DNA from: Xylogone sp. PMI_703
Taxonomy: Eukaryota; Ascomycota; Leotiomycetes
Assembly (NCBI GenBank): GCA_021399445.1
Contig: JAJTUQ010000001.1
Location: forward strand, 5,084,001 to 5,148,000
DNA: 64,000 bases
Direction of reading: 5' to 3'
Positions 1-64,000 of the stretch are shown here, piece by piece. The notes below the pieces were generated by a model, which saw only the letters and a list, made by a program, of their open reading frames with translations, was not told the DNA's origin and did no database searches. A program made the position numbers and the translations under genes. Numbering within the stretch: the stretch's first letter is position 1; each line of letters starts with the position of its first letter.

Positions 1-1
1 G

Positions 2-652
2 ACAATCAGCTCCTCATATGATACACAGGTCCTCCAGAGTATCAAATCATGGAATGCCAAGACTGTCTTCGAACACCATGTCCGTAATCCATTTGTTCTT
101 CGGGAATTAGATTATACCGATTCACAAGTCCCCTTCCTGCGAATCACGCCCAGTGAAGGAAGCATAACTGTCCTCTCAATTCTTGATTCCCTGCATGATC
201 TCAAAACGACAATACCAATTAGCGAATATCACTCCATTGGATTATCAAGCTTGGAGTTTGTCTGCATACTGACGTCAAAAGCATTTCATCTCACAGATGA
301 TGCGGTGAAGTTCAAACAGACAGATATGCTCCGAATGTGGATGTTTTATTTTCCCAATAGCCCGGCTTATGACAATCTATACTATGATACTATCCTTCAG
401 CTCCATTTTTATGCCCTGGTTCTTGCAGCTTCGCCATTATTTCCGGAGTCCTTGCAAGGAAGAATTATGCAAATATGCTTAAGACTGATTCTTGAATGTT
501 GCGGCCAGAGCTTCAATCTCAAGCCCTTCGCACCGATGTTTTCTCGGAGCGTTTTACAGATACTCCTTCAGTCGCAGTGTTCACTTGACTCTCAACTCAC
601 ATCATTAGTCTCTCCATCATTCACCAGCTTCCTTTCCGGATCATCCCCCTAG
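2..652 (+). CDS. C-terminal part of an unidentified protein (possible transcription regulator)
   Basis: The frame is open from base 2 to the TAG at 650-652, giving about 216 residues of a protein whose start lies outside the window. I cannot name the family with confidence. The middle is alpha-helical and hydrophobic around residues 125-150 (a stretch like LQLHFYALVLAASPLFPE), which resembles the helical middle/C-terminal region of fungal Zn2Cys6 transcription factors but carries no diagnostic motif. There is no zinc cluster in the visible part, as expected for a C-terminal fragment. The downstream neighbour is the convergent ankyrin gene. It could equally be an unrelated helical protein. I consider it coding because of its length, lack of stops and protein-like composition. 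Confidence 0.45.
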   Translation, partial: TISSSYDTQVLQSIKSWNAKTVFEHHVRNPFVLRELDYTDSQVPFLRITPSEGSITVLSILDSLHDLKTTIPISEYHSIGLSSLEFVCILTSKAFHLTDDAVKFKQTDMLRMWMFYFPNSPAYDNLYYDTILQLHFYALVLAASPLFPESLQGRIMQICLRLILECCGQSFNLKPFAPMFSRSVLQILLQSQCSLDSQLTSLVSPSFTSFLSGSSP

Positions 653-1333
653 TAGTAGATTGGAATGGCCATAATATGCATGACAAGTCCACCTCCACAG
701 TTCTTCCCAGGAGTGACAGGCCTTTCTCTCACATGATGGTTGTGTGGACCACAACGTCAAAGATTGAACCGAGAAACGACGGCTTCAAAGTTATAGATTT
801 GGAAAAGGGCGCTTTGGGTGGTTCTTTATATCTCCTTGATAACGCCGTATCGTATGACTGCTGGGCCAGTTTTGATGTACGTAGAGCTTCACGAATAGGC
901 ACATTTGAAACTTGAGTAGTACCTTTGAAAACTTCAGACTCATCGAGCCGGGTATTGTAGGCTAGTAAATCTGTTAAAGTAGCGAATGTAACTGGCATTG
1001 GTGCAGCTATGGTGGTTTGGAGATGGATTGGTTGGAGACGCATTTCTCTTTACGATAAAGAGTTGATGGCACAAGTACCCAGAACTGTATGTTTCTCGGA
1101 TACACTATTTAAGATAGAGTAATCTTCGAACATTGTACTGACTTTAGAACTACTGTTCCCAGATGCAGATGACGTGTTTTCGTTCTAGCTAATACCCATA
1201 GTATGTATCCATATTTATCACACTCTAGCCATATATTTGGTCTTCTATCACTCTATGCGACCAACCTGGAAGAAGTAAAGACAGACAATCACTTAAACGA
1301 AATAAACAAATATATTTATAGTATGAACTATGA
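653..1333. other. Intergenic region between convergent genes
   Basis: This stretch separates the 3' ends of two convergent genes. An open frame on the minus strand (729-1043) has mildly protein-like composition but no recognisable motif and no supporting neighbour, so it is not called as a gene. Nothing else is recognised. Confidence 0.4.
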
Positions 1334-4300
1334 TTAATAAAACGGTGCATATACATCCGACTCCGAGCCTAAGAATCCCAGATTTGTGGACGATGTTATG
1401 TACGATGTCGGACTTTGTAACACCCTGGTTTCATAGGAGGGCTGAAAATAGTCGTTTTCAAAAAATCCCCAAGATTCTCCTCCGAGAGTCTGCTGAATAG
1501 GTTGATCCTCAAACACCCACTCACCATATTCGATCTCGGTAGGTAGCTGAGGGGATCTAATTTCGTTTGGAGGTTGTGTAGATTCGTTGTCGTGGCGACA
1601 CTGAGTAATCTCTTTCTCGAGAAACTGCTGAATAGATCTATAACCATTCCGTGTCGCGAATGCTAACGCCCGTTCAAACTGCTGGATGCTGGGTCTTGTC
1701 TTCGCCTTGGCGAGTAGAAGCTCTACCATATGAGAGCGCCCATGTTCTGCAGCTCCTTCGAGGGCGGTCCTTCCATTATTCTTTGCTGCTGGCGCGTTAA
1801 CATCTGCTCCATAATCTAAAAGAAGGCAAGCTATTCCGGCGTATCCACCAATGGCGGCGAACTGAAGCGCAGTGGCTCCATTTTTGTTATACGGAGGTGC
1901 GTTGACATCAGCGCCCTTATTTAAGAGTATTTTAACTATATCTATTCTTCCCTTCTCGACTGCCAGCTGCAGCGGAGTGCGCTCAACGCCACATCTGAAG
2001 CCGGAATTTATAGCTGCGCCATTTCCCATCAATAACTTCACTAGCTCCGGATTGCCGCAATGTATGGCTGCTAGGAGAGCAGTTCGGCGATCAGTAACCA
2101 ATCTATTTGGATCTGCTTTACGTAAGACCATTTGTACAATTGACAAATCGCTACCACACATAGTAATTGCGGTTCCTAGAGCAGACTCTGCATCTGGTGG
2201 CAGGAAGAGTCCCTTGAGATAATAGTCATACCAGGATTGTTCGAGCAGCTGGGAGTCTCCATGTCTTCGTTGAAAAATGGAGTCAGGATCTATGCCTGTC
2301 TCCAGCAAAAGTTTAATCACTGGGACGTATTCTAACGTGATGGCATACTGCAGGGCCAAACACCCATAGCCTTTGGAGATGCGCTTATACCGTTTCAACC
2401 GTGCTGACAAAATTATGCGCACAAGTTCAACACTACTCTTAAGAACTGCAGTAAGGAGAGAAATGTCATCCGGATCTGCTCCTAGATCAAGAAGATACTG
2501 TACCATGCATTGGTTGTTATTTTTAACCGCCGCCTCGAGCGCTGTATATCCAGAGAACGTAGCCGCGGGATTATTAACATCGGCACCTCTATCTATCAAC
2601 AGCTCGATGATATCCCAATCTCCCCTCTCAACTGCAATAGTGAGCGAAGCTTTTCCTTCGTCATCTTCCAGGGCGTTGATGTCAGCCCCACTATCAATGA
2701 TTTCGCTGATTAGCGAGCGATCTGCCCAAGAGATCGCCGCAGGGAGTACTGTCACTGCGTTGTCGGAAGCGAAGAAAAAGTGCTCATACTTGTTCACCGC
2801 CGCACCAGCGCTCAAGAGCTGGCGTACCAGTCGTTCATTCTTGCAGCGGACCGCAACCAAAAGTGGGGCTATAGATCTACTAGCCTGCATATCGACACTG
2901 GCCTCGAGAAACAGATTCGCAATGTCATTTCGACCGGCTTTGCAGGCGGCTTTTAGTACACTCTCTAGTGATCCAAGTAGTATAGATTTATATTTCGATT
3001 CTCTTCCTAGTAAGAAGCGAAGAATTGGCACTTGGTTGCTCTTGATTGCTTCTTCAATAGCGCGAATCAGCCCAAGTTCGTCTTCCAACTGAGCTCCCTC
3101 AGTTTCCAACTTCTTAAAGAGATCGATGTTTCCCTTCTCAATTGCGTAAATCAATGCGGCGTTCGCTCTCCGTAATTTGGTCTCTTGATCTGCAGTTTTG
3201 AGTAAGATAAACACCAGCTCTGTATCATTGTACAACACTGCATATTTAATTGCCATTTCTGTGAGATGGGCTCCATATCTTTGTAGTAGCTCGATAGTAT
3301 TGCGGTCACCGTAGGCCGCTGCATATTCAAGAGAATGTTCAGTTGTCTGAGCTCCCCTCTCTAATAGCAAATTTATCAGTTCAGCACTTTTTCTTCTTAT
3401 CGCTATGTCCAGTACTGTTATAGTCCTAGGACAATGGATTTTTAGAATATCTTCATGCCAATGAATCAATAAGGAATGCACGTCGGTGGCCATAGCTTGA
3501 GGATTCGCACCAGCATCGAGTAGAGTCTTAACGATGCTTATTACATGTTTGTTGGGAATGGCTTCCCCGTAAGCCACAGCAGCAGCCAGGGGAGGCGGGC
3601 CATTGCTGGGGTTGGCGTTGGCTCCGGCGTTTAGTAGAATTTGCACCAAATCAACATCTACGAGTCCCCTGATGTGCCCCTTATCATAATCGTTCCGACA
3701 CGAAATAGCACTATATAGTGCCGAAGTAGTATTACTTCCGACCGATAAGTTGACGTCTGCACCCTTCTTTATTAGTACGTCAACTAACTTGAAGCTTCGC
3801 ATCGCAGACGCATGTTGAAGTGACGTGTGAGTTCTATCACCATCATGATACGGTAGATTGGGACTGATGCCCCAGACTATTAATTTCTCGACCATCCAAA
3901 CATCTCCAGCAGCGATAGCGAGACAAAACAAGCTTTCTGCAAAAGCTTCGACACTGGGACTTTTCTTTGACAGAAGATTGTCCAACAAGCCAATATTCAG
4001 TGGGCGCTTGATCCACTTATATATGCCCCTGCTGACGTCCGAAGTTGTGTCAAATATATTATTTGACAGCAGATACATGGCCATCGCCAGGGCTAACTTC
4101 ATAGGATTCGTTAACAGCGGTGCTTGGCCATTGAGCGAGAGTGCACCTTCTTTCGCAACATATCTGCGAAGGATATTTTGAGGCATTAAAGCTTCCACTG
4201 TTTGGCTAAAAGGCGCCGACAGCTTATTCCCATCCACTCCTCGTAACTCGGTAAGTATACCGGAATAAATACCTTGCGCCAGTACCGGCAATTCGAATTT

Positions 4301-5156
4301 ACTGCTTCCAAGGACTGTGGAAAAGGGGTTCCCTGCAGAACGAATGTTAGTAGAGCTCCAGCACATACACAGCCTTAGTAATAATTAGACGGTAGTAGAA
4401 TCTGAAATGTGGTTGTGCAATCTCTAGTTCCTCACGTACCTTCTAGGTTTAACATAGAGTAGAATTGGTCAAAGGGAAAACACTCCATCTGAGTGGTAGA
4501 CATATTGCTATATGGTAAGACCAAGTAGAGCTCTGTAGGTACTAATGCCGTGAAATCTCTTGGTGGTGGGGATAGTCGAGATAGTGCAAATAATGTTGAT
4601 GATGATGAAGATGGTGAACGCGCCGATGGTGTGTGAATGGCAAACCCCGGAGGTATAGTTAATGATGACACTGTCGTAACTTCGATAACTGTTAGAATTC
4701 AAATTCAAACTCAAAGGGTGCTTGGTGATAACTGCATAACGTACTTTCACTTGCTTCAGGCGTAGATCCATATCGCAGAATCTGCTTCCTGAGCCTTTTG
4801 GGCGGGATTTCATTACCATACAGAGTCACTATGCTCTCTTCGCCCTCTTGTTTCCTTCTCTTGATTATACATGCGACCGTTTTCCAATCCGCTGCGGTCA
4901 CATTCTTTCGAAAACGCCACTTCTTAAACTGAAGCTCATATTGTGATTTGCTGTCTTGGATTAGCATTGAGCTTCATGGGTAGACAGTATGGATTCTATT
5001 TATAACTTACGTTGCATCGAAATTATGCAAATCTGACATCTTTTTCATGACCTGCTCAAGACTTAAACCTTCCTTCAGATAATAAGTCTCAATCTTATCG
5101 AAATGTAGGTTCCATAGCGCATCGCGGGAAGTGCGAATTAGTAAAGAATTTAGCAT
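1334..5156 (-). CDS. Clr5-domain ankyrin-repeat protein, four exons
   Basis: Model: exons 5156-5011, 4950-4745, 4688-4436 and 4373-1334. All junctions are GT-AG and the phases add up to 1,214 residues. Exons 1-2 encode a Clr5 domain (about residues 12-85): DALWNLHFDKIETYYLKEG is followed, after a 60-nt intron, by KSQYELQFKKWRFRKN, the usual Clr5 core. A low-complexity Ser/Pro linker follows. From about residue 220 onward comes a long ankyrin solenoid of roughly twenty repeats with GADVN-type turns and LLxxGA helices. The last 80 residues are non-repetitive and acidic/aromatic. Clr5 is typical of fungal nuclear or uncharacterised regulatory proteins; ankyrin arrays bind proteins. Its substrate and role are unknown. 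An alternative in-frame non-ATG extension exists upstream, but ATG 5156 puts Clr5 at the N-terminus as in other members. It lies next to the biosynthetic cluster; a regulatory link is speculative. Confidence 0.85.
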
Positions 5157-7647
5157 ATTGAAATCTATGGAGAAAAGTCTATCTTCTGTCCTGAAATGTG
5201 AGAAGCTCTGCCGCAACAAATGGCAAAAACGAGCTCTGTAATAGCCTCAGGGTAGTAATCACACGTTAGTGATGGATTCGTGCTTAAAGAGAAGTGAAAA
5301 TGCGCTATCATGAGAAAGTTGGGGGAGTGCCACGTATTTATGCTAGACACAGTATTGGAAACTCATTATTGTAGCTGAGTGCCACGGATTGTTTAATTTG
5401 CTGAGTTTGAAGCCTCTGAGTGGTTGGAGCCAAAATCTGCTGCATTCGTGGAGTATCGGTTGTCTGCCTCGTCCAAAATCTTATGCCTTGGCCAAAATCC
5501 TGACCAAAATCTTGTCCCTTAACCAGCCATAATCCTATCTTGACCAGAATCTTTTGCTATAAGCCACAACACTTGTTCTCCGACTGCATAGCAAATGATG
5601 ATCATGCACACACACCGATTGCCTCATGATTCATCCGCCTCTTCGTTACTTGACAAAAACAACTTGGCTAGTTTTTTTGTAAGGTACCGGGGACAATCAC
5701 GAATCAAGCTAACTACTCGACTCGTCACTCTGTATTCTCTACTCTTTTGAGAGGTCAACCAACAATAGTGCTTGCACCTTCACACAACATTCTCAAAGCG
5801 CTTTTAAGTCGCATCAAATATTTCTTGATTCCTGTGCCTCAAGTATACTCTTATGCAAAACTGTTATTTACCTCTTGTTAAGGATATCTAATTTTGGGTG
5901 TCGATTTTGGATCAGGCTCTGAGAGGTCTGCTGGCATGCAGCCTTTCGCAAAAATGCGAACCAGAAAAGAGTACCAGGATTCAAATGGAAGGCTAACCAA
6001 TCAGTACATTGGCTCAATGCCGAACAATAAATCCTAGTTCAATCGGATTTTGGTTTTGTCCAAAGAAACTCAAGATCATGATAGAGTCAGATTCTGGTGA
6101 AAATCCGATTTTGGACCTCCAAAATCCGAAGTTTGAGAATCTAGTTCAGAAGATGCCTTCGTACGTTAACCAAAATCTGTCCCGTCTGCTTCTATATATT
6201 GTACCTTTCTCAATGGATAATTTGAATCACCTTATCTCTACAATTACATCACATACTATCCACTATAGCTCACATATTTCTTTTCAAATCATAATATGGA
6301 AGACTTCTCTACGAGATCTACAAATGGGTCCGCGCATGAATATATGTACGTACATAACCCGTCATTACTCCACTTACGGATATATCCAAAAAGCATAATG
6401 CGTAGTGTAACTACCAACAAAGTCTGACATTTTTGTTCGTAGGTTCTCGAGTACACAAGATAATCACAAACCATGTGAATCGGAATACAAAGCTCAATCT
6501 AGTGCACGACTCGACAATTTCTTCAGCAGAGATGATTTCAAATCTAGTCTACCTTATATCCGCGGCTCTACGGACCGACCTGCCCAGAATGTTCATGAGC
6601 AACTTCAGCAATTCGACCAAACATTCTACGGCAATGATCCTAAGTCAGGTTCCTCAAACAACCAGAAAGACGTCACATCATCTTAGATGAAATAACTTTA
6701 GTAACTCATGAGAGGGCACCTCAGAGTCCGGCTTAATCATTAGAATAAGTGCATGAGTCTAAGATTTGTCATGAGTTGTTTTACTTAGATTAGGAGGGAT
6801 ATCAGTTTATTTACTCAGAAGTTATATGAATGTTTACGTGACCTCTGAGCCTGCGATAATAAGCTAGCGGATACTGTGATAGTATATGAATAGGATTTAC
6901 CATGATGCTATACTGTTGAAATTATAGAAAATCTTCCATTTCTGGTATTTAAAGAGAGTTCCCGATCGTGAGAGAGAAAAACAAGCCACGTCATTAATGT
7001 TGTACAAACTAATATACACCATATTTAGCAAATGTAATCTTAAGGTTACTACGGTTATAACCTATTAAAAGTCAGAGATTACCACAGCGAAGGGTAGCAA
7101 AGTATGTTTCTCGTGTTATCGTTGAACTGTCCTCTGGCTGGGAGGAGAGAGACGGTGTTAGATAAGAGCTATCCTTTAAATTACACCACTTCCTCTTTCA
7201 GACTCACGCATAGCAAAAGACTATTACAATAATATCCTTAAATGAGCGTTATAAATATAATTTGGAACACAGATTATGCTAAAAGAGTTGGAGTAAGATG
7301 GGAAAAGACTTAATTAGACCAACCTGGTAATAGTCTCCTAACGGTTCTTGAACAGTGGAAAGGATTTCAGGCCTCTAAATTCTAACTAATACAGCTTTAA
7401 GAGGAGACTTAAACCTCTCAAAAATCTCCGATTTCTTGTCTCTTTAATAAATTCGATACTACATCTAAGGTCATAATCTGATTATTCAACTCTGTATATT
7501 TTCACTAGAGACTTTTATTTCCCACAAACTTTTCTTCTATATGACAATAGAATTCGCCTGCAGCCGATTACAAGGGAAGGAGAAAGAGATCGAGTCTGCT
7601 TTTGCCAAGAAAAGGCCATGCCATGTTTGCAAAACAATAGAATATCC
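5157..7647. other. Gene-poor AT-rich region with repeated CCAAAATC words
   Basis: About 2.5 kb with only short unconvincing open frames. Between about 5430 and 6180 the word CCAAAATC(T/C)(T/G) recurs many times, and its complement also appears (for example near 6045-6110). This suggests a degenerate repeat or an old transposon remnant. A TATA-like stretch follows near 6195. No transposase or reverse transcriptase motif is visible. The region is the promoter side of the ankyrin gene. Confidence 0.35.
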
Positions 7648-7890
7648 TTACCGGTAAATTTTGTAAAAATCGATGTGACAACCAACATCGATAGCACGAT
7701 CTTGGACTTCGGGATTATGCATAATACCTGGGGGGTTCAGTATCTTATGATAGAAATGGGTCTCCAAAGGTAGCCTCCTCATTTCGATGTTGTCACATAC
7801 ATCCCTGTCCCAGTGATAGCCAGATTCTGTTGAATCGGGTCTCCATACGACACGTACGTAAGAAATAGTAATTACCCCAATTGGTGGCAC
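7648..7890 (-). pseudogene. Possible remnant of a SAM-dependent methyltransferase N-terminus
   Basis: About 80 residues on the minus strand contain ESGYHWDRD, then LETHFYHKILNPPGIMHNP and RAIDVGC. This order (charged/aromatic lead, a (Q/E)-x-H-x-x-x-K block, a Gly-rich segment, then the start of motif I DVGC) is like fungal LaeA-type small-molecule methyltransferases. Motif I is not completed: the GTGxW expected after DVGC is replaced by HIDFYKIY, and a GTAAGG splice-donor-like site follows. No downstream exon with the remaining motifs is found. I read it as a decayed fragment; chance similarity is possible. Confidence 0.3.
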
Positions 7891-8343
7891 CTCTCAATCC
7901 AATGCGGCATAGTACGTGCCCTAACCGGAAGGTTGGCCGGATCTAGCTACCAAAGCAGTACGTTCCTCGGTATCTCTTAGGCCAAAAAGCATGTGAATGC
8001 GATTTCCACTTACGCTATAGGTTCTAAAGGAAACTAATATTCAATTTCAGGGTCTTTTCGGACATTACGGAGAATAACACAAACAGTTGGGCTATTACTA
8101 ATCTCGCATTCTATACGCCTGTTTTGAATCAACAGCTGGCCCAACAAAAAGTTTAAGTTCAATTTTGGCTTAGTTGATAAATCGTTATCGCTTTGGATAA
8201 ATTTTTTGACACCGTCCCTTACAGCCTACATGTGTATGGAGACCCAAGGCCGGGAACAATAAATAGCTCCGCCTAGCAACTTTTGCTAGAACATGCCGTT
8301 TATGAGACGAAATCAATTATCTTCAACCTGTTGAGAGATACCA

Positions 8344-9240
8344 ATGACGAATACCACACTGGCGTTATCGCCAAAACCATGTCCACTTCCTGGGTTTGTT
8401 GCTCTATCCGACCAGGTCTACATTCGCAAAGCAGATTTGATAGAAGGAGACGATAAAACACTGAATACGGCCGATCCAAGAACCGTGATTATATTCGCCT
8501 GGGGCGATGCAAACCCAAAACATGTCACGAAGTACGTTGAGGGCTTCTTGAAGCTCTTTCCAGGCTCGAAAATAATCGTCGTGATTTCGCCCATTCTGAA
8601 AGCGATGACACAAACTTTCGAGCAGCGGATTCAAAGCATGCGACCGATTGCTCTAGAGCTCGCCTCTTCGGACCCAGCCCACGCGCATTCAGTCCTGATA
8701 CATGTCATGTCGAATACAGGTGGAATGAATTATGCAGTTACTCTGGAAGCTTATAGGCGCGAGTTCAACAAGCCTCTCCCACACACCCTCGTCGCTCTCG
8801 ACTCTACTCCTGGTACCGTACACTACAATTTTGCCAACACCAAACGGCTCTCCTATGCAACGGCTCTAGGCATAGCAAAGTTCTTTCCTTGGCCATTTGT
8901 AGTAACGCAAACACTCACCGCCGTGATCCTATTAATGATCCGTGGCATAGAAATACTGTTAAGGCGACAGAACATTCCGGCATTCAGCGTCAAGGCTGTG
9001 AACAGTGAACAGCATGTGTCGAAGTCATCATCGAGAGTGTACCTGTATTCCAAGGAAGATAAGATTATCTGGTGGGAAGATTTAGAGGCCCATGCTGCTG
9101 ATGCAACGAGAAAGGGGTATGCTGTGGATTGTGTTCTTTTTGAAGGAAGTGGCCATGTAGCTCACATGAAGATGTCGCCGGACAAATACTGGGGGACTAT
9201 TCTGCGCGCTTGGAGGGAGGCTAACGGAGTACAGAACTGA
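8344..9240 (+). CDS. DUF829 / PaxU-type alpha/beta-hydrolase-like protein
   Basis: Single-exon gene of 298 residues starting at the first ATG; a TATA-like AATAAATAG lies about 85 bases upstream. The family (DUF829/TMEM53, including PaxU-like proteins found in several fungal secondary-metabolite clusters) has a hydrolase fold. The start TVIIFAWGDANPKHVTKY (residues 48-65) is the family signature. The nucleophile region reads HVMSNTGG with Ser123, in place of the more usual H-x-FSNGG. The acid is likely Asp238 (YSKEDKI) and the histidine His270 or His273 (GSGHVAHMK). A hydrophobic segment around 177-204 may anchor it to a membrane. The biochemical function of the family is not established. It sits at the left edge of the NK13650-like cluster; whether it belongs to the pathway is unknown. 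Confidence 0.85.
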   Translation: MTNTTLALSPKPCPLPGFVALSDQVYIRKADLIEGDDKTLNTADPRTVIIFAWGDANPKHVTKYVEGFLKLFPGSKIIVVISPILKAMTQTFEQRIQSMRPIALELASSDPAHAHSVLIHVMSNTGGMNYAVTLEAYRREFNKPLPHTLVALDSTPGTVHYNFANTKRLSYATALGIAKFFPWPFVVTQTLTAVILLMIRGIEILLRRQNIPAFSVKAVNSEQHVSKSSSRVYLYSKEDKIIWWEDLEAHAADATRKGYAVDCVLFEGSGHVAHMKMSPDKYWGTILRAWREANGVQN

Positions 9241-9407
9241 AAGTACATTTGTGGTTTCATAAGACGTGTATAGCCATGGTGAAGAATGTATCTCATGTAT
9301 ATAAACAATTTCTCTGATGAGTTATGTAAAACTTCTCTACCAGAGGGGAGGACTAGTCAATAGACGCGCAAGAAAATGCAATCTAATCGTTCTATCATTC
9401 TACATAT

Positions 9408-10141
9408 CTATGACGATTTTTCAACTCTTAGGTCTTTGTAGAAGTAAGCACCATCAACCAATTCGCCAGTGTTCGGAACAATGCCATAGTTTGGTACCAC
9501 GCCAATCTGTCCATTTATATGGTTAGCACCCATACATCAGGCCAGCTTTATTAAAGATACATGGGATTACCTTGGTATATCCCAGACGTGGGTATAAATA
9601 CACTTCTGCAGGACTTCCCACCGTAGTACATAGTTGCTTTTCAATTCATGGTTAGTATTTAATCATTGATCTTAAATAACTGTCATAAGAAAGAAAGACG
9701 GATAATTGATCTTACCAGGAGAGTGCGCCCTTGCTCTAGAGCTACCTTCTCAAGTTCTGCCATCATTCTCTTTGCCAACCCAAATCGCCTGTACTTAGGA
9801 GACACCATCAGCATCTCGATGTCTCCTCGAAACGGACCGGTGTCGGCATCCGGAGTGCTAAGCTCAACCACAGCACAAAGATCATTTTCCACCCCTTTTC
9901 CTTGTTCCTGACTAGAATTTGCTGTGGTGGCAACGATGATAATTCGTCTTTTAGAACGCACTTGGTCAATTCTCTCTTTCCAGAACGAAAGCATCTTGGC
10001 ACGCTTTTCCGCATCAAACGGAGGATGGTAGCGCATCAGAGCATTATCCCCTAAAATGCTGTCAATATGGAGCTCTACAAGAGCTGGAATGAGCCATTCG
10101 TGCCGGGTTGGGTCCAGCTGAGAGATTTGTATTGGCTCCAT
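9408..10141 (-). CDS. GNAT family N-acetyltransferase, three exons
   Basis: Model: exons 10141-9716, 9636-9571 and 9506-9408, all phase 0, giving 196 residues. The acetyl-CoA site is the motif A block MLMVSPKYRRFGLAKRMM (about residues 110-127), a variant of the R/Q-x-x-G-x-A/G signature. The C-terminus carries the typical GSPAEVYLYPRLGYTK and VVPNYGIVPNTGELVDG segments seen in fungal small-molecule GNATs, which confirms both introns. Members transfer the acetyl group of acetyl-CoA to a primary amine; the substrate cannot be predicted. It is encoded on the same strand as the adjacent O-methyltransferase and could acetylate an amine of the pathway product, or be a bystander. Confidence 0.85.
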
Positions 10142-10836
10142 GAAAAAGTACGAAATAAATTGGACTACGAATAGGTAGGATGCTTGGTCGACGTATGATG
10201 ACTCAAGCGATTTAACGAGCTGAAGACCTGAGAAATGAGGTGAAGGTTTTATCTAGATTTGATTATTGTGAGAGCCTGCGTACGGTCAGATCATTCATGG
10301 AGAACAAAGAATCCAAATTCCGCCTAATAATACCATGTGGGGCATCTCCAAGCTAATTATGACACTTCTAGGCATCAACACCTCGTCACAGCTTAATCCC
10401 AATTCACGCTTGAGTAGCCCTCTCCATAGAAACGGCAAGGTAAGATGTGTGCAAGTCATGCTATGTAATGGTTCCATTGGTCATCTCAGATCTTCATACT
10501 TCGTAATACAACTGAAGCTATGTTGGCTTTGGGCATGATACCCAACATGAAGTATAATCATTTATACCAAATTTGAATATCCTTAAATGGCCATATTCGT
10601 AATCAACAGTGAGATGCAAATTTTCAGGGTGTTAGTGATCCAATTTGAGGCGGCAATGGCCATTATCACTCTATGCAAATTTAACTTCTCTAGTTTAATC
10701 TGATGATATTACAGTACCTACGCATTCTGCTATAAAACCACTGTTGTGTACAATGACCCACTCGAGCGGCTGGAATTGAAAAGCCCCAGCTTGAGTCTGT
10801 TTCTAATTAGGTTACTTATCACTACTCTCTGATCTG
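10142..10836. other. Intergenic region
   Basis: About 700 bases between the GNAT gene and the end of the O-methyltransferase gene. Only short open frames without motifs occur. It must hold the GNAT promoter. No other feature is recognised. Confidence 0.4.
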
Positions 10837-11720
10837 TCACATCTGTGACTTGAGCTTCATCAGAGTCAGTCCATTAAAGATTGGGAGTAGTATAACATCA
10901 AATTGAGGATGCTACAGTTAGTTAGCTATTGTCATTCTACTATAATTAAGAGCGTTTAGGATTACCTTTACAGCCCAATTATTGAATTTGTGCACATTGT
11001 CAGCATGTTGGAGACTATATTCTATGTCTTCCTGACTTGAATGGGGGTTGGTGGGAGATCTGTCTGCTACCAAGCCTAAATGTATAGCTATCTATGTATT
11101 AGTCTCTGTTGAGATAGTATAAAATGGCAATACGTACTATCGTCCACAAGAATAATCCCATTCTCCGCAAGGAGATTATTTTGGAGAATGATCTCAAGGT
11201 ATTCAATATATTCGGACTTGCGTGCGTCGACATATATAATGTCAAAGGAGCCTTCTTTGATATTTTGTAATCTATAAATAAAAATAACTTTTAGTTTGCA
11301 TTCTAACTCTTCACAAGAAATATCAACTTACGTCTCAATTGCAGGACCTTCCAGCAGATGGATCTTTCTTTTTGGATCGTACTTTTTGAAGGCTGCTTTG
11401 CACGCTTCGATGGCCCGGGCCCCAGCCTCACAAGTCCAGACCTCTCCTCCTACTGCTTTCATTCCTTCTTTCCATGCTAGAGCGCTGTACCCAGTGAATG
11501 TCCCAATTTCGAGAACACGTCTTGCACGCCGATCGCTGGCGAGAAAAATGCACAGCTGGGCTTGCAATGGACAGCACATCATATATGAGGTTTCAAATTT
11601 TTCCGTAGTCCATGCGGCGAGCTCCGTAAAAATTGACGGTAATGGCGTGGAGCGAGAACAGCAATACTTATCGACTCTCGTCGCAGTTTCGTTGGGAAAG
11701 GGGATAACGCTTTCGTACAT
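10837..11720 (-). CDS. Class I (caffeoyl-CoA-type) O-methyltransferase; AnkF-like
   Basis: Model: exons 11720-11332, 11271-11138, 11075-10966 and 10911-10837. Junctions are GT-AG and the phase is consistent, giving 235 residues, the usual length of this family. SAM-binding motif I is VLEIGTFTGYSALAW (about residues 69-83). The metal/substrate loop IIYVDARKSEY (exon 2) and the ENGIILVDDS strand follow. The last exon ends in VILLPIFNGLT, matching the conserved LP-x-x-(D/N)GL end of the family. These cation-dependent enzymes methylate catechol-type hydroxyls. That fits a pathway in which a tyrosine-derived ring has been meta-hydroxylated: in NK13650 biosynthesis, as I recall, AnkF methylates a phenol. 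Assignment to that step is inference from family and neighbourhood. Confidence 0.85.
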
Positions 11721-13533
11721 AGTGGCGGATTGATAATGAGAGATCAGTGGCTTTTTCGGGCTGTGGTCAGTAAGTATCTACTGGCGGAGCTATCTAGAAA
11801 TTGAGGTAGTTATAAATTAATATAGATTATATTCCATGGAAATGTCATAACAATGTATCTCCGACTCTTATATATTAGCAATGGATATTGTACAACTGAA
11901 ATTCTCTCTAGACACTAAAATTCGTATTTTGTTTTTTTTCTGCAGGATATTATTTTCCTTTACACTTGGCTAATATAAGCACATGTATAAACTTAAGATT
12001 TCAGGTTATTACGTGGACTTGCGCAAGATATCCCGTCATTTTATATAATTGATGGTTGAGCTAATGATTATCAATTAAATCTACGGAGCTCTGTTTTTTT
12101 AGTGTAATTGATTCAAAATCCCATCGCAATTTTCCCAAATTTTCAGATCGTATCTCATTTTGGAGCTAAATGAGACATGTCTTTTCAGATACATATCTGG
12201 ACCCCAATCCTTGTAATTTCATGTTAATACGGTGGATCTTAGAAAATTTTGGTCTTAAATTATATTTGATCCATATTATAAAGTGGTAGTTGCCAGGGAA
12301 CGTTAGTCTGCATTACCGTGTCGTGTTGCAAAGTTTAGGGCAAAAGCGACACCCAATCATGAAGTCAATAAATCGACATTTACAATGTTGCTTATTGCTT
12401 GGACAGCTTTACATCGTATGCAACATGTGAACCAGCGTATGCACTCTTTGATACAAGAACTGTCTCTGGCATGGATCGTCTGTATGCATTACATTCAGCT
12501 TTAAGTTTGGTGATCATCCAAATATTACAATATGGATATCTGGTTAAACAGCCACTCATTCACTAGACTGGCTGCATGTGATCTGTACTGATGCCTCTTA
12601 TTCGGCCTCGTAGTTGCTCGTTCCTGAGACAAATAATAGACTTTCTTTGCTTTTGATATGGAAAAGCAGGCAGTACCCCTTAGCATAAATCGAGAGAATT
12701 GATATATTCAGCTACGGGTGTTATGGAACCCCAATGATTCTCAGCCCTACAGGGACCTGGGGTGGCGTTTGTTTGGGAATGTAGGTTCACAATATGGGAT
12801 AAAGATTCCTTATGTGTTACAGCATATTACCAAGCACTGTTGGTTTGGGACTGCAGATGCGGTTACAAATTGAGACACTCCAATGACATATGCTCCGGAT
12901 GTGGTAACACGTTCAATTCTAGTAGGATATAATTAATTTGGAGACAATGTCTCGCCCTACAGATAGTACAGATGCATGTTGTCGTGAGCTGAGTTATCTT
13001 AGACCCTGGGGCCAGCCTGATACACGGTCGGCTGGGATTGAATGGTTTCTAATACCCGGCTGATCATTTATATTGTAAGAAAATATAAGAATTATTTTTG
13101 GTGTAAATTATTTTTCTTTTCCCATGCTTGCTGTCTCACTTACTATGTGTGGCACTGATGAGTTGTCATAATTTCTTTTGCCTAATAAGCTAAGCTGCTC
13201 AAGCAGTGAGACATTCTGTCCGCTAAGACAGTGGACCAATACAATACTTTGGCTGAGGAGGAGAGTATTCTTACTATATCATTGTCTGATCAATTAATAA
13301 ACAATTTCTGCGTAACTATGTAAACCTTGCATAACATGCTTTGGGCCATTTCCGTTGACTGTAAACTACCATCGGACGTTGCAGTATTTGGCAGAATTCC
13401 GTGTGCTAGGTACCATGCTAATGTAATTTCTGTACAGAAGAGATACATGAGACTCAAAATACTAATAATCTTAACCAATGAATCGTAGCATACCATATTT
13501 CCTACCATGTTATGCGTACACCGCGGAATGTAG
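11721..13533. other. Long intergenic region with a small Cys-rich open segment
   Basis: About 1.8 kb, AT-rich. The only notable coding-like signal is on the plus strand at 12744-12932. There an open segment without ATG encodes two Trp-Cys blocks (WECRFTIWDK and WDCRCGYK), then ICSGCGNTF and a stop, resembling a small zinc-ribbon end. It could be the last exon of an unannotated small gene or a remnant. Nothing else is recognised. Confidence 0.3.
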
Positions 13534-14289
13534 TTAAGAATCTTTCAAAAACTGTCTTAACCATCCAACAGCTTCGTTTTTCCCTCTCACCATCGCGGCC
13601 CTCTCACCGAGTTTTTGCTCATCACCACGCACAAGACATCCATGCACAACGCCAGGGAAGTGATGATAGTCAAAGGGCAAATTCAGCCTCTGCAGCGTCT
13701 CAAACGTATGCAGTTTGAGCTCCGCGGTATACGCCTGATCAATTTCCGGTGCCAGGATCTGCACGGGGACAGCTACTTCATCAATATCCTTCTTCGTGAG
13801 CAGAGACGGATGGCCAATGGAAATACAATCCACCAGCGGTGTAGATGTATGCTCTTTTGCGCCAAGTCGGAATGATGCCCATCCGCCATAGCAGTAACCC
13901 ACCGCGCCAACTTTCTTGTACCCAACTTGTTGCCTCAAGACACGTGCGCAAGCAAAGATCTCAGACTCCCGGATTTCCCGGCCATTACGCTGCATAAACC
14001 CAGGCAGGTCAAACTGATCGAATTTCTCGGCAGCAATAAGATCAAAATCAAGAACCTCGCCGTCGAAGAAGTCAGGCACATAGACCGTTGCCTCAACTTC
14101 GCGAGCAAAGTGGTCTGCGAGAAGACGGACGTTAGGGAATGTCCAGCCAAATAGGTCCGCAATGAATATGATGGCGACATCGGCATTGTTGCCAGTGATG
14201 TAGATGTCGTTATTGCCGAGTTTGGCGATGCTGCCTGTAGGTGTACCTTCCCACGAGAAGCCTTGGATGCAACAGTTCGTGATAGACAT
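13534..14289 (-). CDS. Dienelactone hydrolase family protein
   Basis: Intronless gene of 251 residues, a normal length for fungal DLH-family proteins. The catalytic Cys is Cys133 in GAVGYCYGG, the acid Asp184 in LAPEIDQAY and the base His216 in FPGVVHGC, so the triad is complete. The N-terminal GTPTGSIAKLGNNDIYITG is the usual start of the group. The family hydrolyses lactones and esters in the cytosol; many fungal members have no known substrate. It lies 370 bases downstream of the candidate cyclodipeptide synthase on the same strand and could be co-regulated. No homologue is part of the ank pathway as I recall it, so its role (tailoring, self-protection or unrelated) is open. Confidence 0.88.
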   Translation of the reverse strand: MSITNCCIQGFSWEGTPTGSIAKLGNNDIYITGNNADVAIIFIADLFGWTFPNVRLLADHFAREVEATVYVPDFFDGEVLDFDLIAAEKFDQFDLPGFMQRNGREIRESEIFACARVLRQQVGYKKVGAVGYCYGGWASFRLGAKEHTSTPLVDCISIGHPSLLTKKDIDEVAVPVQILAPEIDQAYTAELKLHTFETLQRLNLPFDYHHFPGVVHGCLVRGDEQKLGERAAMVRGKNEAVGWLRQFLKDS

Positions 14290-14662
14290 CCTGATATATC
14301 GTGATAACTAGCAATAATCCTTCAGTATGCGTATGGTTAGCTGGACTGCGATATCTAAGAAGGTAATCTAGTTATGTCTGCGGCGTAGAACTGATAATAT
14401 CCATCTCCGCAATCTCAGCCCAATCACAATGAAATCACTAAATACGCGATCAAATAAGAAGCATCCTTAACTTTGATAGTCTTTCACTTCCTCTCATTGA
14501 GATAGGTGGAGCTTATTTTGTGACCAAAGAGTCAGGATATGACTTCTTCCACATGTGTGTATAAGATTTTGTATTTGAATCGGTTAATCTATCCCCTATA
14601 AAGTGACGGCTCAGAAAACTCGCAAGAATCGTGCTTTGTATTCTGTTGGGCAAAGTCTAGAT

Positions 14663-16264
14663 TCAATAGGAAAGACCCACTTCTAGGAATAGATCCTCTA
14701 ACATTTCAGCTGTATCAGCTCCATACAGTTCTTTAACAATATCGAATGGATTTAACGTTAATCCATCTGACAAACCACCACCATTACTTCGATAACGCTT
14801 CTTGTCGTCGTCAATACTCTCGCAAGATTTCAACCTTGGGAATTCCGGAGATGGGTCATCCAGGTACAGGTTAGAGCCCGTCTGGTTTCTGCTGATGAAC
14901 ACCCGTCGACATAGGTAAACTTCCAGTAAGTTTGGAAGGCTAGACTGTTGAGGGGAAGATGCGCGTAGCTTCTTCAGAAGTTTCTGCGATCGAGAATAGA
15001 TAAGTCGTTCAAATGCGTCGTCAACACTTATTAGTAACCTAGGAAGTTTGTGGTAGCGATTCATGCTATTAACAACCTTATTCTGTTCGAAGGCCGTCCT
15101 CATGACTTGATAGACGTAGAAAAGGTAACTGAGAGATCGAAAATCTTTTGGCGTTTCCTTCTCTGGGATGAAGCGGTAAAAATTGGCCCAGTTGGAACTT
15201 TCCGCATCTAATGCTTGTAATATGTCGCCAAGGGATGGAAAAACTTCGTTGGTCAATGATTCACAGATCATTTCATATACCAGATCCGCTAGAGGTGAGA
15301 CTTGGATGTCAATTGTACAACAAGTGACATCACCACAACGCAGTGAGAGTCCGTAGTTGATATAGCGACAAAATACTTGAGAGAGTTGGTGATGACGTTT
15401 TTCAACTGCTTGCATCCATCGCAAAGCCTCACGGAAAGTGCAGTAGCCATCACGTAGGCGTTGCTCCACCGAGTGGTAGTAGTGGAAACTGGGTATGTCC
15501 AAGCAGATCTTTAGAGAGCGAACATTCGTGGACACAGGTTGATGTTGACCGGCCGTGTTGTTGTTGAGGAGTGCTGCTGCTAGATCGGCAATGACGGGAG
15601 TAGCTCGGGAGAGATATTCGACTTCATATAGCGTAGGCTTAGCAAATTGGAGCTTGTCCACATCGAGACCTTGACCTTCGGGCATGCTAGACTGGATAAC
15701 TTTGGAAGAGAAGAGGCACATGCCAGATAAGAGAGTAATTTCCTGTAGGCAATTCGACTGGTGCTGCCATTCATTCTTTATTGTAGGTGTCGCCACTATC
15801 TGGGATGCTGGACTCGAGAAATGCAGATAGTGCGTAGATGCCACACTTTCTCTAGGTTTGAGAGATTGAAAACGAAAGTGAACCTTCTCAAACCAGCTTA
15901 TACCTTCAAGACAGCGAGCATGGCCTTCACAAGGTGACCCCCCAACCAAGCCACTACTGGTTACAGTCATTGAGCTAGACTGAACGTTTGTTTCATTGTT
16001 GTTGATGACCTCGGCAGCTTTTAACGCAATTTTATGTCCTTTAATGAATGCTTTGATGTACTTAGCTTCATCGTAACCACCATTGGCGCTGTGTGGTTCA
16101 TTTGCTATACATGGATGGTGATGGTACCCATCGATTTCAGATGAGTACTTGTGTGTACAATGTTCAATATCATGGAAAGTGACGACGCTAGCTTGAGATC
16201 CAGCTTCATAGTGGAGATCAGCGATAAAGAGAGCATCTTTCATATACCGCAAGTTTGCCGCCAT
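14663..16264 (-). CDS. Candidate arginine-containing cyclodipeptide synthase (AnkA-like), by context
   Basis: Single-exon gene of 533 residues starting at ATG 16264; the frame stays open 15 codons further but without another ATG. No standard catalytic motif is recognised by eye: there is no Rossmann GxGxxG, no adenylation-domain or P-loop motif. The most conserved-looking block is LDIPSFHYYHS followed by VEQRLRDG and FREALRWMQAVEKRHH (about residues 255-292). Later come SNWANFYRFIPEK and a C-terminal acidic segment. There is no convincing signal peptide or membrane span. The assignment rests on its neighbours: P450, FAD hydroxylase, gamma-synthase-like PLP enzyme, NIS synthetase and O-methyltransferase, the set I recall around AnkA, which condenses Arg and Tyr into cyclo(Arg-Tyr), using aminoacyl-tRNAs. 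It is divergently transcribed from the PLP gene. Fungal members were long annotated as hypothetical proteins, which fits. It could instead be an unrelated hypothetical protein. Confidence 0.62.
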   Translation of the reverse strand: MAANLRYMKDALFIADLHYEAGSQASVVTFHDIEHCTHKYSSEIDGYHHHPCIANEPHSANGGYDEAKYIKAFIKGHKIALKAAEVINNNETNVQSSSMTVTSSGLVGGSPCEGHARCLEGISWFEKVHFRFQSLKPRESVASTHYLHFSSPASQIVATPTIKNEWQHQSNCLQEITLLSGMCLFSSKVIQSSMPEGQGLDVDKLQFAKPTLYEVEYLSRATPVIADLAAALLNNNTAGQHQPVSTNVRSLKICLDIPSFHYYHSVEQRLRDGYCTFREALRWMQAVEKRHHQLSQVFCRYINYGLSLRCGDVTCCTIDIQVSPLADLVYEMICESLTNEVFPSLGDILQALDAESSNWANFYRFIPEKETPKDFRSLSYLFYVYQVMRTAFEQNKVVNSMNRYHKLPRLLISVDDAFERLIYSRSQKLLKKLRASSPQQSSLPNLLEVYLCRRVFISRNQTGSNLYLDDPSPEFPRLKSCESIDDDKKRYRSNGGGLSDGLTLNPFDIVKELYGADTAEMLEDLFLEVGLSY

Positions 16265-17166
16265 CCCGTATAATATTGCCGTTGCCGTACAAGATATCAA
16301 CTCTATCAACTTCTGAATTCTGATAATGATTATGATTTCTAACAGTGATGATATATGTCACCGGCTCCTCTCTAGTGCATTCAATCCATAGACTGTAGGA
16401 CCGGCACTAAATGAAACATCCTCCATATTGATTAAGCACAGGAGGAAGACGCTGGACAAGATCGCTCGATTGCTTCATGGCAATCATCATATTCGTGTTA
16501 CATTCTGGAAAGGCAATTGGGTAATATTACGGTCTCTTTCAGTTAAAACTGCAGCCCAAGTCCGCTGGGACATCCAGGCTGCATTCCACGAGGTCGAGAA
16601 ACCGAGGCGCATCACCAGGAGTATCGATGGAATGAAGTCATTGGAGTTAGATTGGTAAGTAGCAGAGTAACTTGCTTTTTCCTATACGCGTTCCATGGTT
16701 ATACACACGGGAAAATGTAAGTTAGCATACGCAACATATGTAGTGTTACTTCTTTTGCTTTGTTAATGTACTAACTAAGACCTGCAGCTCAGCCTTACCA
16801 GGACCGAATCAAATCGTACCTACCGTATAATCTCACGGCGAAAGACCTTAACCAAGGAACAAAATGTAACGCTATGCAGTATGTATTATCTGCTACGAGG
16901 CCAATCATTCGCTAAATATACCATGTAGCGTAATACATGGGTTTAACTCGAGGCCCCTTGATATGACACTATGCGGTACTAAGTAGGTACTGAAGCAAAA
17001 TACGTAGGAGATTTGTAATGAAGGTCTTTTGGGGTTCTCTACCGATCCATCTAAGATTCTCTGCCAACTTCAAAGTGTTTTCTAAGAAACGAATTGAAGT
17101 CAATTCATTCCCCCGGTAGTTTTATCAATACTTCCGAATTTCCGACAAAGAAGATAAACTTGGACA
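16265..17166. promoter_or_regulatory. Shared divergent promoter of the candidate synthase and PLP-enzyme genes
   Basis: About 900 bases separate the start codons of two divergent cluster genes, so the region must hold both promoters. An open frame at 16428-16658 (+) has no motif and is not called. I see no clear palindromic regulator site that can be assigned to a known factor. Confidence 0.5.
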
Positions 17167-19125
17167 ATGGGTGAACTTGGGCCCATAGCTTCTGAAGAAG
17201 AGCGCAGCAAGATCGGGCTCACAAACTCTCACACATTGCCTCTAGGAGCATCACAGCCACCAAATGAGCCTCATGTACGTTAGCTAATTGTCCCAGTCCA
17301 CTGTATCCTATTGCGCTCATATTGATATAAACCATTAGGCTATAAGTGTCTCCCTACCTACCTGGGAGTCCGTGGCTGCTGCGGTGGCAGGAGCTGAATG
17401 GATTGACAACAAACTGCAGACCTCCTATCCTAGGTAATATCAAATTATTTCCGTACCTACTCGACATAGGAGGTCACCTGTATCTAACATACTACTAGAT
17501 TTGGGGCTCACGACTACGTGATCCACTTACATGATGCTATTATGGCGAGATTTGAGCACCCAACTAACATGGCATGCCGAGCATTTCCTTCTCGCGATGC
17601 TGCAAAGCGTTTAGTCTCGTGGTTGAAGAAGGCAGATCCAGAATTATCTTCATCTACAGCAAGGTTCTTTTTTCCTTCCGCTTTGAATATAAGTACATCG
17701 AAATGGGCTGGGTTCTCTGTGGTGTTGTACCATAAGAGCCTAGAAAATAAAGCCAGTGTTTTCTGGGAATGGTTTGGAGATGGTATTTCAAGCCGTCAAG
17801 CTGCCTTTTGCTTAAGTCAGTTCCATCTACTGGACTCAGAATCCGAGGATCCAAAGTTTCAGACTTTCGCCCAGAACCCCAATAGTCTTATTCCGGCGAT
17901 TCATTCAGAGTGGATTGATTCCGCCACTAAGGAAAAACTAAAGATAAGATCTCAGCTGGCTAGATTCTCGGAATCAGCAAAGCCAAACATGAAGCAAGTC
18001 AAAACCAGTGATGTTTTCCTCTATCCTACTGGAATGGCCGCAATTAGTGCTGTGTCTCGCACACTTGCTCAGACATCATCAGAGTCTGTAGCTGTTGTAT
18101 ATGGGTATGTTTATACTAAGCTTGATTCTAAGATGTAAGCGTGATTCATTCCTAGCTAACCCAGAAAAAAAGGTGGCCATATTCTGGAACTCCTCACTGT
18201 GTCGAAAACTGCGGGTTTCAACGCTTTATTATGTATGGTCACGGTTCTCCTAAAGAGCTAGACCAGCTAGAAACTTTACTAGCAACAGGAGTTAAGATAA
18301 CTGTTCTGTTTTGTGAGATACCATCGAATCCACAATTGCAAAGCCCGGATTTGCATCATATTCGAGATCTTGCCCGCCAGTTTAATTTCATGGTTGTATG
18401 TGATGATACACTCGGGACCTCGGTAAATGTAGATATTCTACCATACATCGATGTCACTGTGACGAGTTTGACCAAAATCTTTAGTGGAGCTGGTAATGTT
18501 ATGGGAGGAAGGTATAGTACATATTTCCTAGCTGAGAACCCGCTACTCGAATTCTTCTAACCCAGTATCGTGTGTTAGTCTCATAGTTAATCCGAACTCA
18601 CGACATTATGCAAGACTCCTTTCCCTGCTGAGTAGAGATTTTGAGGATTTATATTTTCCTCTTGATGCAAAAGCAATAGCACAAAACAGCTCCGACTTTA
18701 TCGACCGTATACACAAATGCAATGATACGGCGCTACAGACTGCCAAGTTGCTCGCCTCTCACCCAGCTATAGAATCTGTGAACTACCCAACCATGGTTCC
18801 CACTGCACACTTATTCGAAAGGTATCGTCGCCCTAGCGGTGGCTACGGATATATGCTTAGTATTGTCTTTCGAGAGCCAGAGAGTGCCATCTTGTTCTAT
18901 GATAATTTGGATGTCTGGAAGGGACCTAGCGTAGGCCTCAACTCTTCAATTGCCGTTCCATACTCGGCCCTCGCTCATGCGAAGGAACAAGATTGGGCCG
19001 CTTCTCATGGTGTACCACCCCATATTGTACGGTTAAGTATTGGGCTAGAGGATTATAGTGACTTGGAATCACGAATCAAGCAGGCATTACGGCGGGTTGA
19101 AGAGAGGGAGGCTGGGACACTGTAA
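17167..19125 (+). CDS. Cystathionine gamma-synthase-like PLP enzyme; AnkD-like
   Basis: Model: exons 17167-17274, 17339-17433, 17499-18104, 18173-18511 and 18579-19125. All are GT-AG and in phase, giving 564 residues. Exons 1-3 give the fungal gamma-synthase start AISVSLPTWESVAAAVAG and SYPRFGAHDYV. The PLP region has YGWPYSGTP, YGHGSPKELDQLE, CEIPSNPQLQSPD and DDT (about 347-349). The Schiff-base lysine is Lys371 in TSLTKIFSGAGNVMGG. The C-terminus has GLNSSIAVPYSALAHAKE and RLSIGLEDYSDL, as in the family. Such enzymes perform gamma-replacement on activated homoserine. In the ank pathway, as I recall, AnkD attaches a homoserine unit to the tyrosine-derived ring. A housekeeping role in methionine synthesis is the alternative, but the cluster position and divergent promoter with the candidate synthase argue for a pathway role. 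The 18512-18578 intron includes a decoy AG 18 bases before the true acceptor. Confidence 0.9.
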
Positions 19126-19777
19126 ATTATTTGATTCTGTACAATATATAATAAACCATTTATATGATTGGCATAGCCTTAGTCAAACCTACGGATCAAG
19201 TATCTACAGGCAACGAACGCAGTTTATTTCTGAGAAAATTAGTAACGACAACGATATTATTGATATACTCTTAAAATAGTTCATCTTAAGTTACAACTGG
19301 CTTGTAAGGTGTGAAACCTAGATTGCAATGTATGTATTTCCCTACATTTAGCCGGAACCAATTGTACGTAACTATGCAGACCAGGCCTGGCCAAAAATCA
19401 ATGATTCAGTAACTTTTTTCGAAACCCCTGCTAATGTAGTCCTCTGTACACTAAGTAGCCTGCATATGAAGGAGGACCGGTCCGCCCGTCATTGTATCAG
19501 TCCTATAGCCCTGTGGACTTGGCATCTGCTGTATCAGGCTGCTGGGTGAGCGATTGAAATGCCAGGGGTAGCACTGAGATTTTCTTATAGCATAGCCATT
19601 GTAAGTCTAGCTGGAGTGCCCACGATTTTGGGTCCTTGGTGAACCACCTTATCTTTATTCTAGAAACATTGATTCCTTCACAATTTTCTTGTATATCCAT
19701 TATTTCCATCCATTATTGGATGACTTTATTTTACATATTGAGTCCTAACGTGCTATCACTACCAAATCTAACGCAGC
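19126..19777. other. Intergenic region, promoter of the FAD monooxygenase gene
   Basis: About 650 bases between two genes on the same strand. Short open frames only; no other feature recognised. Confidence 0.4.
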
Positions 19778-22049
19778 ATGACCAGGTCAGACTCTAGTGT
19801 TGATGTTGTGATTCTTGGGGCGGTAAGTTCTCATTCGTGATAGTACACAGTATCTAGACTAAAAGATGTTTTTGCAGGGCCCAGCAGGGTGAGCTTTTAC
19901 TTTACTAATACTCCCTCACGGCTTGGAAGTGGACTCAAAATAGTTGACAAAGATTTTCTGGACACTCTACTAATATATCTTCAAGCTTGGTTGCGGCATT
20001 GTGGATGGCCAAGTATGGAATAAAAGCTCGCCTGGTCGAACAACGACCATATCGGCTTCGGGTTGGTGGAGCAGATGGGTAAGTCATTAACCTTCCTCTG
20101 GACCTTATACTCACCTGGGGCAACTACAGCATTCATCCACGCTCAATGGAAATGTTCGAAAGCTTCGGTATTGATCGAGAGATAACACAGGCATGGGAGC
20201 CGATTACGGGTTGGGCGCTCTGGTGCCGGGATGCCAAAGGAAATCTTGGCAGATCAGACCGTTTAGACAACCCCACGCCGTTACGTTGCAGGTAATAATG
20301 CTCCCTCTTATTAGTGTAGGACGCTGAGTAAATAAGTATGATAGATGGGGTCCCGGGGTTTTACAACAAGGAATCATTGAAAGAATCATCAAAAATGAGC
20401 TCTCTCGGTACCAAAATGTTGAAATTGAGTACGAAACAACGCCCACCTCTCTTGAGGTAAGAGATATTAGTTTGAATGATCCGGACGCCTATCCCTGTGT
20501 GCTTACCTTACGTCGTGATGCAAATACTCACGCACCTGAGGAAATCATTCGATCAAAATATGTAATCGGTGCTGATGGAGCCCGGTCTTGGACGAGGAAA
20601 CAATTGGGGTTCAGCATGGAGGGAACCCGAACCAGGTCTGTTTGGGCTGTGGCGGACTTGGTGGTCGTATCAGATTTTCCAGAGTAAGTAACGGCGGCCA
20701 AACTTAATTCTAATAATAACGTTACGGGGTACGTTAAGCATCCGAATGTGTACAACGATAAACAGCTTTGGTGAAACGGGCCTCTTTTTTATTCGACGTG
20801 AACGAGGTCTGACCCGTTTCTACGTTCAGTTAAACCGGAACGATGAAGATGAGTTCCCTTCAGAGCTAATCTCACAGGAATTGATTGTGCAAAGGCTGCA
20901 GCAATTATTCAAACCATATACGGTGAGTATTGTCCAGGGAAACCGGAGAGCATCAGTTGCTAATACAATGATGATATGCTAGATAACGGTGAAGAGCTGC
21001 GAGTGGTGAGATATTTAACTCTCTAGTACATATCTGACTAATCTTGTGCCACTGACTTTGACTCTATGATTCATATATATACAGGTGGTCAAGTTATACA
21101 GTCGCTCATTATCTGAGTAATGGCATAGCCCAGCACAGTCGGGTATTTCTTGTTGGTGATGCTGTACACAACCACTCACCCCTCGTTGGTCTAGGCATGA
21201 ATATTAGCATGCAGTAGTATACCCTCTCCAATTCATTATTTCGCGTAGTAACGACTGTAACCTAGGGATTCCTATAATCTTGGATGGAAACTTGCTGGAG
21301 TGGTCAGAAAGGAACTACATCCGAGAGTTTTATCGACCTACGAGACTGAGCGACGTCCTGTCGCAGAAGAATTGATTGCTACTGATCAATTTCATCTGCA
21401 ATTTTTCGACACAGTAACTGTGACAGGCTCAGAACCTGCCTGGATGCAAAAACGGGAGCTAGAGCTGCAACCGTTTACGCAGGGCTTTTCCGTACATTAT
21501 AACGATCCGCTCCTTTCTGCTGGTACGAGGACAACGCTATTGACAGCGGAAGTTGTAGCATCAGGTGAGCGCTTCCCTCAACTAAATATGATAAACCACG
21601 CCACGGGAAAGCCATATCCAATACAATCGCTGTTGAAGAGTGATGGTAGGTTCCATGTGGTCATATTTGCAGGAGATATATCGAAGCCACAAGAATTGAG
21701 CGAATTCAATATCCTTGGAACTACTCTACGAATTATCGAAAGGCAGATCCTACCAGCTTCCATGAACGGTTTCAATGTTATTGCCATACATCAAGCAGAT
21801 AAGACGACAGTTGAACTTGCAAGCCTAGCAGAGATCTATTTCCCCGCTAGTGAGACGACGGGGCGAGACTATGAGAGAGTCTTTTGTGAGATAGATGCGA
21901 ACTACGATGAACTCGGAATTGGCAAGCGGGGTGCTGTAGTAATCGTCCGGCCAGACCAATATGTTGGATGGCGGGGTGAACTATCAGATATTGAAGGGTT
22001 GACAAATTACCTCAGGCCTATCTTTGCACCAAAGAGAAAATTCACTTAG
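19778..22049 (+). CDS. Phenol-hydroxylase-like FAD monooxygenase; AnkC-like
   Basis: Nine exons: 19778-19822, 19878-19888, 19986-20078, 20130-20291, 20345-20683, 20739-20922, 20983-21005, 21085-21213 and 21266-22049. Phases agree throughout and give 589 residues. Exon 2 is an 11-nt microexon that supplies part of the dinucleotide-binding motif: VVILGAGPAGLVAALWMAK (residues 10-28). The middle motif is VIGADGARSWTRK, and the second FAD motif is GDAVHNHSPLVGLGMN (from about residue 310) followed by DSYNLGWKLA. The last about 170 residues form the thioredoxin-like C-terminal domain of the phenol 2-monooxygenase group (PIQSLLKSDGRFHVVIFAG and VIVRPDQYVGWRG). The family adds an ortho hydroxyl to a phenol using NADPH and O2. 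In the ank pathway, as I recall, AnkC makes the meta-hydroxylated tyrosine ring (catechol). The role here is inferred from family and context. Confidence 0.9.
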
Positions 22050-23275
22050 ATAATATTGTAACCATCTCCAAACTCAATATTCAAGCATATACTTACTGGA
22101 TGTATGATCCTGAGCAAATGTATATCCGACAAAACTCTCATCTAAAATGCGTTCCTACCTGAGGCCTACTTATCCCCATTCCCAATACTCGGGACGTGGA
22201 AGGTTTGACTACTGAGGTTTTACTTCAATCGTTCAAGAAGCACACACAAGTCTACTGAGTAATTACACACCAGGGCATAGATTTACATGCACGGTAGATT
22301 ACAAGAAGTGGGATCCTCTTCAGTCCTAGCTGATTGACATACGAAAGCGCTTATTGTAATCCTATACTCTCTTTGCTTCGGGAACCATATCTGCCCACTT
22401 CATCAAGCTATCTACACCGATAGTCTATAATGCAAAGGTAGGAAGCTGACACAGATTACCGCAGAACTAAAAAGAAAGCAGGAAGAAAGCTATAGGGCAG
22501 ACATGCTCAGGAATGTCTCAAATATGTACCTCGACGCCACAATTTAGTCGGTGTAGGGTCCCCAAGTCTTACCTGCAAATACTTTCTGCATGTAGCCTGC
22601 TTTTCACCTTCCGCATATATGCACAGAGGGCAAGCATTGTAAATTAGGGAGTAGAATGCAGAAAGCTATTCATACCTATATTTCAGTTCATTCGTGGGTA
22701 ACAAAATACCTATCTTGGTTACGGTACAGTAGCTCTAGTCCAAAAGGGTACCTTATTAAATTAAGCACTGCCTCGCTCCCGCTAGCGGATGCCCGTATCT
22801 GTTTCAGTGGCTCCAAAAAGCAACTGCTGCTCAGCACATGCAATAATTGCCAACTAATATCCCGTCTTTACGCTAGCTCGAATTATTGTCTAACAGTTCT
22901 CCACTCAAAGTCGGCAAGAACTTCAACATAGAATATAACCGAAATAGGCTATTAAGACATTTAAGCTCATGTGTAAATATTATATACCAAATATTAGGTA
23001 TTTAATGTTATTTTCCGACCTAAAAGCTAGACATGTCTGGGATAACTAAGGAGTGTCTGTCGGTACCATGTTAGGCTGCCTGAGAGGTCGGTGACTAGGA
23101 CCCGGGGATCACCAGCTCAGCTGGAGTCTAGAGCGAGCATGAATATTCATACTCTACTCGACGGGGACTACATCGTTGACTGAAAAGATTTTACAGTTCT
23201 CCCTCCAGATACATTCACTCAAAGTGTTGTTCTTAGTGGAGCGTATCTTCGTTTCTCGTCATTGCCATCGGCAAA
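22050..23275. other. Intergenic region, promoter of the P450 gene
   Basis: About 1.2 kb with no convincing coding signal; one 91-codon open frame at 22656-22931 has no motif. It probably includes the 3' end of the monooxygenase transcript and the P450 promoter. Confidence 0.4.
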
Positions 23276-25347
23276 ATGGTAGTGTATAACTCAACGTCGG
23301 CCAGTTCCAGTCAATACGAGGAGATCATATTTGACAACTCTAAAATCTCTTCAAATCAAATCATTGCTCTCTTATTTTGTTCGGTTGTTTTTTATCTTTC
23401 CTGCAAATATACAAAACGTATCTATTTCCACCCGTTGAGCCATATCCCGGGCCCGCGTCTGGCAGCAGCAACTCATCTCTATGAGGCCTACTATAACATC
23501 TTCCATGATGGCTTCGCACAGCGTATGGTCTCAATGCACACGGAGTATAGTAAGTTATTCGTATTTCTCTGCAGTTCAAAAAATTGAAGGGCTTACTCAA
23601 TATGATTCTCAGATTCCCCGGTACTACGTATTGGAACCAACAGTGTCCACATTGGTGACCCCTGTTACTACCACACGTACGGCCGGTTCTCGTTCCTTGT
23701 TGATTGATATCTATGATTGACAACCTACCAGGATCTATAACTCGGGGACAGATTACCACAAGGATCCCGACCTCTATAGGTTCCTAGGGGTCGATGGATC
23801 TATTCTTACCATTACTGATCCAGAAGAGCATAAACAGTATCGCAATATTGTCAGCCCATTATTTTCAAAAAGGACAGCTGATGATCTTGCTGTTGTAATG
23901 TCATCAGTACTAGAAAAGGCATCAGCTTCAATAGCAAATCAGGGACGCGAGGGAAAACCTACTGTTATCCAGCGTGTCTACAGGGCAATAGCAGTAAGAT
24001 AAAAGTGGAAAAGAATGTGATACTTTGCCACCTCGCTCACACATCTTTTAGGCCGATATGGTGTCGTATCTTTTATTTAAGCGGCCTTTGGGGCTCATTG
24101 ACTCAGAACATGACGCTGATTTCTACCATTCTTTTATGCTTAGTATTGACAGATTCACTGGCATAACTTGGCCCAGTATGAATATTCCCATTTCCACTTC
24201 ACTAATTAAGACTAATATTGTTACTCTTCAAGGACTCTACTATCCCATCCTAAATTGGATTATCAACGGTTTTCCTACTTGTATAGTTGATAAGTTACAA
24301 CCAGGTCTGAGGGGTCTACAGGAGGTTAGTTACTTATTGCCGCTCACACTGTATAGCATTTATGGATTTTGCTCTTATTAAATGATACGATAGCTTTTCA
24401 AGGGATGGCTGGATGAAACTCTTCGAGCCCATGATACTGGAAAGCAGAATGAAGGACGGAGCACATACTTTGACCTCATGATAGAATCAAGACGCAGAAA
24501 GGGAGAGCCACTTCAGCCAGAGCAACTTTTCGATGATATAATCAATTACCTCACTGCCGGAATGGAGGCTACTGGTTACGTATTGTCCTTTGCAACCTTC
24601 TTCCTTCTTCGTCACCCAGAAGCGAGAGTAAAATTGGAGCGTGAGTTGTTTGAGTCGAAGTCCTCTATCCAAGAGTTTGACCATCGAAAGATAATGTCAC
24701 TACCTTACTTAGTAAGTTTTACCGATATAACACATGAAGTCCGAGGTCTCACGGGAGAAATAATTTCTTTAGACAGCAGTTGTTAAAGAATCGCTTCGTT
24801 TAAGTAATACGGTCCCGGGGTTTCTGCCTCGGGTTGTACCCCAAGCTGGAGTTGATATCGCAGGTTATCATATTCCTGGAGGGGTAAGTAATGTGAGCAT
24901 CTAGCGGTATGGTCATTGATGAAGCCCTGACAGACAAAAATTTCGATGGTGCATCCTGTTGTTGAACTAAACGATAAGATCTTTCCAGATCCTCACGAGT
25001 TCATTCCTGAGCGTTGGCTGGGGGATGGAAGCCAGGATTTGGAGAAATGGGCCATTGCATTCAGTAAAGGACGGCGCCAGTGTATCGGCAAGAAGTACGG
25101 CTATCCCCTTTTATATACTTTTGTTTCAACCAAGAATAATATTGCCTATACTAATCTTTCCTCTGCCCATAGTCTGGGTTACATGATGCTATATTCTTCC
25201 GTGGCGGTCTTTTTCTCGCGATTTGAGATGGAATTATACGAGACGACAGAAGCAGACATGGAAATTATCGACCAATTCGCACCCATCATTAAAGGTACTG
25301 TAAAGGTCAAGATTACCCAGGATCGATGGAAGGATTTTAGCAATTAG
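23276..25347 (+). CDS. Cytochrome P450; AnkB-like
   Basis: Eight exons: 23276-23549, 23613-23676, 23732-23993, 24052-24324, 24403-24711, 24773-24883, 24934-25094 and 25173-25347. All are in phase, giving 542 residues. An N-terminal membrane anchor (about 29-45, IIALLFCSVVFYL) is followed by the proline hinge HPLSHIPGPRLAAATH. The I-helix oxygen motif is AGMEAT (343-348), the ExxR motif KESLR (Glu400, Arg403), the PERW-type segment FIPERWLGDG, and the heme loop FSKGRRQCIGKN with Cys481. All P450 hallmarks are present, so it should be a functional ER-bound monooxygenase. In the ank pathway, as I recall, AnkB desaturates cyclo(Arg-Tyr). The same reaction is plausible here but cannot be read from sequence. 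It lies between the FAD enzyme and NIS synthetase genes on the same strand. Confidence 0.92.
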
Positions 25348-26098
25348 GTCTTTCATAAAAATGATACAATCATGAATCATACTCTAGAGATGATTAAGAA
25401 TAGGGGCAAATATAGAAGGATAAATACTGAGTTCTCATGCCCTTTTTGAAAGTACTATTGCATTACCATACCATGGACTGGTTAATGCCTATAAGGATAT
25501 TGTTAAATTAATAAAGCTCATATCATCTCAAATTTCGCAACCAGCACGTCTTAGAATGCCGATCTCGCCGACATGGATAAAAGTAGTGTACAAAAATATA
25601 GACATTATCAGGAATGCTTTTCGTATGGACTTGATGAAAGGGGTTATTATTAATAGGACCCTTACTCTTAGTTGCATTTCTAATGTTGTTTCCATGATCG
25701 TTGATTAGTAGTTAGGTAAGTCTATCCATGCTTGCTCCTTACCATGCATACAAAGTGATGCAGGAGCTGCCCTATTTCTCTTAGTTTCATATGCTCTGCC
25801 ACAGGCTGACTGAACTATCAAACTTAGATTGCTTATTCTATGTAGGATATTGCTTTTTCAAATTCGTCCCGGTTCTGGTAGAAATTTGGTTTCATAACCT
25901 TGGCATTAGAATTTTATTCGTCTTTTTCACCTCGTCATCTTCACATCTTTCTACAAGTTCTCTCTCACTTTGCATACTTTAACATCCAATATATTCAACC
26001 CTCCAAAAACTTACCGCTTCAATTGTCCATAATCCACTCCACTTTGGGGAGACACGCGGTTTATATTACTCCTGGGCTCATAATCCTATCTTAGCAAT
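25348..26098. other. Intergenic region, promoter of the NIS synthetase gene
   Basis: About 750 bases of AT-rich DNA. Only short open frames without motifs are seen. Confidence 0.4.
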
Positions 26099-28199
26099 AT
26101 GACCGTCCCGTCTATACACGACCGAGCTTTGTTTGAGGTGGCAAAGCGCCTTTTATGCCAGATACTGAATGAGGGTCTAGTCAGTGGAATTCTGCAAATC
26201 TCAGATTCTACAGAGGCAAACTATCTTTGTTTGTTGAGCAATAGTCATGTTGGCCATACTCCGGAGAAATGTATCAGGGTCAAACTACATCCAGACTCTA
26301 CAAAATGTATTTTTACGAGATCGGGAAGAATAGTTTCACTTGTTCGTCCTGAAATGTTAATGACACCAGTCCTCTTAGTCGATAAGGCTTCTGAGTCTCA
26401 TGAGCTACGCCCAACTGCATTGTTCAAGTTTGCATGCAGCTTATTTACAAAAGATATCGATGAGTCTATCTCGGAGCAGCTAGCCTTGGGCTTGGAGAAT
26501 AGTGCGGCAAATACGGGTTTGTATAATCTGAGATTAAGTTACATGGAGATGCTAATGGAACTATAGAGAAATGGCTGGAAATCCACTCTTCTGCAGAGCC
26601 ATTGCAGCTCAACTCTCCATCCATCATGTGGGAAAGGGCTCTAATATGGGGTCATCCTACTCACCCTGTACGTATGGTCTTGCACCAACCAGATGAAGAA
26701 TAATATGGTCTAATATTAGTTTCATAGTTTCATAGATTGTGCTACGCTCAAGAAGGGTTGAAGACAATAGGACCAAAAGATCTACCAGAGATTCTCACTC
26801 CAACGCTGGCTTTTGTGTCCGTTTTGCGGACAGAAACTTGCATTTCTGGTCCTTTCGAAGAAATATTGGAGCCTTTACTGATACAACTTGAGGTTCCAAC
26901 CCCTGAAAGCGAAGATAGAATTGTAATCCCCTGCCTTTCTCTACAGCTACCAAACGTCTATCGTCATTTCCCTAGTGCGGTCCTACTCAAGTCAGTTTCT
27001 CAGTGTGCGGATACCCAAGCATCAATGCGCACACTCACAATACGCCCACAGTTTAATTTTACACATCATATCAAGCTTTCCATTGCGTGCCAGGTAACTT
27101 CCGATGTTAGAGCAATTAGGCCATGCCAGACACTCGGTGGGCAATTAGTCAAAAGACAACTGGGCAAATTTTTACCAGCTGACCTATGGTGGTTCAAAGA
27201 AGCAGCATCTGTCTCAGGGAGCCAGGCAGCTGAGGCAGATACCCAAGAGAACCAAGACAAAGCGCGACATATTGGTTGCATACTTCGTGAGGATGTGGAG
27301 CCCAGAGCTAGAAGAAATAATGAAGCACTTATCGTAGCTGGGTCCTTAGCGCAATGCCCCGTAAATGATAGTATTACACATGCAGAGTCTGTCTTTGGGC
27401 TGGAAACTGTGGAGCAAAAGCAACATTGGTTCAGAAGGTATGGCACTTTCTAATTGAGAATTATAACCATATTGATAGGATCCAAATAGCTATGTTTTAA
27501 GCCTCTTCAAAGCTTTTCTTCCCTCACTTGTGCAGTACGGGATTGGAATGGAGGCTCACGGACAGAACACCTTAGTCCGTGTTTGTCTTAAAACAAAGGA
27601 GATCAAAGGGTTTGTTTTCAGAGATTTTGAGGGGATCAAAGTACATATTCCAACTTTAGAAAAACTCGGCATTGAGCTTTGCATGACATCACCGGGCTGC
27701 ACCAAGAACTTGGAAAGCATTTGGAATAAGGTTCATCATGCTCTATTCCAAAATCATATTGGTAATCTGATCTATGCTCTTGGAATTGACAAATATGACG
27801 GATGGACTATTGTTCGCGATGAGCTCTTCACAACACTCAAGCCAGATATGGACCCTCGGTCAAAAGAGCTGTACGATTATATTCTTCGGGATACTATGGC
27901 CTTCAAATGCTTTTTGAAGATGCGAATGGGTGATCAATTGAATGATGTGAGTCTCATACACCTATGAAGTCAAGCAACGCTAACTATTACAAAAATTATA
28001 GTATGATGGCGACGATCAATTAGACGGCCAATCAAATAATAAGGTAAAACCCCTTTCTATCCTTCTCGTAACAATACTAACCACCATTTCTACTTTATTA
28101 TAGCGTGATGAAAGGCAACTACCCAACGTACTACTTATGGGTTCCAGTAGATGGGAGAGTATTCTAAATGCCAATGCGCCCGAACTCAAGAGGGATTAA
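26099..28199 (+). CDS. IucA/IucC-type NIS synthetase, citrate ligase candidate; AnkE-like
   Basis: Six exons: 26099-26516, 26567-26667, 26728-27437, 27490-27946, 28002-28043 and 28104-28199. All phases agree, giving 607 residues, the normal length for an NRPS-independent siderophore (NIS) synthetase. The signature GHPTHPFHR lies at 168-176; the usual HPxHPxxK ends in Arg instead of Lys here. Further family blocks are SMRTL (272-276), KLSIACQVTSDVR (289-301), YGIGMEAHGQNTLVR (426-440) and RDFEGIKV. The exon 3 acceptor at 26727 is fixed because only it restores FHR after GHPTHP. NIS synthetases adenylate a carboxylate, typically citrate, and condense it with an amine or alcohol. In NK13650 biosynthesis, as I recall, AnkE ligates citrate to the homoserine-bearing intermediate. 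A genuine siderophore role is the alternative, but no siderophore transporter or amine hydroxylase is nearby. Confidence 0.9.
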
Positions 28200-28391
28200 A
28201 TTTCGCGCCAATCATCTACCATGTAGTTCAGTGTGCTTCCCATGGTCTGAAGACAATACATTGCGGGCAGTAGTAGACAGTATATATAGAACTTGTTTTT
28301 CCTTTCCTAATTCGAAGGCCTCCAATATTTAACTTATCTAGATGCTGCAATATGAAGCTGCTAGAAAAACACTACTTCGTACTAACATATA

Positions 28392-28414
28392 TGTTCTAGC
28401 CCATACGCCAATAT
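28392..28414. repeat. Left terminal inverted repeat of the Ginger-like element
   Basis: This 23-bp sequence matches the reverse complement of 31196-31218 with no mismatch. It is preceded by TATA, the left copy of the target-site duplication. Confidence 0.85.
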
Positions 28415-28419
28415 ATTCG

Positions 28420-29030
28420 CTTCGTAAATGGGCTGGCCCATACACCAATACGAACATTTTCGTATGGGCTAGCCCACACACCAATGTTTGAAGTTTATTG
28501 TCGTGTGGTTCAGCCCATACGCCAATACAGCTCGTACTCGGGCTCGATATAGCTACAGGCCTTAAGCTCCAAGCCATAAACTCCAAGCTACTGTCTACAG
28601 GCTATAGAGTACTCAGCGATTACAGCGCACTTAGCCACTATAATGGCCTATAATTACAGTACACTTAACCGTTACAGTACACTTAATTACTATAATAACC
28701 TATAATCACAGCACACTTGTCTACTATAATAACCTATAATTATAACGCACTTAGCCATTATAACCCGTCTAGGCTTTAAGCTTTAGGATTTCAGTCCTGC
28801 TAAACTTAATAACTATACAGTGAGAACTATACTGTACAGTGATTAACTATACTTGACCATACAAATTAGTAGTAAATTGGCGTATGGGCTATCCGATACG
28901 CAAATGCTCGTATTAGTGTACGGGCCAGCCCATGCGCCAATATTTGCGTATGGGCTGGCCCAACCACCAATATTTAAAGCTATTCGCGTATGGGCCAGCC
29001 CATACACCAATAATTGAAGCTATTCCCAGC
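28420..29030. repeat. Subterminal palindromic and tandem repeats of the Ginger-like element
   Basis: At least six imperfect copies of a GTATGGGCTGGCCCATAC-like palindrome followed by (A/G)CCAATA occur near 28430-28530 and 28870-29015. Related copies lie at 31120-31190 near the other end. Between 28640 and 28770 is a second, degenerate repeat built on ACAGTACACTTA and CTATAATAACCTATAAT. Subterminal repeats of this kind are common transposase-binding sites; that role is inferred. Confidence 0.7.
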
Positions 29031-29038
29031 CTATATAT

Positions 29039-31027
29039 TTAATCAACCACAATAACATTCCCTATAGTATCTGCCCTTGCACGCTTCCTCCTAGACCTTG
29101 TAGAGCTCTCAGGCTCAATTAAAGCTATTTCTGTACGAACTATTAAATGTGATAACCAACCACAATCATGATCATCTTTATGACAGTGTATTGTACACTT
29201 TTGACCTTCTTTAACACAACGACATCTTTTAGTATTACATAACCCTTTACACTGACAAGATATCTTAACTCTTTGACTTGTAGAAGCCTCTCTAGCAGCT
29301 GTAGTTAAAGCAATCTCATTAATGGTCTCCGGTATAATAATACTTGACCATAAGTGCTTATTGACAATCCCCAAATCTTTAGTTGGCATTAAACGATTAA
29401 GAACTCCATATTGAGTAGCAATCTTATACCTATGAGAGTGTGGTTCTGTCAATATACGACCCCAGAGTGTTCGATTGTCAGTTGAAGTTCGATCTTCTTT
29501 AGGAATCCTTATTGCTACAATATCCCCAGGTTTGAAATGCTCAACCTTATGACGTTTAGAATACTTCTGAATCATTTTAACTCTAGCCTTTTGAGTAGCT
29601 ATTTGAGCTTGTTGAATCAAAGGATCAACTGTAATTGACGGTTGAGTTTTAGTATCATACCACTTATCTTCAGTACTAGAATCTGAATCAATATCAGATT
29701 GAGACTTTTCGAATGGAGTGTCTGATTCAAAGCTAGACTTTGCCTTTAATGGGAGGGTAAGTATTGTGCTGGCTGGAACAACTGTTGAGCCAGGAATACC
29801 GGAAAGTACTCGAGGTCGAATTGGCATCTTGCCTTTGATATCCTCAGGGGCATCCCCGTGGGGAGTAGTACTTTCAAAGGTTTCCCCATGGGGAGTGGCG
29901 CTCTCAGGGGCCAGTTCAGGTACTGGCTCAGGTGCTAGCTCAAGAAGAAGAGTGTTATCAACAATTATTGTTGAATTGAGCTCTAAATTCGACTCTAATA
30001 TAAGAGGTAAAGTAGGATCTTCTTGAGGGATTCCAATGGTAAGATCTTTGCGTTTTTGGCTATCCAACCAATTGTAATAAGTATTATGATCTCTGAATAA
30101 TAATTAAGTAGGAGCATAATTGATTGTTGTATGAACTTGAGTATTCATAGCTAACGTAATCTCTACTAATCCATCAACCCATTCAGTAGAGCCGTTATCC
30201 ATTTTCCAGGCTCTGAGCTTATCTTCAAGCACTCTATTAGCTTGCTCAATAAGGCCTTGAGTTTGTGGAGTTCTTGGCTTTCCATTAACTATCCGAATCC
30301 CATATTTGCGTAATACTATAAGGAAAGCACTCTTGAATTCTTTCCCATTGTCACATTGAACGATTTTTGGGGGTAAAAAAGCCATAATAAACTGACCAAA
30401 AGCACGTGCAATTAGTAAAGATTCTTTGCTTTTAAGTGGGTATAACCGAGAATACTTTGTAAAATAGTCTTTAACATGAAAAATCCACTTATACTGGCCA
30501 GACGGTTCATGCCTCATATCGACCAAATCTACTTGAATATGCTCCCAGGCTCTCTCGACAACAATTGGCTCTAAAGGAGCTCTAGTAGTAATTGCCTGAT
30601 TAGAATTGCAATTCTGACAACAGTCGATAATCCAAATAACATCTTCACGCTTGATTCCATAGTAGTTATCCTTAATGGCTGCCTATACTTTATTTTGGCC
30701 AGCATGAAGAAGCTTGATATGTTGTTCAGCAACAATATCGAATACCTCTGAATCTTGAACTGCATATCGTCGGATAGGGTGGTGTGTATCAGGTAATCGA
30801 TATAATTGATTGTTTTCAAGCTCGAATTGAGTAATAGCTCTGTGTTTGAGATTACTATCGGATGGGTTGTTTGGTTTTAACTTTGGATTGTCCAAAAAGA
30901 TATGCATTCTTTGCCAATGTTGAGGATTGATTCGTTCTCTGTTGACATAGCTATCACTGTATATATGATCTTGGAATGCAAAGCGTACACTATTAGGAAA
31001 AGGATTGATCGATTCAATTGGGGCCAT
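29039..31027 (-). pseudogene. Integrase (rve) gene of the Ginger-like element with two in-frame stops
   Basis: One continuous frame from ATG 31027 to 29039 is broken by TAG at 30683-30685 and TAA at 30104-30106. The N-terminal part ends in a His/Cys zinc-binding region (EQHIKLLHAG before the first stop, then DCCQNCN). The integrase core has its Asp-Asp-Glu residues at QVDLVDM, VQCDNGKEF and GLIEQANRVLED. A GPY/F-like module (GRILTEPHSHRYK) and a Cys-rich tail (CQCKGLCNTKRCRC) follow; the tail is of a type I recall in KRBA2/Ginger-related proteins. Both stops sit where a Gln codon would be expected (CAG to TAG, CAA to TAA). These are CpA to TpA changes, as expected from repeat-induced point mutation. 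The protein cannot be made in full. Confidence 0.8.
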
Positions 31028-31195
31028 ATTGAATTGTAGCAATTAGCTGGAATAATTGTAAAGAAAAAGGAGAGAGAGAGAGTATTTGAGCTACACCGCT
31101 ATATTGCAATAAGTGGGGTAATTGGTGTATGGGCTGGCCCATACGCGAATAGCTTTAAATATTGGTGGTTGGGCTGGCCCATTCGCAAATGGGAA

Positions 31196-31218
31196 ATATT
31201 GGCGTATGGGCTAGAACA
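31196..31218. repeat. Right terminal inverted repeat of the Ginger-like element
   Basis: Perfect 23-bp inverted match to 28392-28414, followed by TATA, the right copy of the target-site duplication. Confidence 0.85.
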
Positions 31219-31222
31219 TATA

Positions 31223-32038
31223 TAATGTGATAATGAAGACGTATGACTTATTTCAAGCTTTGATTTTGTGATTTCTCAAGGACTACGATTTTACTTCCAA
31301 TGCTAAGGATACACATTAGTGTATCTTTATGCTAACAACGCCTGTATCCAGGTATGTACTAACTAATAATGGTGGCAGCCGGTATCCATCAACCAAACCT
31401 ACTTTTCTCGTACTCTACCAAATTCCGGTGGCATTTACTGGTTAACCGGATAGTTCCAACGCTAGGCGTATGTATTCAGACATAAACGAAACACAACAAG
31501 CATGCTTTATAGTATCTAGTTGAAGGAACCGTCCGGTTGACCAATAAATATCGGTTTAGGAATTATGCAATAAGCTTACCCATTCGTCACGAGCTGCCAA
31601 TTGGGATAAGCCGAGTATGAAAGCACTCGAAATGCGATGAAATTCCTGCACGCTGCTTTAACCCTCCATAGTAAAAGACTTGGAAAAATGTCGCCAGCTT
31701 TCAACCATGATTTACATATTCTTATACTCTAATTCCATGGAAGAACTATCACTATTTATATCATTCGGAAACCTATTCTCTGCTGTCCGAAACTGCACAT
31801 TCGATATGTCTGTGACTAATTTCTGATGAAATTATTAAAACCGAGTGGTATGCAGGAATTGCTTAATTGAGTTTGGTCAGTCTAGTTCATTCGAACGGCA
31901 AAGGGAATTACTAAAAATGGAAAGCCGCTGATCAATCTCACTGCATAAGGGGTTTATGATACCGTAGTAGTACACATTTCACAAGTATTCTAGACAAAGG
32001 CAAGCAAAATCCCGTTGTAGAAGCAATCTAGCAATATC
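31223..32038. other. Intergenic region right of the transposon
   Basis: About 800 bases with no coding signal. A short word CCGGTTGACCAA near 31535 is also seen in similar form near 33310, suggesting dispersed repeat debris. Nothing else is recognised. Confidence 0.35.
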
Positions 32039-33092
32039 ATGGAGGACCATATTCTATACTACCCGAAATTAGAGACCCGTTTTCAAGGAAGCCACCATCC
32101 TCATTCGGAAGAAACGGCACCTGTGACCCAATTTCGAGGCATCAAATGCGCATCGATCCCAGCACGATGGAGGCAGTCAAGGCTCTTCGAGAACTACAAC
32201 AAAAATTATGACGCCACTCAATACGGGTAAAGCAAGAATATCTATAGGGTGGCAAGCCCTCTCTTCCAACCGACTCATGACTGATAAGAATTACACAGGC
32301 CTGCATGTCCTCAACTGATAGTACCCGTGGCACACGAGGATATCTTCAATGGGATTGACCCAAAGTCTGTTGATGCCATTAAGACAGAAGGGCCTTATGA
32401 AGTAGATGAATTTGAGTGTTTGAATCTGAATATCTCTTGTCCGACCGATAATGCACTACGGACGGGCATTCCGGTCATGATAAGCAGTAAATGAGGCCAC
32501 AGTATTTGAAGGTGTCATAAGAGGTACACACATGGGACAAGGGGTTCCAAAAACCTCCATCGTAGATTTCACTTCTAGCCTCAAGGACATCATCCCTGAG
32601 GCAACAATAAAAACCATCTTCGATGCTTATGATATTCGCCCAGAAATGGACGTCAAAGACACTCTTGCTCACCTATGGCAACTTGTGGAAGACTCTACGT
32701 TTACGGAGCCAAGAGAGAGATTTGCATCCACAGCCACTGCAAAGGGTACTACCGTGTACCGGTACGTCTTCGATGAAGCTAATCCATTCGGTGGCTCTCT
32801 CTTCGGAGAAGTTGCGAATCATTCCCTTGAGCTTCCATACCTCTACGGTCCTGATGCAATCTTCGACAATTCAAAAGAACTTACAAAAGAGCAGAATCTG
32901 GCTTTAGACATGCGGCAAAAATGGAACCGATTCGCTTATGGGGAAAGGGTTTGGACTCCGTTTGATAAGGGTGTGTATTACGCTTTTGGTCCTAGTGGCC
33001 AGACGGGGGAGATTAGTTATGAAGAGTTTAAGAAAAGAAGAAGGGTAGAGCGGTGGTCGCTGATAAGCGGTCTGCCATTCATGGAGAGATAG
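32039..33092 (+). pseudogene. Type-B carboxylesterase pseudogene lacking its catalytic centre
   Basis: Exon 1 (32039-32220) gives TAPVTQFRGIKCASIPARW, the standard N-terminus of type-B carboxylesterases. After a GT-AG intron, exon 2 (from 32300) gives CPQLIVPVA and ECLNLNISCP up to GIPVMI at about 32480. The next residues should be WIHGG and later the GESAG nucleophile. Instead the sequence jumps directly to NEATVFEGVIRGTHMGQG in another frame. It then runs to the stop through the C-terminal half, including HSLELPYLYGPDAIF with the usual histidine context. About 250-300 residues, including the oxyanion Gly pair, the Ser and the acid, are missing. A single internal deletion explains this. The gene cannot encode an active esterase. 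Confidence 0.8.
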
Positions 33093-33678
33093 GAGCTGAT
33101 ACCTCGCATTGTTGCATATGCGTCAACCCTCGTCTGGGATACGGCGTGATACGACAGAGCTGAGCATCGTCTCTTAGTTTCAGAATCTCTTATTCCTCTA
33201 GACGCCATAGTATTTCGTTCCTGTGCCAGTTCCATTTTAATCCTACAGGTGAAGAGTAGCCTCTCTAACCTGAGCCTTGCATAACGTCTGTCAATACTGG
33301 TACCGCCGGTTGACCAACCGCCTAGCTGATATGCAAACAGCCATAACTATTAACTTCATTTTCGCGAAGATTATGGTGAAGCTTATGACATATAATCACC
33401 GCAATTTAGTATAATTATAGATACTGTACGTAATGGTTTGTGTATCGACTGGACGATATGCCAACCGTCAAATTGGCGTATCGTCTAACGAGTGGCCAGC
33501 CGTCAGATTGGTATATCGACTGGAACACATCTTATTATACAATTAATTCGAATGAAGTCTAAGCACATTCCAACACATCAATCAAATCCACCCTTGCACC
33601 ACCGTATTCATTATTCTAATCCAGCAACCCAGACTTGCTCATAGTCTATTCATTCACATCATTGCGAGAACTCCCACA
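33093..33678. other. Intergenic region with short palindromic repeats
   Basis: Between 33430 and 33530 a word like GTCAAATTGGCGTATCG recurs in imperfect copies. It may be a small non-autonomous element or a relic related to the repeats of the Ginger-like element. No coding signal is seen. Confidence 0.35.
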
Positions 33679-34437
33679 ATGACGGCCATGCGACCTCATC
33701 CAATAAATAAGGGTGGACTCCAGCAACTACAGCAGTTCCTCTTCCATTCTTCTCTAGATCCTGTATTCATCGCTATAGACTTTGAGGGGACTGAATTTAT
33801 AAAGAATAATTTCAGTCCGTGCTCGGATACCCAAGCAGGTATCTCGATCTTTGATACTCGGAGCTTTAATCGACCTTTCCGAAAGAGCACATTGAAGCTA
33901 GAAACCTATAACTTTGTCACTGGATTAGATTTATATTATGCTGAATCAGCTAAAAAATTCCTTTGGGGAACTCCAGAAAAAATTCCTCCAGGTAAGATGC
34001 TGAAATACATCAATAAGCTTATTCGCCGCAACCGGAATATCGTTTTAGTAGGCCATGGCGTATCTGAGGACCTCGCTGTACTAACATCTCTTGGATTCAA
34101 TTTGAAGACCTCAATAATCAGTATCTTAGACACGGCTAATGTTGCTTTTGAGCTAGGAATAAGTCGTTCTACGCTAGGTCGACTTCTAGATGAACTTGAA
34201 TGCCCGAAGTCAACCGCTAGACTTCACAATGCCGGAAATGATGCGAATTTTACTTTGAGGGCTTTGATACTTTTAGCTATTAAAGGCTACAACACGCAAG
34301 AACCTGGTACGCCAGTTGAAGAGGACCAGCTATTGAGAATAGAAGCTCTTCAATATGTAGCGACGACGCCCCTCCCTGGAGTCAGGCACCCAAAGAAAAC
34401 CTCGGAAGAAACAGATCGCAAAGACATGGTCACTTGA
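33679..34437 (+). CDS. RNase-H-like (Gfd2/YDR514C-type DEDDh) protein, probably frameshifted near its end
   Basis: An open frame of 252 residues with a DEDDh exonuclease-like fold: IAIDFEGTE (Asp34, Glu36), HGVSEDLAVL (Asp131), then ARLHNAGNDANFTLRAL (His183, Asp188). This order matches the fungal Gfd2/YDR514C-type domain. All four acidic residues and the His are present, so nuclease activity is possible; its substrate is unknown. The last about 22 residues look shifted. In another frame, from about 34365 to the stop at 34511-34513, the sequence encodes a basic tail with RKPRKKQIAK and SLEKQEEIREERRQKR, typical of the end of this family. No intron of plausible length joins the frames. Either a 1-nt indel truncates the basic tail, or there is a sequencing error. 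Confidence 0.72.
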   Translation: MTAMRPHPINKGGLQQLQQFLFHSSLDPVFIAIDFEGTEFIKNNFSPCSDTQAGISIFDTRSFNRPFRKSTLKLETYNFVTGLDLYYAESAKKFLWGTPEKIPPGKMLKYINKLIRRNRNIVLVGHGVSEDLAVLTSLGFNLKTSIISILDTANVAFELGISRSTLGRLLDELECPKSTARLHNAGNDANFTLRALILLAIKGYNTQEPGTPVEEDQLLRIEALQYVATTPLPGVRHPKKTSEETDRKDMVT

Positions 34438-34880
34438 GAAGCAAGAGGAGATTAGGGAGGAACGGCGACAGAAACGAGCGGTGAACGCCAGTCTTACTGT
34501 AACTTCTAGCTAGGACTTTGATAGACTTGCGTCTAGCACGCTGTAACGGAGAAGGAAATAAAGCGGAAATTACCCCTCTAGCTTTAAGTATAACTTAGCA
34601 ACCTATGTCACTAATTAGTGAATTAGTTTAGTCGGGGTGATTAGTGTCTGGACAAAGCAAACGAGTATACGAGTCTAAACCACTGCTGTGTGGTGGGGGA
34701 GAGGGTGCAATTGATCTGGTGTAGATTAGACGTGAAGTCAGTCTCTGATTCTTGCATACTTCATGCAGCTAGAATGACAAGAAAGTGTGCTTCATAATTT
34801 ATAAGTGCATCAAGCACATATTACATAGACCTCTATGGCAAACGTCCTGTGGAACCTGAGCAGACGAGCGGGAATGCGCT
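34438..34880. other. Short intergenic region between convergent genes
   Basis: Apart from the frameshifted tail of the preceding gene (to about 34513), no feature is recognised. Confidence 0.35.
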
Positions 34881-36272
34881 TCACACCATCTCATGCGTGA
34901 CCAACACATCCTGCGTGACGGAAATATTTCCATGCGACTGTGATGTAGTTTTCCCATCATTGGTTTCCACCAGGATACTTGAAGAGCTAGTCCTCCTTGG
35001 TTTTGTGAACACCTTGCTTCGATGGGTCGTCCCGTCTCCTCTCAATCCTGCTTCCAGCTCAAGGTAGTCACCACTCTTCGAAATCCTGTGACCTCGCCAA
35101 ATAGGATTATTTCCTTTAGACCTACTATTTTGTGCTGCTGAGGATAGGTCTTTGAGGAAGCCTTTAAAGAGTGGGCGAAGGGTCTATACACAAGAGTTCG
35201 TCAGTGAGTGAATACTGCTAGAATAGAGAAATACATAATGCGAGATTAGCCGCTGTGTATCCAATACCGGGTTCTGCTATAGTCCAGCAGGCAAGAACGC
35301 CAATGGTGAAGGTAAAATCAGTAGCCTCATTGAGAGCGACAGTATACTTCAATCGAACAAGGGCTGCGACGCTCCCGCTAGGAGGAGTCAGTAGGAGGAA
35401 GAATGAGACCAAGCCCAAACTTACAGGACACCCATGCACAGAAGCATGCCGACTAGGATCTTCTTCCTGCTGTTCATTTGTATATCCCAGAGGAAAGAAA
35501 TTGGTCTATTCCGTTAGCATCTTCCAGCTTTTAGAGATAGAACCAACCTACAAGCAGGCACAGATAAAGTCCGTCGTGATGTTAATGCCGGACATCGTGA
35601 AACTGAGGACCGTGAGATATTTCGGATCTAAGCAATGACCTCCATGGATGCTTTTATCCCAGCTGTAGCTGATAAAGATAGTCAGGGAAACGGTTCACCA
35701 TCAACGAGTTTGACTTACGCAACAGGATGACACTCTATGAGTTGGAATATGAAGACCGCAATTAGTGTCAGGGAGCTGAAGAACATCACACCATACAGGA
35801 CTCGCATTATCTTTGTCTCATTGCTTGCGATACGGCCAATTTGCCAAGCAATTCCCAGCTTAATCGGAACCATGGAGTTGCAGTAAAAGAATGAGAAAAT
35901 ATTCCACCACTGTGAGAGATGTAAATTAGTAACACTTCGTTTGGCCGTGATTGGTCATATTAAAAGAGCCTTTTTCAGGTCACCAGGACTCAGCTCATCT
36001 TGATGTTGACCAAGACCATAATAAGCACCCAAGATTCCCGAGAGACATTCGATGAAAAAGGGAAACTATTGTTGCAATGTCAGCTGAATGTGATCGATCG
36101 CGATGGTTTTCCAGGAACTTACAGCAGCATAAGCCATGCACCAGTCATCAATTCCCCAGACTTTTTTGCGTACTCTCACAAAGATCCTCGCAAACAGACT
36201 GATATATGCGGGAATCATGAGACAAAGTACACATGCTAGAAGCCCAGGGCTTTGTTCTTTGAATCCAGCCAT
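34881..36272 (-). pseudogene. PTH11-like / fungal rhodopsin-domain membrane protein with damaged splice donors
   Basis: A seven-transmembrane-type fungal integral membrane protein spread over several exons. Recognisable blocks in order are: start FARIFVRVRKKVWGIDDWCMA (36272-36120), GAYYGLGQHQDELSPGDL, YCNSMVPIKLGIAWQIGRIA, GGHCLDPKYL, LPISFLWDIQMNSRKKI, GSVAALVRLKYTV, WTIAEPGIGYTAANLA and TLRPLFKGFLK. A hydrophilic tail follows to the stop at 34881-34883. Two joins fail. After the KKA block near 35965 there is no GT donor at a usable phase (only a poor GC). After TAANLA near 35245 the expected donor reads TTATGT where GTATGT would splice in frame. The gene is therefore probably a recent pseudogene, unless unusual splice sites are used. 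Intact relatives are candidate cell-surface receptors. Confidence 0.65.
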
Positions 36273-37714
36273 TTTCAGCCACCACAGTCAGGACTCCAGA
36301 ACAAATGACAACCTAAAGCAGTCTCATATCAATCCCTTTTCTAAAGCTCAAAACGAACTTTGATGAAAATTTCATCTTTCTGTCGCAGGTGAAGAAATTC
36401 GGAGTCCCCAACTTGATATTATGCTCATGGTGACTTAAGAACACGATCAATGTTTATGCAGATATGGTCCATGTGTTCAAAATGGCATTCACTTTCTAAA
36501 GCTGACATCCCTCCTGTTGATCATCAACATGCGGATTCTGACAGCTATGGACAAGGGGCTTCTTGTTGGCGCCGCCTACATCCGTATATCACGGGGATAG
36601 CGAATGCGCTAGGACCCCGGGTCTACATTGCTCATCATTCTTTGCTACCACTCTACTCACTGAGGAGAGATCATTGTCTCGGAAGAGGGTTGAGGGATAC
36701 GGCCACAGCTTGTAATCCTGAATCCTCGATCTTTAGCTAGCTAGTACTACTTTAAGTATGATTGTCTACGAAAGAAGAGTCACATCTCCTCATTGACGGG
36801 GTCGGCCCAAAATTTACCACAACATAGCCTTATGCTGCCGTGAAGTGCTCGTTTGAGCTTGTAATATATGTCTAGCAATTTACGTCTGAATCATTTCTCT
36901 AAAAAGCCCCGTAAACAGACAGACTCAAGAAAAATTCTATCACTAAAGTCCGTAACTGGGCAGGCGAATCACTGGGGAAATGCCAGAAGAGCCCGAAGCA
37001 TTTCAGGGGAGTAGTGATCAGACCCCCTAGTGCTTGAAGCTTACCTGCTTACGACAGGCTGCTTACGACAGGCTGCTTTGGATGGGCGTTGGATATGCAC
37101 CGAAGTGGTAGTCTGATTTGCTACTTGCTCAATTTCGTTAAGCATTAAATCCACACTTTCTTGACCGCACAAGCGGATGGATCCCGAGCACCAATTCCAC
37201 TTTTCTATCTAGGATAAGAATATGTGGCGGAGCGTAACGGGCGCGGAGTCTTTCACCGGAGCCTAAGACGCTGGTACTTTGCCCCATTTATATTTACTAC
37301 TACTGTAAGTATAAGAGGAGGGGGGATAGAGACTAATAATAATAATATTTATTTCTAGCGGGTGAAGGTTTGGGGTTACTGCCTTGTAGCATTCTTAGGG
37401 GTACGGGTAATTCACTGTCAACCCACAGCCCTGGGTTTTGATCCTCCAAAGCGTTACAGAATCAGCTAAAACAAGTAATCCTATCACACTTTAGAGTAGT
37501 ATTCGGCTGGAAGCTACACCAACAACCGAGAGATTAAGAACGCACCGGATTTGGGCGCCGTACAATTTCAGACTTAGAAATTTTGGGTCGTACATTAACG
37601 CCATCTGCCTGTAGTACTGAGGGATAAGAACAGTATCAAAAGGATTCTAAACAAGATTATCACGATTTTGCAGATATTTACCTCCCCAGCGAACCATTTT
37701 CACTTTTGTACACC
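36273..37714. other. Intergenic region with a short tandem duplication and an AAT microsatellite
   Basis: About 1.4 kb. A tandem direct repeat of CTGCTTACGACAGG occurs near 37046-37077, and an (AAT)n microsatellite at about 37334-37350. One 96-codon open frame at 36450-36740 has no motif. No gene is called. Confidence 0.4.
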
Positions 37715-38548
37715 ATGTCCAACAAAGAGATAGGCGACTATGCCAGTATGGTCGCTGAGCTAAACGTTCCAAAGGCCAAAGTATATCCTGTCTTACCGGG
37801 CAAAGTTGCTATTGTCACTGGTTCTGCCCAGGGAATGGGCAAGGAGACGGCTTTAATGTTTGCAGAAGCAGGAGCCAGTGTAGTTTTGGCTGACGTGAAC
37901 GAGCCAGCTATGAAAGAGGTGGTAGCCCAGATTGAGAAGCTTGGGGGTCGAGCCCACGCTGTCAAGACAGACATATCTTCCTCTTCAGACGTCCAGAATC
38001 TAGTAAACGAGGCGGTTGCAAAATTCGGCCGGCTAGACTATGCAGTCAATAACGCAGCGTTGACCCCCGATGATGAGCCAGTGGCGCAATTCGACGAGGC
38101 TTACTTTGACAAGTTGATATAGATTAACTTGAAAGGGACGGCACTGTGCAACAAGTATGAGATCGCACAAATGCGAAAACAGGGTACAGGTGGTTCAATT
38201 GTCAATATCTCTTCAGTCGTTGCCTACCATGCGCATGCAAACATGGTCGCGCACACTACTTCTAAACATGCGATTGTCGGCCTGACCAAGCAAGCAGCAA
38301 GTTAGAATGGGGATGCCAATATTAGGGTAAACACAGTAGCACCTGGTGCCATCTTGACAGAGATGTCTGCCAAAGCATTGTCTACTATGGGAACGGATCA
38401 TGTCGAGTATGCCAAACAGGTTAGCATGTTGGGTCGCTGGGCAGCTCCCCATGAAGTCGCACAGGCATCCTTATGGCTTTGTTCAGATGCCTCTTCTTAT
38501 GTCACAGCTACCCTTTTGCCTGTTGACGCCGGTTCTCATACGAAATAG
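37715..38548 (+). pseudogene. Short-chain dehydrogenase pseudogene: two stops and catalytic Tyr replaced by His
   Basis: One intronless frame encodes a classical SDR: KVAIVTGSAQGMGKETALMF (cofactor TGxxxGxG), AVNNAA (NNAG-type), IVNISSVVA (catalytic Ser), VNTVAPGAILT, and a C-terminal SSYVTATLLPVDAG. It is interrupted by TAG at 38120-38122 and TAG at 38303-38305, both in the same frame as the flanking SDR sequence. In addition, the YxxxK active-site motif reads HTTSK, so the catalytic Tyr is His. Three independent lesions make loss of function near certain. The start is ATG 37715; the longer frame has only a TTG. An intact but distinct SDR gene lies 350 bases downstream. Confidence 0.88.
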
Positions 38549-38896
38549 ATATGTAGAACAGTTCTTGCAAGTCTAAGAGCATAAGTCTGAGAGGCTGTGC
38601 TTTTTACAACAAAACATATTTTCGTTAATAGTGTCACAATAAATTGATGCTGGACTAGAGAAGCATCCACTTTTACGTAGCCTTTTCCGTTCGCTTTAGA
38701 ATTGATAAACAATATGCCCGCCGTAGGTGGTAGTGTAGCCTATAAAGTCTGGGGTTACCACCGCCATTCTCGGCATATCTCTCTGCCTTTCCCCACACAA
38801 GGTCTCTGCAACATAAAAGAAACTAGTTCCTCTGCAAAAAGCATGATTCTAAATAGTCTATAAAAGGTTGCTGACAGTACAGCCGATAGACCAATA

Positions 38897-39821
38897 ATGA
38901 GTGGTGCCCCGGCAGCTGTGCACCCTAGGATGCTCGAGGGGAAACTTGCAATTGTTACTGGGGGTGCTAGAGGTCAGCATAAGAATGGCCAACAATAAGG
39001 AGCCTTGGTAACAATTATAAACAGGAATTGGAGCAGCAATTGCTGAGAATCTGGCTCAGAAAGGCTGCTCGACGGTCCTCATCTACAAGTCTTCCTCCTC
39101 GGACACCCTCGCTGCGTCGCTTGCTTCCAGATTAGAATCACAGTACAGTGTTCGCAGCATCCCTATCCGTGAGGACATCACCACCGAGGAGGGCTGCTCT
39201 GCACTGATTCAGAAGATCAAAGCAGTCTTCCAACCCACAGGGACCGGAAGATTCCAAATAGACATTGTCATCAACAATGCCGCTATTGCCATACTTGCAC
39301 CACTGGGATCAGTTCAGGTTACCGACTTCTACAAGGTTCAAAAGACCAATGTTTTGGGGCCGATTCTCATCATGCAGGCTTGTCTCCCGTATCTGCCTCA
39401 CGATCGCTCGGGGAGGATTGTCAACATCTCCTCTATCGGCTCCTCAGTCGGAGAGGCAAACCAGACTGTCTACGCAGCGTCCAAGGGTGGTCTGGAAGCT
39501 ATGACTCGGGTTTGGGCTCGAGAACTAGCGGAACGTGCGACTGTCAATATCATCAATCCTGGGCCTGTGATGACTGATATGTACCTGAAGCAGCCGACGG
39601 AGATCAAGAAGACACTGGCGCTTTGGAACCCGGTTACTCCACTGAGCAAAATCAACGATTTGGACACGGACGAGGTCAAGAGAATGGGTGAGGAACTAGG
39701 TGGGCGCGCAGCGTACGACTGGGAAGTCGCAGGCACTGTGGGCATGCTCTGCTCGCCAGATGCCCGATGGACGACTGGAAGTGTGATTTCTGCGAACGGA
39801 GGGTTACGTTTCAGCTACTAG
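38897..39821 (+). CDS. Short-chain dehydrogenase/reductase, intact, two exons
   Basis: Exons 38897-38972 and 39025-39821 join in phase and give 290 residues. The cofactor motif spans the intron: LAIVTGGARGIGAAIAENL (about residues 17-35). IVINNAA, then IVNISSIGSS with the catalytic Ser, YAASKGG with Tyr and Lys, and IINPGPVMTDM follow, so the catalytic tetrad is complete. The C-terminus GSVISANGG is typical. It is a cytosolic NAD(P)H-dependent oxidoreductase of the classical SDR family; the substrate is not predictable. Neighbours are a dead SDR upstream and a dead sugar-porter gene downstream. It may be the surviving member of a decaying gene group. Confidence 0.9.
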
Positions 39822-41018
39822 TTTTACCATGTTGGATGATGAAATTAGTTGGTAAACAAGTAGGGTGACAGGTTGAAAAGAGATATTTTAAGTGATGATC
39901 CCGCTCGCTATTGCCGGTATTTCCTATGAAGCAAGAATCAACGGAACAAGGGGTTGAGAAAGTAAGCAGTCGAGAAATCACCAACCGCAGCTTGAACAAA
40001 CCCTGTGTTTTGTTGGCTCTCCAAAAGAATATGACCTCAGGCTTTAAAGGAACATAATCGAGAGGGGTTAGTAGTGGCAAAGTTTGCACTTACAAGTATT
40101 TCAGGTTTTGTTCTTTCGCAGCACACAGAGTACACTGTTCTCTACAAAACGTAGCTGACGGTTAAATTACCGGCCTAGTAGGCTAGGGCGGTACTGTAGA
40201 AGCCGCCCCGCTTCCGGGCGGACCGTACCATTCCGCTGGGTGGAAGCCAATAATATGAGATGGTCGAACTTGGCGACAGCTCGGCCGGAGGGAACATCCG
40301 AACGCACATGATTGCAGTACCGATACCGTAAGTGGCCAATATTGTCAGCGTGATTAGGGTGTGTATCTTATCACACTACTACATTGCTACATTACAGTGC
40401 AACAGCACAGAAGCACTTTCACGCGGTATGACACCCGGATGACCCAAACCTAAAGGCTCCCTAGCAAGTTGAGTGGGACTGACTGGTAGGTTGCAAGCAA
40501 CACGAGGTTTCTGAACAATGCTCAAGCTTCGATCTCTCCGACAATGCCATTGAGAAGACAACCAACTTGTCTAGAGTAGGTAGTATCATACCAGACAAAA
40601 TACCGAATATGGCTGCAGTATACACTGAAATGGGTAAGTATTTTCAATACCAATTTATGCGGAGGTACCTGAAGCCCTGTAGCTCTCGCTCGTTGTAATG
40701 CCGGGACTTTGGCAGGATTAGGGTGATCGACAGGTATGCTTTGTTCTTACCGCGGCTGTCAATCACAGGAGGAGACGACCCAGTGCCTGCTTTTGTTAGG
40801 GCGCCGTGGGAGCTTAATAATTTTCTATCGTTATCCTGTCGTGTGGGCGAATTGCCCTGTCATTTCTTGCATTACGAGACGAACCATTACCACAGTAAGG
40901 GGGAAACAGCTTCTGCTCCTACAGTTACTTTGGTTAGTGATTTTGTCACTGCCTTTCGTCAATCTTTGTGTAACCATTCAGGATTGTTCAGTTCTTTGGT
41001 CTGTCGACACAAGTCATC
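39822..41018. other. Intergenic region
   Basis: About 1.2 kb. Overlapping open frames at 40723-41083 run into the first exon of the transporter gene but have no motif and are not called. No other feature is recognised. Confidence 0.35.
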
Positions 41019-42773
41019 ATGGCAGACATCGTGGGGATCAAACCGCACACAAGCTGGAACAATATTGTGGTGAGTTTTCCTGAGCCTAATTTATGCCTGT
41101 GAGATAGAATGCTAATGTGTCTCTTCAGACGGTAATTGCAGCAGGGCTAGGAAGCTTCAACTTTGGGTACGCCAACAATGTCATTGCTGGTACTCTAGCC
41201 CAACCTACATTCATTGCCAAATTCCTCTCGAGCTCAGATAACTCTGCTCGAGTTGACGGCATCATAGGATGGTAAGTCTTTTTTGAGGAGAGTGAGAATG
41301 AATTGACATTTTTCTAATTGAGAAAAGTTTTCTCGCCGGCGCTGTGGTTGGTGCTATCATCCAGTCACCAATCTCGAGCAATTGGGGACGTTGAACAGTA
41401 ACTGGTGTAGCTGCTATCTGCTTCATCCTTGGAAATGCACTTGAAGCCGGAGCTACCCATATCGCCATGTATATCGTGGGACGAGCTATAGCTGGCGTGG
41501 CCGGGGGAATGACCATCAGCAACTGTCCAGTATACATAAATGAGATCTCGCCTCCACATACTCGTGGACTGCTAGTAGGGCTTCAAGGCGTCTGCATTGT
41601 TTGGGCGTATATTATCGGCTCATCCCTTGCTCTGGGTTTCAGCTTTGTCACAGAAGATTATCAGAGGCGCCTTAACTACATCGTAGCTGTCTTCTTTGGC
41701 CTTAATCTGCTCGTCTCCCTCTTCTTCCTGCCGGAGTCCCCACGATGGCTTGTTGAAATGGGCCGGGAGGATGAAGCTGCCGTCATCTTGGAACGACTTC
41801 ATCGGAGCAAGTCAGATCCCAATGGTACAGTTGCGCATGCATAGATGATTCAGATCAAGGCGCAAACGGCTTTAGAGAGGTCTCTGCCTTGTGGGTACCT
41901 TCACATTCTGTCAAAACCTTCCCTACGAATGAGGTTTATTTGTACCGCTCTAGTATGGACCATGGGCCAGAGCACTGGTATCAATGTGATTGCCACACTG
42001 ACACCGGTTCTGTTTGCAAGCCTTGGGTTCGATACTACCCTTCAATTGGGCCTTTCTATTGTCTGGACGGCTTGCTTACAAGTAGGATGCTTTATAAACA
42101 TTTACCTGTTGGATAGAGTGGGGCGAAAGAACCTTCTTGGTAATTTGATTCTTTGCTTTCCTTTGATATCTCTTACTAACATGATGAAGTGGTCGGCGGA
42201 ATCGGTTGTGTCATTCTTCTCTCGATTGAAGCGGCATTAGAGAAGTACTACCTTGCGTCAAATTACACTCCAGGAATCAACGCCTGTGTTGCCATCTACT
42301 TCACTTTTGCAACCTGGTTTACGGCAACGATTGAGTGCACAGGCTATGTTTATGGCTCTGAGATCTGGCCCACGCACCTCCGAAGCCATGGAGCGACAAT
42401 CACTTATGTTGCTTTCTTCCTTAATGCTCTGGCCTATAGCACCCCCGCTAGTACCGCATTCACAAATATCAGCTGGAAGTACTACATGGTTTTTGTTTCT
42501 GTTACTGTTCCCTGTGTGATTGCGATCATTTTCCTATTCCCTGAGGTATGTTCTATTTGTGCTCATGCTCCAAGTTAAATGAATTTACAAAGAGGTTGCT
42601 AATTACTCTTAATCAATATCTAGACTAAAGGACTCACTCTTGAGGAAATTAGTGGTAAGTTCAACGACCTTGTCGAGATCACATTCGATGATGCACTTGC
42701 CCATGATCTTGAAGAAGAAAAATCAGAGCGTGTCCCGAAGGGTGGAGACCAAAGTACGGTTCAATCTGTTTAA
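41019..42773 (+). pseudogene. MFS sugar-porter gene with two in-frame stops
   Basis: Five exons, 41019-41069, 41129-41271, 41328-42139, 42190-42545 and 42624-42773, join in phase into a 503-codon frame. Family motifs are GLGSFNFGYANNVIAG (helix 1), GRAIAGVAGGM, LPESPRWLVEMGRE (PESPRWL), MGQSTGINVI, LDRVGRKNLL (D/E-R-x-G-R-(K/R)), GSEIWPTHLRSHG and TKGLTLEEIS. All belong to the twelve-helix sugar porter family at the plasma membrane. Translation is broken by TGA at 41392-41394, where Arg (CGA) is expected, and TAG at 41842-41844, where an acidic residue (GAG) is likely. Splice sites are all intact, so the decay is recent. Without read-through no transporter can be made. Confidence 0.85.
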
Positions 42774-43207
42774 GGGTGATACTACCAATTAATGGTGTTG
42801 CCAAGAAACTTGTATATAAATGTTAGTCTATTCCCTTTCTTAAACTCGTGGAATAAGCGTGTTCACGCATTTCTTTTGATTTCTGGTTCCATTGTATTAA
42901 AACCAAGAATAAAGTCATATGGCCTAAATTACTACACGAGAGTTCCCGGAATCCGATAAAGCTACTGTGTCAGCCCTCACCGTGCGTGTAATATTATTAA
43001 CATTGGAACTTTATGATGTTGCGGCGTAGACGCCCTGTAATACCTAAAGCCGCCATATCAACACCAATCAGCTTGCGATGCCTGTAGCCTCACTGCTGTA
43101 CGTAAACCTAATTCCAACATCGCTCGGCAATTACAAACTCCATCAGATACACTCTCTGGAACCCAATTGACTTGATCAATATTCAGAGATCAAAAGGAGC
43201 CCCCGTC

Positions 43208-44911
43208 ATGCCTCCAGTCAAGCGCGGATGGATTGGTGCACTTCTCGACAGATACTTCGCCTGGTCTTACGGTCTACGCCCCGAGTCTAGCACCTACACC
43301 ATTGACCACCTCCAGATTCCTATCAACAATGGCATTCATCTCGCTGCCGACCTATACCAACCCGTTGGTGTTAAACCCTCTGGCACTATCCTGATTCGGA
43401 CCCCCTACGGCATCGGCATTCTCGCGGCCCTCGGGAGTGCACGTCTACTGGCCTCGCGTGGTTACCAGGTGCTACTCAGCAGCTGTCGTGGGACTAGCGG
43501 CTCAAGTGGCGCATTTGAACCTGCGCGCTTTGATGCTGAGGATGGGTTGGCGGTGGTGTCATGGATGAGGGCGCAGCATTGGTATACTGGCTCTTTCGCG
43601 ACCATGGGCGGCTCATATTTAGGTTATGTCCAGTGGGCTCTTCTATCCAACGAGAGCGGTCCGCCAGAGGATATGAAGGCAGCAGTTATCACCACCGGTC
43701 CACATGATTTCAGTCGGTTTGCTTGGGGAACCGGAGCCCTTGACTCAACCGTAATCAACTGGGCTGCGGCAATGACACTGATGAGGGGCGGCGGCTGGGT
43801 GCCTCTACCGATGCGATTAATGATGCCGAGAAAGCATATCCGTCCTGTTTTGGATGAGGTGCCACTGGCTCCAGCTATCGACCGGTTCTTTGAGCAGGAC
43901 ACACCAGTTTGGCTGAGTGAAGCTCTTCGTCGCCACGATCTCAAGGACCCATATTGGGATGCTTGGCGACATCAAGCAGCATTCGGGCGTGCCCGGATAC
44001 CGATATTGCTTGTTTCTGGCTGGTATGACATACTACTCCAATCTGTAATGGAGCAGTATAGTGCCTTGGCAGATCGCGGCTGCCCAGTCGCTCTGAAGGT
44101 CGGTCCCTGGACACATCTTGGTGCACAGGGTAAAAGCAGCTTGGTGGACGCACTCAAATGGTTCGATGAATATCTCGCCCCAAGCCAAAGCAGATCCAAC
44201 AGCCAGCCTTTCTCTCCTGTGCGGATATATATCACAGGGGCTGAAGAATGGGTGGATTTGCCCAAATGGCCACCTGTTACTTCAACCCGTGAGCTGTGGC
44301 TTTCTCCTAACAAGGTTCTCTCCCCGGAGTTACCGCCAATCGATACTCCAGGAACAGTATTTAAGTTCGACCCCGTCGACCCGACCCCAGCTGTAGCCTT
44401 GCCGGGAAATTTCGATCCCCGTTCTGTGAAGAGGAATCCTTTAAATGATACGATTCTCGCTACTCGCTCTGACGTTGTTACCTTTACTACCCAACCTCTT
44501 ACTGAAGATATCCAAGTTTGCGGAAAACCTTGTGTGGAGCTGTATCACTCGAGCAGTCACCCGTATGTTGACCTCCTGGTCCGACTTACTGAAGTGGACA
44601 GCAACGGGGTATCTCACGTTATTAGTGGGACATACTTGCGTCTCGATCCCGTTAATGGTAGAGAGTCTGAATCTGACAAGCAACTCCTGAATCTCAACCT
44701 TTCAGACTGTGCCCACAGGTTTCAAAAAGGCACATCAATCCGGCTTCTAATTGCGGGAGGAGCTCATCCGCACTTTATACGCAATCTAGGATCGGGAGAA
44801 GACCCGGTAACGGGCTCTTCGCTCCAAGAAGCATGGCATACACTCCATCATAGTACCGATGCATTATCGAAGGTACTATTACCCGTAACAGTGGGACCTT
44901 TAAAGGCTTGA
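43208..44911 (+). CDS. CocE/NonD or X-Pro dipeptidyl-peptidase (S15)-like hydrolase
   Basis: Intronless gene of 567 residues starting at ATG 43208; the frame extends upstream only to a TTG. It has the S15/CocE fold: HLQIPINNGIHLAADLYQP, GYQVLLSSCRGTSGSSG, and the nucleophile elbow FATMGGSYLGYVQW with Ser136. The acid region is VSGWYDILLQSVME and the His is in GPWTHLG. The C-terminal jelly-roll domain runs from about residue 415 (TFTTQPLTEDIQVCGKP) with HVISGTYLRL and IRLLIAGGAHPHF. There is no signal peptide, so it is probably cytosolic. The family hydrolyses acyl or peptidyl substrates such as esters; the actual substrate is unknown. It is intact although most of its neighbours are broken. 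Confidence 0.88.
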   Translation: MPPVKRGWIGALLDRYFAWSYGLRPESSTYTIDHLQIPINNGIHLAADLYQPVGVKPSGTILIRTPYGIGILAALGSARLLASRGYQVLLSSCRGTSGSSGAFEPARFDAEDGLAVVSWMRAQHWYTGSFATMGGSYLGYVQWALLSNESGPPEDMKAAVITTGPHDFSRFAWGTGALDSTVINWAAAMTLMRGGGWVPLPMRLMMPRKHIRPVLDEVPLAPAIDRFFEQDTPVWLSEALRRHDLKDPYWDAWRHQAAFGRARIPILLVSGWYDILLQSVMEQYSALADRGCPVALKVGPWTHLGAQGKSSLVDALKWFDEYLAPSQSRSNSQPFSPVRIYITGAEEWVDLPKWPPVTSTRELWLSPNKVLSPELPPIDTPGTVFKFDPVDPTPAVALPGNFDPRSVKRNPLNDTILATRSDVVTFTTQPLTEDIQVCGKPCVELYHSSSHPYVDLLVRLTEVDSNGVSHVISGTYLRLDPVNGRESESDKQLLNLNLSDCAHRFQKGTSIRLLIAGGAHPHFIRNLGSGEDPVTGSSLQEAWHTLHHSTDALSKVLLPVTVGPLKA

Positions 44912-45455
44912 CTTGGTTAGGGACTAAGGAACTGCAGAGGTGAAAGAGAGTATTTGCGCTCAGGAGGAACGAATTAAAGAAGTAATAGCTATACTGTGCT
45001 AAGATATTCCACAGTAATTCTTTCTCTCTTGTTTATCGCATTCAGTTAGGAAGGCCTATTAGGGGCTAGGAGGCCATAGAGGGCCAAGGGAACCCTACAA
45101 CAGCCCAAAGGGTGACTTTTGCCTATTGAATTTGGCTTGCGGCTGAGTCCTTCGATGTTATATCTCACATAAATTGTATAGTAACACTTGTTGCAGGATC
45201 ATTGAGCAATATATTCTTCGAGCGTATTCTGTATACTACTCTGTATTTTATTCGGCAAAATGTACGAAAAGCAGAATACCCTTGTCGAGTAACATCTCGA
45301 GGCATCGTGTGAACCCTCCCTTAATGCTTTAGTAACCGGAACCCTTTCAAACAGCTACAATTATGTATTGATTTCTTAATAAATTACACTTGAACAAACT
45401 TCGTATCTTATTCAAGGCAGTACCATTCGCTTATCCATGATCAAGGCTATAACGC
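44912..45455. other. Intergenic region between convergent genes
   Basis: About 540 bases with no recognisable feature beyond AT-rich 3' flanks. Confidence 0.35.
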
Positions 45456-46729
45456 CTATTTTTCCCACACACTCCCAAAAAAATCAATCAAATCTGCCAC
45501 CAGTTCGTCAGGTCGTTCATGCATTGCAAAATGGCCGCCGGATTGATGCTCTCTCCAGAATTGCACGTTAGCTACTTGCTCAGCCCAGCTACGAGGTAGG
45601 ATGCCCAGTTCATTTGGAAAGGCACTAAACCCACACGGCATTTCAAGATACCTGTCTGCCCAGCTGTCAGGTATCATCATAGCAGGAGGGTTGTTTTCCA
45701 TGTAGATGACATAGCCGGGGGTTGGGCCTGGCCAGTAATGCATTAAGGTCCAGGTGATCAGCTCACTTGGTGACCAGGGGTAGTTGTCTGACCAAAGCCG
45801 CAGCTTGTCCCAGATCCAGACGAGTAGACCTACCGGACTGTCATGCATAGCGTAGCCTAGGGTTTGTGGCCTTGCTGCTTGAATAGCTCCATAGTCCAGG
45901 TTCTTTTTGAGAAACCAGTTGTGGAAGCGATCGAGGGAATGTTTCTCGTATTCAGAATACTCCGGCTCTTGTCCGCTGGGGAAAGTAGGCTTGAATGTTT
46001 TGAACTATAATACTACCTTAGTACCAGACACTGTAGATCTACCAAGGAAATTTATAATCACCATGTTCAGATGAATCGCCTTTACGTTCGCTGGAAATAA
46101 TAGCGCCATTGCTCTCACTACCCAAGATCCCCAGTCGCCGCCCTGTGCCACATATTGCTCATAACCCAGCTTGTGCATGAGCTTATTGAAGACTTCTGCA
46201 TGGTGTCTAATATCGAAACCCCTCTTGGATGTATATGATGAGAAACCAAATCCCGGTAGTGATGGGGCAATGACATCGAAGCCTGCATCATTTAGGGCTG
46301 CAAGACCCTTCTCAATCTCAAGAAAGGAACCTGGCCAGCCGTGGACGAATAAGAGTGGAATTCCATTTTGTTCTTGCTTTGTAGAACGCTTATGGACAAA
46401 GTGAATATTTAACGTGCCGTGACCATCAATATCGATCGGGGTGATAAATTGTGCCAGGGCGGCATTAATTCGTGCTTCCTCGTCACGCCACGAATACTTC
46501 TCTCTCCAGAATTTGACAACTTCTTCAACCTGATCTGGAGTGAGTCCGTTCTCTTCCGTCCAGTCAAAGCTGTGACTAGTAGGGAGGCGGGCAAGTTTAA
46601 CTTTAGAGACAAGCAAGTCGACCTCATCGGAAGGGATATGGATCTGTCATTTATGTGAGTCAATGCATGCAACCGCGGGTAACACTGATGCCTCACTCAA
46701 CTTACCTTGAATGGAGTAATATCCGCCAT
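45456..46729 (-). pseudogene. Epoxide hydrolase-like gene interrupted by one in-frame stop
   Basis: Exon 1 (46729-46706) encodes MADITPFK and joins in phase to one long exon (46643-45456). The order is that of microsomal/juvenile-hormone-type epoxide hydrolases: an N-terminal EHN segment (WREKYSWRDEEARIN), the oxyanion HGWPGSF (about 109-115), the nucleophile AQGGDWGSW with Asp178, and the C-terminal GGHFAMHE with the catalytic His. A TAG at 46005-46007 interrupts the frame just after IHLNMVIINF, at about codon 221. The following sequence continues in the same frame with family-like residues (TLGYAMHDSPVGLLVWIWDK). No intron of credible length removes the stop: the only AG at that place is the stop itself, with donors 12-38 nt away. 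I call it a pseudogene; a very short intron is the less likely alternative. Confidence 0.75.
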
Positions 46730-47737
46730 TTTTAATTTATGATTATAGCTCAAAGTATTTCTATGTAAAGCATGCAAGTGAAAGATGATAATTGAGAAGG
46801 TGAATAAATAAAACTACAAAGTAGAGATAACGGGTTCCATAAAATATCAACGTAGTAAGGTAAGATTTATGTCAAACGAGATATAGTTGAGTAAAGGGGA
46901 TCATATCTATAGTTACATGCAGGATAATCAATCAATCAATACGATTATTGAGGTGGATTAACAGGATTCACATTTATACCTAATGTGTGAGAGATTTCTC
47001 TTTAGTCAGCCTGGCCGCATAGCTGCAGTATACCCGCGTCACTCAGGACGATCTCTGTATGAAGTAGGGAATAGTGGGTTAACTGCGGTTGTTATATTTC
47101 TAAAGTGCGCGGCGGGTGCCTAATTCATCCCTTGTTAGTAATCCACGTCCTTTTGTTCAACTACACAGGGGTCTCTTGTGGAAAAGCCAGGCCTAGCCCC
47201 GTAATCGAGTTACCGAAACTTTATGTGAATATGTCAAGCAATGTGGAAATATTAATTAAATGCAGACATACTGTACAGAGAATATTAATTAATACATAAC
47301 CTTGATAATATTGTCTTTAATAGCAAAAGTTTTGGTGCTGTCTTTTCTTAGTTCTCGGTAGATGGTGCCCAGTACGGTTGACTGAATCTACGGTCAACCA
47401 ATGCGACACTCGCTTCATAACGACTATCAATTAATAATTAAGCATTATCAATTTACTTAACCTCCATATATTTGACTATATCTCATATATTTAGTTACCT
47501 TATCATAGCCAGACTGTATATTAATATATTCAATTATAACTAGCTCAAAACACAGAAGTAATTAACAGCCAAAGCAACTAAAGCAGCCAAAGATTGTCGG
47601 CCTAAGGCATTCAGGCGCGACAAGGTCTTAGGCCTAGAGTATGGGTTGTACCGTGAAAGGTGTCGTTAGAATATATTCACAAGTGCTTACGCCTTTACGT
47701 ACAGCGCATATCCACCGGTTCTGACACCAGGCCTAAT
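46730..47737. other. AT-rich intergenic region
   Basis: About 1 kb, strongly AT-rich, without credible open frames or repeats that I can define. Confidence 0.35.
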
Positions 47738-50572
47738 CTAAAAGTCAAAGCGAGCTAAGTGCCTCAATTGTACCTTCCTGGCAGCCAGCCCTTTGGCAAT
47801 AACTTGGACCCTGTCGCCTGGAAAGAGATCGAACATATTGTCACTCCATTCCGCATCCTCGCCGCCCTCCTCGCCCACGAAGGCAAGAAGTCCTTTGACC
47901 GGAAAATTGCCGCACTGTATTGTAACACGCTCTCCGTCGGCGATGACACAGGGAGAGCCCGCCTCACCACGAGGAAGGCGGTTTTGAATATAACGGAATG
48001 GCTCCGGCCAGGAGTCCTTTCTTGCGATAACGGTGCCATCCCTGGCGTTGAAAAGCTGTGCAGTGATCACGACGCGGGAGTCTTCTTGCACGGCTGCTGG
48101 AGCTCTGAACTGCAACATCTCCGTGGCCTTATTGGCGGCAATCGTGTACTTTGAACTCGAAATATTTTCGGGGAGATAAATCTCCTGCCCGTGAATGATG
48201 TCAAACATGCGGATTCGTAGCTCGACCTCCCTCGGTTGGATGGAAATGTTCGACGCCCAGATTTGGAACGTAGGAATATCAGTGTTGCGCGGCTTCTGGT
48301 CGTCGAGGTGATGCCACACTGGATCTCTGCTAATGCCGACATTGATAGGGGCAAAGGCGCGCTTCGTGGTAAAGAATGCAGCTTTGGGCCGAAAATAGTA
48401 ATCCAACAAAGCCCACGAGACTGTTGGATTGGAGTCATTCAGCTGCCAGATCAGCGTCCCAGCATTTTCCTCAGAACCCTCGCCTTTCCAATCACGGCGC
48501 CAGTGGATGATAGCATAGTCAAGAGCTTCAGCCTGCATCAGCTGGGAGAGATAGATCCACCCTTGCATAGTTTGGGCGGCTTTAAAATTTGCCCACAGGT
48601 AGTGGCCCTGCTTTTGCTCTGCGCCTTTGCTCTTGTTGTGAGAATCTACTAGCCTTGAGTTGGGGAATACCTCGCTTTCATCGGGAACAAATACCCTAAC
48701 GGTACGGATGTCTGGAAATCCGTGCATGCCAAACTCAGACACGAAGCGCCCTCCAAGCTTTGGGTACTGCTGGTAATGCTCTTGGCAGCCATGCCATACT
48801 AACAAAATTGTGAGTTGGTTGTTTATGCTGGAGAGTCTTCCTGCAGTTCATGTATCGCTTACCATTCCATTGATGTAAGTCTCCTACCGTAGGGTCGTTT
48901 GCCTCTCGGCCGTGTAGTCCCCATGGACTCGACGGCCAGTAGAAAGTATCAGGGGCTAGCTCTGAGATGATATCCGGCCACAGCTTCATGTATAACAGCC
49001 TATGAGGCAGTGGAGTGTCTTCCCATGGCCCAGTTGTATCGCTCAAGTCGTAGTTGTCTCCTCTGCGATCGGCCATCATGAAGTCCTCATTGTTGCCACA
49101 CCATATAGCAATACATGGATGGTTCCGGAGCCGCTTGACCTGGTAACGCACCTCCGTAACAGTCGAGTCAGTAAAGAACTTCTCCGTCGGGTAGACACCA
49201 CAGGCGGTCATCAAGTCGTGCCAGATCAGAATGCCTTCTTGATCGCAATAGTCATAGAATTCGTCTCCCTCGAAGTACCCTGAAAAACTCAAAGATTAAC
49301 ATAAGGTGTAGGATTAGAGAGACGACAGTTAGACCAACCACCGCCCCATATACGGATCATATTGTTGTTGTTTGCCTTTGCAGCCAACACCCATTTCCGA
49401 TATTTTTCAGCTGTGACAACAGGCCTTTGATTGTGGGCGGGCACCCAGTTCGTGCCCACGATGTAGATGGGTCTCTTGTTGATTTCGAAAAAGAACGTGG
49501 TTCCAGGGCTGCTCTGAAGAGGGCGTTGAATCACCTTTATTTCTCTAATCCCAAAACTTAGGCTGCGTTCATCAACTCTGTCACCCTAAAAGATATTAGC
49601 AGTTTTTCAGATAAATTTCGCGTGGCATGGTGATAACGTGCCTGGCTTGTCAAAGTAACAACAGCTTTGTATAGGGGTTGATCTCCGTGGTTAGCCGGCC
49701 ACCACAGCTGTGGATTTTTGACGACGAAGTTGGTATTCGTAGTGTTGGATCCGGCTGGAAACTCTACGGTACTAAAGCCACACACTTCACCAGTAGGTGA
49801 ACATACTACGACCTGAACTTTGGTTGCTTCAGCGACTCCTACCAATGATGCAGAAACACTAATTGTGCTGTTGGAATTGGCATAATCTATTTTGGTTTTG
49901 ACGTGAACATCGTCGATTTTGACGCTGTAGAGTTGCAGGCTAATATCTCTATGTGGCCCACATGTGATTTCAATGGGACCTAGAAAAGAATACCAGTAAG
50001 TACACGTAGGCTGTCGCGAGTCTCTCAAAGAAATACTTGCCCCAGTCCCAGCCCCAGTGGAATTGGGGCTTCCTCATCCATACACGTGAACTGTCGCGCA
50101 TAGAACTCTCTAGCTTGCCATATTTCGCCTCTCTGTCTTTGGCCACTCGAGCATTGGAGGTGAAGATAATGTATAGCTCATTAGTTTGTCCACCTGGCCG
50201 AAGATATTCTCTGACATTGGCAGTATATGCAGTGAAGGCATTGTCGGATTCTAGGATAGTATGTCCGTTAAGCTGTACCTGAGCGATCGTGTCTAGGCCC
50301 TCGAATGCAAGCACCGCGGAGGCATACGAAGATACATCATCAGGTGTTGGAAAAGAAGTGCGAAACGACCAATCCTTCAGCCCAACCCACTGACTGTCTT
50401 TCTCGTTTAGTCCTACGAAAGGATCGGAAATCATGCCAGCCTGCTCTAGCTCATAATGAATAACTGTAGGGAATGTTTTGCACGGTGTCCAATTCTGTTC
50501 CGACGATGATTCCTCCCTATACCACCATTGGAAAGAAGACAGAGACAGTTCTTTGAATCCTTTCAACGACAT
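47738..50572 (-). CDS. GH2 beta-mannosidase, intracellular type, with two GC-AG introns
   Basis: Exons 50572-50041, 49979-49642, 49585-49339, 49279-48863 and 48798-47738 join in phase into 864 residues, the usual size for fungal beta-mannosidase B. Landmarks are FHWGWDWGPIEITCGP (sugar-binding domain end), NPQLWWPANHGDQPLY, VGTNWVPAHNQRP and RIWGGGYFEGDEFYDYCDQ. The acid/base Glu437 is in WCGNNED and the nucleophile Glu533 in FVSEFGMHGFPD. The N-terminus has no signal peptide, so the enzyme is cytosolic and would act on imported mannosides such as mannobiose. Introns 1 and 2 begin with GC (GCAAGT at 50040, GCACGT at 49641); no GT donor gives the correct phase. A sugar transporter and a Zn2Cys6 regulator follow, which suggests a substrate-use module. 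Confidence 0.92.
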
Positions 50573-51911
50573 AGTAACTACTAGCCTATAATAATAGCTT
50601 CTAAGGGTCTGACGAATTGTATTCTATTCGAAACACCGGCCAATATGAGGAAAATTATAGGAAAATGAACCCTTCTAATGTTTATTTATTCTCAGCGGTC
50701 GGCAGCGAGCTCTGCCACTGCTACTGCTGAATCCAATGTGTTATGCTACCATATCGACTGGAGTAGCTCTGTATAAGGTACCTTAGTCTCTACATGCTCC
50801 ACTATCAGACCCATTGCAACAATCTTAGTCTTTCTCGGGGCTCGGGTGCATTGCATGTCTTTTCTGGAAGTAGGGGCCAGCTAGTGTCCACAAAGGTCAT
50901 CGGGCCAGTTCCGAGCACGAAGCGTGGTTGCAGCCGTCTATCGGGGAAGCTAGAGATGGCGTACTGCCCTTCAGATCACATGCCGGGCGCCACTAAGTCG
51001 ACAAAAATACTAAAGTCAACTTACAAGTAAATGACATCTTAAGTCGGATCGGCAGCTGAATTCGACTGATGTCGAATTAAGTGTCAATAGTCCCATACTA
51101 CGTACAGTAAGATATGCACTGTATATAGCGTAATGCGTGCAGCTACAGAGCAATGACCCCCTTACTCTTTTCTATCAGGCCTCTGCGTTTTTCTATGGGC
51201 AGGAGTTTTGTTGCACATCTGGGGTCTTCAAAATGAGCTAAAAGTCTTGGCATTGAGCAGCAGAGCGACTACTACTTATACTTGGTGTTTGCTGACTGCG
51301 TTTATCATAATGAGACCGCCTGGACCAGCCAATGTACTGGTACAGCCGAGGCATGTTGAACTGGAGGTCCTGGTGACATTATGAACTAAACCTAATTAAG
51401 AAATGCTCTCCAAACCGACATACTGTCCGCGCACAGGAGTGAGAAATGAAGCGATTCCAGCCTGTTCTTGTGTCTTCATACAACATATCTCGACATTCTT
51501 AGCTATTTTGTCAAGTACTTGTATAATAAATTACTTCTCATCTTGTTGTTGTAATTCAGACAGTTCTAACAACTCCGAAGTCTTCACAGCATTCTTCCTA
51601 GAACTTCCCAATCCGCCTACAAAAATAGGGGAACTAAACCCCGGTATCGTCACACGTAAGTATCATTCTGGCGAGGTTCTAAGAAGCTTACATTCGGTGG
51701 AGATTAGCAAGCAAATTGAGTGGCTTGGCACAACGAGAATACAGGCTTCTATTCATTCTGTCATCATGTAGTCTCCTCTGAATCCGCTTGTATTAAGAAG
51801 GAACAAGTATACTCGAATATAATAGGCAAAAGTACAAAGAAAATCATTAACAAAGTATCAAAATTCAACATTCTTGGGTCTCAGACCCTTAGCACAAGTT
51901 TACCAGATACT
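50573..51911. other. Intergenic region, promoter of the beta-mannosidase gene
   Basis: About 1.3 kb. Open frames at 50794-51030 and 51403-51944 lack motifs and are not called. No repeat or other feature is recognised. Confidence 0.35.
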
Positions 51912-53713
51912 TTAGGTCTTTACCTCTTCAATGTGTACCGATGATGGTTGCTCATCACTGCCTTTAACTTCATCTTCTTCATCAAAAATCCCTTCGGCAC
52001 GGCGCTGCTCGATGACTTTTAAGAAATGTCTTGGCAGTATATTTTGAGAGTACAGATAGTCTAGTTCTGTGAATGTCATACCTGGATATTTGTCAGCCTC
52101 CAACCATGATAGACCTGCATGACTGTTGCAATATTTGTATGGCTTACCTTTTGTCTCAGGGCAGATGTACCAGGCGATAACAAACAAGACAACTGTAAAA
52201 GAGCCAAAAATAAAACCAACCTTGCCACCCAAGTTTCCAGCATCCGGGTTGATCATATAGGGGATCGAGAAAGAGAAAACCCATCCGGGAAGGTTGTGCG
52301 TGAAGGTGATAACAGCTTGAGTATATGCACGAAGAGACACTGTTGCCACCTCGGACGCCATGGAATACCCACTGTTACGCGGCCGAGTCAGCACTTGCAT
52401 TCGAGAGTGAGCCGATGGCGAAGAAACTTACAGAGCCCCAATAGATCCTTGGTAAATGCCAGCCCAGACATAAAGGAGTCCAATCGTAGCGTATAGTTTA
52501 CCTTTGGAAACTTCGACATTTAAGGCTCCAATTATCAGGTTGATAATAGCCATCAGGGCCAAACCCCAGACGATGAATTGTCGACGACCAAAGGTTTCCA
52601 CAGTCCAATAGGAAGCGATATTGACGACGAGATTCACCGTGAACAAGTACATATTCCAGTTGAAAGGATTCGGAATGTTCGATAGGGTGAGGAAGTAGGG
52701 CACGTATCCGACGATGAAGTTGACTCCCACGATTTGCTGCCCGGCGCCTACGAGAATGCCGGCACTTGCCCGCTTCCAGTTGGAGCCTCTGAAAACGTCG
52801 ATAAACCGTCCGCCTTCACCCGCTTTCGCGAGCACCTCAGATGACTGTATGCTGTGCTGAATCCCAATAGCCAGTTTATCAACAATTTCGCTATCGCCAC
52901 TTCCATACAATCGAAGCAGGGCCTTTCGTCCCTCTTCTTTTTTGCCGCGGCTGAAAAGGAAATAAGGGGACTCAGGATACCAGTAAAATCCTGCGAGAAC
53001 AATGATGGGGTAGAGGAACATGATGAGAATCGGGACTTTGTACTGCCACTCATTGTGGATATCGATAGTCTTCCGTGTTACCAACGTGATCATGAATTGA
53101 CCGAGGACAATGAAGGAATTGAAACAGATGAGGAAGAAACCGCGCAGTTCCGGAATGGAGTTCTCCGCGATATAGACCGGCGAGAAGGTTGTAAGGGCTC
53201 CAATGGTGTATCCTGTGGCACGGGCATCAGCACGACGAACGTGAACGCATAGAGGACACCGAAATTCCCACCTTGAAGAATCCTGCCTGCACACATGAAC
53301 TTCCAGCCGGTAGACGCATAGACAAGACCGATAGACAATATCTGAATGCAGCATAAGACGAACAGCCACCAGCGCCGCCCAAACCTGTGGATGATGAATC
53401 CAGTCGAGAAGCCACCGACGATTTGGGCAGCCGAAGAGCTCCCATTCCAGGCGGCCTGATGGGAACTAGGAACCACGTATAGCTTCTTCGCCGGGTCCCA
53501 TTGGCCATACTTCTTGGCGAAGAATGGCATCGCTAGCATCTGGGGATAGGCGCTCCAGTCGAAGCCCAACATGACCACTCCCATTGAGCTGTAACACACC
53601 CAGGCGAAATATTGCTTCAGCCCGAGCAGACGGCGCCATCGATGGGTCTTGTCGGCCTGGTCGATGTGCACTTCGGGCAGCGAGGTTTCCGCAGCGACGT
53701 CTCGAGGACTCAT
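51912..53713 (-). CDS. MFS sugar transporter (sugar porter family)
   Basis: Exons 53713-53260, 53212-52432, 52371-52148 and 52081-51912 join in phase into 542 residues with start ATG 53713; further upstream the frame has only TTG. The 47-nt intron at 53213-53259 is needed to join GRILQGGNFG to YTIGALTTFSPVYIAE. Sugar-porter motifs are RFGRRWWLF, GRILQGG, YWYPESPYFLFSRGKKEEG (PESPR-like, here PESPY), GAGQQIVGVNFI, ETFGRRQF, GYSMASEV and PETKGMTFTELDYLY. Twelve membrane helices are expected, at the plasma membrane. The 66-nt intron 52082-52147 is a multiple of three with no stop, so its retention would insert 22 residues. It is encoded divergently from a Zn2Cys6 regulator and next to a cytosolic beta-mannosidase; uptake of a disaccharide for that enzyme is a reasonable inference. 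Confidence 0.9.
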
Positions 53714-54464
53714 GACGGAGGATCTCTGGCTGTGTTTCGATAGAGGCGAGAAGGTGGCTGAGATGAATGAAGAATAGGTTGGCTCGTGGAGGTTGGGGAT
53801 TTCCACCTCAATGACACTCAATGACAGGAAGACAATGGCCAGGGAGCGAAGACCAGTCCTTTATGTGCTGCCGACACCTAAGAATCCGACCAGAGGGTAA
53901 CCAGGGCGGCCGGTACCAACTACAACAACCATCCTGACAGTGACTGCCAGAAGGTGATGCGTTCATTGGGTGCTTCCGGTGTTGACTGGATGTTGGCAGT
54001 CTCCCAGCCAGGTGCTTGTCTGAAATCTGGAGGCGCTTTAGGCCTCGCATCCAGGGGAGTTCCCGATCCAATCGCTCAAGCACCCACAGGGATTTCCCCG
54101 CAATCGTCTAAGTCCGGGGTACCCCAGAGTACGTGGAGGTACCTCGTACACACCTGCTCATTAAGTACTCTTGCCCACCCACAGTTCCACCATAACCCTA
54201 CCGTGCTTATTACTGTGCTCCTACCCCTTTTCCATCACCCTTCCGATATCCCCGATCCCCGATCCTCGACCTCATCACGTGGTCTAATTTAGACACTGTC
54301 TCCCATACGGTCGAGACCTGGGCTTCTGCCACATCAGCACTGGGGAAGGTGGCTGTGGGGTATTTGCGGGGGTCCAGCTAGCGGACCCAAACACCTGGGC
54401 TCTTCTCATTAGCACCTAAATCTGTCGCTGGAACCCACCTCCCATAGTAAGGGAATTTGGAGCC
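53714..54464. promoter_or_regulatory. Divergent promoter between the transporter and Zn2Cys6 regulator genes
   Basis: About 750 bases between two divergent start codons. A CCCCGATCCCCGATCC-like duplication lies near 54250-54266, and short CGG/CCG words occur, but I cannot assign a defined binding site. Confidence 0.45.
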
Positions 54465-56921
54465 ATGTCTTCGCATCCGTCGTGTGAGCCAGAGGCTACT
54501 GAGGCCTCGCCGGCATCTGCTTCTGCCATCAGACTACCGCTGTCTGGTGGTTACGAGTCTCCAGATGAGAATGAGGAGCGTATGCGAGCACTAAAACGTC
54601 CACGGCGCGAGCGAGTATCGTTGGCTGTAGGTTGCCAGACTAAGGTTTCCAACTCATTTGCAGAGTCACTGAGAATGAAAATAGTGCGATGTCTGCAGAG
54701 CAAGAAAGTCTCGGTGCTCAGGTGGTCGTCCTTGCCAGTATTGTTCTGATAAACAGATTGAATGTACCGACTTTGGTTCCAAACGGAGGTGGCTATATCT
54801 CCCCTTATCAGCGGAAGGTGAGAATTTTGGAATTGACATTGTCCTAGGTCAATCAATGAGGATACTCTTACCCAGACACTGGATTGGATTCTAGAGCGCA
54901 CACAACACTTTGAAGAGTGGAAACAAAGCGTGAGCGTGCGGCTTACAGAAATCGAACAGTCCATCAGAGCCGAGCGGCAGTCAATGAATGCATTACCAGA
55001 GCCGATGATCCCCGAAATGCCAGGACTTTCTCCCGGTCATCATGCACAAGCTCCCGGCCACTTTCATGATGTATCCCAATACTGTGCTTCCGATCATAGT
55101 AGCTTCTCAAAAGAACGGGATACACTAGCGGAGGTTGCAACAACCCCATCTCTGCTTAACCTGGCTGCCGACTATGAGCACCTAAAGCAAAGTGATCATG
55201 TGGAGCTACGAACGAGTCAACCAGGCGGGCGGATGTCCCCTCTACACGTCATCCAGTTGCTGATCCGCGACTTTGATGTGAAATCATGCAATGAGAAAGA
55301 AGAGGCGGCAGCTCAGAAGCTTCTCGCAGCTGATGTGCCCCTGGATAATATCGATCTCGACCGTATGACATGCAAGCGGCTATGCGACGAATACTTCCAA
55401 AAGGTCAACTACTGGCTCCCTATCCTGTCCCAAGAGAGGTGGATGAAAGAATTTGAGAAGGCACAAAGTACGAACTTTCAGGGAAACACCATGAGTGAGG
55501 CCGTCATATTCCTCACACTAGCCCTTGGTGCTGCAAGCACAGTGGACGATCCAGTCAATGTGGCTGGGCAGATTTGCGGGCGTAAGTATTTCCTAAGGGG
55601 TTTGTCAACGTTGGGAAGGAACGGCATCTTTACGGCAAATCTCCAAACGATTCAGTGCAAATTTTTCGTATCGTATGACGCAACCCCTTTGTCCATTCGT
55701 ATTTTCGTTGGAAGTACAGAATCTGAACTGTTGATAGTCTCTACTGCCTCTTCGCGCTTCAACCTCGACCAGCCGCCGTTGCTATATCAGAAGCAGCGCA
55801 TCTATGCGAATATCTTCGTGAATATCCAAGTCGTCGAGTGCTCGAGGGGGAGGATCGCGATTATCATTTACGGGCATTCTGGTGCTGTGCAATGCTAGAA
55901 GGGTAAATCCACTTAGTTCTAATCGTCCCTTAGACACCAGTATCGCTGTTGATAGTCCAAAAAAGTATAGTTGACAATGTTATAGGGAAATCAAGGTTCA
56001 TCTGAGAGGTCGCAGGAGTGGTATTAGTCAAAGCTTGAACCTCAACAGAGATTGGCCGCAACTTGCAGTCGACCGCCAGTCGCTTTTTTTCCTTGCCGAG
56101 TCCCAGATTCGCCAGATGAAGCAGGATATCGATTGTGATTTGCGGGCTGGGTAAGTTCCAGGTTGGTAGCGCAAATCGACGCCGGTTAACCCCTTCTCAT
56201 GCAATACTTTTCTAATAACAACTGACATGGTGTTTAACGAAACAGGCCCGAGTTCATCTTTAAGCCACTCTTGATGAAAGAGCACTTCAACCAGCTAGAT
56301 CAGTGGTACAAAATATTGCCCGAGGAGCTCATGTTCAACGCCGAGAAAGCCCAGGATCTGTTCGACGACCGAAAGGCCTTTCTACGTATGCAGTATCACT
56401 GCGCTCGTACCTCCATTGCTACATCCGCAATCTTTGGATCCAAAGATAGCGAGAGAGGATTCGGGAGCGTGACTGAGGAAACTCTTTTTCAGCACGACCA
56501 AGAGCGCAATATGTATGCCCAGCGCTATGTGAACAGCGCCATACAGGTTCTTCTTGGGGCGCCAGAGCAATTGTTCCGGCGAACAATCATGACCTACTTG
56601 ATATGCGAAGCGTAAGTCAAGACAGCTTTCTATTTCGCTGTCAGCTGTTCCTCCCAAGAGCCCCCATCTGTGTAAGACCGCTTAGCACGCGGGTTGCGAT
56701 TATTTTGCAAATGAACGCTAATGGAATCTCGCAGGACAATAGGAGTCGCTACAAAGCTTCTCATTGCCATGCAAGTCCCAACAGTCCATAGAATGTGCCC
56801 GAATAACACAGTGGAGATTATCCGTAGTACAATCCGCGCTCTTGAGCCTTGGCACTCGTGTACGCGGATTGAGAAAGGATGTGACGCCTTGTTAACAGTG
56901 CTAGATGCCATCGACCGATGA
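54465..56921 (+). CDS. Zn2Cys6 transcription factor with fungal-specific regulatory domain, seven exons
   Basis: Exons 54465-54626, 54685-54788, 54848-55672, 55738-55902, 55986-56150, 56246-56611 and 56735-56921 join in phase into 657 residues. The zinc cluster is complete: Cys55, 58, 65, 71, 74 and 81 (CDVCRARKSRC, then PCQYC and IEC). The exon 2 donor at 54789 is fixed because only it keeps phase into SINEDTLTQTLDW. The regulatory domain includes YWLPILSQERWMKEF, GRKYFLRGLSTLGRNGIF, LYCLFALQPRPAA and DYHLRAFWCCAMLEG. It would act in the nucleus as a homodimeric activator binding CGG repeats. It is divergent from the sugar transporter and probably controls the neighbouring sugar-use genes; this is inference from position. 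Confidence 0.9.
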
Positions 56922-57228
56922 CACTTGAACATACAGCAACCATGGAAGCTGGGAACATGGATTGGAATGATTCGGGAGATGGTGGCGCCAACAAAACATC
57001 TTTCAGGAGCCAAAGTGCTAAGTGAACTCGTACTGCACCTGGGGAGAGTCATGAGATTGGGCCCGTGGGAGAGAATCAGCTAGGTGGAACAAGGCACGGA
57101 GCTAAATGGAGGGTAGCAAGTACAAACATTTCATCAATTTGGTGTAAATACATGAGCGGCATCCAGAGCTTGTCCTCACAAGCTTTCTAGGTGCCGAAAG
57201 TAATCTCCTTAGAGGAGTATTAGCAAGG

Positions 57229-58230
57229 CTAGTGTCCATTTACCTTGTACTTGGCTAGATCAGATTCAAAAGTTGCAAGATAAGCCTCGTTTCTGCTGCT
57301 GAAATCCGCCACAAATGAGACTTTCGTGTGGTCAACACCACCGTCGACGTATTCCGCTTGGTATACAACCTTGTCTTCAAAACTGTCCAGAAGAGGCTTC
57401 GCTGTAAGGGGTAACCGAATCTTCAGCGAGTTTTGATACCACCAAGGGAAGTATACAAAAGCGAGCATAATACGCGGCTCAGCAGAGGGATTGCCGCGGC
57501 CTGCATGCCATAAACGCAGGTCACGGATCACAACACTTCCCCTCTTGACCGATGGGCGGATAGGAGGATACCCAGAGTTCGAAGCGCGCTCCTCCAAGGC
57601 ATCGGGCTGAATCCATCCTCGACCCGGCTGGTGCATGGAGTAGCGGGTATGTTGATGTGACCGCAGCCAGACTTCGGTTGCACCGTTTGAATCGTCTGTA
57701 TCACAGAGGTAGTAGTTGGCAACGAGGGCTACAGGAAGTTGTGTATATGGAGTCACAAGGTCTGCATGCACGTTCTGGTGGCCTGTGGTATGTGGCAGAG
57801 CCGTGTTGCCGTTGACATAGGCCACACGCGGCCGTGGTCCAACCAGCGCACTAATAACAGCCGTTGTGAAAGGATTGGCCCAGACATCGGCGAACATCAT
57901 GTCTGTGGTGAACGGCGGGGGCTGCGAGATATTCCCCATTTCCTTGCCCTGGTTCCAGTGGGTGTTTGGATCCGCGACCAGTCCAGGCACCTCAGCGACG
58001 AGCTTTTGGTTAAGAGTGTCAATGTGCTCGACACTGACGGCATTCTCGAGCACTACAATGCCATCGCGAAATAGGATACTCGCAGCAGCGCCGACAGTCG
58101 CGGCGGAAGGAACCGCAGACTGACGCTCCTGCTCAGAAATTCGGACTGACGTGATCTTGTTGTCTGGTAAAGATGGGGCGGCCGTGTTGATGCCGCTCAT
58201 GTTGGTTGTGGCATGGGCAGACGGGGCCAT
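57229..58230 (-). CDS. Phytanoyl-CoA dioxygenase (PhyH)-like Fe(II)/2-oxoglutarate oxygenase
   Basis: Intronless gene of 333 residues starting at ATG 58230; the frame is open further upstream but begins with GTG. The iron triad is present: His155 and Asp157 in HQNVHADL, distal His242 in RLWHAGRGN. An Arg (EPRIMLAFVYF) suits 2-oxoglutarate binding. DGIVVLENAVS and NGNTALPHTTGHQ are also typical of fungal PhyH proteins, which hydroxylate or desaturate small molecules in many pathways. The substrate is unknown. It lies convergent with the Zn2Cys6 gene and may be under its control. Confidence 0.9.
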   Translation of the reverse strand: MAPSAHATTNMSGINTAAPSLPDNKITSVRISEQERQSAVPSAATVGAAASILFRDGIVVLENAVSVEHIDTLNQKLVAEVPGLVADPNTHWNQGKEMGNISQPPPFTTDMMFADVWANPFTTAVISALVGPRPRVAYVNGNTALPHTTGHQNVHADLVTPYTQLPVALVANYYLCDTDDSNGATEVWLRSHQHTRYSMHQPGRGWIQPDALEERASNSGYPPIRPSVKRGSVVIRDLRLWHAGRGNPSAEPRIMLAFVYFPWWYQNSLKIRLPLTAKPLLDSFEDKVVYQAEYVDGGVDHTKVSFVADFSSRNEAYLATFESDLAKYKVNGH

Positions 58231-59181
58231 AGTTGCTTGAGATATTGTTGTCCAGCCTTTTGGATACGGCGAGAGCAAAGAATGAGTAATATAACTAGTA
58301 AACAGACTATCAATAGGGCCGTGGGAGAACACAGCAGCGACTGTTGGCGACTTTATACACTCTGAAGCGCTACGCAGACAACAACAGAGTTATCCTCAAT
58401 GGCAAGAAGATAAGATAGATTGCCCAAGAGAAGTGCAATGAGAATGAAAAATACCTACTCGGATGGTTCGATCATGAACCAACCTCCCTCAGTTAGGGTT
58501 CGAAAAGGGGCAGGCGAGGTAGCTGGCTTTCAACCGATTCATGTCCCCTGACTCTGACCAGGCACACGACTGTAAGCTCTGGCTGTTGCGATGCCCCCGA
58601 GACATCCTAAAGACCAAATCACTGTACTGACAAGTTCCGATCGCGAGATGTTTGTGATCGGGGAAGCCTCCGACGCCACCAACCATTGGGCGCCTGGCGC
58701 CTATGGCCTGGAGCTGACAAGGGTTTGTTAGAGGCCCAAGAAGCAACCGTCGGCAGGACCCCCGAGCCAGCCATTGAGCGGGACTATGGAAGTCATCCAG
58801 CAACAAACCCGAACCCTTGTATGCTTCCCTGTACAGATTCCTGCAGCCCTTAGACAACGGCTATCTATGGCTTCAGACAACGGCTATCTATGGCTTCCGC
58901 CGTTCCCCGATTACTCCAGAGCTTCGCCGGCACTCATTCGAGCGCCAGCACAGATCGCTTTTCACTCTTGCTGCCATCATGTGAAGACCATAGTAAAATC
59001 CATATGACGCTTGGATGACTTTATATCACGAGGTGCTATCCCTTGCAGCTGGGCTTCGAAGGTAAGGTTGTCAGTTTTTGCTCAAGTTACTTCTCGTCCG
59101 TAGAGGTAAAGAATTCGCTAGTATTGTGATACTTAATTATTCAAATTTTTGTTAATCATATGCCGAGGGACCCGTTTCTTC
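58231..59181. other. Divergent intergenic region between PhyH and oxidoreductase genes
   Basis: About 950 bases holding both promoters. A short direct duplication, GACAACGGCTATCTATGGCTTC, is present at about 58853-58892. No coding signal is accepted. Confidence 0.4.
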
Positions 59182-60385
59182 ATGATGGCTACAAAGATCA
59201 GTGTTGCCCTTCTTGGTGCCGGTATTTGGGCTCGCAAGCGTAAGTATCTAAACGTCCTGTTTTTGTTTTCTCTAAGCCGTAATATTTTCTTCCATACCTA
59301 TATCAACCTCCAGCTAACGTTTTCTTCCTCGTTTCCGTCTACTCACAGAGCACTTACCTGCCATTCTCGAGAACCCAGCCTTTGACCTCAAGGCTATTTA
59401 TTCCCGCAGCAAGTCCTCCGTCGAGAAACTGGCCTCGGAAGCTCCAGGCCATGTCGACACTTATTACGACGAACCACCTACAGGATCGGCGGGCGACAAC
59501 AACCGAACACTGCATGCACTTCTGGCAAGAAATGATATTAGTGCTGTGGTCGTCTGTGTGCCCATTCTTGTGCAACTAGATTTGGTACGTCGCTGTTTGG
59601 AGGCTGGCAAACATGTTCAGAGCGAGAAACCAATTGCTGGAGACACAGCGACCGCAGCGCAGTTCATAAACTGGTTCCGTGATGCACAAAGATCCGGTGT
59701 TCTCCGTCCTGGGCTTGTATGGGCCGTGGCCGAGGAGTTCCGACTGCTTCCTGGAATAGAACTGATGCGTTCTCAAGTGAGTCGGCTCGGCGCCATCCAG
59801 ATGTTTACCGCTCAGGGTTTCGCCAATATCACTCCAGGGAGCCCCTTTTTCGAAACTGCTTGGCGCAAAGTGCCCGGCTACCAAGGCGGCTTCTTGCTAG
59901 ACGGTGGTGTTCACTACACTTCGGCCTTACTCCACGTCCTGGGTCAAGCCAACCGACCAACTTGTGTTGTTGCTTTCTCAACCCTGCTTCGTGACTATCT
60001 GCAGCCTGTTGATACTTTGAACGCTATCGTGCGCCTAGAGAATGGAGTGAGTGGCATTTTCAGCCACTCTGCTGGCATTGCGCACAAGCCTGGTCCGACA
60101 ATGTACTTTGAGTTCGTATGTGAGCAAGGAAGCGTGTCGTTCGAATCAGGAGCGGGGATTAATATCGTCCGCATAAGAGAAGGAGGCTCTGAGGAAACAG
60201 AACAGTTTGATTCAAAGTTGAATTCGCGTTATGAGGCCGCTCTTTTTGCAAAATCAATACAACAAGGCAAGGAAGAAATTGAGGAGGCACCAGAGAGAGC
60301 GTTAAACGACTTGGAGCTTTTGGAGAAGATGCTGTTATCCGGACAGGCTGGGGGAGCAGTAAGAAAGTTAAATTTTGTAAATTAA
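59182..60385 (+). CDS. Gfo/Idh/MocA family oxidoreductase
   Basis: Exons 59182-59239 and 59349-60385 join in phase into 364 residues. The Rossmann motif is VALLGAGIWARKQHLPAI (about residues 7-24). The EKP motif, which carries the catalytic Lys, is GKHVQSEKPIAGD. The C-terminal domain has AWRKVPGYQGGFLLDGGVHYTSALL, the typical GG-x-L-x-D-x-G-x-H block, and EFVCEQGSVSFESG. It is a cytosolic NAD(P)-dependent sugar or polyol dehydrogenase of unknown substrate. Together with the beta-mannosidase, sugar transporter and regulator nearby it supports a sugar-use locus. The pogo-type transposon begins 217 bases after its stop codon and leaves the gene intact. Confidence 0.9.
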
Positions 60386-60602
60386 ATATCTTTTATAATC
60401 TATAATTTAAAAACAATTGAACAAGCGTATAGTTTGTTATTGAATTTTGAGAGGTGTAACACGATTACGTTTAAACCCAATTGGGTATATCTTCCAGACT
60501 ATGATTATCGTGTGATGGGGAAAGAAGTAACGAATATGAGCAATTGTAATATTATCGAGATTTTGTCTCAATCGGTGTATGGTGAGATTAAAGAAGTGAG
60601 TA

Positions 60603-60647
60603 CTCGTATTCCCTGCAACTTTCCCACTCCGGCAACTTTCCCACTTT
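60603..60647. repeat. Left terminal inverted repeat of the pogo-type element
   Basis: About 45 bases matching the reverse complement of 62710-62754 except at two positions. It contains two copies of AACTTTCCCAC, a likely transposase-binding word. Confidence 0.85.
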
Positions 60648-60680
60648 TTTACCCCTGACCACCACACTTCAACCACCAAT

Positions 60681-62501
60681 ATGAAAGTCAACGAAGCTTC
60701 AATTCAAGAGGCGATTGCAGATTTGAAATCGCAAAAGAAGCCTAATTTTAGTGCTACAGCTAAAAAATATGGCCTCGAGCGCACTACCCTTGCAAAGCGA
60801 TATAACGGTCAACACACCTCCATGAAGACTGCCATGTCTACATACAGACAACGACTCAACAACGCTCAAGAGAGTATTCTAATCAAGCATATCAATTACC
60901 TTACCGACCGAGGAATGCCACCGACCAGTCAGATTGTTCATAACTTGGCGGAGGAGATCATACAAGGCCCTGTAGGGAAGAACTGGGTGGGGGGATTTGT
61001 GAAGCGCCATAAGGAGGAGATTACAAGTATTTATTTGAGGAATATGGATTACCATAGGGTTAGATCCGAATATAAACCTATATTTGAGCATTTCTATCAA
61101 TTAGTTAAGTATTGTTTTATATGTTGTGAGCTAGTATACGTCCCAATAGTCAGTTATTAACCGAAGTCCATGTAGTTATCCTCTGGTATCGAAAAACATC
61201 GCATTCGGCCTGAAAACATATACAATATCGATGAAAAGGGTTTCCTGATGGGCTTTATGAAATCTTCTAAACGAATTATGACAGTTACGGCCCTCAAATC
61301 CGGCAGAGTTCATAGTGCGCAAGATGGGAGTAGGGAGTTCCTTACTATATTGGCATGCATCTCAGCGACCGGGAAAGCTCTCCCACCAGGCCTTATATAT
61401 CAAGGAGAGTCAGAAGACCTTCGAACTAATTGGGTGGAAGACCTGAAACCTGGTGATAAGGCGTTTTTTACTACTTCAGCTAATGGGTGGAGTTGTGACG
61501 CTTTGGGCTACCAATGGCTAAGACAAGTATTTGAGCCACATACTAGAGCTCAAGCTAATGGAAGATATCGTCTTCTTATTGTTGATGGGCATTCTAGCCA
61601 TGTTAATATGCGTTTTATCAGTTTTGCGGACAGCCATAAGATAATCGTGATGATTCTGCCACCTCATACCACACATCGCTTACAACCTTTAGATGTTGGC
61701 CTATTCCTTCCATTAGCTTTAGCCTATTCAGATGAACAAGATAGGCTAATGCAAGATGGAAATGGAAGGGTTTCTATGTCAAAAACTCTATTCTGGAACA
61801 TGTTTTGGCCTTCCTGGCTACAAAGTTTCACAGTGGAGAATATTACTTCGGCTTTCGAAAAGACTGGCATATGGCCAATCGAGCCTTCTAATATTCTTGA
61901 AAAGGTATTTCCAAAGCCAGATACGCCTCATACAACAAGCCAACCAATCCCAGACACTCCTATAACATGTAGAGGTATTCGACGTATGCAAAAGTTGTAT
62001 ATGCGTAGCCCCTCCCCCACCAAGCTACAGCATATCATGAACCCCAATTATAAGCTCTCAGCAGAGCTCAGTATTGCCCAACACTCTAATAGAGGCCTAA
62101 TTAGGGCTCTAAACTTGCAGAAAAAGAAGAGCACACGCTCTCAACGTCTTAATCTTTGTGGGGAGAAGGCAGGTGAAGCCCAGTGGTTTAGTACTGAACA
62201 GGTCCTTAAAGCTAAGGCCTTATTAGCTGAAAAGGAGGCCCAGGAAGAAGCCAAAAAGGAAGCTACGATAGCTAAAAGGCTAGCTGCAAAGAACAAACGC
62301 GAGCAATTAGAAGCGGAGAAGGTTAGAAAGCAATTGGAGCGACAGCTAGTTAAGGAGCAAAAAGCAAAGGAAGCTCTACTCAAAAAGCAAGCCAGGGAAG
62401 AGGCGCAAATGCGTAGAGCCTTGGAAAGGCAGCTCCTGGCCACTCAAAGGAAGGCTAAGAAGGCTGCTACACGCAGGAAAGCTGCACCAAAGGCTTCCTA
62501 A
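60681..62501 (+). CDS. Pogo/Fot1-type transposase (CENP-B HTH and DDE domain)
   Basis: Exons 60681-61103 and 61176-62501 join in phase through a GT-AG intron into 582 residues. The N-terminal psq helix-turn-helix is FSATAKKYGLERTTLAKRY; the CENP-B-type second HTH has GMPPTSQIVHNLAEEI and GKNWVGGFVKRH. The DDE residues are in NIDEKGF, LLIVDGHSSH and LQPLDVGLF. The C-terminal about 100 residues are a Lys/Glu-rich coiled coil. No stop or frameshift is present once the intron is removed, so the enzyme may be active. It catalyses cut-and-paste transposition into TA. Confidence 0.9.
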
Positions 62502-62709
62502 GTGGGTATTATGGTGTGGTTAGCACAGGTGGGGTATAGAGGCGATTTTCATCGGGCGCACAATTACACAACAACATTACGTAATATCTAATATTTAAAG
62601 AGTGTATTGTATTCTACATATTGTAATATAGCTAATATATTAATTTCGAAGCAATTAGAGCTTTCGTTGTTGAGTTGTAGTATTTGAAAGTGTGGTGGTG
62701 TTCATTCCG

Positions 62710-62754
62710 AAAGTGGGAAATTTGCCGGAGTGGGAAAGTTGTAGGGAATACGAG
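62710..62754. repeat. Right terminal inverted repeat of the pogo-type element
   Basis: Inverted copy of 60603-60647 with two mismatches, followed by the target TA. Confidence 0.85.
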
Positions 62755-62972
62755 TATGAATTTTGATGCGGTCTTGGTATTTTATTGCGATTTTAATCAT
62801 ACCCAAATGTGTACTATAGTAGCAGCACGTGATTGTAGAAAGCAATATTTCCTGCGAGACTCGCGAACACAACGACGTCTTTATAACTGTTTACTATCAA
62901 ACTGTGGTAAGGGAGCCCGCTTAAATAATTGTCACCTGCGATTGCATTTTGTGCCTTTTGGGTGATCCAGCC

Positions 62973-64000
62973 ATGACAACACAGGCAGATGAAAAGGAAC
63001 AGCTGATATTGCAACGGAATCGAGAACGCAGGTTCCATAGAAGGTCCAGGAAGGGGTGCTTAGAATGCAAAAAGCGACACGTAAGAGTAAAACAACGCTT
63101 GGATCTCCCTACTCCAATCTACTTGGCTCCCAAGGCGCAGAGAACACCATTACTAACTCGCTTTTGTAGTGTGACGAGACAACCCCACAATGTCTTGTGT
63201 GCGCGCTGGCTCTACGCAAATGCAGTTATCCATCGCACGTGCGGAGAGGGGCCTCGCCAGGTGCTCTTCACCAAGGCGAGATTGTCTTGACCTTCCAAGG
63301 AGACGAAGTCAGTGGTGTCGATAACCATCGCCGCAGCCCTGCAGATTGTCTTACCCGGGTCCCTCTATCAGGCCCTATCCAGATCAACATGATGCACTTG
63401 AAGCTGTTTCATCACTTTGCAACTAGTACATTTGACGCTATTTGGTTTCGGAGCCCAAGGGTCTGTATATATAAAGATATCACGATGAAGCATGCCGCCT
63501 TGAATCCCGTTCTAGCGCACCAGGTTCTGGCTCTCTCTGCCCGACATCTGAGCATGTTACAAAAGGATGCGGAGAAGCTGTATGACCGTCAAGCTATAGA
63601 ACTACAATGTCAAGCGATCAACCTCTTTAACATATCGAGCCCGCAAGAGATGGCCGAGGACTGGGTGTCAATGTTTATTTTTTCCCAGATGCTTGGTGTG
63701 CATGTCCTGTGCGATGTTCTGAACTACAGTAAGATCGAATCCAACAACGACATCCTCGACAAGTTTGTTACTTATTGCCATCTACATCGTGGGGTGTTGC
63801 AGATAGCGCAAGGAGCCTGGTGTGAACTTCTGGAGTCCGAATTGGGGCCTTTGCTCAGGTTTGAAGAAGATACTTTCACGCCACGGGGGGCCGGTCAAAC
63901 CTTCGAGCCGCTCTTGCACAGGCTCTCATTGACGCAGCTCCAGTTCCGTCAGAAGGAAGCTTGTCGGAACACCTTATATCACCTTCAGGACATCATCGAC
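62973..64000 (+). CDS. Zn2Cys6 transcription factor, UPC2/ECM22-like, N-terminal part
   Basis: Exon 1 (62973-63086) and exon 2 (63170 to the window end) join in phase. The donor at 63087 is chosen over the one six bases earlier because only it gives correct zinc-cluster spacing: Cys29, 32, 39, 46, 49 and 56, with KGCLECKKRHVR then CDETTPQCLVC. The later HLKLFHHFATSTFDAIWF and HQVLALSARHLS blocks are typical of the UPC2-like sterol-regulator group of fungal Zn2Cys6 proteins. About 315 residues are visible and the gene continues past base 64000. It would act in the nucleus; its targets are unknown. It lies 220 bases from the right end of the pogo-type transposon, which may have changed its promoter. 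Confidence 0.85.

What the first reader, a model, noticed from the sequence alone, without database searches (positions are those of the whole stretch)
10837..28199. Cluster resembling the ank (NK13650) arginine cyclodipeptide pathway
Six adjacent genes encode the enzyme classes I recall for NK13650 biosynthesis in Aspergillus thermomutatus: an unusual scaffold protein, P450, phenol-hydroxylase-type FAD enzyme, gamma-synthase-like PLP enzyme, NIS (citrate-type) synthetase and caffeoyl-CoA-type O-methyltransferase. A PLP gamma-synthase next to a phenol hydroxylase and a NIS synthetase is so rare a combination that chance co-location is unlikely. Inferred product: a cyclo(Arg-Tyr) with dehydro bond, catechol ring, homoserine and citrate units.
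Basis: partly seen in the sequence, partly recalled or inferred. Interest (0 to 1): 0.92.

Follow-up and report, generated by a model that had tools for sequence, protein, structure and literature searches.

The report
NK13650-type cyclodipeptide cluster in Xylogone
A stretch of fungal DNA carries a gene set very like the one another mould uses to make NK13650, a small arginine-tyrosine compound reported to block a human gene-regulating enzyme, so this fungus probably makes a close cousin of a known substance.

Summary
The splice models are clean. The "unusual scaffold protein" (14663-16264) has as its best hit, over 98% of its length at 56% identity, an Aspergillus thermomutatus protein whose UniRef name begins "Arginine-containing cyc", and is sister to that clade. 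The PLP enzyme is 66% identical to an A. thermomutatus protein with the same longest-contig length. The NIS synthetase is 70-72% identical to Eurotiales proteins. In Talaromyces rugulosus the three homologues carry tags 01400, 01401 and 01406. The scaffold and NIS genes are the only matches found in this 50-Mb genome, so chance grouping is very unlikely. The genome matches Xylogone sp. PMI_703. I read it as an orthologous ank/NK13650-type cluster outside the Eurotiales. Orthology of the P450, FAD enzyme and O-methyltransferase was not tested. No counterpart of AnkG (proposed aspartate ligase) was recognised in the window, though a divergent one is not excluded; the predicted product is therefore a des-aspartyl NK13650. 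New member of a known kind.

The parts
10837..11720 (-). Exons 11332-11720, 11138-11271, 10966-11075, 10837-10911
   Evidence: Gene model; PF01596 E 1.5e-27; closest solved structures 4ymg and 4qvk (PaMTH1), E 1.4e-45
13534..14289 (-).
   Evidence: PF01738 E 1.1e-15; 251 aa open frame; next best match in the same genome by E-value is 32% identical
14663..16264 (-). Arginine-containing cyclodipeptide synthase (RCDPS), AnkA-type core enzyme, intronless, 533 aa
   Evidence: Best hit A. thermomutatus CDV56_108942, 56% over 98%; sister of the AnkA clade; 18 columns invariant in a 46-row alignment that includes it; only match found in the genome
17167..19125 (+). PLP-dependent gamma-synthase, AnkD-type. 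Exons 17167-17274, 17339-17433, 17499-18104, 18173-18511, 18579-19125
   Evidence: 100% identical to a Xylogone sp. PMI_703 protein, 66% to A. thermomutatus CDV56_108975; motifs YGWPYSGT and SGAGN shared by the same 4 of 120 listed hits, the Xylogone protein included
19778..22049 (+). Phenol-2-monooxygenase-type FAD enzyme, nine exons, AnkC-like by class only
   Evidence: PF01494 E 3.5e-64, PF07976 E 7e-35; closest solved structure phenol 2-monooxygenase 8r2u, E 1.4e-91
23276..25347 (+). Cytochrome P450 with hydrophobic N-terminal stretch, nine exons, AnkB-like by class only
   Evidence: PF00067 E 7.7e-56; haem-ligand motif FSKGRRQCIG read from the model
26099..28199 (+). NRPS-independent siderophore (NIS) synthetase, AnkE-type. 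Exons 26099-26516, 26567-26667, 26728-27437, 27490-27946, 28002-28043, 28104-28199
   Evidence: 72% to an Aspergillus pseudoviridinutans protein, 70% to Talaromyces rugulosus 01406; only IucA/IucC match found in the genome; PDB sequence matches AcsD and AsbB

Best explanation
This is an orthologous ank/NK13650-type gene cluster in a Leotiomycete genome (Xylogone sp. PMI_703). Proposed pathway: the RCDPS joins arginyl- and tyrosyl-tRNA into cyclo(Arg-Tyr); the P450 introduces the alpha,beta double bond of the tyrosine side; the phenol-hydroxylase-type flavoenzyme makes a catechol; the PLP enzyme transfers a four-carbon homoserine-derived unit by gamma-replacement through a vinylglycine ketimine; the NIS synthetase forms an amide with citrate; the class I methyltransferase methylates a catechol or related oxygen. 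With no AnkG recognised in the window, the end product should lack aspartate (NK13650 B/D type; that B and D lack it is inferred). Shown here: gene content, integrity, and homology of the RCDPS, PLP and NIS proteins to those of ank-bearing or apparently syntenic fungi. Inferred: every chemical step, their order, the methylation site and the role of the extra hydrolase.
For: RCDPS best hit is the A. thermomutatus protein named "Arginine-containing cyc" (cut off) in UniRef, sister to that clade with support 97/90. PLP: 66% to an A. thermomutatus protein whose longest contig, 169,864 bases, equals that of the AnkA hit, with motifs distinct from the genome's housekeeping-type cystathionine gamma-synthase. 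NIS: 70-72% to Eurotiales. Linkage elsewhere: T. rugulosus tags 01400/01401/01406; Dirinaria sp. tags 004244 (RCDPS) and 004242 (NIS). Chemistry of the named enzymes: AnkA tRNA-dependent cyclo-Tyr-Arg and the proposed AnkE amide bond of NK13650B (PMC12568646, passages); AnkD gamma-substitution (PMC10367076, passages). A phenol hydroxylase beside the RCDPS fits a tyrosine-derived ring.
Against: P450, FAD enzyme and methyltransferase were not compared with A. thermomutatus proteins. RCDPS substrate is inferred from a clade at 56% identity; the window's end branch is long (0.47). The A. thermomutatus NIS protein itself was not seen in the list. AnkG counterpart not recognised; an extra hydrolase gene is present. 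PLP and phenol-hydroxylase families are common in this genome. No expression or metabolite data. The ank paper itself (Yee et al. 2023) is not held, so pathway details rest on passages in other papers and on recall.
Confidence: 0.83

Rival explanations
1. An RCDPS cluster that shares the AnkA, AnkD and AnkE steps but ends in a different compound, because the hydrolase and an independently recruited P450, FAD enzyme or methyltransferase change the chemistry.
For: Extra dienelactone-hydrolase-like gene within the set; no AnkG counterpart recognised in the window; only three of seven proteins tested for orthology.
Confidence: 0.2
2. A cluster whose RCDPS uses arginine plus an amino acid other than tyrosine, with the other enzymes adapted to it.
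For: RCDPS family members are divergent (25-57% identity to the window protein in alignment A1); that members differ in the second amino acid is recalled from the abstract of Yee et al. 2023, not seen here.
Against: Sister position to the AnkA clade; phenol hydroxylase and an AnkD-type PLP enzyme fit a phenolic partner.
Confidence: 0.07
3. A silent or decaying remnant of an ank cluster.
For: Transposon-like repeat directly downstream (28.4-31.2 kb); AnkG counterpart not recognised.
Against: All seven reading frames are intact with regular splice sites; P450, FAD and PLP catalytic motifs are present.
Confidence: 0.06

Closest known systems
ank cluster of Aspergillus thermomutatus (NK13650 biosynthesis, AnkA-AnkG; Yee et al. 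2023, not held, so recalled)
   Same: AnkA-type RCDPS (56%), AnkD-type PLP enzyme (66%), an NIS synthetase, and genes of the P450, phenol hydroxylase and O-methyltransferase classes in one block
Talaromyces rugulosus locus TRUGW13939_01400-01406
   Same: RCDPS 53% (01400), PLP 63% over 87% (01401), NIS 70% (01406) by tags and identities
   Different: The genes between (01402-01405) were not seen; no product known to me
Bacterial cyclodipeptide synthases (NYH and XYP subfamilies)
   Same: Work alike: both use aminoacyl-tRNAs to make a diketopiperazine; PMC13062777 counts RCDPS as a third CDPS subfamily (PMC13062777 and PMC11760959, introduction passages)
   Different: No sequence relation found: no Pfam hit in 46 of 46 RCDPS members scanned, no PDB match with the profile up to E 10, no relative confirmed among 63 pattern matches in prokaryote genome contigs. 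Fold not compared

Membership tests
RCDPS (arginine-containing cyclodipeptide synthase) | Full-length sequence homology to AnkA | tested here: met
   56% identity over 98%, E 9.1e-175
RCDPS (arginine-containing cyclodipeptide synthase) | tRNA-dependent synthesis of cyclo(Arg-Xaa) | not testable with these tools
   Needs expression or an in vitro assay
ank/NK13650 cluster | AnkD-type PLP gamma-synthase linked to the RCDPS | tested here: met
   Start codons about 0.9 kb apart, divergent; 66% to A. thermomutatus CDV56_108975, taken as AnkD from its contig length; the name AnkD is not printed in the call
ank/NK13650 cluster | AnkE-type NIS synthetase linked to the RCDPS | tested here: met
   26099-28199; 70-72% to Eurotiales proteins, one of them tagged six places from an RCDPS. 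The A. thermomutatus protein itself was not identified in the list
ank/NK13650 cluster | P450, phenol hydroxylase and O-methyltransferase orthologous to AnkB, AnkC, AnkF | tested here: inconclusive
   Classes confirmed; orthology not searched, cap reached
ank/NK13650 cluster | AnkG ATP-grasp enzyme adding aspartate | tested here: inconclusive
   No PF13535 or PF18130 match in the window; the longest unassigned frame in the stretches is 138 aa, and none of 9 such flank frames scanned gave an ATP-grasp match. But AnkG resembles Cp1B (about 30%), whose family may escape Pfam, and a multi-exon gene is not excluded. Needed only for the aspartyl forms
ank/NK13650 cluster | Production of an NK13650 | not testable with these tools
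   Needs LC-MS

The most novel reading that the evidence does not exclude
The Xylogone cluster makes an undescribed NK13650 congener: a des-aspartyl, O-methylated homoserine-citrate cyclo(Arg-dehydroTyr) further altered by the extra dienelactone-hydrolase-like enzyme. It would show that this pathway is spread over at least three classes of fungi (Eurotiomycetes, Leotiomycetes, and by a linked RCDPS-NIS pair Lecanoromycetes).
Probability: 0.3. Interest if true: 0.5.

Novelty: new member of a known kind. Interest (0 to 1): 0.38.

Why it matters
NK13650A and B are reported as p300-selective acetyltransferase inhibitors with IC50 of 11 and 22 nM (PMC7434864 and PMC9428678, passages). A second, diverged cluster helps show which genes are essential, gives homologues of NRPS-free amide-forming enzymes, and predicts a des-aspartyl congener. 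The core gene has no Pfam family; a public RCDPS protein of this fungus was not found, and the public NIS model lacks two stretches of 42 and 14 residues that relatives keep.

Tried and rejected
Chance co-location was rejected: the RCDPS and the IucA/IucC protein are each the only match found in 50.1 Mb and lie about 10 kb apart. By simple proportion (my inference) two unrelated single genes fall that close in roughly 4 of 10,000 cases. The PLP and phenol-hydroxylase families add less, as they are common in this genome (25 and 15 match pieces).

Housekeeping role of the PLP enzyme was rejected: the genome has a separate cystathionine gamma-synthase-type gene at C1:1751307-1752251 with the motifs FGFPYVDT and SGDCN, whereas the cluster enzyme has YGWPYSGT and SGAGN. 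Pattern count: of the 120 listed hits (of 1013), 4 have SGAGN, 86 have another pair at that place and 30 did not match my pattern; for the second motif 4 have YGWPYSGT, 104 another form and 12 no match.

A weak polyubiquitin match of the RCDPS in the PDB sequence search (best E 1.5e-4, no stretch passing on its own) was taken as chance; the family profile found nothing up to E 10. An open frame of 88 aa at 16392-16658 in the shared upstream region was taken for a possible relic; its 76-aa core has one copy in the genome and stays unexplained.

Rows left out: alignment A1 uses 45 of 48 hits (P0029, P0039, P0047 dropped); the RCDPS tree uses 42 of 48 (also without P0041, P0045, P0046); the quick PLP tree has 56 of the 60 hits P0050-P0109 and the quick NIS tree 43 of 58, by length filter. 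Some RCDPS branches are long (Cercospora 4.33), so deep order is unsure.

Full report
What is there. Seven genes lie at 10837-28199: O-methyltransferase (-), dienelactone-hydrolase-like (-), RCDPS (-), then PLP gamma-synthase, FAD monooxygenase, P450 and NIS synthetase (all +). I chose splice sites by eye and checked them by script. The 28 introns are 50-97 bases with GT...AG ends, and each frame runs open to one stop. The PLP model is identical to the public Xylogone sp. PMI_703 protein. The NIS model keeps two stretches (42 and 14 residues) that the relatives P0170 and P0171 keep and that the public Xylogone model P0169 (551 aa) lacks.

Where it comes from. The PLP enzyme matches Xylogone sp. 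PMI_703 at 100% with a longest contig of 9,083,828 bases. That is the length of contig C1, which holds the window. Xylogone is placed in Leotiomycetes incertae sedis.

The core enzyme. The 14663-16264 protein has no Pfam or NCBIfam match and no meaningful PDB match. Of 48 protein hits, the best is A. thermomutatus CDV56_108942, 56% over 98%, whose UniRef name begins "Arginine-containing cyc". In a 43-row tree the window protein is sister, with support 97/90, to a seven-row clade that holds that protein, two Talaromyces proteins and four without a species name. Eighteen columns are invariant in the 46-row alignment. No relative was confirmed among 63 pattern matches in prokaryote contigs, and the hits that carry a species name are fungal. 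The genome gave one match.

Tailoring enzymes. The PLP enzyme is 66% identical to A. thermomutatus CDV56_108975 and to T. proteolyticus, and 63% to T. rugulosus 01401; a 400-aa Penicillium alfredii protein reaches 64% over 68% of the length; the next full-length hit is at 52%. The same four of 120 listed proteins share both YGWPYSGT and SGAGN; the P. alfredii protein has YGWPYAGT and GG in place of AG. The NIS synthetase is 72% identical to A. pseudoviridinutans and 70% to T. rugulosus 01406, and 91% to the shortened Xylogone model. It is the only IucA/IucC match found in the genome. Its matches among solved structures are AcsD (E 1.6e-6) and AsbB (E 6.2e-5); AcsD is, from recall, a citrate-activating synthetase. 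The FAD enzyme is closest to phenol 2-monooxygenases and keeps the Asp, Arg and Tyr that I recall as catalytic in the Trichosporon enzyme (alignment). The methyltransferase is closest to 4ymg and PaMTH1. The P450 carries FSKGRRQCIG.

Linkage elsewhere. T. rugulosus holds RCDPS, PLP and NIS homologues with tags 01400, 01401 and 01406. The A. thermomutatus RCDPS and PLP hits share the longest-contig length 169,864, and those of T. proteolyticus share 2,504,953. In the lichen fungus Dirinaria sp. (Lecanoromycetes) the RCDPS (004244, 49%) and a partial NIS (004242, 45% over 68%) share 15,366. Equal contig lengths and tags stand in for a map; I could not read those loci.

Mechanism. AnkA makes cyclo-Tyr-Arg from aminoacyl-tRNAs, AnkE is proposed to form the amide of NK13650B, and AnkG is a proposed ATP-grasp enzyme that joins aspartate to NK13650D to give NK13650C (PMC12568646, figure-legend passages). 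AnkD is listed among enzymes that work by addition to a vinylglycine ketimine (PMC10367076, passages). NK13650A carries an aspartyl group (PMC7434864, passage). Mapping the window genes onto these steps gives a des-aspartyl, citrate- and homoserine-bearing cyclo(Arg-dehydroTyr).

What differs. No ATP-grasp match (PF13535, PF18130) lies in the window; the three places in the genome are on other contigs. Flank frames that could be named are a GNAT acetyltransferase, a DUF829 protein, a carboxylesterase piece, a nuclease-like protein, rhodopsin-like pieces, dehydrogenases and a sugar transporter; the stretches between hold only frames of up to 138 aa. AnkG is related to Cp1B at about 30% identity, and Cp1B itself has no detectable identity to other characterised ATP-grasp enzymes. 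So a divergent AnkG, here or elsewhere in the genome, is not excluded. The hydrolase has no assigned role.

Verdict. This is a likely orthologue of a published pathway in another fungal class, and antiSMASH 7 already carries a rule for arginine-containing cyclodipeptides (PMC10320115, passage). Searches for a report of this cluster in Xylogone: term Xylogone, 15 of 32 papers listed; NK13650 and RCDPS terms; 25 of 4,368, 20 of 27, 7 of 7 and 20 of 24 listed. None of the titles listed describes it, in a library that lacks most subscription papers.

Noticed in passing
L002:607-9878 (G000:C8, unlinked to the window): A PLP gamma-synthase-family enzyme beside a 673-aa ATP-grasp protein (PF18130, PF13535), an ABC transporter and an alpha/beta hydrolase: possibly another small peptide-like biosynthetic cluster in the same genome.
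   Followed up: partly
window 28387-31223: Transposon-like element: an integrase-core frame (30104-30682, -) and a frame with a CXC-like end seen by eye (29039-30103, -), flanked by 70-base inverted arms 96% complementary, an unusual pairing as far as I recall; 92 matching stretches listed in the genome, the window's own included.
   Followed up: partly
window 26099-28199: The public Xylogone NIS protein (P0169, 551 aa) lacks stretches present in relatives and in the DNA here, and no public RCDPS protein of this fungus was found; public gene models may hide the cluster.
   Followed up: partly
window 16392-16658: An 88-aa open frame in the shared RCDPS-PLP upstream region, single copy in the genome; relatives elsewhere were not sought.
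   Followed up: partly
window 37628-60385: Two short-chain dehydrogenases, two sugar-transporter-like proteins, an X-Pro peptidase-like hydrolase, an epoxide hydrolase, a GH2 glycosidase, a weak transcription-factor match below its cut-off, a PhyH dioxygenase and a Gfo/Idh/MocA oxidoreductase: looks like a separate catabolic gene group.
   Followed up: no
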